The notes under the pieces are model-generated. The model saw only the letters and a list, made by a program, of their open reading frames with translations, was not told where the DNA came from and made no database searches. Below, piece after piece: positions 1 through 64,000 of a DNA stretch of 64,000 nucleotides. Where the stretch lies: contig JAMYGW020000001.1 in NCBI GenBank assembly GCA_025617375.2, positions 2,790,001 through 2,854,000 on the forward strand, given 5' to 3'. How positions within the stretch are numbered: the first letter of the stretch is position 1; every line of letters starts with the position of its first letter. Made by a program: the position numbers and the translations under genes. Source of the stretch: Acarospora socialis (Eukaryota > Ascomycota > Lecanoromycetes > Acarosporales > Acarosporaceae).

Positions 1-1093
1 AATTTCAGATTTGTTGATGTTTTAGCAAGTCTTCTGCTGTGCCTTCACTGGTTGTGAGCACTATACTAGCTTTGAATTGTGAAATAGCAACTGTGGAAAC
101 CAGCAAATTGTCTATTTTTGCTGTTTTAAGTGCATTGTTGATTTTGTTGCGCATGTCTATGGCATTGATAGTAGTTGTGGGTATTTTTGACTTTATAACT
201 AGATGTCTTTCTCTGAAAGTAATGGGTTTATCCACTACTTTTGACTTTGGTGCTTTTTTTTGAACAGTTGTCCATGAGTTTTGAGCATTTTGATCTTTGC
301 TGCTTGCAATTGATGCATATGTTGCTGATTTCACTGTTTTTGTTAATGTTGACTGTTCAAAGCTGGTTTTGTTTGTCTGTACAAAGTTGATAGGGTTTGT
401 TTTGTTTGTCTGAAAGACAAATGCTGGTTTCTCTGTGGTTTCTGACTTTGTCTTAGACATTGTGTGAAGAATTTTGTCTAGTTTGATGTTGACTTCATCT
501 TTGAAGCTGTCTAGTTGTTGTTGAACATCTAGTTTCTGATGAAATGCTTCATCTGACTGTTTGAGTGAGTCTAGATTTGCATTTTGTCTTGCTTGATTCA
601 GTGTCTTGATGCTAGTTTCTAGTTCTTGTTGAACTATGGGGTTTGTGAATTGCTGAATAGCTTGCTTGAGGTAGTTTCTGGCTTGTTGAAGTAGTTTGTC
701 ACCATTTTGGCTTTTTGAGTGTAGGTTTGTGCAGTTTGCATGATGAGTTTCATGCTGATTTGGTTCTTCATCAGAAGAAATAGCTTCTAGCACTGGACTG
801 ACAATGGCTCTTCTCTTTTTAGACTTTAGAATAGTCTTTTGAGAAGATTTGATGGTGATTTGTGATCTCAACAGGTCTGGTGAACTCATAAAGAGTTGTG
901 GAAGTGCTGTTTTTGGTGATTTTTGTTGTTTTGTAGGTGTTTTTGAGTTTTCTAGGTTGAAATCTTGCATGAAGTTGCTGGAATTCAGTGCAAAAGTCAT
1001 GATATGAGGTGTTTTTGGGGTCCATCATGTTCAAATTCAAAATTCTATTCAAATTCAGGTCCAGAAGGTCTATGTCTAGCAGTAATTATCTAG
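1..1093 (-). mobile_element. Tad1-like LINE copy 1 (5' part only; runs off the window)
   Basis: This is the 5' end of a non-LTR retrotransposon on the minus strand, holding the 5' UTR and about the first 330 codons of ORF1 (5-1000). It matches 5789-6881 of copy 2 exactly as far as compared. The ORF1 frame ends at a TGA at 5-7 where copy 3 has TGG. The copy abuts the (TAAA)n tail of copy 2 at about 1093/1094 with nothing between. The rest of the element lies to the left of the window. Confidence 0.9.
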
Positions 1094-1284
1094 TTTATTT
1101 ATTTATTCTTCATTCTATGCATGCAGCTATAAAAGCTATGGCAGTTAATAGACATATAGTGAAAGATGTAGACACAAAACAAAACTCAAAATCTTGTACA
1201 TGTGAATAATCAATCTGAATACTTTTTGATCACTTCTGTTCAGTCAACCTGATGCTGATTGTCAACCAATATCTTTCTTCTTTT

Positions 1285-4200
1285 CTAAATCTCATCTTCA
1301 TCCTCAACTTCTTCTAATAACCATTTTCTAGTAGCTACTTTGGTTTTCTTCAAAAACAGCAAAGTAGCTTTGATTCCTTCCTTGGTAGTAAACAGCACCT
1401 TTGCTGTATATGGCAAATTGATGTTTCTGAGCTGATTTTTCAGCTCAGTTTGCTCCTTTTTGTTATATTGACAGGCTGTCAACAAATGCTCTGGGGTTTG
1501 ATCTTTGTTGCATGCACCATTGCATTTCTTGCTATTATAGTCTGGTAATCTATGCAGATATGCTTTGAAATAGCCATGACCTAGTTTCATTTGTGTAAAA
1601 GTAGCAAATGAAAGTCTGTCTGCACTTTTCAGATCTTCTTTGATGTGAAAACTAGGTGTTTGATCAAACTGAGCATAGTATCTTCCTTGGGTTGTCTTTT
1701 TCCAGTGAGTGGTCCAGTTTTCCAGTGCTTTGGCCTTGATTTTGTGTTTGATATAGCTAATAGATGTAAATCTATCAATATCTGGTGAAATTGACTGCTT
1801 TGCACCTGATTTTGCAGCTTCATCTGCTATTTCATTGCCTTTAATGTCCTCATGTCCAGGAACCCAATGAATATGAGGTGTAACTTCATAATCTATGAGT
1901 TTTTGAAGAGTTTCTTGACATTTAATAGCTAGCTGCTGTCCAGATCCTTGGTTTGTAGTTTGAATTCTTTGTATAGCTGCTTGATTGTCTGAAAAGATCC
2001 ATATGTCTTTGATTCTTTGATATTTCATGATTTCTTTGAGACTTAACTTCAAAGACTGTGAAATTCCAAACAATTCAGCATCATAGACTTCCATGGTGGT
2101 TCCTAGATTTCAAGATTGTTGATGTATAATATCTTTATACATGTAGCAAAGACCTGCACCTAGATTCTCATCTAGTTTTGACCCATCTGTGTACAAAACA
2201 GCATTTTTAAACTTGGTTTCCTTAGAGAAAAGTGTTTCTAGTCTCTTTAGATGTTCCAAAGTAGCTAGTTTTTTGTCAGATTTGCTGATTTGAATGTCTA
2301 TGTTTGGTGAAACACTCCAAGGTGCACAGCATAACTCATTTTGAGTTGAAACCTCCAAATTTAGTGTTTCTGGTAGATATTTGCAAATGCTATATAGCAC
2401 TTTAATCAACTGAGTTGGGTGTTTCTTCTTAATGAGAGAGTTTGGATGTTGATTCCAGTCAAGATAATGATTTTCATCAATATCACATCCAGTTCCAAGT
2501 CCTGGTGGGTAGGTGTATGGAGTTCTTTGTCTAATTGGATGATTTTCTGACAAAGTAGCTATTCTTAAAGCATATAGCTCTGTTTTTTGATCAAGTCTAA
2601 ATCTGAGTGGTAATATAGCTGATTCTAGCTCCATAGCAGCTGATGGTGAAGACCTAAATGCACCTAGAATTTTTCTAGTTGCTGAATTTTGAAGTTTTTG
2701 AAACAGCTTTTCAAAATTCTTTTGTTGTTTCCACCATACTGGGCTTCCATAGTCACTTATAGATGTGATGCAGGCTGTGTACAGCTGTTTTCCAGCTGAT
2801 GTTGATAAACCCCATTCAGAATTCATCAGTCTATGCAGTAAATGCAATGTTCTAGTTGCAGAAGCTATTTTCTTTTGCACATGTGTCTTAAAAGACATTT
2901 TAGTGTCAAACCAAACACCTAGCCAGCGTACAACTTTAGAAGGATGTATAACAGTGTTATTTGGTAGTTTTACTGTTGATATAGCTTGATTTCCTTTCTG
3001 AAAATGGATGAGTTCTGACTTGCTGTCATCAAATATAACTGCATTTTCTTCAGCCCATTGAAATGCAGTTTTTGTGACTGATTCTAGTGTTTTGCTGTTG
3101 TCTGCAGCTGTTTTTCCTTCCACAATAATAGCCACATCATCAATATAGCTTGGTAGCTTTAGTTGAGTGTGTTTATTGTTGATTTTTGTGAATAGAAATC
3201 GCATATAGATCAAAAATAGCATTGGTGATATAGGTGATCCTTGTGGAATTCCAGAATTGACACTTTGTGGGTGATTTTTTTCACCATCAAAAGCTAGAGC
3301 AATTGTTCTATTTGTAAGAAAGCATTGCACCCATTTTAGTACAGTTTGTGGTAAATGTAGTCTTTTCATGACTTTTAGCAGTTGATTTAAAGACACATAG
3401 TTAAATGCACCCTTAACATCCAAGAATAAAGCTGTCAAGACTTTGTTGTTGTTGATTGCTTGTTGAATGTCATGTGTTAAACACATAGCTGCATCCACAG
3501 CTGATCTTTGCTTTCTACCGCCCATTTGCTCATGATATAGCAAGTTTGTGGTTTCAGCCCAATAGGAAAGTCTTGTTGCCATTATCTTTTCAGATATTTT
3601 GCTCAAGCAATTTAGTAGAGTGATTGGTCTATATGCTTTGGGTATTGAATAGTCTGCTTTGCCTTCTTTTCTTAGAATTGCACCAGTTCCTTGACGCCAG
3701 CATACTGGATGATAACCTTGATTTATTAAAACTGAATAAACAGTGTGAAATAACTCAGATATAGCTTGATATGCATGTTGAATTATCAAAAAGGACAATC
3801 CATCTGGCCCAGGTGCTTTTTTTGTTGATGAAGTCATAATAGCTTGTTTTATTTCCTTAGAAATGACTGAAAACCATGGTTTTGTGAGACTATTATCACA
3901 TTCTAGCTCAACTGAACTTGTTTGAGGTGGTTTTGGAAACATAGCTTCAAGAAACAAGTCACATTTGTCTTTAAATGTGAGTCCTACTTTGTTTTCATGC
4001 TTTATAGGAGGTGTTTTCTCTATTTTTCGTGGTTTAGTGTAATGATATGCTGTGAAAACATCTTTTCCAGCTGCACCTTGCAGAAAAGTAGTCCATGAGG
4101 TATGTTTGGCTTTCTGAATTGCGTGAAAGTATCTATTTCTTGCATTTCTGAATTGATTCCAGTTTTCTTGTGATTTGTGATGTTTCCAGTATCTTCTAAA

Positions 4201-5202
4201 ACCACTCATTTCAGTTCTAAGTACTGATAATGATTCAGACCACCATACTTTGGCTTTTGAACAAGGTTTTCTCTTTGGTATATGCTGATCTGCTGCATTT
4301 GCTATCAGATTTCTGAGAGAAATAGCCATTTCTTCTAGATTTTGATCTGATAGATGTTGCATTAAGCTTTGAATTTGAACACTGGTTTGTACTGAGTTTA
4401 TTTGCAGAGTTTCTGCAAATTTAACCCAGTCTGCTTTGTCTATATTGTATGATGCACTCAGTGGACTTTCAACCCATTCAGACTCATTTGCAGTTATTTG
4501 AAACTGAATAACTTCATGGTCTGATCCAGACTCCATGTCTTGATTTACTTGCCAATTTCTGATGAAATTGCAAAGTAAGGGTGTTGCAAAAGTCAAATCA
4601 ATCACTGATGTGGCATTTCCTGAGTGATGTGTATAGGTGTTTATGTCTGGTGTATTTAATAGCTCACAGTTGTGAATTTTCAGCCAGTTTATCAAAGAAG
4701 TAGCTCTTATAGAGTTTTCTATTGATGAATTTCACCATGCATGATGTGCATTAAAATCCCCACAGATAGTAGCTCTTTGTGGTAGTTGAATTGCTGTTAA
4801 ACATCTGTCTATGGTCCATTGATCATTGTTGATTTGCTGTGACTTTTCATTGTATATGTTAAGTAACAGTATACTAGAAATTCCATTTGCTGAAATACTG
4901 AGTATTTGCAAATCTGAGTCTTTTGACAAGTCAGGTCTTGGTATACACACTAAATCTTGTCTAGTTTTAGACACGAAGGTCATAGTTCTAGGTCTAATAT
5001 CTAGATTTGATGTGGGTATCAAACTAGTAAAAGATGGATGTGAAATAGTAGTTTTGTTGTCTCTTGCAACCCATGATTCTTGAAACAAAACTATATCTGC
5101 TGTGTTGACAGCTGAATTCAAGCATGAGTGCATGACATTCATAGATCTTGCGCAGTTGTGTTGTAGAATGGTGATTTGTGATGAATTTGTTGTGTTATTC
5201 AT
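1285..5202 (-). pseudogene. LINE copy 2 ORF2: endonuclease-RT-RNase H, two TGA stops
   Basis: This is the retrotransposition polyprotein. From the N-terminus it has an AP-type endonuclease (QHNCARSMNV near the start, CGDFNAHHAW at the end), a reverse transcriptase (APGPDG, GIPQGSPISP and the catalytic YIDD box) and an RNase H domain (LYTDGSK, AELFGI, SDNQAA, HWVPGH...NEIADEAA). The frame is about 1305 codons long and carries TGA at 4732-4734 and 2110-2112 in place of conserved Trp (context HAW-stop-NSS and QQS-stop-NLG). Its start overlaps the ORF1 stop as ATGA. The protein is identical to copy 3 except in the endonuclease region, where several residues differ. Confidence 0.88.
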
Positions 5203-6788
5203 GACATTTTCATAGATAGTGGATCTGCTGTTGAAGAAATAGACTGTAGTGCTTTGAAAACACTGCATTCTGCACTATTTGCTTGATGTTTCTCATCACA
5301 ATTGCTGCATTTATAGACTATATGTGCGCAAGTGATTCCTTTTGACTGTGTGGGACAAAGAAAACAGTCATGTTCTCTAGTATTGTGGTTTTCCGCACAG
5401 AATTGACATGTGTCTTGATTTTTACATACTTTTTGAGTATGTTCAAACTTTTGACACTTTCTGCATTGATCTGTTGGTTTGCAAGTGTTGTAGACTGCAG
5501 TTCTAACTGATGTTTCAGCAATTATCAGTTTGTTTCTGAGTGCTTTTTGAGCTTCTTGTTCTGATTTGACTGTCAAGACAATAGATGCATGCTGTTTTTC
5601 CTGTCTGGCTTCTTCTGAAGTAAGTCAGCGTGGTAAAATAGCTAGTTTGATATCTTTGTTGAAGGTTTCTACTTCATCTTTGACTAGTTGCATGTCTTCT
5701 TTGCCATTGAAAATAGCTGTGGGAATTCCATGTGCTACTATTTTGTACCACTTTTCATCCTTTTTGATTTCTATGAATTCAGATGATGAATTTCAGATTT
5801 GTTGATGTTTTAGCAAGTCTTCTGCTGTGCCTTCACTGGTTGTGAGCACTATACTAGCTTTGAATTGTGAAATAGCAACTGTGGAAACCAGCAAATTGTC
5901 TATTTTTGCTGTTTTAAGTGCATTGTTGATTTTGTTGCGCATGTCTATGGCATTGATAGTAGTTGTGGGTATTTTTGACTTTATAACTAGATGTCTTTCT
6001 CTGAAAGTAATGGGTTTATCCACTACTTTTGACTTTGGTGCTTTTTTTTGAACAGTTGTCCATGAGTTTTGAGCATTTTGATCTTTGCTGCTTGCAATTG
6101 ATGCATATGTTGCTGATTTCACTGTTTTTGTTAATGTTGACTGTTCAAAGCTGGTTTTGTTTGTCTGTACAAAGTTGATAGGGTTTGTTTTGTTTGTCTG
6201 AAAGACAAATGCTGGTTTCTCTGTGGTTTCTGACTTTGTCTTAGACATTGTGTGAAGAATTTTGTCTAGTTTGATGTTGACTTCATCTTTGAAGCTGTCT
6301 AGTTGTTGTTGAACATCTAGTTTCTGATGAAATGCTTCATCTGACTGTTTGAGTGAGTCTAGATTTGCATTTTGTCTTGCTTGATTCAGTGTCTTGATGC
6401 TAGTTTCTAGTTCTTGTTGAACTATGGGGTTTGTGAATTGCTGAATAGCTTGCTTGAGGTAGTTTCTGGCTTGTTGAAGTAGTTTGTCACCATTTTGGCT
6501 TTTTGAGTGTAGGTTTGTGCAGTTTGCATGATGAGTTTCATGCTGATTTGGTTCTTCATCAGAAGAAATAGCTTCTAGCACTGGACTGACAATGGCTCTT
6601 CTCTTTTTAGACTTTAGAATAGTCTTTTGAGAAGATTTGATGGTGATTTGTGATCTCAACAGGTCTGGTGAACTCATAAAGAGTTGTGGAAGTGCTGTTT
6701 TTGGTGATTTTTGTTGTTTTGTAGGTGTTTTTGAGTTTTCTAGGTTGAAATCTTGCATGAAGTTGCTGGAATTCAGTGCAAAAGTCAT
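5199..6788 (-). pseudogene. LINE copy 2 ORF1 (gag-like zinc-knuckle protein), two TGA stops
   Basis: This frame is the same length (530 codons) as the intact ORF1 of copy 3, but Trp codons have become TGA at 5793-5795 (the WNSSSEF site) and near 5624 (the RWLTSEE site). In the zinc knuckles several glycines have changed to Glu or Asp (for example KFEHTQKVC for KFGHTQKVC), which fits further G-to-A changes. It would encode the RNA-binding partner of ORF2. The broken state implies that only other copies could move the family. Confidence 0.88.
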
Positions 6789-7072
6789 GATATGAGGTGT
6801 TTTTGGGGTCCATCATGTTCAAATTCAAAATTCTATTCAAATTCAGGTCCAGAAGGTCTATGTCTAGCAGTAATTATCTAGTTTATTTATTTATTCTTCA
6901 TTCTATGCATGCAGCTATAAAAGCTATGGCAGTTAATAGACATATAGTGAAAGATGTAGACACAAAACAAAACTCAAAATCTTGTACATGTGAATAATCA
7001 ATCTGAATACTTTTTGATCACTTCTGTTCAGTCAACCTGATGCTGATTGTCAACCAATATCTTTCTTCTTTT

Positions 7073-10000
7073 CTAAATCTCATCTTCATCCTCAACTTCT
7101 TCTAATAACCATTTTCTAGTAGCTACTTTGGTTTTCTTCAAAAACAGCAAAGTAGCTTTGATTCCTTCCTTGGTAGTAAACAGCACCTTTGCTGTATATG
7201 GCAAATTGATGTTTCTGAGCTGATTTTTCAGCTCAGTTTGCTCCTTTTTGTTATATTGACAGGCTGTCAACAAATGCTCTGGGGTTTGATCTTTGTTGCA
7301 TGCACCATTGCATTTCTTGCTATTATAGTCTGGTAATCTATGCAGATATGCTTTGAAATAGCCATGACCTAGTTTCATTTGTGTAAAAGTAGCAAATGAA
7401 AGTCTGTCTGCACTTTTCAGATCTTCTTTGATGTGAAAACTAGGTGTTTGATCAAACTGAGCATAGTATCTTCCTTGGGTTGTCTTTTTCCAGTGAGTGG
7501 TCCAGTTTTCCAGTGCTTTGGCCTTGATTTTGTGTTTGATATAGCTAATAGATGTAAATCTATCAATATCTGGTGAAATTGACTGCTTTGCACCTGATTT
7601 TGCAGCTTCATCTGCTATTTCATTGCCTTTAATGTCCTCATGTCCAGGAACCCAATGAATATGAGGTGTAACTTCATAATCTATGAGTTTTTGAAGAGTT
7701 TCTTGACATTTAATAGCTAGCTGCTGTCCAGATCCTTGGTTTGTAGTTTGAATTCTTTGTATAGCTGCTTGATTGTCTGAAAAGATCCATATGTCTTTGA
7801 TTCTTTGATATTTCATGATTTCTTTGAGACTTAACTTCAAAGACTGTGAAATTCCAAACAATTCAGCATCATAGACTTCCATGGTGGTTCCTAGATTTCA
7901 AGATTGTTGATGTATAATATCTTTATACATGTAGCAAAGACCTGCACCTAGATTCTCATCTAGTTTTGACCCATCTGTGTACAAAACAGCATTTTTAAAC
8001 TTGGTTTCCTTAGAGAAAAGTGTTTCTAGTCTCTTTAGATGTTCCAAAGTAGCTAGTTTTTTGTCAGATTTGCTGATTTGAATGTCTATGTTTGGTGAAA
8101 CACTCCAAGGTGCACAGCATAACTCATTTTGAGTTGAAACCTCCAAATTTAGTGTTTCTGGTAGATATTTGCAAATGCTATATAGCACTTTAATCAACTG
8201 AGTTGGGTGTTTCTTCTTAATGAGAGAGTTTGGATGTTGATTCCAGTCAAGATAATGATTTTCATCAATATCACATCCAGTTCCAAGTCCTGGTGGGTAG
8301 GTGTATGGAGTTCTTTGTCTAATTGGATGATTTTCTGACAAAGTAGCTATTCTTAAAGCATATAGCTCTGTTTTTTGATCAAGTCTAAATCTGAGTGGTA
8401 ATATAGCTGATTCTAGCTCCATAGCAGCTGATGGTGAAGACCTAAATGCACCTAGAATTTTTCTAGTTGCTGAATTTTGAAGTTTTTGAAACAGCTTTTC
8501 AAAATTCTTTTGTTGTTTCCACCATACTGGGCTTCCATAGTCACTTATAGATGTGATGCAGGCTGTGTACAGCTGTTTTCCAGCTGATGTTGATAAACCC
8601 CATTCAGAATTCATCAGTCTATGCAGTAAATGCAATGTTCTAGTTGCAGAAGCTATTTTCTTTTGCACATGTGTCTTAAAAGACATTTTAGTGTCAAACC
8701 AAACACCTAGCCAGCGTACAACTTTAGAAGGATGTATAACAGTGTTATTTGGTAGTTTTACTGTTGATATAGCTTGATTTCCTTTCTGAAAATGGATGAG
8801 TTCTGACTTGCTGTCATCAAATATAACTGCATTTTCTTCAGCCCATTGAAATGCAGTTTTTGTGACTGATTCTAGTGTTTTGCTGTTGTCTGCAGCTGTT
8901 TTTCCTTCCACAATAATAGCCACATCATCAATATAGCTTGGTAGCTTTAGTTGAGTGTGTTTATTGTTGATTTTTGTGAATAGAAATCGCATATAGATCA
9001 AAAATAGCATTGGTGATATAGGTGATCCTTGTGGAATTCCAGAATTGACACTTTGTGGGTGATTTTTTTCACCATCAAAAGCTAGAGCAATTGTTCTATT
9101 TGTAAGAAAGCATTGCACCCATTTTAGTACAGTTTGTGGTAAATGTAGTCTTTTCATGACTTTTAGCAGTTGATTTAAAGACACATAGTTAAATGCACCC
9201 TTAACATCCAAGAATAAAGCTGTCAAGACTTTGTTGTTGTTGATTGCTTGTTGAATGTCATGTGTTAAACACATAGCTGCATCCACAGCTGATCTTTGCT
9301 TTCTACCGCCCATTTGCTCATGATATAGCAAGTTTGTGGTTTCAGCCCAATAGGAAAGTCTTGTTGCCATTATCTTTTCAGATATTTTGCTCAAGCAATT
9401 TAGTAGAGTGATTGGTCTATATGCTTTGGGTATTGAATAGTCTGCTTTGCCTTCTTTTCTTAGAATTGCACCAGTTCCTTGACGCCAGCATACTGGATGA
9501 TAACCTTGATTTATTAAAACTGAATAAACAGTGTGAAATAACTCAGATATAGCTTGATATGCATGTTGAATTATCAAAAAGGACAATCCATCTGGCCCAG
9601 GTGCTTTTTTTGTTGATGAAGTCATAATAGCTTGTTTTATTTCCTTAGAAATGACTGAAAACCATGGTTTTGTGAGACTATTATCACATTCTAGCTCAAC
9701 TGAACTTGTTTGAGGTGGTTTTGGAAACATAGCTTCAAGAAACAAGTCACATTTGTCTTTAAATGTGAGTCCTACTTTGTTTTCATGCTTTATAGGAGGT
9801 GTTTTCTCTATTTTTCGTGGTTTAGTGTAATGATATGCTGTGAAAACATCTTTTCCAGCTGCACCTTGCAGAAAAGTAGTCCATGAGGTATGTTTGGCTT
9901 TCTGAATTGCGTGAAAGTATCTATTTCTTGCATTTCTGAATTGATTCCAGTTTTCTTGTGATTTGTGATGTTTCCAGTATCTTCTAAAACCACTCATTTC

Positions 10001-10990
10001 AGTTCTAAGTACTGATAATGATTCAGACCACCATACTTTGGCTTTTGAACAAGGTTTTCTCTTTGGTATATGCTGATCTGCTGCATTTGCTATCAGATTT
10101 CTGAGAGAAATAGCCATTTCTTCTAGATTTTGATCTGATAGATGTTGCATTAAGCTTTGAATTTGAACACTGGTTTGTACTGAGTTTATTTGCAGAGTTT
10201 CTGCAAATTTAACCCAGTCTGCTTTGTCTATATTGTATGATGCACTCAGTGGACTTTCAACCCATTCAGACTCATTTGCAGTTATTTGAAACTGAATAAC
10301 TTCATGGTCTGATCCAGACTCCATGTCTTGATTTACTTGCCAATTTCTGATGAAATTGCAAAGTAAGGGTGTTGCAAAAGTCAAATCAATCACTGATGTG
10401 GCATTTCCTGAGTGATGTGTATAGGTGTTTATGTCTGGTGTATTTAATAGCTCACAGTTGTGAATTTTCAGCCAGTTTATCAAAGAAGTAGCTCTTATAG
10501 AGTTTTCTATTGATGAATTTCACCATGCATGATGTGCATTAAAATCCCCACAGATAGTAGCTCTTTGTGGTAGTTGAATTGCTGTTAAACATCTGTCTAT
10601 GGTCCATTGATCATTGTTGATTTGCTGTGACTTTTCATTGTATATGTTAAGTAACAGTATACTAGAAATTCCATTTGCTGAAATACTGAGTATTTGCAAA
10701 TCTGAGTCTTTTGACAAGTCAGGTCTTGGTATACACACTAAATCTTGTTTAGTTTTAGACACAAATGCCATAGTTCTAGGTCTAATATCTAGATTAGATG
10801 TGGGTATCAAACTAGTAAAAGATGAATGTGAAATAGTGGTTTTGTTGTCTCTTGCAACCCATGGTTCTTGAAGAAGAACTATGTCTGCAGTTTTTGTAGC
10901 TGAATTCAGACATGAGTACATGACATTCATAGATCTTGCGCAGTTGTGTTGTAGAATGGTGATTTGTGATGAATTTGTTGTGTTATTCAT
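7073..10990 (-). pseudogene. LINE copy 3 ORF2: endonuclease-RT-RNase H, two TGA stops
   Basis: It has the same architecture as in copy 2: endonuclease (10990 to about 10520), RT (about 10483-7898) with the YIDD active site, and RNase H (about 7980-7073) with TDGSK, AELFG and DNQAA motifs. TGA at 10520-10522 and 7898-7900 replaces Trp, at the same two sites as in copy 2. Because this region of copies 2 and 3 is otherwise identical, the stops were most likely inherited from one ancestor rather than arising twice. Endonuclease residues (LLQEPWVARD) look more ancestral here than in copy 2 (LFQESWVARD). Confidence 0.88.
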
Positions 10991-12576
10991 GACATTTTCA
11001 TAGATAGTGGATCTGCTGTTGAAGAAATAGGCTGTAGTGCTTTGAAAACACTGCATTCTGCACTATTTGCTTGATGTTTCTCACCACAATTGCTGCATTT
11101 ATAGACTATATGTGCACAAGTGGTTCCTTTTGACTGTGTGGGACAAAGGAAACAGCCATGTTCTCTAGTATTGTGGTTTCCCGCACAGAATTGACATGTG
11201 TCTTGATTTTTGCATACTTTTTGAGTATGTCCAAACTTTTGACACTTTCTGCATTGATCTGTTGGTTTGCAAGTGTTGTAGACTGCAGTTCTAACTGATG
11301 TTCCAGCAATTATCAGTCTGTTTCTGAGTGCTTTTTGAGCTTCTTGTTCTGATTTGACTGTCAAAACAATAGATGCATGCTGTTTTTCCTGTCTGGCTTC
11401 TTCTGAAGTAAGCCAGCGTGGTAAAATAGCTAGTTTGATATCTTTGTTGAAGATTTCTACTTCATCTTTGACTAGTTGCATGTCTTCTTTGCCGTTGAAA
11501 ATAGCTGTGGGAATTCCATGTGCTACTATTTTGTACCACTTTTCATCCTTTTTGATTTCTATGAATTCAGATGATGAATTCCAGATTTGTTGATGTTTTA
11601 GCAAGTCTTCTGCTGTGCCTTCACTGGTTGTGAGCACTATACTAGCTTTGAATTGTGAAATAGCAACTGTGGAAACCAGCAAATTGTCTATTTTTGCTGT
11701 TTTAAGTGTGTTGTTGATTTTGTTGCGCATGTCTATGGCATTGATAGTAGTTGTGGGTGTTTTTGACTTTATAACTAGACGTCTTTCTCTGAAAGTAATG
11801 GGTTTATCCACTACTTTTGACTTTGGTGCTTTTTTTTGAACAGTTGTCCATGAGTTTTGAGCATTTTGATCTTTGCTGCTTGCAATTGATGCATATGTTG
11901 CTGATTTCACTGTTTTTGTTGATGTTGGCTGTCCAAAGCTGGTTTTGTTTGTCTGTACAAAGTTGATAGGGTTTGTTTTGTTTGTCTGAAAGACAAATGC
12001 TGGTTTCTCTGTGGTTTCTGACTTTGTTTTAGACATTGTGTGAAGAATTTTGTCTAGTTTGATGTTGACTTCATCTTTGAAGCTGTCTAGTTGTTGTTGA
12101 ACATCTAGTTTCTGATGAAATGCTTCATCTGACTGTTTGAGTGAGTTTAGATTTGCATTTTGTCTTGCTTGATTCAGTGTCTTGATGCTAGTTTCTAGTT
12201 CTTGTTGAACTATGGGGTTTGTGAATTGCTGAATAGCTTGCTTGAGGTAGTTTCTGGCTTGTTGAAGTAGTTTGTCACCATTTTGACTTTTTGGGTGTAG
12301 GTTTGTGCAGTTTGCATGATGAGTTTCATGCTGATTTGATTCTTCATCAGAAGAAATAGCTTCTAGCACTGGACTGACAATGGCTCTTCTCTTTTTAGAC
12401 TTTAGAATAGTCTTTTGAGAAGGTTTCATGGTGATTTGTGATCCCAACAGGTCTGGTGAACTCATAAAGAGTTGTGGAAGTGCTGTTTTTGGTGATTTTT
12501 GTTGTTTTGTAGGTGTTTTTGGGTTTTCTAGGTTGAAATCTTGCATGAAGTTGCTAGAATCCAGTGCAAAAGTCAT
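10987..12576 (-). CDS. LINE copy 3 ORF1, gag-like zinc-knuckle protein, intact
   Basis: This is a 529-residue open frame. The first third is Gln/Lys/Ser-rich with a predicted coiled segment (about residues 100-180), followed by an RNA-binding-like middle. The C-terminus (about residues 430-515) carries three zinc knuckles: CRKCQKFGHTQKVC, CQFCAGNH...HGC and CSNCGEKHQANSAEC. ORF1 of Tad/CgT1-type LINEs binds the RNA template. The stop (10987-10989) overlaps the ORF2 ATG (10988-10990) as ATGA, suggesting stop-and-restart translation of ORF2. It is the only LINE frame in the window without a stop, so it may still be translated. Confidence 0.85.
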   Translation of the reverse strand: MTFALDSSNFMQDFNLENPKTPTKQQKSPKTALPQLFMSSPDLLGSQITMKPSQKTILKSKKRRAIVSPVLEAISSDEESNQHETHHANCTNLHPKSQNGDKLLQQARNYLKQAIQQFTNPIVQQELETSIKTLNQARQNANLNSLKQSDEAFHQKLDVQQQLDSFKDEVNIKLDKILHTMSKTKSETTEKPAFVFQTNKTNPINFVQTNKTSFGQPTSTKTVKSATYASIASSKDQNAQNSWTTVQKKAPKSKVVDKPITFRERRLVIKSKTPTTTINAIDMRNKINNTLKTAKIDNLLVSTVAISQFKASIVLTTSEGTAEDLLKHQQIWNSSSEFIEIKKDEKWYKIVAHGIPTAIFNGKEDMQLVKDEVEIFNKDIKLAILPRWLTSEEARQEKQHASIVLTVKSEQEAQKALRNRLIIAGTSVRTAVYNTCKPTDQCRKCQKFGHTQKVCKNQDTCQFCAGNHNTREHGCFLCPTQSKGTTCAHIVYKCSNCGEKHQANSAECSVFKALQPISSTADPLSMKMS

Positions 12577-12669
12577 GATATGAGGTGTTTTTGGGGTCCG
12601 TCCTGTCCAAATCCAAAATCCTATTCAAATCCAGGTCCAGAAGGTCTATGTCTAGCAGTAATTATCTAG

Positions 12670-13904
12670 TTTTTAAAGGTAAAAACTAGATTTTCCTGAG
12701 GTTCTAGATTATAGAAGCTTTGGATCCTTATTTCATCTAGAATAGGCTGTACCCAATTGCCTAATCCAGATGTTGCTTAATATCCCAATTCACCTAGAGT
12801 AGATAAACTCTACAATAGGCTTTTACCAGCTCTACTATAAGCAAGACTATACTATAAGTCACTCAACCACTAGGTCTTGGGGCAGATGCGTTTAGGGCAA
12901 GATTTTCACGTGGAGCCTCGTATTTATATCCCAACTACTCAGACGACGTTGTTTGCCAGTCTGAGCTTTTACCAGCAGGTAGGGCTAGAAAATAGCTACC
13001 TGCTTATATCCTTCACTAGGTCTTTGTGAGATGCTTCTAGTGTAGGGTATGTCTTCACTGGTAGGTTCTTTCTGCATGCAAAACGCTAATCAATTGACAG
13101 AAGAAATGCTCAAATTCCAGCTAAATTCGTCAAGAAATGGCTATTTTGCGGCTAGTTTTTGCGGAAACTGCGTGCAGTTGCTGGAATTGAGCAATTTGGT
13201 GTAATTCAGCCTGTAACGCTTAAAAATTTGACCTGAAACGCTGGTTTTTGGGCGAAAATAGCTGAAAAGTAGTCGATTTTGTTGATAAAATAGCTTGTTT
13301 TGATGGTGGAGCTATGTAGGTATGTTGTATAATGCGTGAATTGATGTGGCTTGGTGTGTATAGGCTGGAATTGCTGTGTAGTTGGCGTAAAAGTGGTGTT
13401 TTTGGTGTTTTCTTGGTTGTTTTGGTGTTTTTGGTGTTTTGGTGTGAGTGAGGCTTAGTTGAGGTATCTGATGATGCTTGGTGTGCAGAAATTCTGCCAA
13501 GCAAGCTAGGAAAATTAAGCAAAAATTTGTGAACTTCAAAAACTAGATACTAAGGGGTACAACTAAACAGTTCAACAACTTTGTGAGCAATAAAGATATC
13601 AAAAAGCAGTAATAGTATGAATTTTAGAAGAGATCAAGGTGAAGAAAACTGTTGATTCAGAATTTTTGAAGATGCATTGGTTGTGGCGATGTTGATGTCC
13701 GAAATGTTGTTTTGGTTTTTTGGGAGGAGGTATGTGAAAAATTTTGGGAGAATGGTAATTGAGGTCCCTCACCACCAGTATTGATGATGAAGATAAGCTG
13801 TTTTGAGGGTTTATGAAAGTGAATGAGATGAAGAATTTGCTCTATTCAGAATTTTGATAGCTGGTTTGGTTGTTGACAAAGTCTTTGACAAACTTCATAT
13901 TTAG
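12670..13904. other. Flank of LINE copy 3, no host gene seen
   Basis: This is 1.2 kb of moderately AT-rich sequence upstream (minus-strand sense) of the LINE. It still contains CC, GG and CG dinucleotides, so it has not been mutated like the block to its right. Notable parts are a 9-bp inverted repeat at the LINE border and a run of GGTGTTTT-like units at 13395-13446. On the minus strand the latter gives short Thr/Lys-rich open frames that I do not believe in. It may be the rest of the LINE 5' UTR with an internal promoter, or an older repeat into which the LINE inserted. Confidence 0.5.
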
Positions 13905-14101
13905 AAACAAATCCCCACAATCAGGTTGACTGTTCAGAAGTGATCAATAAGCAATTAGAATTATCAGAATAAATCTGTAATTCATATATTATACATATGA
14001 ATTGTCATAATAAATCTGCATATTCAACAAATGTTTTACTAAGCTGCTATAACTACTATAGTTGCATGTGATGTATGAAGAATAAATAAATAAATAAATA
14101 A
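13905..14101 (+). mobile_element. LINE-like 3' end in opposite orientation
   Basis: Sequence at about 13917-13945 (ATCAGGTTGACTG, CAGAAGTGATCAA) and 14060-14101 (ATGAAGAATAAATAAATAAA) matches the sense-strand 3' UTR and tail of the LINE array, with divergence between. It ends in a (TAAA)n tail. It is either a 5'-truncated LINE insertion of a diverged subfamily or a short element that borrows the LINE tail. The hypermutated block starts inside it. Confidence 0.65.
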
Positions 14102-16600
14102 GAAATGCAGCATTGAATATTAATTTGAAATAATTGATAGATATTTTCAATTCTTCTTTATTAATCAGCAAAATTTTCTTTCTTTAGATGTGCAGTAATG
14201 TCTGAGATAAGTATATTGATTTTGTTGATCTGTTTCTTCTTCTTTTTCTTGTTGAGTTAAAATAATATGAATATATTAGTTTTGTCAATCTGTTTTTTCT
14301 TTTTCTTTTTGTTAGATTGAGATGATGAGTTTAATGTATTGATAAAGTGAATTTTCTTATAAATAAATGTGTTCAATGTTGTGTTAAATGAGTTTAATGC
14401 TTGCAATTTTACTATATTTACAAAAATAATCTTAACATTCTTTCTGCACTGTTCTGATGATGTATTTTTAGAATAAAAGTTAGTATTTTATCTCTTCATA
14501 ACTAACTTCATTTACATAACAACTAATTAAACTCTTTAAAATATATTTAAGCAGTATCTAATAACTTTCTTCAATCTTTTGATCTGATAATGTTATATTA
14601 TTGTGTTATAAAAAAAACACAAGTACATTGATGACTATATAATAGTTTGAAAAAAACATTTGTGAAAAACTGAAGATTCAGAAAGAAAAGATCAGAGATT
14701 TTGTGAAAGTGAAAAAGTAAATTTGACTAAGTACTTATAGTATGATTTGTTTACATAAATGTTGTTGTTTGTTGTGAGTGAATCTGTAAATAACTTCAAA
14801 ACAAATTACACAATTATTCAGAAATTTTATCTCATGATCATTCTATCTCAAACAACTACATATTTGATTTTAAAACACATTACATACTGTTTGTAAAGTG
14901 TAGTAGAAGAAATCACATTAGTATCAATTTCATTTTTTAATATAGACATTATAAAAGTAGAGAAACTCACATTCAAGTTATGTATTTAGCATCATGATAT
15001 CAAAATAAAAACTCAAGTCAAAAAAGAAAGTCAAGCTGATAACAGAGATAACTGAAGAAATTAAAAAGAAATCTTTAATAAAAACTGTTTTTAAAAAAAA
15101 ATGAAGATATATAATGCAGAGATGACATCATGACTAAAGAGCAAAGAAGTTACAGTTAAATATAATATCTTTCAAGAAGATGACTAAATTCTTAATAATT
15201 CTTCTTCATTTAAATCAATTGCTATAAGAAAAGAATTTAGTGAGTTATATAGTTTTTACAATCATATTATATTATAATGCTCAATTTTAATACTCTCTGA
15301 CAAAATTCTACTATATAGTAATAACAATGTTGACAAAAGCTGCACTCTTTCAAGATTAATTAAGCAGCATTCTCTTTTCTGATTAGAGAAATAATTACTC
15401 AGTATAATTAAAATTTAAAGTGACATTAATCAGCAATTACAAGTTTGCAGAAGACAAGTGAAGTATTTTTTTGTACTTATTATGAAAGTATAAATTTTCA
15501 TATATCAAAATCTCTCTTCTATAACTTATATGTTATATAGTTATGAAGTTACATAAGAAAAAGAATCTGATTATGACAGCAAAGTTGTGAAAGACAAAGA
15601 TGATGTTTAATACTTTTCAGCTCTATTAAGAAAATGAACTTCTTATTAGTTAATGTACTTTAGCTTTGTATTAGATATGTGATGTAATGAACAGTTTATA
15701 ACACTCATATATAATGTTTACAAAGCATGCTGCAATCACATAGTCAAACAAAAAGTGCTTTGTGAAACTATCATTAAATAGTTTTGCATTAGTAACATCT
15801 ATCAATCAAATTCTACTTAGTTATCATGTGCTAATTAATTTTAATTTAGTTTGAGCTGTCAAGAAAAATTCAGTTTGACTTTGTCTGAAATCTGATTCTG
15901 TTCAGAGTTGAGCTGAGTTGCAAAGTTGAATTCAGTGAGTTAAACTGAATATCAAAATCTGAGCTTGACTCAGTTCAGTAACCACTCTAAATATCATTCT
16001 TCTTTCACTTAACACTTTGTGCATATAACAGTAACACTTATTTTACAAGTTTAATGAGTTAATTACTAAATATAAAAGATATCTGTATAGATATATAGAC
16101 AGAATCTTTCAAAGATAGATTTTTAGCAATTATATACTTCATAAACACAATACAATTCTAATATTTTTGCATTGAAAACTCTTTAGAGAATAGTTTTAAT
16201 ATTAATAGATATATATTATATTACTTTATTATTGAATAATCTATGAAGTTTTGTACTTCATACTGTTATAAATTTATTTTAGTAATTTATTTTTGATAAT
16301 AGATAACAAGACTTACATTTACTCTCTGTTTTATTTTATTATTACTTTGTAAATTTATATGTCTAAAGTAATCTTTTTGTGTACAGAGATTCACAAATCT
16401 TATGTTTTGAGTAATAAAAATTCTTTGTAAATGTGACATGATCTAAACCTAAAAACATACTAACACATAAGATGTCACAAGTCTATCATTGTCTTGAGTT
16501 AGATCTCTCTAAAGAGTACTGTTCTAAACTTACAGAGATCTTTGTGTTACTTGTAAGTTGTTGAATAAATCTCAATTGTGACATACAAGAGTGCTATGTA
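13926..16600. other. Hypermutated AT-rich block without CC/GG/CG
   Basis: In these 2675 bases I find one CC at about 15982 (within ACCAC), one at about 16447 (AACCT), no GG and no CG. CA/TG, AC/GT, TC/GA and GC steps stay frequent (about one GC per 60 bases). Neutral low GC would give dozens of CC/GG. No open frame of meaning is present. It ends abruptly at 16601, 23 bases beyond the Sec62 stop. It looks like dead repeat DNA reshaped by context-specific C-to-T mutation on both strands. Small imperfect palindromes (for example around 15930-15950) are unremarkable at this base composition. Confidence 0.85.
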
Positions 16601-16623
16601 CGCCTTCAACGGTAACATTACAC

Positions 16624-17976
16624 TCAATCCTCCTCGACCTCTTCAATCCTAGGAGTGAGATCTCTTCGCTTTGTGTGGGAAACCGCCGCATCAGACCCCG
16701 TTGTATTTGTGGCCAAAGAGATGCCAGTGGCCACGGGTGCAGAGGACATTGGTTCGGCATTGTTGTCGTTGGAGGTCGAAGAATTGACCTGTTCGTTGGC
16801 CGCAGCGTCACCACGACCTTTCTTCGCTCTCTTTGTCTTTTTCTTTTTCTCCTGGAGTTCAGGTTAGTCATCTTTGGAAGGTTTCATCCGGGGAGGTATG
16901 GTACCTCTTGCCAACCCCACACCGGCCGGAAGCTGTCAAAAAATCCCACGTCTTCGAACAGATTTGGGTATAACCACAAACCCGGTGGTACGGTAAACAT
17001 GGTGGCGCAGAATAATATCAGCCGGAAAATAGCCATGACGAAGAACAGCCCAATCAGACCCAACATGCCCATACTCAGATACCACACCCCCAACCGAAGC
17101 TTCACAGGCCACAAAGGAAACATCACGACGGCCATGATGGCCGCCAGCGCACCACCAGCGTACACTTTCTGTCTCCACTGCGGACCTTCGTATAACCAAA
17201 CGTAATGCAGGCCATCGCGGATCTCCTGTTGTTGCTCAATGCGCACCGTCCAGACACCTTTGATGCGTTTCTGAGGTTTGGCGTGTGCGTGACCCTCGTG
17301 TGGATCAATCTTAGAAACCCTGAGTGCCAGGAGAGATAGCGGAAGGAGCTTGAAAGTCTCCACTGCGGCAGAAGCGGACGTAACGGAGGGAAGGAGGGAG
17401 GATGCCTTGGAGGATGCCTTTTGGTAAGCGGGGGATTGGAGCGCTCTGAGGGCGCGTTTAACTGGCAGCGAGAACGATCTGAGTAATTACCCGAGGAGCG
17501 CAAGGTTCAACCTTCCTGTAGATGTACTAACCTTTAAACATATCTTTCCTCTGTCCGTTGAGTATACAGGTTCTGCTTTTCAGATCCTGACCCCGGAGCC
17601 ACTTGGCCAAGGCCACAGCACTCCGGTCTGGTGCAGCAGGGTTGATGGGGGCCTGCTGGTTTGCCTGGCCCTGCTCCTGCTGTACAGCGTGCTGTTGTTC
17701 TGACTGGTGTGACTGGTGTTGCTGTTGCTGTTGCTGTTGTTGCTGCTGGGCGAGCTTTTGCTGATGCTGCTGTAAAGCCTGGGCTTTCAGCTTCTCCACG
17801 TATTGCTCCACTGAAAGACCGTGTTTGGCAGCATCAGCGGTGAGTTGCTGGCGCTGCCAGTTGGCAAATTCTTGTGGTGTCATGCCCTTCTTTTGAGCTT
17901 CCGCTGCTAATTGCTGCTGCATGGCTGCGATCTGCTGCGGAGTAGGTTTCTGCGTGGGTGGCGAAGGCGTCGCCAT
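16624..17976 (-). CDS. sec62: Translocation protein Sec62
   Basis: This is a subunit of the Sec62/63 complex that aids post-translational protein import through the Sec61 channel of the ER. There are three exons: 17532-17976, 16905-17461 and 16624-16851 (introns 70 and 53 bp), 409 residues. The N-terminal half has a Gln-rich stretch with a CAG-type tract (around 17715-17750). Then come the family signature ALAKWLRGQDLKSRTCILNG and the core GVWTVRIEQQQ, WLYEGPQWRQK, and two membrane segments separated by a short loop (about residues 245-320). The C-terminus is Lys-rich (KKKKTKRAKKG), as usual for cytosolic Sec62 tails. The Met at 17976 fits the conserved start; a longer in-frame start at 18096 looks like leader. 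Its stop lies only 23 bases from the mutated block, leaving almost no normal 3' UTR. Confidence 0.93.
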
Positions 17977-19080
17977 TGTGAAAAAACACGATGCGAAGGA
18001 TGCAGGCTCGTAGTGTGAAGCGACTGGAAGGGCGTGGGTCACTGCGATGAAGGTAAACGTGAACTTAGGTAGAGGACACGAATTCCCAAGCAACAAGCGA
18101 AGATTAAGAGTAGTTACTGTACCACGGAAGCTACCTAATTTGAAAGGCTTATGTAAGATAAGATCAGACGATCGTCACTGGTGACTGGGCTGCTCATGTA
18201 CGAAACAAAAGTACCCTACATCCATGTGGTACCAGTCCCAAAACACTTAGATATATGAGCTTGTCTTGGGTTGGGCCATTATGAGGAGAGCTTCCTTCCT
18301 GCTGCCTGGAATCTCTGTGTTTGTTACAAGTTCATAAACAGCGTCCAGCCGGCAATGTGGCAACGTCTTCATTCGTTCTCAGTCGCTCCAAGTCAAACCG
18401 TCTGGCAATGTTGTTTTATCTGTTACTAGGACTTACTTCGTCACTGCACATCGCTGTACAGGGACTGGTTCTGTGTCAGCCAGCTGTTTGCGGCAACTTT
18501 CGTCAGCTGGTCATTGCTGGGTGCGCTTCTCCTATTGAGTTTGATGCGCATCGCAGAGGCGTGGAGGCAGAAAGTGAGGCGAGACTGAGGACTGGGCGGA
18601 AACGTCTCTGCACTGTCCACTCCACCTCTAAAGATCTTTTAAGAGTTGATGGATATTTGACCATAGAAACTTGATCGATGTGATTGCGCTGGGAACACTG
18701 ACGAGGCTAGAGCTCTATTCCTGCTTTCAATAGTGTCTCGATATGGCCCATGTAAGAGCTTCTATAAGGCCCACCGAGACTGTACATGAGACTCGAGAAT
18801 TCAAACATGGCATGCCTTACTACTAACGTTTCTTTACTCATAGAGAACCGTCCAGGAAAGCTGCGTTCGGCATGGTACCGGACCAATGCACTTTCAGACA
18901 AAGAGACATCGTACTTGATCCGGGCACAGAGGCTGTTAACAAGGTCTTGCAACTGTGATGGACATGGACTCGTGTCAGCCAAACTTATCCATTCCACACT
19001 AACTTCGAGCCACATTCAAAGGAAGTGATAGTTGCTTGCGAGGTCGGACTTGCGCATGACATACAGGTGCAAAGTGCAAC
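17977..19080. other. Intergenic, Sec62 promoter and upstream of HExxH gene
   Basis: This is about 1.1 kb between divergent genes. Short open frames exist (for example 18321-18674 plus and 18707-19015 minus, 117 and 102 codons). They show no family motif, and I would not annotate them. No RNA gene is seen. Confidence 0.5.
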
Positions 19081-20403
19081 ATGAACCCAGAAGACACGTG
19101 GGACGAGCACCCTGACCTGTGGATGTTCACCAAGACGGAGCTGCAACAACTCGGGATGCTCGAATTGCCTGATGCGCAACGTGCTAGTCTGACCAATGCG
19201 ATTCATCCAATCTTCCTTCCAGCAAGTTGGGTCGACGTGCGCGTCGCCCACATCACCCAACTCAGACCCGTCTTGCGCTTAGCATCGCATTATATCACCG
19301 ATCCTCATCTCATGCCTTTCTGGCATGCGCAAATGTTTGGCCAGCGAATCGAAATTCCGCGTAGTGTCGTGGTTGGGCCGATCTATGGGCACACCCTCTC
19401 AATTTTTCAACGCAACTATGATTCTGTCACTCGGAGCTACGCCCTCTCCAGATTGGACCTTACACGGACTCGGGATGCCTTGGTCAGTCTTGCAGGATTT
19501 ATCACTTTCACAATTAACAGAGAGCCCAGCACGAGCGGCGCCATCCTTACAACAACGCGCAACTTTGTATCTGCTTCGCCCACTAGCTTTCCTGGGACGG
19601 CGTCGCTCATCGAGATTGATCGCAAGTATTTGGACGCTTATGCGAGACCTGACTTGACAATTTCACAAAGGCTGCGTTTACAGTTCTTCCTTGCGGTATC
19701 AATTGTGCATGAGGTGGGTCATTGTCGAACCCTATCACTTGTGCAAGGCATAAAGCCTAGTACAGTGTTGCCTCTCACACTTGACTCGGGCAAGTGTTGA
19801 TTCCTTTCATAGCTTAGTCACGCGGTTGAACATGCGGTCACTCCCATGCTGCCGCGATCCCCAAACCGACACGGACCAACGAATTGGGAACCTCGTCACC
19901 ATCCTGACGAGCCGTTCTTCGAGCGGGACCGGCTTGCTGAATGCGGCAACGCATGGGAAAATACCGTCCTCGGTGGACTGCAAAACCTTTTCGCTTCGAC
20001 AGTAGCACGCTATGGTCTCGTGACGCGGAAGTGGCCCACTATAACAGACCCGGCACCGGGTTTCGAACTCCCAATAAGGGGGAAGCCGAAGAAATGGACG
20101 ACATTGTATTTTGTGCCCATGTCCCATATACAGAAGCTATTCACCGACCAATTTTGGTCACCCGAGGGCATCGGCAGGTATGGTGCCGCAGCAGTAAAGT
20201 CGAAGCATACCCATGGTTGGAGAGCTTTCAACGAAGGCGAGGTCACCAGTGCTCTCGATGAAGGCATCAGCTGGGATGACTCAAGCAGAGAAAGGGAGAC
20301 TGATGCTGTTGGGAAGATCATACAACCACCGGTCCAAGATCCAGCTGAGGGCGCGTCGCTTGATCCTTTCGAGTTCATCGACTGGACTGCTGGGGAAGGG
20401 TGA
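19081..20403 (+). CDS. Uncharacterised HExxH protein (zincin-like), paralogue A
   Basis: There are two exons, 19081-19740 and 19813-20403, joined over a 72-bp intron (donor GTGCAA) that falls just after the HEVGH motif; product 416 residues. It is a clear paralogue of the gene at 20945-22213: both share IHPxF, LASxxxxxPxLxPxW, a HExxH helix (HEVGH here), then EPFF-x-D/R...AExGxAWExxxLGG, KPPKKWxTxYxxPM and FTxxFW. HExxH followed about 45 residues on by a glutamate in AExGxAWE is the expected zinc-ligand layout of a gluzincin-like metallopeptidase, but I know no characterised member. There is no signal peptide or membrane segment, so it is probably intracellular. The exact intron ends are inferred. 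Confidence 0.75.
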
Positions 20404-20944
20404 CGGGGGGCGGAAGGGACATAACGCGAATACGAGTCCTGGATAGGTAGAGATTCAAGTATATGTTTTGTCATAATGTGTCAGGTCAAGAGGTCAAGCG
20501 TGTTATCATGATACCGTGGTCAGAGCTTTAAATGATGGCAGCACATGTTAAGAGTTCCTGCTTTCCTGCCGGACTTATCCAAGTTCCTTCGAATGTGCTG
20601 ACCGACTAAGGAGACCGGCGCAGCCGCGCTCTTGCTCGTATATTAGGACGTATTGAGTATGCGAGGGTCATGATGGTCAAGATATTCTGCGATGTTTGTA
20701 TACTGCTATCCCTGGTTCTGTGTTTGTAGGATTCCACATAACTAGCAGGTAGCGAAGCAGGTAATAAGTCTGCCAATCCTATCGAGTATCACACGTACAG
20801 TTGACGGAATTGGACTATCGACCACTGGTACAATACAAGCACGTACGGGAAGTTAACCATTGAAGGCAGCTTCACCATGTTTCTGATACCCAGGACGCAA
20901 TACAAACTTCACTGTTCGCACCAGTCTGAGCTCTCAATGGACTG
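20404..20944. other. Short convergent intergenic
   Basis: These 541 bases lie between the 3' ends of the two paralogous HExxH genes. I see no gene, RNA or repeat; shared terminator function for both genes is likely. Confidence 0.5.
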
Positions 20945-22213
20945 TCAGATAACGTCCATCGGGCCATCCTCCTCATCACTTTCATCATCTGCATACATAT
21001 CCTCCAATCCCGGACTCAACCTGACCGGCTGGCCCGGTCGCACAATCCCCTCGTCGTCCGGCCAGCGGTCTCTGCTTGAATCACCGGCAGGGAAACCATC
21101 ATCACCACCGACCCATTCCCAGTTCCTCAATCTCAGACCGAGCGTCTTCTCAAACCGCAAAGCTGTGACGCCGAAGACCTTGACTTGCTTGTTCCAGAAG
21201 TCTTGTGTGAACAAGCCCTGCACGAACGGCATAGGGATTGTATACATGGTTGACCACTTCTTAGGCGGTTTGCGCGAGAGGGGAATCGTGGCCGACCCCG
21301 CTTGGTTCGGACGGATGACCATGTATTTCTCGTCGAGGTCGGGCCACTTTTCGATGCACATCCCAAACCTACTGTCAAAGGCATTTAGAAATGGGAAGAT
21401 CCGGCCACCTAGAATAACCGATTCCCAGGCGTGACCGACCTCGGCACGGCGGTGGTCGTAGAAGAACGGTTCAAAATCTTCTATAGGAGGGTCTGGGGGA
21501 GACACTCGGGCGTTACGAGCCGCGTGGGCGAATTCGTGGGCAAGAGTGTTAGCGAGCAAGAAGTTTGTCCGGAGCCTCTGTGGAGTGGACAGAGTCGTTG
21601 TTGGGTCAAGGATGGCAAGGAAGGCTTTTGACAGTCGGATGATGGAGCCTGTGCCAACGAAAGGTTGCAGTGCTGGCGTAGGGGTGCGGACGCAAATGGC
21701 CCAAGCTCCTGTGCTCGACCCTTCCTCAAATTCGTAGCGGGTGGTGCGAGCAGCGTGGAGCATAGCTTTTCGGATCAGTTGCAGTTGATTTGTTTCAAGA
21801 GGACCTGGTTGTTGGAGGAAACAGTAACAGGGAGCGTTGAATTTCTGCGAGGTGCAAGGCAGATAATGGTAGGTGCTAAAGATTAGACCGTTCCAATATG
21901 GCAGTAGAGTCGGCTCATCGAGGAACTTGGACGCTAAACGCAGTGCTGGATGCAAATAATCATATTGCTGCAGATCGGAAAAGAGTGGATGAATCGGATC
22001 GATTAGGTCTCCTAAATGAGCATTGGGTAGGTGAATAACCTGATTGGCGTGTAACTCCGGAAGTCGGAACCGTTTGAGATAGAAATCGCCTTCGTGCCAT
22101 GGGCCAGGCGGTGGGGAAGGTCTGTCCAGAGGATCATCGGTACGAGGTCGCTTCAGCGCTGGTGAGCTGTCTCCCTCTTCAACTTCGTCGATTTGGCGTT
22201 TCCCCGTCGCCAT
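20945..22213 (-). CDS. Uncharacterised HExxH protein (zincin-like), paralogue B
   Basis: This is a single-exon gene of 422 residues. The N-terminus (MATGKRQIDEVEEGDSS, KRPR) looks like a nuclear-localisation type basic stretch. The body matches paralogue A throughout: IDPIHPLFSD, HPALRLASKF, LLPYWNG, HEFAH at about residue 231, EPFFYD, AEVGHAWESVILGG, KPPKKWSTMYTIPMPF and FTQDFW. The tail is acidic (DDESDEEDG). The zinc-binding pair HEFAH plus the Glu in AEVGHAWE is kept, so catalysis is plausible; substrate unknown. It faces A tail-to-tail, and only A has the intron beside HExxH, so one copy gained or lost it after duplication. SprT-like or other gluzincin relatives could be considered, but I see no further signature. 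Confidence 0.8.
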   Translation of the reverse strand: MATGKRQIDEVEEGDSSPALKRPRTDDPLDRPSPPPGPWHEGDFYLKRFRLPELHANQVIHLPNAHLGDLIDPIHPLFSDLQQYDYLHPALRLASKFLDEPTLLPYWNGLIFSTYHYLPCTSQKFNAPCYCFLQQPGPLETNQLQLIRKAMLHAARTTRYEFEEGSSTGAWAICVRTPTPALQPFVGTGSIIRLSKAFLAILDPTTTLSTPQRLRTNFLLANTLAHEFAHAARNARVSPPDPPIEDFEPFFYDHRRAEVGHAWESVILGGRIFPFLNAFDSRFGMCIEKWPDLDEKYMVIRPNQAGSATIPLSRKPPKKWSTMYTIPMPFVQGLFTQDFWNKQVKVFGVTALRFEKTLGLRLRNWEWVGGDDGFPAGDSSRDRWPDDEGIVRPGQPVRLSPGLEDMYADDESDEEDGPMDVI

Positions 22214-23102
22214 TATTGGGACGATTCCAGTCTAGATAAGGATGAGTGTGGGTGTAGCACTAAGACTGTCGGCATCTGGAGCGACACAAGCAATGACGTC
22301 TGAGAATGTTGCATCCTTCTGGATCAAAGAGCCCTAGTTTCTACAGAAAGGCACCTTGACTTGGCTCATACATTGTTCAGCTTCTTTGATTCGCCCAGGA
22401 TCGGAGCTGTTGCATGCGCTTTGTTCACAGACAACTCATGCATATCCGGACCAACTTCAAAGTCTCCGGAGCTATAACCGGATTTGGTCATGGTCTCAAC
22501 GAACGCTTCGTCCGAACCGCTTCAAAACGAGTAAAGCCAGGATCGTTATCCGCATTACTTCTGCACCGCGGCATTGTAATGACGCGCAACCGCAACAGTT
22601 AACGCCACCCCTCTGGTCGACGACCAAATCTCAAGTGGGTTGTAGTTTTATAGTAAGACGATAAACGCTCATATAAAATCGCTCACTTAGTTACCCCTTG
22701 GGGTATTCTTGAGAAGAAGAAATTGTACTCCGTACAGAACTGGTGTGCTTGCGGCCCTAAGTCCCAGCATTCCAGTGATGCATGCGAAACGCGTAACCTG
22801 CTTTCGGCTATGACAACGTGTGTATAGTTAGTATGATGGACGTAAATTTGATGAATTTGGCGTTAGGTTCAGGGACTGGTGCGTTACTGTCAGAAGAGAC
22901 ACCCTAAAGGCAACCATAGATGCTCAAAGCGTACCTCAAGGACAGGAATTTCCGTTGAGAGCGCGGTATTTTATCCAGATGTCGAAACTGCAAGGCAACT
23001 CGAGAGGATATATCCGCAGCAATCTACAGTGTGTCATGAACTATGAAGCGCCCTGAGAGGCTCTCTTCAAACCCTCGAAATGCTTGAGTATCATGAATTA
23101 GC
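22214..23102. other. Intergenic, no gene seen
   Basis: These 889 bases lie upstream of paralogue B and downstream of Vps52. The only open frames are short and lack motifs. No tRNA or repeat is recognisable. Confidence 0.5.
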
Positions 23103-25440
23103 TCAGACCTCCGAAATATACCCTAGAGTCACTGGACGAACCTCCTTTTGCTCTTCAGCTAATCTTCCTTGGGTGTCCTGCTATCCCTCAGTAAAGAAGA
23201 TCTATCTTGCGACATGATAGATGGATACGGATCGGGATAAGCAGAGTGACCAAAAACATACACTGATTATAGTGAAGATCAAAGAGTAATTATTCAACAT
23301 GAACCTTTCCCTTTTCCTGATATCTTTGATGTTATTGCTGAATTTTGTCAGAAATACTTCGAAATCGGTTCGTAATCTACGCAGACTGCTAGACACTGGC
23401 TCATCATCGCCTGCCTCACTGCTCAGCAGCAGTATGCTATATGCGAACTGCCCAAAACGCTGAGTGAGATAGTGCGGAGCTATAGATAGTCCTATCGCAT
23501 CTGACCCTGTTAGGGAAAATGCCGAAACACCAGCTCTGCCAGACTGCATAGAGTTGGCGCGGCGAATCGACTCGGAGTGCATGTCCATAACGAGCTGGAA
23601 ACGCGGCCATAGAAGCATGCTTGTGCCATTAATATATCCATCCACTGCAGGAATCTTGCGTCTTTGAAGCGCAAACGCGAAACGCTGGTTAAGTCGGACG
23701 CAAAGCAGAATACCTATCGCATCGACCGATGTGTCAATAAGGTGCTTTGTGAGCGATTTACCCAGTGTGAAAGTTGGCTCGAAGATCTCGTTGAATTTGC
23801 GCGAAAGATGGTGCATGGGGTACGGGGAGAAGAAGTCGGTGAGGAAACAGTACTCTGAAGACGCGTTGTCAACAAGGACTTGATTGAAGTTACAGAAAGG
23901 CACTTCCAGATGGTGGAAAGACTTGTCTTCCTCAGCCAAGTGAGACGAGATGGCCATATGTTCGAGTGACGTCAACGGATCTATCCTTCTGCCGATATTG
24001 AACGAGTCATGGGGAGCAGCTGTCGTTTTAACAGCTGGACCTAACTGAAACAGTAAGAAGATGAAAAGCGAAAATGAATAGGAATTATGCTCACCCTTTG
24101 AGCCATGACTTTCCGTACCCAATAAACTACTCTTGTCTACCAGATGTAATTTGAGCTTCTCTAACGCTTGCCGATATCTTGAGAAATGAATGAGATAGTA
24201 CCACCGTATGGTGTTGATGTATGCTTGAAAGATCTCTTCAGCGAGCACCGGATGATGTAGCGCAAGGAATGCGTAGATATTTTTGAACTTCAACAAACAC
24301 TGTTGTTGTATAACCCGAGCATCGACATTCGGTGACCGGAATGCTTTGATCTGTTCCACTAGATAATCGCGAATTCGTTCAATCGCCTTAATAAATCAGG
24401 TCTCCACCATGACTCAACATGATTTCGATGGCTCACCTTGTTCGTCAAATTAGATAGCAGGGGCTTAACGTCTTCGACAGCCTTGACGGCGACATGATTC
24501 TTGATCTTCCTCTGACATGTATCCGACTGCCTTTCCAGGTGCACCAGAGCCCTAACCCAGTCCTCGCCCACAGCGTCTTCGGAAATTTTCCTCACTACGG
24601 CTGGCGATATGCTGATATCTTCAACTGCAGGACCCAACAACTTCTCGACCAATTTACGATTTTCCAGCATGGTCTTCAGAGCTTTGGATCGAGATTGTAA
24701 CGTTTCGATCTCGGCAGATACGACAGCAAGATCAGTCTGGAAGTTGGTGAGGGAGGCTTCCACAGACTTGAGAACATCGTCACAGCCCTAAGAGACTCCA
24801 GTCATTACTGATGATATAATGTTGACGGCTTACAAGCTTACCAGGATAGAGCGGTGCAGGTCCTCGAGTTTGGACTGTTCCCGTTCATCTGCGTTGAATA
24901 CACATATGAGTAACCAACCACTAATCTGTGTAGGTTGTGGGTATACGGACAGTCATCGACAGTTTGTACGTCGATTTTCTGGCCTATGCTCTGCAGGTCA
25001 TGGTTCCTGTCATGGCGCGCCTCTGCGAACGCTTGTAGGTCCAACCCACCGAAACCAATGTCTACTTCGACCTCGAAAGCTTTCTCCGGGTCCTTTCCCT
25101 CCTCTAGAGAGCTTCCGGTCACGGTGACATTATGTGAGGGAAGACCAATGACCTCCTGTAAGACGACTAAGGGATCTGGGATGTCAACAGGCGGAGATAG
25201 GGTCTGCTTAAGTGCGGACCCATTGAGAATGCGTGCGGCAGCTGGTAAGGAGGAAGTCGAGGTACTTGGGGTAAAAGCGAGAGACAGAGAAGAGGACCGC
25301 GGACTGTAGCCAGGTCGACGTGGTAACGGCGTAGGGACCAGGTGACTGGATCTTCGTTGGGGGGCTGGAGAATAAGCCCTACCCTGTCGAGGAGGTGAGC
25401 CAGATGGGGTTGAGTGCCCTGAAAACCTGTCCAGCCACAT
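23103..25440 (-). CDS. vps52: GARP complex subunit Vps52
   Basis: Vps52 is a core subunit of the GARP tether, which captures endosome-derived vesicles at the trans-Golgi with Vps51, Vps53 and Vps54. Six exons are inferred: 24970-25440, 24842-24925, 24437-24787, 24095-24386, 23262-24034 and 23103-23177. The start MWLDRFSGHSTPSGSPPRQG is the usual fungal one. A Pro/Ser-rich head is followed by coiled-coil ASLTNFQTDL...AEIETLQSRS (a hallmark), LLGPAVEDISISPAVVRKIS, QQQCLLKFKNIYAFL, YINTIRWYYLIHFSRYRQAL and HDSFNIGRRID. The last exon gives DTQGRLAEEQKE. The first intron (24926-24969, 44 bp) is the least certain. It is divergent from eIF5A, 486 bp apart. Confidence 0.92.
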
Positions 25441-25926
25441 GCTCTCTTCACAAAAGGCTCCACACCGTAGTGTGAGGCTTATCTGCTAGTATGTATGGTC
25501 ATTATCCTGCTTCCCTTTAGTGCCGTGCAACACGCCATGCTCCCGCTGAAGTAAATCACAATCATAAGCGACTTTCAGTAGGTAGCTTCGTAAATGGTCG
25601 CGTTGCACAGGTACCAAGGCAGGTAGTCAGTCACCTCAGGCTCCCAGTGTTGCTGAAGCTGCACGACAAAGACTATACGGTTGGTAGAGCGGACGTAAAG
25701 CGCAGGAAATACGCTTGCCCGTATTCGGCAACGCGTAATCGCTTTTCACCCCGCTACCGAAACACTTTGCGAAATCCACAACTTCCCAGGCTTCGTCTCG
25801 AACGAAAATCCCACATCACAATTCAACCTCGTCGCTCCACTCCTTGGGCTTTATTTCGATCGGCCACTGCCCCCTTGCAGTCCCTTCTTCTTCCCATAAC
25901 CGAAAGGCGTTTAGGAGCTTTCCAGT

Positions 25927-26636
25927 ATGGCCGACGATGCGCAGGTACAATTCCCTTAAAATATACCCGCCATCCGCCCCCCACCTCCTTCTGTGGGGCG
26001 CACTCTGGACTGAACATTACTGTGGATGGTTACTGACCGGGTTTGCAATCTAGCATGAGCACACCTTTGAGACCGTCGATGCGGGCGCCTCGACCACTTT
26101 TCCGATGCAATGCTCCGCTCTGAGGAAGAACGGATTCGTTGTAATCAAGAGCCGCCCATGCAAGATCGTGGAAATGTCGACCTCAAAGACTGGGAAGCAC
26201 GGGCACGCCAAGGTTCATCTTGTTGCGATCGACATCTTCACTGGCAAGAAGTTGGAAGATCTCTGTCCGTCGACCCATAACATGGACGTTCCTAAGGTCA
26301 ACCGCAGGGAGTATCAGCTCGTGAGTCCACGCCCAGCTTGCGAGGGCTAGCTGCAACTGATATATGTTGACTGTTTAGCTTGACATCTCCGAGGATGGCT
26401 TCCTTTCCCTAATGTCGGACGATGGCGCGACCAAGGATGATGTCAAGGTTCCCGACGGGGAAGTTGGTGACAAGATCGAGAAGCTCTTTCGCACAGAGGA
26501 GAAAGATACCAGTAAGCCATTGTTTCTGGTTCGAAGCTCTCTAATAGGAAGGCTGATAGTAACACCAGATGTGATTGTCCTAACTTCAATGGGCGAGGAA
26601 GTTGCCATTGACGCGAAGGAGGCTCCTCGCTCTTAA
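25927..26636 (+). CDS. Translation factor eIF5A
   Basis: eIF5A helps ribosomes through difficult peptide bonds and in termination, and is the only protein carrying hypusine. There are four exons: 25927-25944, 26054-26320, 26379-26511 and 26569-26636; 161 residues, the normal length. The first exon encodes only MADDAQ. The hypusine loop [12 protein letters not shown] is intact, with the modified lysine in TGKHG. The SH3-like N-domain ([18 protein letters not shown]) and the OB-fold C-domain ([24 protein letters not shown]-type ending) are complete. Small first exons of this kind are common in fungal eIF5A genes. Confidence 0.96.
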
Positions 26637-27247
26637 ACCTCCTGCCATCATGACAAGCTTCGGTGACTCTCTTTACACGGCTGGTTACTATAGGCTCTTC
26701 AGGGATGGAATATCTTAAGGCTTGAATCTTCGTGGCTGCATTTGTTGGTAATTGCGAAGCTTAGGTTATTGGCAAGACCTTCAAGGTTCTTCCCGCGTCA
26801 TGAGCATGGGACGCGTCCAGCAGCCCTGAGAACATGATCTGTCCATTTCACAAAGACCTTTTTTATATTTTTTTAACTCGTCCAAGAGGAAGTGCGCCTA
26901 AGATTATAAGGTGACGATCAATTGCATTACTACTAGCCACACGTAGAAATACCAGTTACGATGTATGAGCTCCCACGCCCTCTCCTTTCTAGGGTGATGA
27001 TACAGCATGACCATGATAGGCCATGAGCATCAGCATGATAATAAGGTGCTTAGTCTCCTGCTAGATGCCTCAGACGTTTGTTCCGATCGTGCATTTAAAC
27101 AGGACAGTAACTGTGCTCGACGACAGCGCTTCTCACTGTGGCACTTCAGGTATACTCATAAAACATGTACTCTTGTAATCAACATCACTTGCCCCGAGTA
27201 ATGGATAATGCTTGAAGTGCCACATCTCAGCGGGAGTAAAAGAGGCC
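26637..27247. other. Intergenic, no gene seen
   Basis: This holds the eIF5A 3' UTR region and the Rrn7 promoter. It includes a T-rich run around 26860-26875. Nothing else is recognisable. Confidence 0.5.
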
Positions 27248-29161
27248 ATGCAGTATGTCAAGGGCGACGTCTGCGGTGTAGAAAATTGTCGTGCTGTTCA
27301 GTACTACGTTGAGGATGGCTTGTGGGTTTGTAGGAATGGTCATCAGCGCGCAGTTGGTCTACTTCAGGTCTTAGATCTCAGCTCCGGATCTGATCACATC
27401 GTCAGGGTCGAGTCCAAGTGCAGGAAGATGAAGACGACTTCGGAACCCAAGGTCGAAAGAGTCGCCGGAAGCGGGAGATTCGGGAAAAAGCCTCTCAGAG
27501 TAATAGCTGCAGCTGGACTGATTCTGCCGTGCTGATACGGTGTTAGTCCTACGTGGTTCGAAAGCCTTCGAGCTGTATTTGCAAGCTTATCAGCTGATAC
27601 TCTGGCAACAATGCCACTGGTTGGTACACACCAAGGGCTTCCCCGCCGAGCTGGAGTCTCTCGTCCATGACCTGTGGGCCGTTCGCCTGCAGCTGCTCAA
27701 GGGTAGAGTGGCAGACTTGACTGGTCCCGAGACGCCTTCGCAAGTCTTCAGCACCCAATCTGAGAAAGAACCAAGCACAGAGGCAGAAGAAGCGGAGCGG
27801 AGCAGAAGGCGCTCGAAAGGGAAAGATATGCCCACATTGCGCGACACGCTTGCACTGTGTTATTTGGCCACGCTACTGTTGAGGTTACCGGTCAGTATAG
27901 GGGACATCCACAGGTCAGTGAAGTCCGTGTGAAGCTCTCAGCATACATTGGACGAGTATCGGACTGAGACTCTGTCGCAGGTGGGCCGTCGGAGAGGAGA
28001 TTCCGTTTGTTAGGGCTATACGCTTGATCCCTCTAGTAATGAGAGAAAAGCTACCGGGGCATTACTTGGGTGCCCTAGACACGAAGGTAGGCATTGCGGG
28101 GGACAAAACTCGTGTGTATCTCATCCTGACTTATTTACAGAGCATATTACAGCTCGATGCTCTGCATACTTCTGTCGTGAGACTTGTGCCTATCTATAGC
28201 CGGGAGCTCGGAATTACCTTTCCAAGTCTGAACCATCCATTACTTCTGTTCAAGTATATCAAGGAACTCGCTCTGCCCTGTATGCCCGCTACTCTGTGTT
28301 CAGATTCGAAGACAGAAGGGTGCTAAACGAGGTGCAGTGGACGTCTATCCAATGGTGAACGAGCTTGCTAGAAGAGTCTCGTATAGCTTTTCATTTTCCA
28401 CATCCGGTAGCCGCCATCGCATCAGTTCTCATCCCGAACCGCAGCTGTTATCGCTTCTGATTGTCGCGGTTAAGCTCTGCTATCCGTTTGACTCATTCGT
28501 TCGCTGTCCCAGGTCTTTGACCGAGCCTGCAGCACTTTGCATTGATTGGGAGGAGTGGGCCGTTGTCCAACAGAGTGATCGATCCCACTCCCACAAGAGA
28601 ACTAGGGAAGGGAAAGAGATGGCAACTGCTGAGATTGACGCTTTCAATATGACTGGACCGCAAATAGACGAATACTTGAGCTGGTATGAGACCACTTGGC
28701 TCGACGAAGAAGCCCGGGGAAACAATCCAAAAGCGCTGCCGAAGCAATTACTGGATATGTTCCCTACGGATGGACCTGGAGATCCCATCGATCCAAGAAG
28801 TTCTCTTCCAAGCGAGGGTGAAGGAGCCAGAAAAGACGGCGAAGCTACACTCGATAAGGTGAAGCAAGTGCAACGCTCGACGAAGGCAAGCACAGTCGTC
28901 CTGGATAGCGATGTAGTTGGTTGCTCTGAGCATGTGAGACGTCCTGGAAGCTACTACAAGCGTTATCGTGTAGTAGAAGACATACCACCTGATGCGAGAA
29001 CATTCTTCGAAGCGGTGACGAGGGTGGTAGGACTATCTTTGCGCAGCATAGTGGATGCTGTGTATCAGACTGAGAGCAAGTTGGAGGCCTGGAAACTTAC
29101 GAGGAGGAAGCTAGATGCTATGAGTCCAAAAGGTCCGATCGATGTAAATTTATCAGGCTGA
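27248..29161 (+). CDS. rrn7: RNA polymerase I initiation factor Rrn7 (TAF1B-like)
   Basis: Rrn7 is the TFIIB-like subunit of core factor that brings Pol I to the rDNA promoter. Six exons are inferred: 27248-27367, 27406-27499, 27547-27913, 27981-28086, 28141-28279 and 28338-29161, 549 residues. The N-terminus has the RRN7 zinc ribbon (CGVENC...WVCRNGHQ) and then an acidic-to-basic linker (QEDEDDFGTQGRKSRRKREI). The cyclin-like folds follow, with FELYLQAYQLILWQQCHWLV, FPAELESLVHDLW and YPMVNELARRVS, PEPQLLSLLIVAVKLCYPFD. The long C-terminal exon is normal for the family. Introns are short; the first is only about 38 bp. Start chosen as the Met eight residues before the first zinc cysteine. Confidence 0.92.
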
Positions 29162-30235
29162 TAGCGAGTCTAAAAGGCTGCACGATACGGAGAAGCAAGA
29201 GTCAGCCATGGAATACCTACAGTTCAGCAGAACTCGATCTTGCGTGGTAGCCGTTGCCGGAGCTAAATAGAACGATGGGGAGGATCGTTCACAGGCCCAA
29301 AGCATTGTAAGTTAACTCAACCCAGGTAGATTCGGTCAGCCAACCCTGACGAAGTCATGCTCGATTGGAGAGACAACAAGTAACCTGCGACGTTTTGTCA
29401 ACAAAACCCGGATACTGATGCGCAGCTATCTCAACGCCAGCAATGCTGCATTCTACACTTCCGCATGCTTGGTACTGACTCTTAGCTGCGTCAACTGTAG
29501 CACCACCCGCAATAATGTGGACTGGACGGGACTTTGCTAAAGTGAATGACACATGACACTTTCAAGTCTCCTCGTTCGGGAAACTGACTGTGTGTCTTGG
29601 TGGTACCTTAGCGTAACGTTTAATCACACTGTGTAAGTGAATATACGACTCCGGAAACAGGCAGTGGTGGCTCATTCCCCGAAGCCAGCACGCGGCATAC
29701 GAAACATATATCGCACCGCAGCTATTTCGGAGACATGCGCGCCGCCTTGGGGGGCAATCAATAAATATCCGAGAAATCGAGAGCCACGCCGAGCGGCCCA
29801 AATCTCTCTAAGCTGAAGCTGTGATTCATTCCCTCCCTGATCGTATGACCTGTTCGAACGATGGAAAGATGAGAATACTTCTCTTTTACCTGCTTGCCTT
29901 CCATTATTCTTTATTCAGGGATGTAATTGGTGACGCCATTTAGTCAGTTACCCCAAACCAACCTACCTTCCCTTAGTGGAGGTCGGACACTGTCCGAGAT
30001 GACGCTGGTAGAGAGTTGCTGAGCTGAATTATTGTGCTTTCATTACCCGCTCTGCCTTGTAGAGTGTTATAGATGCCTTAGTATCCGATGGGTAATGTCG
30101 CTAAGGGCTAGGGCCGGAAGAGCCTCAACTTCCCCCACCTCAGGTAAGCTAAGCGAAGCTCATGAAAAGGTTACATAGTTGTCGCTGCTCCGACAAGGTT
30201 ATACGACTATTGGCACAACATCGCGTACAGCAAGC
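29162..30235. other. Intergenic, ubiquitin-eL40 promoter side
   Basis: This is about 1.07 kb. A minus-strand open frame of 79 codons (29562-29801) has no recognisable motif. Part of 29980-30235 should be the ubiquitin gene promoter and 5' UTR. Confidence 0.45.
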
Positions 30236-30912
<677 letters not shown>

Positions 30913-31249
30913 ATTTTTCGGTGTAGATGAACGGATAGGGTCATGATGGGACTAGATGTCGCTGGCATGAAGGGCTGGCGTGTGGCAGTACTCTAGCTTT
31001 CGAGACGTAATCGCAAACACTGCTACGAAACCCGTTGACAAACTTGGATGCATGAAGAATTCTAGCTGAGCGGCCACATGCCTGAAATAGCTGTCGCCTG
31101 CATAGCTGGTTATGGGCCTGTGTTACCAGTACGATGCACTGAACGAGATGAGTTGAATGTAAATTTATAAGCCCACGAAAATCCTCCTTAGACCCTCTTC
31201 CCTGCCATCGACCTTGTTATTCTTTGAGACGGGACTGCCATGCCTGCGG

Positions 31250-32202
31250 TTATGTCAGCATATCGTCTTTGAGGGCTATTGCGGAATGCTTGACATACGC
31301 GAAGAAGAGAATTTTGATCGCCATGGCCAAGCCAGCGTGCAGGGCCACCACAAGGATCAACAAAACCTTAGAAGTCTTGACGTCTGTCGCGCTTAGAACG
31401 GGGTAGAGGTTCCGGAACAGGAACAGGGCGGAGATGCCAAACCCAACCCCAACAAACACCCAGTTGAGTATTGTGATAGGTGACCAAGATATCAATGCCA
31501 CCGGGATCCATATCAAGTTTGCATAACCATATAAAGTCCAGCACTCCAACAGGTTGGCACTCTCACTGCCGAACCACTTCAGAACCCCCCATAGCGCAAT
31601 CGGTACCACACCCGTATACCCATAGATCAACCCCGCCGCACCGCTCAGAAGGGTAAAGTCGTACTCGAAGTGGTCCTCGCCTTTCCGGCTGAGATAGTGA
31701 CTGATGGTTCCTGTCAGAAAGAGTATCATCACCACCGTTGTCGCAATCCAAAATGGACCGTAGAGGTCCGGATTGCCCTCCAGGACGTCGAGGAAATTGG
31801 CGCGGGGGAAGATGGCCGCGTAGCAGCGGCGAACGACCTCGCTCGTGTCGACGTCAAAGAACTGCGAGTAGAAAGACAGGGACCACAGAAAGCGTTTGGA
31901 ACTTGTGGACGTGCTCCCCGAGGGTGGAGGTAGGAAGGCCGCGTTTGAGTCAGGCGGGATCTTGTTCCGAGATCGACCGTCTTCGAAGTCTAAGGATGTG
32001 ATCAGGATAATCATCGCTGACAGACTGGGTGACGATTCCTCTCACTGGACGAGTGGAACTCAAGGTCTTCTTGCAAATCCGTATGACCCAAGTCGCCCTT
32101 GACGAAAGTCAAATTCCGCTCGAAGCTCTAAAGTGGAACAGGTGGGAGCAAACACACCTCCGTATCTACATCAACCACGACATCATACCCTCTGTTAGCC
32201 AT
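31250..32202 (-). CDS. YIP1-family Golgi membrane protein (Yip4/YIPF1-2-like)
   Basis: YIP1-family proteins span the Golgi membrane and interact with Ypt/Rab GTPases in vesicle transport. There are three exons: 32158-32202, 32046-32097 and 31250-31989, 278 residues. The N-terminal cytosolic part contains the conserved GDLGHTDLQEDLEFH segment, encoded by exon 2. Then FLWSLSFYSQFFDVDTSEVV leads into five hydrophobic segments (about residues 115-265), including GPFWIATTVVMILFLTG, YGYTGVVPIALWGVLKW and the last VLLILVVALHAGLAMAIKIL. The arrangement fits YIPF1/YIPF2 and yeast Yip4 rather than Yif1. The promoter contains ACCTAAGGTA palindromes. Confidence 0.87.
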
Positions 32203-32306
32203 GCCAGAGTTACTAGCTTGCTTGTGTCAATATGCAGGTTGTGGCTGAGGAGACGATGGCTCGCTTCTGTATAAAGTGCTTGATAGGAACTTTGCGGCAA
32301 CCGTAC

Positions 32307-32350
32307 ACCTAAGGTACAGACTTACCTAAGGTAGGTGCTTACCTTAGGTA
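32307..32350. promoter_or_regulatory. Triple TACCTWAGGTA palindrome upstream of YIP gene
   Basis: Three copies of a TACCT(A/T)AGGTA-type palindrome lie at 32307-32316, 32323-32333 and 32340-32350, about 105-150 bases upstream of the YIP1-family start codon. The same word recurs in other promoters of this window (see findings). A transcription-factor site or a fungal promoter repeat are both possible. Confidence 0.5.
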
Positions 32351-32551
32351 CGGGACGGTGTGCGAGTAAGCGTATTGATGGTAATAAAAGAGGCCTACAC
32401 GGTATAGCGTACCCCACGGACGACCATCTCGTCTTACTGTGACTGCTCCTGTAGGTGGCGAAAACAGAAAGCGCCGTCGTTTTATATTTACCCACTGAAA
32501 GCGGTCTACCAGCGACACGCGTTTAGATTCGCCCATCATCTTAGTCCATCA

Positions 32552-33892
32552 TCAACGGTTCACAACAAGCTGAAGCGCTTCCTTGAACTTCCGGAATGGA
32601 GACGCAGCAGCTCCCCCGGGTCCTTCTCTCCCCAGCCAGAAAGATACGATGCCAACTAGAATCGCAAGACCTACTGCGCCGGCTGGTCTTCGGTATTTGA
32701 AAAGTGCTGTTACCCCCCTTTCCAAGGCCTCTCGTCTTCTGAGCTCGGAAGCCTGCTTCTGAAACAACCTCTCACCATCATTGAGTGTCTGTTCCGCGGC
32801 TAGATTTTGGGTTGTTTTGAGCACACTGTTCGGGGAGATGTGGCTCCAAATCCGACTGGGCAGTTTCTGGGGTGGATGCCGTTCATAGAGCTGTATAGTA
32901 CTAGCTATCAGAGCTTCCAGATCTAGAGGCTTCGGCAATTTCGACAAGACCGAGTGAAGCATCTCCGGTTCATCGGCAGGAATTTCGAATAGCTCATCCG
33001 AACGTGAACATATGATAACAGCAAAGAGATAGATGGAGATCACCGCTTCTTGAGCGAGAAGAAAGTCAAACAGACGTGCAATGTCTCCGTATTCTTGGAT
33101 GTCATGGGCGTATAGAGTCAATGTTGCTGCGAGGGCAAAGAATGGCCGAGTTTGCGAGAGATGATGGCACAACTTCGAATCCACACAGTGCAGGATGGAT
33201 GGCAGGAGCTTCAAATGGAGCAGAGCCGGTGACAGTGACGGGAGCATGAAATCGCGTATTCGCAAGAGGGACAAGTGGGCGACCGCTGGTCCGACCATCT
33301 CCATACCCAGCACGAGCAGCAGGACCTGTACAATGTCGTGATAGCCTTGAAAGTAGCAGAGCATTGTGTGACGTCGGAGGACTTCTGTAATGACATCTGA
33401 GAGCTCCCTTTTCCGACGGTTAAGCTCTTTCTCAGTCTGATCTAGAAAACCGTCAGCGCGGCTTATTCTCATCGTCGAGAGGCTACACTGACTGCTGGGA
33501 TAGTATATGAAAGACCTGTTGACATCCAACCTAACTTGATCTTCATCTCTATGTTGTGGCAGCTCTCGCCAGTCCCTCGTCGGCGTGTCCGCATACCCCT
33601 TGCATCCTAACAATATAGGCCCTACAAGCCTAGGCTCTCAGTATGTTAATGCCCGGTGTTGAAGTCAGGACGTACAAGCCAATCGTCGGATGCCGTCCTC
33701 CATTAGGCCTTGGGGCGAGGTTGCATGAGCGATCAACATTGGCACATCATTGCTGGTGCACGCCTCGCGAATTCGAGTGGCTTTGGAAGCCTGTGCACGT
33801 CCTTCCTCCCCGCGGGTTGAATTCTTTTCTTCATCACCCGGGATCTCACCGGATTGAGGAGGGTTTTCTACAAAACTTCGGTCATGCTCCAT
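32552..33892 (-). CDS. TBC-domain Rab GTPase-activating protein (TBC1D20/Gyp8-like)
   Basis: It stimulates GTP hydrolysis on Rab1/Ypt1-type GTPases, acting at ER/Golgi membranes. There are three exons: 33676-33892, 33493-33621 and 32552-33441, 411 residues. The TBC domain starts with DGIRRLAWPILLG, where the Trp codon is split by intron 1. It continues with DVNRSFIYYP (the catalytic-Arg motif region DVNRSF) and LCYFQGYHDIVQV (the catalytic-Gln motif YFQGYHD). The C-terminus has a single hydrophobic segment (AVGLAILVGIVSFWLG) and a short tail, that is, a tail anchor as in TBC1D20 and Gyp8. Intron 2 (33442-33492) keeps frame and would be missed by frame alone; removing it restores YPSNQTEKELNRRK. 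Confidence 0.88.
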
Positions 33893-35046
33893 TTCTTTAG
33901 AGGAGCTTTGTCGATGTTCAATATTCTTTTCCGGATGGTTATGTAGTCTAAGTTACTGTAAAATGGGTCTCCCCGTATGTATGTAAGGTAGTCCGTACGA
34001 GTACATGTAGGTTACCACCCGATACCGATACATTTGGCGTCTGCCTTAAGTACACATAAGGTCGCGAGTGCTTATGTAGACCTATGAGTACCAAAGGCAC
34101 CAACTCACAACCAAAGCATCACGCATCAGATACCGATCTTGTCCCACCTACCTCCGCACGGATCGCCTGCTCAGATAAGGCAAGGTAGGTAAGTATCAAG
34201 ATGTACGTGTAAACTAGTGGTGCTCTTGGACCAGTCTCGCTGCCGCTGTCATTCATGCCTTCCTTAATGATTCATCACATCTGAGGAAATCTGAAAGGTG
34301 CAGCATCGGGCTCGACGCACAGTTGCCTTATATAGACCGTGCAAATATCCGATTCGATCTCGCGGCACCCTCCCGCCTGGCCGGTGGTGTGAGCTAGGCG
34401 CCGCCTTATGAGTAGGTCACATCTCACGAAGCGACCAGAACCCGAAGGCATGAACGGGCTGAACGGGCTGGAGGGTTGGCGTTGAAGAAAGCTCGTGCAG
34501 CAGCGTTGGTAGTCAGAGCTTCACATTCATCAAACGAAACGAGACGGTCTTTGAATAATATCTACCTTATACCAACCGCCTGGTACCCACCCTAGGTAAA
34601 GTGCGTTGACAGGCATTACCTCATTCCCTGGGTTCTGCGCTGCATTGCGTTGTTGAAAGCCTACCTACCCTCCTTGTCGCTTCGTCATCCTTGATGCTAC
34701 CAACCTATTTGTTTCCTTAAGTAAGATATTATTGAGGGACTGCATCCACAGACTTGCTCCCCGATGGTTGCCTTGAATGAGCTGGAGTGTGCTAGGTTCG
34801 GTGGGTGCTAGTTCTACTATATTAACAGCACGAATGTTCGTGAACGCTGGTGTGATCTACGGCCGCTGACCATTCACCGTGCCGTATAGGGTCGCGGCGA
34901 AGGGAGCAATACTTCAGTACACCGTTATTGATCATACCACAATGGTTCCTCATGTTTCTTTTCCGCCTCTGCCGTGAACTCCTTTCCAGGTGTTACGGTA
35001 CCTCGCCGCCAAACGGTCGTGGATCTTTAGGGCATCTGAGCACTTC
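33893..35046. promoter_or_regulatory. Divergent promoter region, TBC gene / Mms1-like gene
   Basis: This is 1.15 kb without a believable gene. It contains several GGTAGGTA/TACCTACC-like words (for example 34183-34193, 34590-34600, 34658-34670). It presumably drives both flanking genes. Confidence 0.5.
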
Positions 35047-38000
35047 ATGTCACTCGAAGCGAGAGTTCGGGTCAATGGGCAGTGGACAACCCGTACCATG
35101 GATATCCATCACATTCTTGCTCAAAACCGAGAGGAGGAGCCGGCAGCGCCATCGACAAAAGCTTTACTGGAAGACAGTACCGCCCCTGTCCTTGGTATCC
35201 TTACGAGTACGATAACCAGAAGCCCTGTGTACAATTGGATCATACCTGCTCGAATTCGTCATAAAGACAAGAATGATGTAGTATGCATCGGTGATAACTT
35301 TGTTGAGATTAAGGAACTGATGAGCGAGGACAATCATCTCCGAGACATCGTCACCAAGGCAGACTTTGGCTCTACGATACGCGCGGCGAGGGTCTTTGGC
35401 ACTGCGAGGAAACCCGCCGTTTCAGGGCTAGATGCAATCATCAAAGCCGAATCGGAAGAGATGGATCTGGACGTACCCAACGGGCCGAAGGTTCCTCCTC
35501 AGATACTGGTTGTCGCTCTCGAGTCCAAAGAACTGGTCTTCCTGTTTGCTGTTGACAACGATCAGGGTAATGTGGATTTCCTTACCAGTCGCAGGCCCCT
35601 TCCGGAACAGAGATCATATCTAGAGCAACATGGCAAACATGTCGCTGTTGATCCCAAGTATGTGCGAATGTTTTCTTCGTGGCAAGCGCCTCGCTGATGT
35701 GATCATACAGGTCTCGAGCTTTGGCTGTCGCGGCGTGCGAAGGCTCATTCTCTTTCTACGCCTTAAGGTCGATGGACCAGCTGCGGTCCGGTATGGAATG
35801 TCAAGGTTTCCTGAAGGAAAGTGGCTTCGACCCTATTGAGGAGGTGTGTATCGGCCCGCTTTCATAGTCGCCTATGCGCTGTCTCGGCTCTCCAAAATCG
35901 TAGGGCTGGTGAGTGATCCTGATCATCTATGTAGGAGCGGCATTTCAGCTTAGATGGCGCCATACTGAAGATGGAGTTTTTATACCCACCGACCGGAGAT
36001 GAGGATCACGTTATATTGATGCTGATAGTCACTCAAGACAATCAAACCCGATTGTTATGGTATGACTGGGACTGCTCCACTAGCTTACGTACCGTAAGTC
36101 GACTAGGTACCTTTGGTCAACCGGTCATGAAGTGTGAGTATGAATTCTGTTCCTTTAGGGAAATTGATGGTGTTGTGACTGAAAAGAATGCTAGTGGAGC
36201 AACTGCCATTGTTGCTGATCCCACTGACAATATCGTCAGCCTTTATGCTCATTTGCGAGAAAACCATCTCTGTCTACCGAGATGTACTCACCGGAAACGC
36301 CACGCGCAAATCCATTTCTTTTCACTCTAAAGATGCTCCGATCCGACCAGGCAGCTCACGCAGAGCGCCCTTGTGGACCTACTGGGCTCGGCCAGTACGG
36401 AGAGAAGCTCATACGTCGAAGCATGATGATCTCTATATCTGCAGAGAAGATGGTATGGTTCGGTTTCTCGAAATCAGCGAAGAAAGTGAGATCATGGTCG
36501 ACGCCTCCATGAAGGCAGGCATCTTAGGTTGCAACATTGATACTGCTTTCGCGAGCCTGGACCTTGGACTCGATCGTGATGATCTGCTATTCGCTGGTGG
36601 AGATATGAGCAATGGGGGTCTCTACATGTTCCAGGCGCGACAGTCACCTGAATATGTTCAGTGCATACCCAATTGGGCGCCGTCCATTGACTTTATCACC
36701 GCCGCGGTGATACCGCCTGAGACTCTCGCCTCAAAATGCAGCTCTCCCAATGCCGATATGGGTCCTCTTCGCGGTCGCTTGTTTGCCGGTGCTGGAAGAG
36801 GCTATATGCATGGAGCTGTTGCCGAATTGCGGTTCGGGTTACAAGCAAGAATGGGAGCAACCCTTGAACTTGAAGATAGCGGTATACTCCGGTTATGGAC
36901 TCTGCCAGATGTGACTGGCACCGGTCTATACTTTTTACTCGCGCATTCTTTACATAGCTCGTTGCTGCACTTCTCTGTGGACGCTTCAGTCGTCACTGAT
37001 GGACAGGATGAGTCAACGGGCCTCGATTTTGGTTCCAGTACCTTAACTGCAGGAGCTACACCAGAAGGGTTGGTCCTTCAAGTGACCGAGCGCTCAATCC
37101 GAGTTAGCACCATTGCAACAGCCGAACCTCGGTTCGTCTTGGACCCTGAAGGCAAGATCGTTGCAGCAGCCATAGAGAGCGAGAGTTCCTCGATCATCAC
37201 AGCTGTCCGTACTCGGGATGTGATTATGATGCACTTGGCACGAGTGACTGCTACCGACATGGCTGGCACCATGCTTTCGCAAGTTGGCTATTCGTTGATT
37301 CTTCCATCAGAGCCGACGTGTCTCTCGGTCGAGAAGGTCGGAAGAACATTGCTGGTTCTCGTGGGGACAGCAGCAGGCACGCTGCAGATCTTCCGTATGA
37401 GTTTGGCTTCAGGTCTGATTCCTTTGCTTGAGCAGCCTCTCGCACAAGAATCGAACCGTGGCACCTTCGCAGTGTGTGAGAGTCTTGCTACCGCAACCTG
37501 CGAGCGAGGGACCATGCTGGTTTGTGGGCTTCGCAATGGAAGTTTAGAAGTCTTCCATGTAGCGCTCAATCCAGATTCTGGTAGGTCAGTGATAGTCAAC
37601 GTGCAAAAATACAATTTGCTTACGGTTTACAGTGACCGAGATATCCTTGTCGCACAAGCATAACATTATAATGGGCACAACTTCCGTCACAGTCAAAGGC
37701 GACATCTTGCAGCCCAAGGCTATTTTCGCACTCGGTGGGACTGATTTCTGTCGCTTGGAATTCTCATTGCAAAACACCACCAGTCCAGCCGTGCACAGAA
37801 TTTGGCTTACAGATAGAATAAGAACAGCTTATCAGCAGACCCCCATCAAAGCGGTCACACAGGTGGGACCACAGCGCCATCTCGAGACTTCGGGAATAGT
37901 TGGGTCACTTGTCTGTATTTCAGGGACGGAGTTGATCGTGGCTGTTCTCGACGATCAAGGCGGCCCTAGGATTGTGCCTCGACGCATCCCAATCGGAGGC

Positions 38001-39490
38001 ACGCCAACTCGAGTTATTTTTTCCAGGTATTTGAACAGACTCGTAGTTGGCTATATGACCTTAGAGATGAGGCCAGCGCGACAAGGTAATAGTCATGGTC
38101 GATCGTCTGGAAAGCGTTTTCTTCGGCCAACTGTTCAGATCATCGATCCTGACAGTGATTCAATCAAGGCCGATCCTATGGACTCTGTTGATCATGGGAG
38201 AAGCGCCTCGGGGAGTCCGAGAACGTTGTACCCAATCGGTAAACCAGGGGAGAGAATTTTGGGAATGTTAGGTATTCAATCTTCCCATCATCATGGTCGA
38301 ATGCACGCACCCACAAATGCTGATCACTGACAGAATGGAACCCTACCGAGGGCAACAAAGTTTACCACATGCTTGTGCTGACCACGATCGTGAATCGCGT
38401 GCTACCACACCAAGCCGCTGGCAGAGTCCTTTTTTTCAACCTTAGGACATCTGACGGGGGGCGAGTCGACGTCAAGTTGAAGCACCAGATTAAACATGAC
38501 AAACCCGTCTATTCTGTAGCTGCATTTGGAGCGAGGTATGTCCGCTAGTCGTCACTAGTCTGAGTCCGTCAGGCTGCGCTAACCTGCAAAAGTTCATTGA
38601 TATACTGCTGCGGCAACGAACTTATACTTCAAACCTTAAGGCTTCCCGACAAGAAGTGGCTGCGTCCTATCAAGCATACACTTGGATCTCCTAGCATTCA
38701 CATCTCCGTTGCTGGGCTGTTTGTCTACGTCACTACCGCACGCCATTCTTTGACGATCCTGAAGTTCGAGAACGAGGAGCTCCGCCCTCAGTTCAGTGAC
38801 CGTATCGCCCGCGACGGGATGCACCATCTCAGTACTCGGGATCCCAGTGTCACCTTGATGTCCGACAAAGCATGTTCCGTGATTGGCTTATGGCAGCCCC
38901 CACGTAAGTCGCCAGTACAAGTCCTTGGCCTTGCTGAACGTCGTTTAGAGCGCCGGACTGAGAGTTCGACAACCACCTTATTCGAAGCGATCTTACCGAA
39001 ATCGATTACTCGTCTCCGAAGCGGCGCGTTGACCAGTACATGGCGCTCTTCGCTGACGACGCAGTGTGAGACTGTCCTTGGCAGCAGCGCCGACGGCACC
39101 TTTTACCAACTTCTCATCCTACCCGAGACCAGCTGGAGGCTCCTTCGATTTATACAGAATTTGGCTCTCCGAAATCGGTTGATTTGTCCCTTTCAACACT
39201 CGAATCCACCTCACAAGCATATTGAGCCTTCGACGAGCAAAAAGCATTACATGCATGTAGATGGAGATATCCTCATTCGTTTAGTAAACCTTGGGGGAGC
39301 TTCTTTACTACGAGCGATGCTGGAACAGGAACCTCATCCGGACAACCGTTTTCTCGACTATGAGACGCCCGCCGTGAGATATGGACGGTTCTGTGAGCTC
39401 GTCCGGGACGTGGTCGGCGGCGATAGGCCTGAAGATCATGTGCAAGCCGCCATCGACACTATTACAACCCTTCTTGTACCCGATTTATAA
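35047..39490 (+). CDS. Mms1/DDB1/CPSF-A superfamily beta-propeller protein
   Basis: This is a large scaffold-type protein of the DDB1/CPSF160/Mms1 superfamily (MMS1_N region). Seven exons are inferred: 35047-35657, 35711-35843, 35935-36133, 36195-37580, 37633-38271, 38334-38535 and 38593-39490; 1355 residues. Family marks are LGILTSTITRSPVYNWIIPA, DVVCIGDNFVEIKEL, LKMEFLYP, LLLIPLTISSAFMLICE and the repeated beta-propeller blades that follow. Members bridge cullin-RING ligases or RNA-processing complexes. The length fits DDB1/CPSF160, but similarity seems nearest to the fungal Mms1-N group, not true DDB1 or Cft1. Start chosen at MSLEARVRVNGQWTTRTMDI, since upstream codons look like leader. 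A role in DNA-damage repair is inference from the family. Confidence 0.82.
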
Positions 39491-40113
39491 CACGCATGAC
39501 CCGGTCAGCTCCCCCAAACATCCGGAAAAGCAGGGCTCCACACACGATTCCTCCAGATGCCTTGGACTGCTTGGTTGGGCACCTTTGTAATAAAATTACA
39601 TACCTGGCCCGCTGCTATGGCTTCTCCGTATCTAGATTCATGGACTATAGGTAGTTCCTTCAAAGCGGAAGGCAAGAGGACTGTGGTGCATCTTTCCTAT
39701 TTGGAAAGCCTTCTCATTGAGGTTCACGGTCATCGGGAATGGTTGTGAACTGGCTCGCTCAGAAGACGTCCTAGTTCCTCATACGACTTTCATGTATCAC
39801 TCACGCACAAATACAGAAGTAAATTCACGAATTAGTAACATATGAGCGAGCATTACGCAAGGCTTGAAGTTTGTGTACTTTGATATGATGTTGTAAAGTT
39901 GGTCCACTCGCACGGTTTGAGACACTAAATGTTCGGAAGAACTAATGACCGAACAAGAACCCCACAGACAGTAACACGCAACCATGCTTTCATATCCCAC
40001 GTTGCACGATCTGGGTATCACTACCGCTTATACCTGCAACTCTACCGAGAGGACGTTCATCAGGACACTTAGCGCCTGCTACGATTTGTGGATCTGGGTG
40101 GAGAAGTGTGAGA
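39491..40113. other. Intergenic, eIF5B promoter
   Basis: These 623 bases hold the end of the Mms1-like gene and the eIF5B promoter. No further gene is seen. Confidence 0.5.
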
Positions 40114-43100
40114 ATGGCTCCCAAGAAGAAAGGGAACAAGAAAGGGAACGATGACTGGGAAGCCGAACTGGGCGAATCGGTTGATCCAATAGCAGCTGCG
40201 ACTCAGGAAGACAAAAAGGAGGAGACGTCTAACGGAGCCCAGGACGATGAGCGTGTTGGAGGCGGTGGTCTCTTGGCCGCAATTCAGAAGAATAAAAGCA
40301 AAAAGCAAAAGAAGGGTGTGGTGGTAGAAGACCCTGTGGACGGTGGGCCTGGCGCAGAGCTCGATGGAAATAATGATGTTGGTCCAAATGGTGAAATAAA
40401 TTTGGCTACCAAAGCTCCGGAGGAGGCTACAACGGACGATCTCTTTGCAACTGGCCCTGCGAGAGGGAAAGGCAGTAAGGGTGGCAAGCAGGAAAAGGGG
40501 AAAGACGAAGATAGGATAGGAGATGAGGAAGACCAGGACGACGATGGTAATAAATTGAAGACCAAGAAAGAGAAGGAGAAGGAGAAGAAAGAGAGAGAAA
40601 AGCAGCGGAAGAAGGAACAGGTATGTCGAATCATCGGTTGGGCCTGAACTCATACAAGAGACGCTGACTCGTATGTTATGTTTCATAGACTGCGAAGAAG
40701 AAGGCCCCCGGACAAGGAGGAGCTGCAAAACCGGAAGCTCCTAAACCTTTTCAGGAGACGAAGTCTGCCGAGCCAACAGCAGCACCGGATTCAAGCAAGG
40801 TGGGCAAGAAGCTTCCTCCGGCGCTTGCAGCACTCCGGAAGCAACAGGAGGCTCTGCGAAGGCAACAGGAAGAGCAGGAAAGGCTAGAAGCTGAGCAGAG
40901 GGCACGGATCCAAGAGGAAGAGCGACTGGCCGCGGAAGAAGAGCGAAGGCAGGCAGAAGCGAGGGCGAGAAAGAAAGAGAAAGAGAAGGAGAAGAGGGAG
41001 CAGTTGAAAAAAGAGGGCAAGCTGCTGACAAGAGCACAGAAGGAAGCGAAAGAGAGGAATGAGCTCCGTATGAAGCAGATGCTGGCGGCTGGAGGAAAAG
41101 TTGCTGGTCTGGATGAGACTCGTGAGAAGAAAAGACCTGTATATGATAGTAAGAAGAGAAAGGGGATGAAGAAACCCAGCGACGCTACGAGGAAGGAAGA
41201 TGAGAAAGGGCCAATAGAAGAGGAGTCCCAGGTGTCGGTCGCAGATGTGGAGGTTTCTAGCGTGCAGGCGGATGATGCGATGGAGCCACCGACACAGGTT
41301 GAGGACGACACTGCAAATGACAAAAGTGATGGGATAGACGACTGGGAAGCCGAGGCTGATGCTCAGGATAACGTCAAAGATAGTTGGGATGCATCGTCAG
41401 ACGAAGGGGACACTAAAGCTGGAGCTAAACCGGCGAACGATAGGTTAGTAGATGGCCAGACTAAGGCTACGGAGGTGAATCACAGCACAGGAACAAATGG
41501 AGTGAAGTCTAAACCCAGCCATCAGAAAGCGGCAGCGGCCCAATCCAAAAGGCCTCAGAATAAAGATGGCTATCAGGGATCCGATTCGGGTTCGGATGAG
41601 TCTTCAGAGGACGAAGCCACAACTGCGACCCAGCGAGCTGCAGCGCAGAAGAAAGCCGAGGCCGCAGCACGAAGAAAGCAGCAACACGAGGAGGCACTGG
41701 CTGCTAGGTCAAAGGACAACCTCCGATCACCTATCTGCTGTATCTTGGGTCACGTTGATACTGGAAAGACCAAACTGTTGGATAAGATCCGACAAACAAA
41801 CGTCCAAGAAGGTGAAGCAGGTGGTATCACGCAACAGATCGGTGCTACATACTTCCCTGTCGAAGCACTAAGAACGAAGACCCAGGTTGTTAATAAAGAT
41901 GGAGCCTTTGATTTCAAAGTGCCCGGCCTGCTTGTTATCGACACGCCCGGTCACGAATCGTTTAGTAATCTCCGCTCACGGGGTTCATCCCTCTGTAATA
42001 TTGCCATCTTGGTTGTCGACATCATGCACGGCCTTGAACCACAAACGTTAGAGTCGATGAAACTCCTGAGGGACCGCAAAACACCGTTCATTGTGGCTCT
42101 AAACAAAATCGACCGGCTGTATAACTGGAAGAAGATTGATAATAACGGCTTCCAAGATAGTCTAGCAATGCAGAGTAAGGCGGTGCAAGGTGAGTTCCGG
42201 GATCGACTGGAGAAGACTAAGCTCGCATTTGCCGAGCAGGGATTCAACTCGGAGCTCTACTACGAAAACGAAGACATGCGTCGGAACGTATCACTAGTAC
42301 CTACCTCAGCTCACACTGGCGAGGGCATTCCAGATATGCTCAAGTTACTTGTCTCGCTCACTCAGGAGCGCATGACCAATAAACTCATGTACCTTTCGGA
42401 AGTCGAATGCACAGTACTCGAAGTCAAGGTCATTGAGGGCCTTGGGACTACGATAGACGTTGTACTCTCAAACGGCATTCTAAGGGAAGGCGATCGGATA
42501 GTGCTCTGCGGTGTTCAAGGAGCCATAGCTACGAACATTCGGGCATTGCTGACGCCGGCGCCGCTCAAGGAGTTGCGTCTCAAGTCACAATATGTTCATA
42601 ATCAAGAGGCCAAAGCATCTTTGGGTGTAAAGATTGCCGCAAACGATCTTGAACATGCCATTGCTGGATCACGGCTGTTGGTGGTGGGTCCTGGAGATGA
42701 TGAGGAAGAACTGGAAGAGGAGGTCATGTCCGATATCGAGAATCTCCTCGGGAAGGTCTCCAAGACCGGTCGTGGCGTCAGTGTTCAGGCATCCACACTT
42801 GGCTCCCTCGAAGCACTCCTCGAATTCTTGAAAGTCTCAAAGATCCCCGTTGCGAACATCTCCATCGGGCCAGTATACAAGCGAGATGTAATGTCGGCTG
42901 GAATAATGCTTGAGAAAGCCAAGGAATACGCTGTTATGCTGTGCTTTGATGTTAAGGTTGACAAGGAAGCTCAAGCTTATGCTGATGATGTCGGTGTCAA
43001 GATTTTCACGGCTGATATCATCTACCATCTCTTTGACGATTTTACTAAACACATGGCGCAATTGGTGGAGCAAAAGAAGGAGGAAAGCAAATTGCTTGCT

Positions 43101-43558
43101 GTGTTCCCTTGCGTTCTCAACCCGGTGGCGGTCTTCAACAAGAAAGACCCCATTGTTGTCGGTATAGATGTTACAGAAGGCAGCCTTCGTCTTCTGACCC
43201 CCATCGCCGCTGTGAAGACAAATCCAGTCACGGGGGTCAAAGAGGTCATTGCCTTGGGTAGGGTGTATGTTAACACCGCACTTCCATCAGTGTTCCGTGC
43301 TAATGACAAGACAGGCAATCCATCGAACGGGATCATAAACAGATACCGATCTGTAAAAAAGGTCAACCATCGGTCGCTGTCAAGATCGAAGGTCCCAACC
43401 AACCGCTGTACGGTCGCCAGCTCGAGGAGAAGGACGTTCTATACTCGCTCATCTCACGGCAATCCATCGATACTCTGAAGGAGTACTACCGTAGTGAAGT
43501 AAGCAACGACGAGTGGCTCTTAATCAAGAAGCTAAAGACCTTGTTCGACATCCCTTGA
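40114..43558 (+). CDS. fun12: Translation initiation factor eIF5B (Fun12)
   Basis: This is the GTPase that joins the 60S subunit to the 48S complex. There are three exons: 40114-40620, 40689-43264 and 43315-43558, 1108 residues. The N-terminal half (about 1-515) is a charged Lys/Glu tail, starting with [18 protein letters not shown]. The G domain carries GHVDTGKTK (about residue 523), DTPGHESF (about 587) and NKID (about 640), then domain II ([20 protein letters not shown]), domain III and domain IV ([20 protein letters not shown]). The last exon completes [17 protein letters not shown] and [15 protein letters not shown]. Without the 50-bp intron at 43265-43314 the frame would run on wrongly to 43478. 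The ATG at 40114 is preferred over an in-frame GTG six bases upstream. Confidence 0.95.
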
Positions 43559-44694
43559 ATGCCCGAGGCAAGGCGATTCCTTGATGATGCAGCTTGGTTA
43601 TGCATACCGGCAAAATTCGGCACCCGAGCGGGAATGGTGAGCAAGATATGTAAGATAGTGCTCTCAATCTCCATTCCGGACGCTGTTCGGCTTCTACGGC
43701 TTGCTTTGAGAAGTTTCATCCTCGCTGGGTGTTTCTCTACTATTACTGTATTAGATGATATTCCGTTATGGACCCGGAGTTGTTGCTTGCAGAACCTTTC
43801 GGTACCGGAGCTCTGTAGATACAGCGAACAAAATGTGGAATGGCATATCACCTGTCCAAAGACTGATTTGAGCGCATCTACCTTCTCACCTAATCCGATT
43901 TTCTCGTCTTGTTGATAGATGCTGAAGCATATTACTGATATAAACACATTATTTCTGTGTTGAAACCTCCAAGAAGCTTGCCGTGGCAGTTTGGGTGTAG
44001 TGTGTAAAAATTGGAAACACCACAGCAAAGAAGGCTAGTCGTAAAGAGTGGTGCTGAACCAAAGTACTGCTGACGTAGGCAAGAACTGACTCCTTCAACT
44101 GGTGTGAGAGGGAGAGAGCATAGAGAAAGGGCTCGAGCAAGTTGCATGGGTTGAGTACCCTACCCATACTCGGAATACAGGTGATTGGTGAAGGAATGCA
44201 GCACTGCCGTGACTGCTAAAGGGGTTTGCTATGAGGGTTTTAGTTAACATAACCCTTCGTTATCTGGGTATGAGTTCTAGTCTCCTGCTACAGCAGTGTT
44301 GCGAAGTCTCATAGCACCAGGCACAATCAGTTGATTTAGCGGACGGCTGCCCTCAATGAATCCGGATATTCCTTTCCACGACACCTGTGGAGCCTAACGC
44401 TACTGTCCGGTGATGATGTCCAGAGTTCTGACTCGGACTATACTACCTAACCCGGGACAAGCCACAGAATCCTGAAGGTCACGTCACATATGGGTCCTTG
44501 TTCGTGCCGTATCGCCATTGCTCCATGATTCGGGAAGCGTAAAGCTCGTCCCATCCTATATATTCATGTCTACCGCGCTATATACAACTCGTTGTAAGGG
44601 AAACTTCTATGATACATGCAAGCCTTCAGATTCAGAGGCGCCGAGGAGCTGCAGCGCACAATTCCGTGATCCGTCTCAGATTCGAATCCGATCA
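43559..44694. other. Convergent intergenic, no gene seen
   Basis: These 1136 bases lie between the 3' ends of eIF5B and the PPR gene. There are only short motif-less frames on both strands; no RNA gene or repeat is recognised. Confidence 0.5.
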
Positions 44695-47600
44695 TTACCA
44701 TCGTCGAAGTAAATCTGTCTGCAGAGCATCGTCGACCCTGGGTAGATTACGGACGGCCTCCATCGTCCTTGGGGCGATTCTGGTGATTTGCTCCGACTCT
44801 GAAGCATTGTCGAGAGATGATAATTTGCCGGATTCGGCGGCCTGGATGTCTAATATCGCGGCCGCAAGGTAAACGAACGTCGGGTACCGTGGAGAGAGGA
44901 GCCAAGGCTGAATCTTGTTGGCGAGCGCGCTTCTCGCGACAGCCTTGCTCAAGCCTTGTTGTCGCCGTTGGGACGGCCAGCCTCTCCATCCGTCCATGAG
45001 CTTCTCTTCACAGAGCTGGAACGCTTCCAAAATCCGGCCGTTTCGCACAAGTAACTGCACGTACAGGTTCCAATTCCTGGAATCCAAGCCGTAGCCATCT
45101 GATTGAAGCTCTGCTATAATCCGCGCGATACCCTCCAGGTCACGCTGCGCGCCTAAAGCCTTCATGAGGTACATGAGGGGCGTGGCAAGACGGAAGCGTT
45201 GTGAAGGTAGAACCCAGCCTGGTTTCAAAGGATCGGTAGCGTCCAGGCGCTTCGATACTCTTTCAGTCGACGACCTTGCTAGATCCCAGCATTTGTAGAC
45301 CTCACTGTACTGTTGTTGACGAAAATGTGAGACCATGAGCGCGCTTAACAACTTGATCGTAGGCGTGACTTTCGCTTTTAGCTTGCGTTCATCGGCGGTT
45401 TCTAGATACCTCTTGTACAGCTGCTGGACTTTCTCGAAGAGCCCTTGTTGCCCGTAGATGAATATCAGGAACTCGAAGGGTGCTGCGAGATACGCGTCGT
45501 CCAATGGTTCCCTGCTAATACCTCGTACGGGTTCTCTTGAGGCAAGATCCATAGGGTCAAGGCTAGTCAACGTTTCTTCAAGAAGGTCCTCCGTTTGCGT
45601 GAACTCTCGAATAGCCTCTGTTACAGCGAACTGCCCAGTAACAGTACTCTCAGCGCTTACGCTTGCCTTGAGAAGCGGGATCTGAGTGCTCAGGGTAGGT
45701 CGGATATTTCTATTGAGCATGCGTTTGTAGACCCTGAAGACCTTCCATGACTCGTTGGTGCTGACGAAACCACCCATAACAATAGCGTAGTGGAAAGCAG
45801 TCGGTGTGATTCCATCGCGTGGCATAACCACTCTCAATATTTTATACGCTGCATCGGTCTCTTTAAGAACAGCTAGACTCTGCATCAGTGCGGCATATGT
45901 CATGCCATCCAGAGGCACACCGGCTTCTTGCATACGCCGGTGTATGCGCGTTACGGAATCAATATTCCGTCGTAACGAATGTGCATTCAATAGATAATTC
46001 CACATTCTTGTTCGAGGACCTGAAAATTCCATGGATAAAGCTGCTTCAGCGATACGCTCAGCTTCGTCCAATTCATCGTTATTGATGCACGCAAGAACGA
46101 GACTGTCAGTTGCAGCCAAAGACCTCTTAGCGCCACCAGATGCCGTTTTTTTAAGGAGCTCATACAAGACAGTAGCGTCTCCCATCCTGGCACACAGATT
46201 GAACAATATCGTGTATGTATACTCGTCGGCTTCGAGATTAGTACTCTGCAGGTCGTTGAAGCATCGGAAAGCACCATCAACATCGCTGACTCTGGCATAA
46301 ACGCTGATCAAGATATTCCAACATTGTAGATCAGGGTTGATCCCAAATTGCTCAGACACCCTCCTGAATTGCCGAGCGGTCTCGTCGACCTCCGCACGCC
46401 TTGCATGAACGAGCAGGAGGGGTCTCAAGAGTGTAACGTCCTTCGGTACCCCATGCTGCGAGACGAATCTATCGAAGAGTTTATGCACGGAGTCTGCATC
46501 GCCCAGGCTTGCCAGTTTTCCTATGGTCGCTTTGTAGGCATAACGATCGAGGCCCCCGTGGGCCGCAAATAAATCGTCAACTACCAAACGAATATCGTCG
46601 AGACTGGCCAACCTGCAAAAGAGGGCCAGTAGTCTATAAAGGAGCTTCGAATTTAGCATATAACCTTCCCACTGACGATAGTCCCGATATACACTACTAG
46701 CGATGTCCCCTCTATTGAGATTGAGAAGCCTGTGCAATGCATTCTCGAAGTCGCGTTGTCCCAGGAGCCCGAACTGTTCAAGTCTATCAAACAGTCGGTG
46801 AACATTTGTTTTGGTGATATGTGTACTTTTGAACTCGAGTGCTCGGAACATCACAGTCTCAACGAATTGATTGAATAGGCCAAGATCATCCGCAGTGTGA
46901 GTGAGTCGGTCCATCTCCGCCTCCCCCTGGGTAATATCTGCCAGCGATAATGCCATTTCTATCAGGTAGGGTAAGGTGTCAACTTGTTCCCACACTCCTT
47001 CTTGCGTGGCAGACTGATATGGACGTTGCCGAAAATCATGCCAGACTCGGGAGGCAAGCTCCCACTCTTTCCGGGCAAGAGCACTTGCAAGTAGTGTACC
47101 ACTTCCTATGTCACCTGCAACCTTCGATAACGCTGCTTGGTGTGTCTCAACAGCTTTGTTGAGGTTTGACAACGTCAGCCACGCCTGGATTGCGATGCGG
47201 TACTGACGTGGTTCCCAATCCTGGGTATAGAACCGACTCAAGAGTTCTATTGTGCGCTCAGCATCGACTGGTCGTTCGGAAGTCGACAGATAATCGAGCA
47301 GTAGCTCAACTTGATAGGTCAAGGGTTCCTCCCCTTCTGTGTCCGCTAGCACCTGAAAGCTTCGCCAGGCAGCTTCATACTCTTTCCTCTTGCTTGATTG
47401 TAAGATATCGTCTAAGCTTCGGTTATATTCCTCCTCAGGGTCACCTTCCTGCAGCCCTTTGTCAACCTCTGCAAGCCCCGCAGAAATCTGATCGCCGAGT
47501 AGATCATTTTTCTGTTCCGATACATCCTCACTTTCAGTGGCGCGAGACATGTATGGCCGAATGCCGTTCTTATGCCGTTGCCTACGCCACCTCCCTTGAA

Positions 47601-47922
47601 AGTTGTACGAAGAAAGTCGGCGAATGAGAGCCAGAGTTTGCGCGGGGTATAGGAATTCGAATAAAGAACCCTCGACTTCGCTACCGAGAGTATCACGGCG
47701 GCCGATGGCCTTTCCAGGTGGATACGCACCATCCACTGGCAATGGAAGTTGTAGCAAAGACATCCACCATGAAGGCAGATCTATGTCACCGGCTCCGTGA
47801 CACCAGAATGATGAATGAAGGAGTCGCCGACTTCGCGTTGACGTCCTTGGTGCGCGCATCAGACGTCTTCCTCCAGTCTCGAGACATCCTACCGCCCTCT
47901 CTAGCATGTGCTGCCCAGACAC
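44695..47922 (-). CDS. Mitochondrial pentatricopeptide-repeat protein (Cya5-like)
   Basis: This is an intronless frame of 1075 residues. The N-terminus (MLERAVGCLETGGRR...LLHSSFW) is basic, free of acids and rich in Arg, as in a mitochondrial presequence; the Met at 47907 (MLERAV) may be the true start. The middle and C-terminal parts hold many PPR units of about 35 residues, for example NILISVYARVSDVDGAFRCF, YTILFNLCARMGDATVLYEL, TYAALMQSLAVLKETDAAYK and FHYAIVMGGFVSTNESWKVF. Fungal PPR proteins of this size (Neurospora CYA-5, yeast Pet309 type) are needed to stabilise or translate a mitochondrial mRNA such as cox1. The Cya5 assignment rests on N-terminal resemblance from memory and is moderate. 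It shares a 398-bp divergent promoter with SRP68. Confidence 0.85.
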   Translation of the reverse strand: MSGQHMLERAVGCLETGGRRLMRAPRTSTRSRRLLHSSFWCHGAGDIDLPSWWMSLLQLPLPVDGAYPPGKAIGRRDTLGSEVEGSLFEFLYPAQTLALIRRLSSYNFQGRWRRQRHKNGIRPYMSRATESEDVSEQKNDLLGDQISAGLAEVDKGLQEGDPEEEYNRSLDDILQSSKRKEYEAAWRSFQVLADTEGEEPLTYQVELLLDYLSTSERPVDAERTIELLSRFYTQDWEPRQYRIAIQAWLTLSNLNKAVETHQAALSKVAGDIGSGTLLASALARKEWELASRVWHDFRQRPYQSATQEGVWEQVDTLPYLIEMALSLADITQGEAEMDRLTHTADDLGLFNQFVETVMFRALEFKSTHITKTNVHRLFDRLEQFGLLGQRDFENALHRLLNLNRGDIASSVYRDYRQWEGYMLNSKLLYRLLALFCRLASLDDIRLVVDDLFAAHGGLDRYAYKATIGKLASLGDADSVHKLFDRFVSQHGVPKDVTLLRPLLLVHARRAEVDETARQFRRVSEQFGINPDLQCWNILISVYARVSDVDGAFRCFNDLQSTNLEADEYTYTILFNLCARMGDATVLYELLKKTASGGAKRSLAATDSLVLACINNDELDEAERIAEAALSMEFSGPRTRMWNYLLNAHSLRRNIDSVTRIHRRMQEAGVPLDGMTYAALMQSLAVLKETDAAYKILRVVMPRDGITPTAFHYAIVMGGFVSTNESWKVFRVYKRMLNRNIRPTLSTQIPLLKASVSAESTVTGQFAVTEAIREFTQTEDLLEETLTSLDPMDLASREPVRGISREPLDDAYLAAPFEFLIFIYGQQGLFEKVQQLYKRYLETADERKLKAKVTPTIKLLSALMVSHFRQQQYSEVYKCWDLARSSTERVSKRLDATDPLKPGWVLPSQRFRLATPLMYLMKALGAQRDLEGIARIIAELQSDGYGLDSRNWNLYVQLLVRNGRILEAFQLCEEKLMDGWRGWPSQRRQQGLSKAVARSALANKIQPWLLSPRYPTFVYLAAAILDIQAAESGKLSSLDNASESEQITRIAPRTMEAVRNLPRVDDALQTDLLRRW

Positions 47923-48320
47923 GCTCTCACAGTGCTATATCGGCCAGTCCTACATCAGCTGCTATTTGCCTTTGACGTTCCTCTCGAATTGCCGATGAGA
48001 CGCGCTTTTCAAGCGGACGATGCTCGCTCCCTGTGCGAAGCAGTACTGGGATAGCGTTAGGTACTCTTATTGAAGCAGTCAAACCTCACTGTTACCAGAG
48101 CAGTGGCGGAACTCTAGGAGACCTTTAGCTAATATAATCATCAAATGAGGCGACTTTTGATCGACACTAACCCCAAGAGGTAAGCTTCAACGATGCACTC
48201 TCGGTTCTTGCTTACCTCATCATCGACATCTACCTAACTTCACCTCCGTGTAGTAGCAGTAACGATTGGAACAGTTGCTTGTCCTTTCTTCCAACTAGAT
48301 CAAGCTTTCCACTCTCCGCC
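47923..48320. promoter_or_regulatory. Divergent promoter, PPR protein / SRP68
   Basis: These 398 bases lie between two start codons pointing apart. No TATA box stands out; a bidirectional promoter is inferred from layout alone. Confidence 0.5.
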
Positions 48321-50316
48321 ATGGACATTACCAACTTCATTGTCTCGTGTAGGAACGGTGCTCTCCTTCTGGGCGACTACGGTGTGTATCTGGCACAGCT
48401 CTCACGGCGCATCCTTACGGTTCGAAGGAAGCTTGGGCGTACATCTCCGAAAGGTCGGAAGTATACCTCCAAGGCGCCTGTGACAGCAGACGATGTTGCC
48501 AGCAATCAGGAGTATATGTCATCGGAATGACTTGATTTCGAATCTTGCTTACGTATATAGGTTCGCGTATTTACTGTTACTTACCGCCGAACGAGCATGG
48601 GCACAGGGCATGCACATGAGAGCGACACACTCCGCTGAAACCCCCGGAAAGCCCCTCGGTGGCCCAGCACGGCGCCATATCATCTCCCGGTTCAGGAAAG
48701 CATCAAATTATGCCAACGAGCTTGTCCGGCTTCTCCAAGATGAGTCCGTCAAAACGGTTGGTGCGCAACAAGTGCTGGAGGCCAGAGCCTACTCCGCAGC
48801 CATTGCTGGGTCGGTGGAGCTTGAGAAGCGACGTTGGGAACAATCTCTCACACATTACGCTGAGGCTCGTATCCTATATACTGCCCTGTCAACGTCCACC
48901 AAGAACGATGTCTTTAAAGACCTTTTGAACAATGCTATAGATCCGAGTATTCAGTATGCTGCTTATCAGTCACGACTGCCCAGAACGCTTGGGGTGCTCA
49001 CTCTTGCAAGACGATATTTTCCTCGCGCAGATGCAAAATTGGTAACTGAGGTGGAAAGCCTGGATCCAGACGTGCTGAATGAAAGGACGTCGGATGCTAC
49101 CGAATTCCTTGGAAAGGAACACGATAACGTACCAAGGACAGTTACCTGGAGATCGCGGACAGTAGACATCGAGGATTCGTCAATTGCCCAAGCGCTTTTT
49201 TCCGTAGGCGCCGCAAAAGAACATCTGTCAAGGTATTTCAGGCAGCCTTCAAACAGGCAGCTGTCGGCGAAGGAAAAGGCGGCCGTTTACGATGCCGTTC
49301 TTATTCCCAGTCAAGACGCTGTCGATGCCACTAAATCGGCAATTGACCAGTTAGCCGGTGAAGGGTTAGGACCTGGCGATAAACGGATGCAAGCGTTGCA
49401 AATCACCAGAACAGCAGTCAACTACGCTTTGGTTGAGTGGAGGGTTGGAAGGAATCGGGTTTTGTGCGGGGAGAAGGATGGCGCTTTACTCGAAGCTGGG
49501 CCGGTCCTAAAGCCAAAGAAATCAAGAAAGGTTGGAACTGAATGGATACCAAGGCAGGAAGGGAGAGCAAGAAAGCTGGCCAGGTTAACAGAACATGTAG
49601 CGCTCTACGACGCTACGCTCCAGAGTCTGGATTCTGTCAGAGACTTACCGGGAGTGGCCGCCGATGAGGTGTTCATGGCAGAGCTGAAAGCGAAGCGCGC
49701 TTATTTTCAAGCTTTAAAGTAAGATACTCTGCTCCGCTTGAGGTATCTGCGCTCACCACCATGACCACACAGGTGTCTGTCGGTCGCTCGCGCACATTCT
49801 TTGTTCTCCAACCACAAGGCCGCCCTTGCCCTCCTCGCTCGTGCATTGGACATCTTTGCCCAACGTGACTTGGCCGAATCCCTGGCAACTTCTTCCGCAA
49901 TGCATGACCCGCCACGGTCAGAAGTCTCTCGTGAGCAAGCCCGATGGTTGCAACAGTTGCTGGACGGTCTCGTGTCGCAACATCGTGGCTTGGTCGAACT
50001 CAACGAGGGCAATTCCGTCAAGTCTACTTCCGCTGGGGGAAACCAGACCGGCCACGGGGCACCGCTGATCGAGAGACTTGACGATTATCCGGGGACGGGC
50101 GTCGATCTGACTCACCTGGTAACCTACCCACCGAGACTGGAAGCCATACCGGTGAAGCCTCTTTTCTTCGATATCGCCTGGAACTACATCCAGTACCCCG
50201 GACGTGGCGTGCAAGCACCTCCGAATGGGGAGAGGACGACGATGGATGGGGACAAGGGCAAGGCCGAGGAGAAGAAAGAAGCGAAAAGAGGATGGTTCGG
50301 GTTTGGGCGCTCGTGA
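48321..50316 (+). CDS. srp68: Signal recognition particle subunit SRP68
   Basis: SRP68 forms a heterodimer with SRP72 on 7SL RNA and is needed for ribosome-stalled targeting of secretory proteins to the ER. There are three exons: 48321-48511, 48561-49718 and 49773-50316, 630 residues. The start MDITNFIVSCRNGALLLGDY leads into the RNA-binding N-domain (RRILTVRRKLGR, FAYLLLLTAERAWAQGMHMR, ARRHIISRFRKASNYANELV). A TPR-like middle follows (ARAYSAAIAGSVELEKRRWE). The C-terminal part (DYPGTGVDLTHLVTYPPRLE, KPLFFDIAWNYIQYPGRG) is the SRP72-binding segment. The end KRGWFGFGRS is a common fungal ending. Both introns split codons cleanly and restore family sequence. Confidence 0.94.
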
Positions 50317-50629
50317 GCGAAGTCGAGGGGGTAGTCACAGCTCGAACACCGTGGCGGGTCCGCAGGTCCGGTTGGGCATCCAGACCGAAGAGAAAGGGCT
50401 CTGGGCTTCGACTCTACTCAGGCAAGATTACTCTGGTAGGTAGACTATCTACCTTACTTCGACATGGCCGCCGTATGATGGTTGATGGCAAAGAATGGCA
50501 GCGGTCCACGCCTACTCATGAGCCATTACCATCGATGCCGTTAAGTTGTTATTGTGCTAGACATCAACACGGACAGATAATATATTCGTAGGTACCGTAA
50601 GGTGTATATCAGAAGCAACCCACTCGGTA

Positions 50630-50656
50630 CAAGGCGAGGGTCATAAATCTTCGCTC
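50630..50656 (+). repeat. Left terminal inverted repeat
   Basis: The 27 bases begin CAAGGCGAGGGTCAT and form a perfect inverted match to the right repeat. They are preceded by the target TA. Confidence 0.93.
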
Positions 50657-50885
50657 ACCCCACACCACTAAGCGAAACAACCTGTGTTAACAGCCCTATT
50701 AATTTGTATGTAGATCAACCACAAACAGTAGAAACAAGTCAATTGAATTATATGTAATTATTTAGGCCCTATACTACATGACTGTCCAAAATTTAGAACT
50801 AAATAAGTAATTAGAACTCAGTAGCTAGCCCCCGACGCTTCCTGACCTGCTTCAGTCACTGTGACATGTTGTCAATATATTTCCT

Positions 50886-51894
50886 TCAGTCCTTAGGCTC
50901 CAGACGGTCCCATTCTTCCTGAATAGCCTGAATTAGCTCGCTGTGAGTCCGAGGAGGTCGTTGTCGATTCCGTATACGTGATTTGAGGATCCTCCACACA
51001 TTTTCTATAGGTGACAAGTCAGGGGAACTCGCTGGCCAATCAAATATGCATATTTCAAGCTCTTTCTTCACCCATGCAAGGTCTCCTGACTTCCTCGTGC
51101 CATGAATGGACACATTATCCTTCTGAAAGAGCCCATCATCATCCCAGAAGTCCCAATTGAGCTGGCCAGCGAATGCTGGGCCAACAACAGGCTTGAGGAT
51201 CTGATCCACGTAGTCCTGCTTATTGACCCCCCCCCTCTTGCCATGTCCTTCCAGAAACACCAATGGAGACTTCCAGTTATACCCTATTGCCCCCCACACC
51301 GAAATTGACTTCATATTTGAGCGGAATGCTGTCTGACAGCATGCTGGATGGTAGCGTTCATCCTTCGTTCGAATAACCCACTTTGTAGCCCCCTTTTCCA
51401 TGTCAAAACTGCACTCATCCAACCACATCATTTGCTGCCAGAAGTCGAGTCCTTTCCTACCATAAATTCTAGCATAATACCTCCGAATCCAGCGGTTTTC
51501 GTTCGAGATGAAGGGCTTACGGCATGCCTTGCACTTATAATAACCCTCCTTTGCACATGCCCGCTTTATCGTCTTTGCCCCGACGTCGAATCCAGCCAAT
51601 TGACCTAGCTCTTTCCATTTTAGCCAGCGGCCATCATAGTGCCTCGTTGCCGTCCAAATTAGATGTCTGCGGTCTCGTTTGCTGAGTTTAGAAGGCTGTC
51701 CAGTCCGTAGTTTGTGAGGCCGTCGATCACGGCCACTGGCTAGCCAACTCCGTATGGTGCTATAAGGCACCCCATAACGTCGTGCTGCCGCTCAAATTGA
51801 TAGGAAACCTTCCTCGATTAGGCCTTTAATTCTAGCCTTCGTCGGGGTCTCCCATTCACCCGTTTCGTTATGTCTAGTGGGTATAAAAGACATT
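50886..51894 (-). pseudogene. Tc1/mariner transposase with a single TGA stop
   Basis: Read from the ATG at 51894 the frame is 336 codons with one TGA at 51792-51794 (context FLSI-stop-AAARRYGV), which may stand for Arg (CGA) or Trp (TGG). The N-terminal helix-turn-helix region is present (ARIKGLIEEG, AARRYGVPYSTIRSW), then the catalytic motifs WLDECSF, KDNVSIHG and SPDLSPIENVW. The spacing from the second Asp to the Glu is 37 residues, so DD37E rather than the DD34E of Tc1 or DD34D of mariner. A short product starting at the Met at 51770 would lack part of the DNA-binding domain. Confidence 0.88.
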
Positions 51895-51929
51895 GATTGA
51901 TATATATTTACATGTGAAACTAGCTAAGC

Positions 51930-51956
51930 GAGCGAAGATTTATGACCCTCGCCTTG
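51930..51956 (-). repeat. Right terminal inverted repeat
   Basis: The 27 bases end ATGACCCTCGCCTTG and are the perfect reverse complement of the left repeat. They are followed by the target TA. Confidence 0.93.
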
Positions 51957-52076
51957 TACCTTACCAGGCTAGGTAGGTCAGGAGGTGGTGACTTGTCCCT
52001 GAATACGGTAATTATTCCCATGCAAGATTAACTTACCATTTATAGAAGACTTTCGTACCTGAGAGGATGGAATCTG

Positions 52077-52101
52077 GAGGATGAGGATGAGGATGAGGAT
52101 G
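52077..52101 (+). repeat. Hexanucleotide microsatellite (GAGGAT)4
   Basis: Four units of GAGGAT lie in the Erg5 upstream region, about 530 bases before the start codon. Useful as a length marker; no function inferred. Confidence 0.8.
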
Positions 52102-52627
52102 TGGTAATCAGAAGTTATGATTGGTTGATGGGTCAGATTCCGAGGGGTAGGCTTTAAACTTTAATTAAACGTGATCTGCCAAGACGGAGGGAAAGTGCGC
52201 CGAGCGTTCAATATTCAAGGATGATAAGTTAGATGAAATAACGTTAACTATGAAAAATTGAAAGGGGGATTTAATAATCAATAGGTAATCAGTACCTAGA
52301 AAGGTAACAGGTACTATGTACAGTTACCTAGTAATAATGAATTTGAATTGTGCACAAGAACAAAGATACCTTACTGTGTAGCCTCCACTCGTTTGTTACT
52401 GTCATCACCATCAACAGCATTTTAATTCATGAAAATCATGACGAGGTGACGGCGCCTGCCATGACGTCCTCGTATTCCTTCTCCTGTTAGAGCCCCCATT
52501 GTCTTGGACATTGATCGTATATACCCTTCAGCAACAAACGGTCACTATCCGCAGGGGCACTTGGCCAGTCACCTAAAAACGCTCGCTACCACATTCATCT
52601 TGCTTTCTCCATCGACAGGCACTTTCA
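52102..52627. other. Erg5 upstream region
   Basis: This is about 0.5 kb, AT-rich at first and then mixed. Words such as GGTACT and ACCTAG recur around 52290-52335. There is no gene. It presumably holds the Erg5 promoter; I could not pick out a sterol-response element with confidence. Confidence 0.45.
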
Positions 52628-54412
52628 ATGGCGGCGCACATGGCGAATGGCACTTTCGTCTCCCCGGTCGCCGACGCTCTCTACGCCGCCACGTTCGAAC
52701 CCAACACTGGAGGTCTGTTAAATCAATTGTACAATGGCCTGAATGGCTGGAGCGTCACCATCACACTCTTTTTGCTCTTGGTGGCCTACGATCAGTGTCA
52801 GTGGCGCCAATTGCTCCCACGGCCTGCGGGCCCACCACGACGTTAGCTGATTGGACATAGTCAAATATGTCTGGAATAAGGGCTCGATCGCGGGACCGTC
52901 GTGGAAGATCCCCTTCATGGGGCCGTTCCTCCAGTCCGTAAACCCGAAGATGGACGAGTATAAGTCGAAGTGGGCGAGTGGCGATTTGAGCTGTGTGTCG
53001 GTCTTTCATAAGTACGTCAACCGGTTCTGTTCTGATGGGGGTGATTCGGTCATTGACGGGCTGTTGGATTAGGTTCGTGGTCATTGCGGCCTCGCGTGAC
53101 ATGACACGGAAGGTCCTGAACTCCCCAGCGTACGTCAAACCATGCGTCGTGGACGTTGCTCAGAAGTTACTGCGGCCGACCAATTGGGTGTTTCTGGACG
53201 GCAAGGCGCATGTCGAGTACCGGAAAGGTCTGAATGGCCTCTTCACCCGTCAAGCGCTCGAGCTGTATCTGCCCGGGCAAGAAGCGGTCTACCGCAAATA
53301 CTTCGACCGGTTCGTGGAGATTTCCCAGGAGGAGAATCGCGGGAAACCGGTGCCATTCATGCCTCACTTCCGAGAGCTCATGTGCGCCGTCTCATGCCGC
53401 ACTTTCGTGGGTCATTATATGTCGGAGAAGGCGGTCAAGAAGATCGCCCACGACTATTACAACATCACGGCTGCACTCGAACTCGTCAACTTTCCCATCA
53501 TCATCCCCTTCACGAAGACCTGGTACGGCAAGAAGGCGGCTGACATGGTGTTGGATGAGTTCGCCAAATGCGCAGCGAAGAGTAAGGTCCGGATGGCTGC
53601 AGGAGGTAGTATCACCTGCATCATGGACGGTTGGATCAAGTCCATGCAAGACTCGGAGAGGTACCGCCGCAAGGTCGCCGCAGGGGTGAAGGTCGAGGAG
53701 TCCGAAAAGCCGACAACACTGCTCCGAGACTTTTCAGACTTCGAGATCTCTCAAACCATATTCACCTTTCTATTCGCCTCCCAAGACGCTACGAGTAGCG
53801 CCGCCACGTGGTTGTTTCAGCTCATGGCAGATCGGCCCGAGATCCTTGCCAAGGTGCGAGAAGAGAACATGGCAGTGAGAAACGGCGATCGTGATCAGGA
53901 GTTCAGTATGGACATCTTAGAGAAGATGACGTATACTCGAGCGGTCGTCAAGGAGACGTTAAGATATCGGCCACCAGTCCTCATGGTGCCGTATATGGTG
54001 AAGAAGAGCTTCCCCATCACGCAAAGCTACACGGTCCCCAAAGGCTCGATGATTGTTCCGACGGTCTACCCGGCACTCCACGACCCAGAGGCGTATCCTC
54101 ACCCGGAGACTTTCGACCCCGATCGATGGATCACCGGTGATGCCGAAAAGGCTGCGAAGAACTGGTTGGTATTTGGCACCGGTCCGCATTACTGCCTCGG
54201 TCAGACGTACGCGCAGCTGAACCTGATGGCCATGATCGGGAAAGCCAGCTTGCACTTGAATTGGGAGCATCATGTTACGCCCCTTTCCGAGAATATCAAA
54301 GTCTTTGCAACCATATTTCCTCAGGTCAGTATATTTCAGTTCAGGTTTATAGGGTTTTCAACATGCTGACTATGACCAGGATGACTGTCCTTTGGTATTT
54401 TCTCGCCGCTGA
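52628..54412 (+). CDS. erg5: Sterol C-22 desaturase Erg5 (CYP61)
   Basis: This cytochrome P450 puts the C22-23 double bond into the ergosterol side chain, in the ER. There are four exons: 52628-52796, 52861-53011, 53073-54324 and 54380-54412, 534 residues. An N-terminal membrane anchor (VTITLFLLLVAYDQ) is followed by IAGPSWKIPFMGPFLQS. The I helix has FLFASQDATSSAATW, the K helix ETLR (about residue 402), and the haem loop FGTGPHYCLGQ (about residue 473), where the His in place of the usual Arg is normal for CYP61. The last exon is only 33 bases and ends DDCPLVFSRR, a conserved Erg5 tail. A second Met five residues in (MANGTF) may be used instead. Confidence 0.95.
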
Positions 54413-55002
54413 AAAGACTCGGCATCTGCGACTAAGGCAATTGGGTTCGACGATGAGTGGCCCTACAGTTGTATTTAGTTTTCTTCTCTGCATAGACTTC
54501 TGTCCTTAGATCACCTCACGTTTCCTGAGCAGCAGCTTATTCCGGCCGTCATTGTTGTTGGGGCTGTGGAAACAAGGCCGGCGTTTTAGACACAGGTGTC
54601 CGCCCACAGAGGCGGGGCGGGGACGTATTAATAGAACGTAATCACCAACACGAGCTTCAAAGCGAGACCTGACCCGCGTACTTTACTCTACATGTATATC
54701 ACACATATAACGATGACCACATCTTCTCACGGTCGTTGAAGGAAACGCGCTTGAAGCCCATGACCTGCGCAGCCTCTCGCTCCTGTATTGGGACGAACGG
54801 GAGACTGGGTGTGGAAACACACCGAGTGCATACAGGGTACCATCCAAGCAGCTCGCTCACAGCCAACGAAAACCTACACGACTTCCCCTATCAAAACCCA
54901 GCATTCCCCAACAACAGCCCTGCCCTGTCCACCATCATCCTCCCTTCCCTTCCCCCTCCCGGCCCACGCACACCTCGTCCACCCTGCCCTCACACACCCA
55001 CC
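54413..55002. other. Convergent intergenic, C-rich
   Basis: These 590 bases lie between Erg5 and the rhodanese gene. The stretch 54930-55030 is strikingly C-rich on the plus strand (CCCTTCCC-like runs), giving Pro-rich chance frames. No gene is seen. Confidence 0.5.
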
Positions 55003-55685
55003 TTACCCCCTCTGCACGTCCCCACCTCTCCCCACCCACTCGACCCAACTCCCCCGATACTCCCCGACCCGCTCATACCCGCCCTGCAGCGCCATGCCCG
55101 CCGCCGCGCTGCTCCGCACGCCCGCCTTGCAGTAAAACACGACTTCCTTGTCTGCCTCCGGCTTCGTGAAACCGAATTGGTCTTCGAACTCGTCGGGCGG
55201 CAGGAAGAGTGCGTCGGGACTCGAGGCGATCGGGATGTTGATGGCGGACGGGATCCGGCCGGTGGAGGCCAATTCTTCGGGCTCGCGGACGTCTTGGTGG
55301 GGTGTTTGGTTAGTTTGGAGGAGGGGGGAGGGGTGAGGGTTGTGTTGGGGGGAAAGGGAAGGGGAAGGGGTGGGAGAGGGTACCGATGAGGATGCGGTCT
55401 TTCGATGGGTTCTTGACTAGTGCTTTGATCTTTTGCGGAGAGGCGTTAGCTGTGTCATCCGATCGTAGGTGGGCTTGGGAGAGAGCGGACTTCGTCGAAG
55501 TTGTAGGTTTTAGAGTTCGATGCCGGTTTCGAGTGCCATCGTATCTGGCTTGAGGGGTTGTGGTTCGGTGTTGTCGGCCGGCTACATGTTGAGATCCGTT
55601 GTGTTAGGTTATATCCGTGTAAGAGTGGGCGAGGTGATTGTAACGCCCTTGTTGAAATTCTAAGGAGAACTCGTCTTGATGCCAT
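55003..55685 (-). CDS. Rhodanese-domain protein, mitochondrial type (Rdl-like)
   Basis: This is a single-domain sulfurtransferase that would move sulfane sulfur from thiosulfate or persulfides to thiophilic acceptors. There are three exons: 55491-55685, 55384-55429 and 55292-55003, 176 residues. The first 50 residues are Arg/Ser-rich and acid-free (MASRRVLLRISTRALQ), a likely mitochondrial presequence. The domain runs YNFDE, RILIDVREPEEL, GRIPSAINIPI, and the active-site loop VVFYCKAGVRSSAA with Cys at about residue 135, then YRGSWVEW. Similar small proteins include yeast Rdl1/Rdl2. Intron 1 (55430-55490) has a weak GTCCGC donor but a good GCTAAC branch site. Confidence 0.88.
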
Positions 55686-55886
55686 GGCTTGCGTTTCGTG
55701 CAGGATGGACGCGCTGAAGGTTTCCCGATATCCCTTTCATATGTAGCTTACATCATGTTTAGGGCAATCGTTCAGTCAGCAATTACTTTCACCGGCGCAA
55801 CAGCCATACATGTAGTTTAACAATGGTGCTTCTATCAACTTTGACGAGTCTTCTTCACTCATACGTGATTGTCGTATCCCCTCTTG

Positions 55887-58800
55887 CTACAGATTCCGCG
55901 AATAGTAATCCGTCATTTCCAACCTCGACAGGAGTTGTCCGATACTGTCCTCGCCATCCTCATTCAAATTGTCGCCTTCAAAGAGCTCATGCTCACCATC
56001 CGAAACAATTCCCCTTTTGGACCCATAGCCTTTTTTCTCGCTCAAACCCCTGCATACGTTGACGAAGACGGCGGTCTTTTTTCGAAACTGAGCGTAGACT
56101 TGCTTGACCTTCTCGTCATCGTCGGACTCTTTCCGCTTCCCAGAAGCTCGACCTCTGGAATACCGTGCAAACGTCAATATGAGAGTAAAGATGTCCTCCA
56201 AGAGTTTCAAGACTGGTTGTTGCCGATTGCGAAGAAGGTTTGCGAACAGGGTCCGGTCCAATACCCGCTCATGATAACCTTGCAGCTTATGTAGCCCTTC
56301 CGTATCACCCAACGATCCTTTTGTATCTTCACTGTGAATGCGGCTCTCAATCTCATCGAGCTTGTGCTCGAACTTCTGCCATGTAACACCGACACCGACC
56401 TCGATGAAGTACCCACTCACACTGAACACGAAATGGTGGGCTTCGATTCGAAACTTCCGAGCTACAGCGTCAACGCCTTGCCAATGCGATATACGATCTG
56501 CGACGTCCTTGAAAAGCTGAGTAACTACAAAAAGCATTCGCATGACACGTAAAAGATGCTTGAACAATCGATCATACTTGTACAGGCAATCAGGCGTGAT
56601 GATGGCTTCAAGTGGCGGTGGTGGCTTATACTGAAGTCGCAGAAAGTCTAGCGCCTCGAGGCTGTGGGGATCCATACACTTCTCCAGCTCTTCCTCGGAC
56701 ATATTGCGTACCGCGAAACTAAGGCCTCCAGGGAGCTCTCGTTTATGCCCCAAGGTGCCATCTTTGTACGCTGTTCCGGGGGCGGAACGATAGCAATCGG
56801 TGAGGATGCCCATAAGAGCGAGCCGGAGCTCGGAGCTCGCTGGGGGCCAATTTTCGCGATTACCAAGCCTAAGACCCCGTCCTGCACCAGTAGGTACAAT
56901 GCCCTGGATGCGTTCGGTCGTTTCCAGGTCTGGGTCAAAAAGGGCGTGAGAAATTCGAGAAGCAAAAACTCCGTCGCCGATCAAATGAAAACGTCGTTGT
57001 AAGGACAGATGTGACCTGAGATCATGTTCCATGAACAAAAGCCTTACACAAGCCGAGTTCACAAGACGTGCTTGTACAGAGAGAATGGGTCCGAGTGATA
57101 ATTGTGATATTAACAGGAGCGGCGGCGCGAAAGTCATGGCATCATCGAGGACCTGCTCCTCAGTCCCAACCGCTGCTTGCAATATCAAGTCGTGAAGGTC
57201 ACGCTTACTGCCAGCGTTTGTGCCAGCGGGAAATTCTTGTTCCAGAACTGCAGTAGAAGCCGCAATGTATTTCTTGACGTCCTGCTCACTCTTACCAAAC
57301 AAGTCAAAAATCTGTACACTCGGTGTACCGTCATATATCGAAGATCCCTCAGGCCTGTGCCCGTGAATGGAATACTCCCGAACCGCGGCCGCTATGCTAC
57401 GCTCGTATTCTTTGGCTCGAGCGGTGATTCTCTCTATATCAGCCCAGGAAGAAGTCCAAGCAAGTTGTGGAGACTCGGAGCTTGCAGCAGCTTCCGGTCT
57501 CGCAAGCGGGTGGTCAGGATGGTGTGACTGGAGGAGCCGCAAGCTTTTGCCGGTTTCGAAGATCATGCGTGCATCTTCACCCAAGACGAAACTCGGGACA
57601 TTGGAGCAATCAAAGACGTAGTCTGCACGCCTCGTCTTTACGCCGGCGTCATCGACCCAAGGCTTGGCGGCAACACTTACAAAACTTCTGCTCTGCTCTT
57701 TCAGTGAAGACCGAGATTGAGATTCTCTGCGTAGTCCAATCCAATCGGTAATGAAATCGAGCCATGGCAGTGAGACACGTGCAAAAATTTCAAACAATAT
57801 CTGTCGAAGCCAATGTCCTGCACACTCCCGCTGTCGTACGCTCTCGAACAACCTTGATAGCAAGTCGTCATCACTCTTGGTCGTGGCCACACTCGATACA
57901 ATCTCATTGATACACTCGAGGATACGACCATGGAGGTTGCATAACGATTGCAGTTGAAGAAGACTCTGTAAGGATGCCGGAGGATTGCTGAGTCTGACTT
58001 GCAAGGCGGACAAAGTAGTCGAGACAGTATCTGCCAAGGCAACCAAGGCAGACCGTGAGGACCTACAGAACTTTTTGAGCCTGTCCCAAGTACATGTGAA
58101 TAAAAGAACATAATAGGCTTCATACTTTGATGTATATACTTTGTTCACAAAAACTCTCAAGTCTCTCGTAATGTTGCCATACTCGACGAACTGATTGGTA
58201 AGGCTGTTCCATTAGGATTTACCAGCGAATGTCGCATGGAAAACACATACCTTTTCAAGGTCTGCACCGAATATCCAGATACTTTTAAATTCGAAATCGC
58301 CGGCTGAAAGCCTTCATTCGCATCCCGGTAGCGGAAGAGTACAGAATTGTTGCCCTGCGCTAGGTTGAACAGGCACTTGAAGCCCACTCAGTCCGTAAGT
58401 CACAATAGGGAGACATTCGATAGCATACAGTGATGAGAACCTCGTATGGAACGACGTTGAAGGGTGCGCCCTTGCCCGAGGTATTGCTGCTCTGCAACCG
58501 TAGTGCGGCATCGAATGCTTGCGGACAACCGTCGGAGATGTAGGCAGAGCAAGGCTCCTCACCAGCATCGTCTCCGAATGTATCCCAGCTCCTATAGATA
58601 ATCTTGTTGTTCTGAGGCTCCACAGAGTCTCCAATCCACCATACATTTTCATCCTCATCTACCTGGGGTTCGTCATGCCCTATATCCGAAGACCCCGCCG
58701 ACTCGGCAGGAGCTTCAATGGTTTTAAGAGACCCAAGCCGGAAAGGATCTGTAAACTCGAGTTCAGGGCCTTTGAGAGGTGGGAAGCGCGTATGAACATC

Positions 58801-58984
58801 TTCGCCAAAGCCTAACAATGTTCATCAATCGTGTCTTACACCAAGACACGGATGAACGCTTACCAATGTCGTCGAGCGCAGTAGAGAGATGTTTCGGATC
58901 GTCGAAGCCACCTTCGGCGAGCGTTGACGGCCTCCACAAATCTACGATAGCGAATGGGTCCCCACTTTGCCCCACCGAGTCCAT
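55887..58984 (-). CDS. Gamma-tubulin complex component (GCP6-like)
   Basis: This is a subunit of the gamma-tubulin ring complex that nucleates microtubules at spindle-pole bodies. Five exons are inferred: 58864-58984, 58429-58811, 58252-58375, 58126-58204 and 55887-58080, 966 residues. The N-terminal GRIP1 part contains FNVVPYEVLIT, SVLFRYRDANEGF and LTNQFVEYGNITRDL. The GRIP2 part includes LDFLRLQYKPPPPLEAIITP, CLYKYDRLFKHLLRVMRMLF and EAHHFVFSVSGYFIEVGVGV. The long middle insertion fits GCP6 (fission yeast Alp16) or GCP5 better than GCP2/3. The 45-bp intron at 58081-58125 keeps frame and is inferred from a GTATGA donor and family spacing. It is divergent from Eaf7. Confidence 0.87.
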
Positions 58985-59235
58985 GTTGCATGTCCGGTCA
59001 TTTGTTGAGACACGGTACTCTTTACCTACCTAAAGTAGTAACGAGGCGATCCCGCGCGTCACTTCACCGGTGCCTGACGCTAGTGACGCGCAATGACAGA
59101 TCACTTACCCCAGGTACCTTACATACCTACCAGCAAACAACGCTTACTACCTACCTTAGGTAGTACAAGTAAGTTCCTTGGGATTACATAAATGTCTTCT
59201 CCGATTCGCGACCAGTTTATCAGCTTCATCCAATT
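58985..59235. promoter_or_regulatory. Divergent promoter, GCP6-like / Eaf7
   Basis: This is a 251-base bidirectional promoter. It contains TACCTACCTAAAG at about 59024-59036, TACCTTACATACCTACC around 59116-59132 and the palindrome TACCTTAGGTA at 59152-59162, the same word as at 32307-32350. Confidence 0.6.
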
Positions 59236-60305
59236 ATGCCTCCTAAGAAAAAGGCTCGACTCCCGTCAGGCACAGCTTCTACACGATCTATAGAGACGCA
59301 GGATGCGCAAGCTCCGATCCCAGCTACCCCGGATGTAGCGACGAAAGCAGGTACTGCAAACCTGGATCTCCTAAACGATCCATGGACGGACGAGCAAGAG
59401 ATTTCGTTATACAAGGGCGTGATAAGATGGAAACCTGTAGGTTAGTCAAAGCGCACGGTATACTATTGAACAAGATAATTCAACCACCCAGGCGTGCACA
59501 AACACTTCCGCATGATAGCCATTTCACAGCATCTACGAAACAATGGTTATACGACTCCTAGTGATGATCACACCAGGATACCGGGCATTTGGCAAAAACT
59601 GAAATCGAGTTATAACCTTGAAGCACTGGACGATCGAGTCAGTATCGACGGGGCTTTGGGCCGCACATGCTCATGTAAGATACAGGAGAATTCGTTTGGT
59701 GACGACGCCTCGGATGACGGCAACCCGGCTAAAGAGCCCTTTTCACAGTTCAGATTGCCACAAGTGGATTTCGGAGCCAGAATGTTCAGTAGACGTCTTG
59801 CACCGGATGGCTCGGCATCACCTTCATGGCTCCAACAACAGTCCACAAATCAGCACTCCAGCGGCATTCGAAGAGCCAGCGCCGGGAGCACCGCGGATAG
59901 TGAGCTTTAACCCGCTTCTGTGTTTTCCCTTGATACTGAGTCCAGTGGCTAGAGACTCGATCCCCATCAGCATCGGTCCGTGGTCAGAAAGCAGCAACAA
60001 AGGCACTGGGACCCAGAAGAACTAGACGCTCTGGTCTGCAATCCGAACTAGAGCCTCAGACGCCACGGTTAGAAAGCGAAAACCCCTCCGAAACCGCTGA
60101 AACTGGCGAGACTGCGGAAGTCACCGAAGAGGATGGCGATATTGATAAGGACGCGGACAATGATGATGACGCGGATACGCAACCAGAAGATGCAGCAGCT
60201 GGATCGCCGGCAGGATCAGGTGCCAAAACTGTAGGAAGAGCAGTCAAATCCAGAGCCCAGAAGCGGCGAGGAGTCGGTGTCAGGAGAGGCGCACGACGAC
60301 GATGA
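59236..60305 (+). CDS. eaf7: NuA4 histone acetyltransferase subunit Eaf7 (MRGBP-like)
   Basis: Eaf7 with Eaf3 and Eaf5 forms the TINTIN module of NuA4, which acts on transcribed chromatin. There are four exons: 59236-59440, 59492-59637, 59686-59899 and 59953-60305, 305 residues. The N-terminal conserved domain has DPWTDEQEISLYKGVIRWKP, VHKHFRMIAISQHLR and TRIPGIWQKLKSSYNLEAL-type sequence, all typical of the Eaf7/MRGBP family. The C-terminal third is low-complexity: basic (KALGPRRTRRS), then acidic (EEDGDIDKDADNDDDAD), then basic again (KRRGVGVRRGARRR). The third intron (59900-59952) decides the tail; without it a stop follows at once. Confidence 0.9.
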
Positions 60306-60840
60306 GGCTGCCTCATCGGAGTTGAGCTGATGCACGCCAATCCAACACTAGAATCCAGGGAATAGATCCTATATAGTGAGCACCAGATTAAAGCATGTGT
60401 TTGCCAGCGTTTCTTGTAGCCCGAGGAATACTTGCTACATGATGTGGGCCACATGATGATGGAGCGACTGATACTTCCAGATGTGAGGTTGTGACTTTTC
60501 TCCGGGTTCACAGAACCTTTGACATCGTTTCGGTTGTGCAAAAACAACCTCGGCATCCTCGGTCGAGCGCCCTCCCTGTAAGCACCACTCACAACCTGGA
60601 CTAGTCTGGCACATACATTCGTAGTCTCGCCATGCTCTGCTAAACACCTCTTTAAAACCTCAGAACCTTTCTCTTCTGCTTCTCTGAAAGACATTGGGGA
60701 TGTTCCATGCGTTGGCGCGGAGCCGTCCAACACCATCCTTCTTGCGGACGAATCTAACCACCGCGCGCATACCAAAGGTATTGTAACAATTGCTCCGACG
60801 ATGAGAGGGATCGAAACTGACTGGCCTTCAGATTCTGGCA
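60306..60840. other. Intergenic, carnitine acetyltransferase promoter
   Basis: These 535 bases lie between two co-oriented genes. A long minus-strand frame (60056-60850) crosses it, but it is antisense to the Eaf7 tail and lacks motifs. No gene is supported. Confidence 0.5.
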
Positions 60841-62803
60841 ATGGCGCCAAAGAACACGCGGAGAAATAACTCCTCCGCCCTACCGGCAGGTATGTGCCAA
60901 CCTCACCTGTCCCTTCTAATTGGAGCGCGGGAGCTGATCACTGGGAAAAGGCTACAAGGAAGATATGTCCAAAGGCCCCATGCTGCGATTCGAAGATTCT
61001 CTCCCTCGCCTACCTGTCCCCACGCTCGAAGAGACCGCTAAGAGGTATCTTAAATCCGTTCATCCCCTGCTCAACAAAGACGAATTCGAAAACACCAAGA
61101 AGGCGGTTGCAGACTTCGTCAAACCTGGCGGTGTTGGAGAAGCCTTACAAAAGAAATTGCTGGCTCGTCGCGATGACCCTAAACATAAGAACTGGATTTA
61201 CGAGTGGTGGAACGATGCGGCCTACCTTAGCTGTCGAGATCCTGTCGTACCGTACGTAAGCTACTTTTACTCACATAGGGATGACCGGCGACGACGGAAT
61301 CCAGCAAAGAGAGCCGCTGCCTTAACCAGTGCAGTGTTGGAGTTCAAAAGGCAAGTAGATGATGGGACCCTGGAGCCCGAGTACATGAAACGACGACCCA
61401 TATCGATGGACGCTTATCAGTGGATGTTCAACGCCTGTCGGGTACCTGCGAAGGGTGTCGATCATCCAGTCAAGTACTCGTCGAAAGAAAATAAACACAT
61501 AGTCGTCATAAGAATGAACTCGTTCTTTAAGGTCATGCACGAGACTGGGGGGAAGCAGTTGAACACGTCGGAATTGGAGCAACAATTCAAAAGGGTCTAC
61601 CAGACGGCAGAAAAGAGTCCGGCGGTCGGCATTCTCACCACCGAGAACCGTGATATCTGGGCGGAAGCACACAAGACCCTCATTGAAGCCAATGCCGCCA
61701 ACAGAGCTACCCTAGAAGCCATCGAGTCGTCGTCTTTCATCATTTGCCTTGATGACGCCACGCCTGTAACGCTCGAAGAGCGTGCTCACCAGTACTGGCA
61801 CGGCGACGGCAGTAACCGTTGGTTTGACAAGCCTCTTCAATTCATCATCAACGACAACGGCACATCGGGCTTCATGGGCGAACACTCGATGATGGACGGC
61901 ACGCCTACACATCGTCTCAACGATTACGCAAACATGCTGACCTTCACGAACAAACTCGACTTCAGCAACCCTACAATTCGCTCGAATTTGCCCGACCCAC
62001 AGCCACTCAAATTTCATGTCGACAAAGCCGTCCAGGCCGAGATCTCACGTGCTACAACCGACTTCCAGACCGTGATCGGCGAGCATGAGTTGAGGGTCCA
62101 AGCATATCAAGGATACGGCAAAGGCATGATCAAGAAATTCAAATGCAGCCCCGACGCCTACGTGCAAATGACGATCCAGCTCGCCTACCACAAGATGTAC
62201 GGCAAGAACCGACCGACCTACGAATCCGCCGCGACGCGCCGCTTCCAGCAAGGCCGAACGGAAACCTGCCGCACCGTGTCGGACGAAAGCGTGGCCTTCT
62301 GCGACGCCATGGCCGACCCGCACATTCCGTCGGAGAAGTGCGCGGAGCTGTTCAAGAAGGCCGTCGATGCCCACGTACAATACATCTCCGATGCGGCGGA
62401 TGGCAAAGGCGTCGACAGGCATCTGTTTGGGCTGAAGAAGCTGTTGGGCGAGGGCGAGCAGGTCCCGGCCATCTTTACCGATCCGGCGTTCGCGTACAGC
62501 AGTACATGGTACCTTAGCAGCAGCCAGCTGAGCTCCGAGTATTTCAACGGCTACGGCTGGAGTCAGGTCATTGATGAGGGATGGGGAATTGCGTATATGA
62601 TCAATGAGAACAGGTCAGTTTCACTTTAATCTGTTTGAGCTGTAGTATGAGAAGACGTTTGTTGATAACAGAGCAGCATTCAATTCAACATCGTCAGTAA
62701 AGGGCTAGGATCCGAGAGGATGAGCTTCTATCTCAACGAGGCCGCGGGTGATATCAGAGATTTGTTGCTGCCAACGCTCGAGGAGCCAAAAGCTAAGTTG
62801 TAG
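60841..62803 (+). CDS. Carnitine O-acetyltransferase with C-terminal AKL
   Basis: It transfers acetyl groups between CoA and carnitine so that acetyl units can leave peroxisomes and enter mitochondria. There are three exons: 60841-60889, 60963-62613 and 62677-62803, 608 residues. Motifs are LPRLPVPTLEETAKRYLKSV, WNDAAYLSCRDPVVPYVSYF, YQWMFNACRVP, the catalytic GEHSMMDGTP with His at about residue 324, YGKGMIKKFKCSPDAYVQM, and STWYLSSSQL. The last exon gives FNIVSKGLGSERMSFYLNEA and ends AKL, a peroxisomal targeting signal 1. Exon 1 encodes only MAPKNTRRNNSSALPA, and a second Met (MSKGPMLRF) follows the first intron, so alternative starts or splicing could give differently targeted forms, as known for yeast Cat2. 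Confidence 0.94.
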
Positions 62804-63741
62804 TGACTGCTCATGTGGAAGTTATAACCATGTAAAGCCTGTCGACTCGTTGAAGACTCTGTATGAACTACTTTCTACCTTTCAACGTTGTACCTAGCGT
62901 CGAGCTGTTGAGTTTACAATACAATTTATAGAGCCATAAGGCTTTTAGTTCTTGATGTAGTTAGATCACGGCGATATTCAAATATCGTCCTATGTACTCT
63001 CCAGATCTAGTGCCGAAGTCGACCGTTTCTCCTATCATTACCACCCCATCGAACATCCTAAAACCCTCCCGGCTCGCGGTACAAGTTAGAAGCTCTAACA
63101 AACCTTAGCTTCGGCTCAAGACATAGGCACTCAACATGTAATTGAACAATATAAGTATGGACAGCTCTCCTCCTGGCGCCACCCAGAGGGGCGGTAGACA
63201 CCGCGCCTTCGAAAAGACCAACCTTCTACTTGAAGGCTGACCAGAATCAGATCAGATCTTCGAAGATGACGGCCGGGCCACGACCGTAAGGTCGGACAGC
63301 GCAGGCCCAGGTTAAGCACGCCCAGAGACTCGATTGAAACCGTGAGATTCCCTATCATCAGCTTGCCCCGCCTCTTCTGCGCTAAAGCTCATTGCCCATT
63401 GTTCGACCAAGGCCAATATAGAGCAAGGAACGAGATCCTGGGACTCGCGAATGAACTTCCTTCAGTCTTTCCACTTTATCGGACCGCTTTTACTTTTGCT
63501 CCAGCATCTGTGTAGTGTAAGATTGTAGACTGAAGGAGCGTAGCCAGGCATACGCAGGGTCCGAACTCGCGGAAGTGTGTGTAGTTGTGTGTCATGATCC
63601 ATTCTCCGGGTAGAATGCCAAACCCTCTTGCTGCGAGGTCCGTGCGTGCGCAAGTATGGGTCTGCCGGTCTCCTTGCTCTGGAGCACGAGAGGTTCGTTT
63701 CAGCTATCTTTGCCCTGGCCAGTTTCCTGGGTGATTTGAAC
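62804..63741. other. Intergenic, no gene seen
   Basis: This is about 0.94 kb after carnitine acetyltransferase. There are only short frames without motifs. No RNA gene or repeat is seen. Confidence 0.45.
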
Positions 63742-63999
63742 TCATCTTGAGTCTTCCTCAGCACGCCCTCGTCCGTCGATGACAAATGGATAATTCGCCA
63801 TCCGACAAACATCAAGACAACACTGTAGACAAGCATTCTGTTGCACGACACCAGGGATACCGCCTACCAGACACAACATCCGCATTCCCTGATTACCATG
63901 TACAGGAACGACCCCCAGCTTTATTGGTCTTTCGTTGCCCTCCCCGCATGGATAGTAAGGGCTCGTATAGATGGCGAACTGGTCAGGCTCTGCGAGTGT
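63742..63999 (-). CDS. Possible partial gene, cysteine-rich frame at window edge
   Basis: On the minus strand a frame stays open from the window edge to TGA at 63742-63744 (85 codons). It contains GVVQQNACLQCCLDVCRMAN, with five cysteines within 40 residues, and an upstream TSPYYPCGEGNERP. No family is recognised. It could be the last exon of a small secreted cysteine-rich protein, or a chance frame; a splice site past the stop cannot be excluded. Confidence 0.25.
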   Translation of the reverse strand, partial: TLAEPDQFAIYTSPYYPCGEGNERPIKLGVVPVHGNQGMRMLCLVGGIPGVVQQNACLQCCLDVCRMANYPFVIDGRGRAEEDSR

Positions 64000-64000
64000 C

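Follow-up and report, generated by a model that had tools for sequence, protein, structure and literature searches.

The question raised by this locus is whether the repeats of an ascomycete can undergo RIP-like C-to-T mutation with CpC, and not CpA, as the preferred target. The window, a stretch of 64,000 nucleotides, carries at one end an array of three head-to-tail LINE copies with a period of 5788, all on the minus strand. Copy 1 (positions 1–1096) holds only the 5′ part of the element, as it is truncated by the start of the window; copy 2 occupies 1097–6884 and copy 3 occupies 6885–12672. The ORF1 frame of copy 3 (10987–12624) is open, and its ORF2 encodes endonuclease, reverse transcriptase and RNase H domains with two internal TGA stops that are common to copy 2. 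Copies 2 and 3 match exactly over their 3′ two thirds, all differences being confined to 4961/10749 through 6843/12631. Copy 1 matches the sequence 5789–6884 of copy 2 without a single difference over 1,096 bp and carries the same mutations there, which implies that the hits predate duplication or conversion of the array. Such an event also left copies 2 and 3 without differences over their 3′ two thirds. No relatives of the LINE reverse transcriptase were found (0 pattern matches in viral contigs and 16 in genome contigs), nor any of LINE ORF1 and of the Tc1/mariner transposase in viral contigs (2 and 7 pattern matches), and the LINE junction pattern had 0 matches in the viral-contig and genome-contig collections.

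Between copies 2 and 3 there are 60 ungapped differences, 52 transitions and 8 transversions. Taken in either direction, 27 transitions are found at CpC, 11 at CpA, 9 at CpT and 5 at CpG. The original prediction, an estimate of about 25 CpC changes in roughly 40 transitions with about six at CpA, was right to place CpC first, and the bias is in fact stronger than it suggested; CpA changes are indeed few per site, but their actual number is 11 of the 52. Its premise that CA is far commoner than CC in the element holds, as CpA makes up 49.6% and CpC 12.7% of the C contexts in copy 3. Copy 3 was taken as the less mutated copy because of its open ORF1 frame and served as reference, rates being expressed as C-to-T changes in copy 2 per available site. 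These are 23/88 for CpC, 3/14 for CpG, 7/350 for CpA and 4/246 for CpT (odds ratio 18, p = 2.2e-15), all CpC and CpG hits lying in the 5′ third of copy 2 (4959–6884). The claim that CpC is struck above its abundance is thereby confirmed by per-site normalisation for copies 2 and 3 only. The CpG rate is similar to that of CpC; the apparent scarcity of CpG changes reflects how little CpG the LINE still contains. CCA, the sequence said to be mostly affected by change to TCA, is the commonest hit triplet (17/52 sites) but also the most abundant CC triplet present.

The edge of the mosaic between the two copies (4959–5130) is a divergent stretch that concentrates 6 of the 8 transversions in ~170 bp and shows no significant context bias (p = 0.30). 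Part of copy 2 may have another parent, as would be the case if copies 2 and 3 were different LINE subfamilies that had diverged without directed mutation. Removal of this stretch sharpens the bias, with CpC at 20/79, CpG at 3/14, CpA at 4/324 and CpT at 1/221 (odds ratio 35, p = 2.5e-16), and an 18- to 35-fold odds difference between contexts makes the subfamily explanation very improbable.

The direction and strand of the changes restrict the claim that both copies and both strands are affected. Most CpC changes are in copy 2 (23), while 4 have T or A in copy 3. Both strands of copy 2 carry CpC hits, though at different rates, 15/32 for the template strand of the LINE and 8/56 for its coding strand (p = 0.002), a skew that counts against the explanation we favour below. 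It would suit the editing of single-stranded LINE cDNA by a cytidine deaminase in the course of reverse transcription, since the template corresponds to the first-cDNA strand. Known AID/APOBEC enzymes, which are not known from fungi, read their context from the 5′ bases. Here the determining base is the 3′ neighbour, with TCW (5/201) and CCW (1/69) sites barely affected, and the AT-rich block described below was stripped on both strands. A deaminase with another context, as offered in the original prediction, is therefore disfavoured and we regard its action on cDNA as even harder to credit than divergence of subfamilies. UV damage at dipyrimidines was rejected as well, given the low rates at CpT (4/246) and TCW.

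The direction assumed, from copy 3 to copy 2, is supported by the ORF1 frame of copy 2, which has five stops absent from copy 3, four of them by TGG to TGA change, and has lost glycines of its Cys/His clusters. Reading of TGA as tryptophan was considered and rejected, since the TGA codons come with replacements of Gly by Glu/Asp and of Pro by Ser, and TGG is used 50 times in five host ORFs.

The second signal is an AT-rich block that adjoins the LINE array (13925–16600; 24% GC). Its 2,676 bp contain 2 CC, 0 GG and 0 CG, when shuffled sequences predict 77.9 CC plus GG and 38.7 CG. The 644 cytosines of its two strands are followed by A in 331 cases, by T in 311, by C in 2 and by G in none, so CpA and CpT were kept, and the loss of CC and GG alike indicates that both strands were affected. 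AT-rich composition alone was rejected as the cause by the shuffles and by natural control DNA of ~25% GC, which has at least 65 CC/GG and 12 CG per 2,057 bp; the same control speaks against a naturally AT-rich block as the counterpart of the subfamily explanation. The left edge of the block is formed by the diverged 3′ end of a 5′-truncated LINE on the plus strand, followed by an AATA-type tail (13920–14091; 68% identity over 173 columns). No origin was found for the rest of the block by blastn, blastn against a context-converted LINE, or tblastx, all run against the LINE of the window. We take the block to have been saturated by the CpS (CpC plus CpG) process that also struck LINE copy 2; it would be former repeat DNA, with a LINE match limited to its first ~170 bp.

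The third signal is found in the codons of the LINE. Its synonymous sites retain CG in 5/421 cases (1%), CC in 32/251 (13%), CA in 251/481 (52%) and CT in 162/575 (28%), CpG thus being far more depleted than CpC. Retention in the host ORFs lies between 48 and 64% across contexts, CpS being kept slightly less than CpW (48% vs. 59%, p = 1e-10), a point against the reading favoured below. The genic DNA (16601–64000; ~51% GC), which serves as internal control, has CC and CG near their expected frequency. One ORF of the window matches eIF5B chains of the PDB and one P450 ORF matches many P450s; tRNA and Rfam scans gave no matches. The context rule thus applies on both strands, is seen in a LINE copy and in the block but hardly in the neighbouring genes, and near-saturation of the block is matched by a long-term imprint on LINE synonymous sites. 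This imprint bears on sequencing or base-calling error at methylated CpC/CpG, which would fall on just such contexts in repeats. Error would require nearly every CpC and CpG to be miscalled over 2.7 kb on both strands, although copy 3 still has 88 CpC in the compared stretch, and LINE codon usage fits an old imprint; we consider it the least credible of the explanations.

The main rival is passive decay, in which repeats carrying stable CpG and CpC methylation in heterochromatin lose cytosines by slow deamination of 5-methylcytosine over many generations, without an active premeiotic mutator. CpC methylation of the strength that this needs is not known. The long-term LINE imprint with CpG worst affected is consistent with decay, and so is CpG loss without CpC loss at 12673–13919 (CpG odds 0.57 and 0.18, CpC 0.99 and 1.06) and in the mariner ORF, whose synonymous sites retain 17/68 CG and 35/68 CC; the loss of CpG and that of CpC may be two processes. 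One study puts the loss of CpG from fungal repeats down to methylation and deamination (PMC4352252). Against decay, the segment 5131–6843 has 24 CpS changes in copy 2 and 2 transversions between the copies, which looks like a burst, and the block is nearly saturated. We consider passive decay unlikely, if a serious contender.

The reading we favour, and hold to be somewhat probable from a single window with one LINE family and one block, is that repeats are or were struck on both strands by a RIP-like C-to-T process directed at CpS, with CpA and CpT largely spared. It rests on the comparison of copies 2 and 3, on the block free of CpC and CpG, and on the LINE synonymous sites. These three signals, with CpA mostly spared, support a CpC-preferring RIP-like process as first proposed, except that the target is CpC plus CpG. 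The process would recognise repeats as such; its writer would presumably be a RID/Masc1- or DIM-2/Masc2-type C5-DNA-methyltransferase with a product that might be quickly deaminated by analogy with RIP. The chances are close to even that this amounts to a RIP-class defence with a methyltransferase reading a 3′ G or C, and with a LINE family that survives by purging CpG and much synonymous CpC.

The locus shares some traits with classical RIP and lacks others. C-to-T change affects both strands, with 15 and 8 CpC hits in copy 2 and both CC and GG stripped from the block. A restriction to repeated DNA may apply: the LINE copy is affected and host ORFs nearly are not, but the block matches the LINE over ~170 bp only. 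There is no CpA preference (7/350 vs. 23/88 for CpC). The classical indices, for which high TpA/ApT and low (CpA+TpG)/(ApC+GpT) are diagnostic, are not positive. The composite RIP index is −0.86 in the LINE array, −0.32 in the block and −0.43 in genes; two of the twelve 500-bp windows in 12001–18000 are slightly positive (0.21 and 0.14). Classical RIP further depends on a RID (or DIM-2) methyltransferase and takes place ahead of meiosis within a single sexual cycle; MIP of Ascobolus methylates the cytosines of repeats with no mutation coupled to it. The repeats also show the CpG loss of CpG-type RIP-like mutation (LINE synonymous sites 5/421, block 0 CG), but another CpN is preferred as well, CpC being hit at 23/88 and nearly absent from the block.

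Like RIP of Neurospora crassa, the process acts on both strands, here in repeat-type DNA, with sharp edges and damaged transposon ORFs. The order CpA>CpT>CpG>CpC is given for Neurospora in the relevant part of PMC5496416, whereas at this locus CpC and CpG greatly exceed CpA and CpT; the proposed CpS rule would be the mirror image of the Neurospora CpA/CpT rule. CpG-biased RIP-like mutation is described, in the sections available, for Microbotryum and Aspergillus nidulans MATE elements, with CpG, TpCpG or CpG plus CpA named (PMC2621366), and as CG-to-TG for Uncinocarpus reesii (PMC4165359). The CpG target is shared with these systems, but here CpC is hit too and CpA spared. Trichoderma reesei, where CpG is a main target beside CpA, differs in that CpC is stated to be its least preferred context (PMC5496416). 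The hypermutation of Rhizoctonia solani AG8 is alike in not being CpA-led and in having more CpC than CpG changes (every 214 bp and 370 bp, respectively, in Table 2 as printed); it is unlike in concerning a basidiomycete with genes and repeats affected alike, and its own authors call it CpG-biased in the portion available (PMC4014442). For RIP in Monacrosporium haptotylum (Orbiliomycetes) the preference for CpA is described as weaker than in other cases, yet the legend reports high TpA and low TpG, a CpA-type pattern, with no CpC claim in the portion available (PMC3828140). In the accessible portions of the open-access literature we found no case of CpC as the dominant RIP target in an ascomycete, and the accessible text of a 2025 kingdom-wide survey has RIP-like defences sharing a CpA preference (PMC12543289).

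With a target mainly of CpC and CpG instead of CpA, the usual RIP screens would miss the scarred repeats. If the favoured reading is true, the target rule of a RIP-like process can be inverted, and an active system may exist in species that CpA indices class as RIP-negative. With a natural CpS variant, the feature of the RID/DIM-2 family that reads the 3′ base could be mapped, and the coding sequence of a transposon would have been shaped by the mutator acting on it.

The window opens within an array of LINE retrotransposon copies that lie head to tail, are encoded by the minus strand and repeat every 5788 nucleotides: copy 1 (1-1096, cut by the window start), copy 2 (1097-6884) and copy 3 (6885-12672). 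Its ORF2 has matches to endonuclease, reverse transcriptase and RNase H, and the element may be Tad-type. The junctions between copies are identical; telomere repeats were looked for in the window but not found. The array is followed by about 1.2 kb of mixed DNA, then by an AT-rich block that ends at 16600 and by about 47 kb of genic DNA (51% GC). The genes suggest a filamentous fungus as host, and one ORF matches eIF5B chains. Two neighbouring ORFs in opposite orientation (19060-19800, +; 20945-22231, -) each carry an HExxH-like motif recognized by eye (VHEVGHC and AHEFAHA) and are possibly a diverged pair of metalloprotease-like genes.

The array (1-12672) is a mosaic. Copies 2 and 3 are 100% identical over 4,958 bp and then differ by about 3%, all 60 ungapped differences (52 transitions and 8 transversions) lying in the 5′ third of the element (4959-6884 in copy 2). 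C/T differences were scored as C-to-T in whichever copy has T. From copy 3 to copy 2 they affect 23/88 CpC, 3/14 CpG, 7/350 CpA and 4/246 CpT sites, an odds ratio of 18 (p=2.2e-15) for CpS (C followed by C or G) versus CpW (C followed by A or T). The preference for CpC over a mostly spared CpA, as first noticed, is borne out, but CpC is not the only target since CpG is also hit. The near loss of CpG targets from the LINE explains why CpC alone had been noticed. The reverse comparison, copy 2 to copy 3, gives 4/66 CpC, 2/12 CpG, 4/352 CpA and 5/249 CpT (odds ratio 5.5, p=0.004). The mosaic edge (4959-5130) is rich in transversions, with 6 of the 8, and shows no significant context bias (p=0.30); its exclusion leaves, for changes in copy 2 relative to copy 3, 20/79 CpC, 3/14 CpG, 4/324 CpA and 1/221 CpT (odds ratio 35, p=2.5e-16). 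The target is set by the 3′ neighbour and the 5′ base has less weight (hits per CpS site in copy 2: A 7/41, C 3/18, G 5/17, T 11/26). Changes occur on both strands, as first noticed, with a skew of CpC hits in copy 2 (4959-6884; template 15/32 versus coding 8/56, p=0.002) that sits less easily with the CpS picture.

Between its flanking stops, the ORF1 frame of copy 3 runs uninterrupted for 545 codons. Against this frame, the codons of copy 2 show 5 stops, 25 missense changes and 9 synonymous ones, and four glycines of the copy 3 Cys/His clusters are replaced by Glu or Asp. Because of these stops and lost glycines, copy 2 is the damaged copy at most differing ORF1 sites; the earlier observation of changes in both copies holds in that each has T-carrying sites, but the damage is mostly on one side. 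CpA-type RIP (repeat-induced point mutation) produces TAA and TAG stops while a CpC-type process produces TGA. Four of the five copy 2 stops are TGG to TGA and the fifth arose by transversion; three of them, including two TGG to TGA, precede the first Met of the frame, a position that may be non-coding. Both internal ORF2 stops common to copies 2 and 3 are TGA. Copy 1 matches copy 2 exactly along all of its 1,096 bp; duplication or conversion of the mutated state therefore came later.

A longer imprint is found in LINE codons. Where exchanging C with T, or G with A, leaves the encoded amino acid unchanged, copy 3 retains C (or G) at 5/421 CpG, 32/251 CpC, 251/481 CpA and 162/575 CpT; the values for five long host ORFs (stop-to-stop frames that may include introns or non-coding ends) are 552/1133, 335/699, 519/807 and 529/965. 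The 277 CC or GG of the LINE frames (ORF1 and ORF2 overlap by 76 bases) comprise 167 required by the amino acid (73 CCN, 59 GGN, 35 TGG) and 110 elsewhere. In view of the poor CpG and CpC retention, the LINE seems to have been long exposed to CpS mutation pressure.

CC, GG and CG are all absent from 13925-15981 (2,057 bp), and the whole block (13925-16600, bounded by GG at 13924 and CG at 16601) has two CC, no GG and no CG. Base shuffles average 77.9 CC+GG (least of 1000: 54) and 38.7 CG (least 21). The 644 cytosines of its two strands are followed by A (331), T (311), C (2) or G (0), and CpA, CpT, TpG and ApG exceed the base-composition expectation. Low GC alone as the cause is ruled out by a 30-kb piece of AT-rich phage DNA (27% GC), whose longest stretch without CC, GG or CG is 216 bases and whose 2,057-base windows (100-base steps, lowest GC 24.9%) all have at least 65 CC/GG and at least 12 CG. 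At the left edge of the block lies the diverged 3′ end of a LINE (68% identity over 173 columns); no origin was recognized for the rest in a search against the window's LINE.

Other observations also sit less easily with a single CpS process. CpG is depleted and CpC is not in 12673-13919 (odds 0.57 and 0.18 versus 0.99 and 1.06, from two segments meeting at 13300, the second reaching 14000). This interval, between the array and the block, also contains a short stretch similar to the LINE ORF1 region (82% over 51 columns). Depletion of CpG without CpC recurs at synonymous positions of the ORF of a single Tc1/mariner-type DDE element (50626-51960; perfect 31-bp inverted ends, DDE_3 and Tc3-type HTH matches), where CG is depleted (17/68) and CC is not (35/68). 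Together with the LINE, where CpG is far rarer than CpC, this suggests that part of the CpG loss may reflect a process of its own, or a quicker one. Host ORFs also have a slight CpS deficit (48% kept versus 59% of CpW, p=1e-10).

The rule of C-to-T change before C or G on both strands is well supported within the window. It resembles methyltransferase-linked RIP in being 3′-directed, acting on both strands and found in repeat-type DNA; the writer would be a DNA methyltransferase, and an active, repeat-sensing defence is likely. The main rival is slow deamination of CpG/CpC methylation. However, 5131-6843 has 24 CpS changes in copy 2 where the two copies differ by 2 transversions, which favours, without proving, a burst of mutation.

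The available portions of the literature place the target apart from Neurospora, whose order is CpA>CpT>CpG>CpC (PMC5496416), whereas CpC and CpG exceed CpA and CpT in this LINE. As far as these portions go, CpC ranks last in Trichoderma reesei (PMC5496416); CpA, CpT and CpG signatures are reported for ten fungal genomes (PMC4352252); the target is CpG in Microbotryum and CpG plus CpA in A. nidulans MATE (PMC2621366); Uncinocarpus reesii falls opposite Neurospora, at the CG-to-TG end (PMC4165359); CpA is described as less preferred in Monacrosporium haptotylum (PMC3828140); and a 2025 survey finds CpA common to RIP-like defences (PMC12543289). The accessible parts of PMC5602860, PMC5555474, PMC4522978, PMC3017866 and PMC7882544 contain no CpC-dominant case. 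A point against rarity is the Rhizoctonia AG8 table, in which, as printed, CpC changes are commoner than CpG, but the accompanying text says CpG-biased (PMC4014442, in part). An earlier description possibly exists outside this comparison, e.g., in the Clutterbuck 2011 survey of filamentous ascomycetes.

Array, block and genes (16601-64000) have composite RIP indices of −0.86, −0.32 and −0.43, with 2 of 12 500-bp windows in 12001-18000 slightly positive (0.21 at 12501, 0.14 at 16001). In the same order, (CC+GG)/(TC+GA) is 0.38, 0.01 and 0.83, and CG/(TG+CA) is 0.012, 0.000 and 0.436. The process works like RIP with another target; as it lacks the CpA preference and the positive composite index of classical RIP, it is not classed with the latter. 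A CpA-based screen would most likely score the DNA of the array and the block as untouched.
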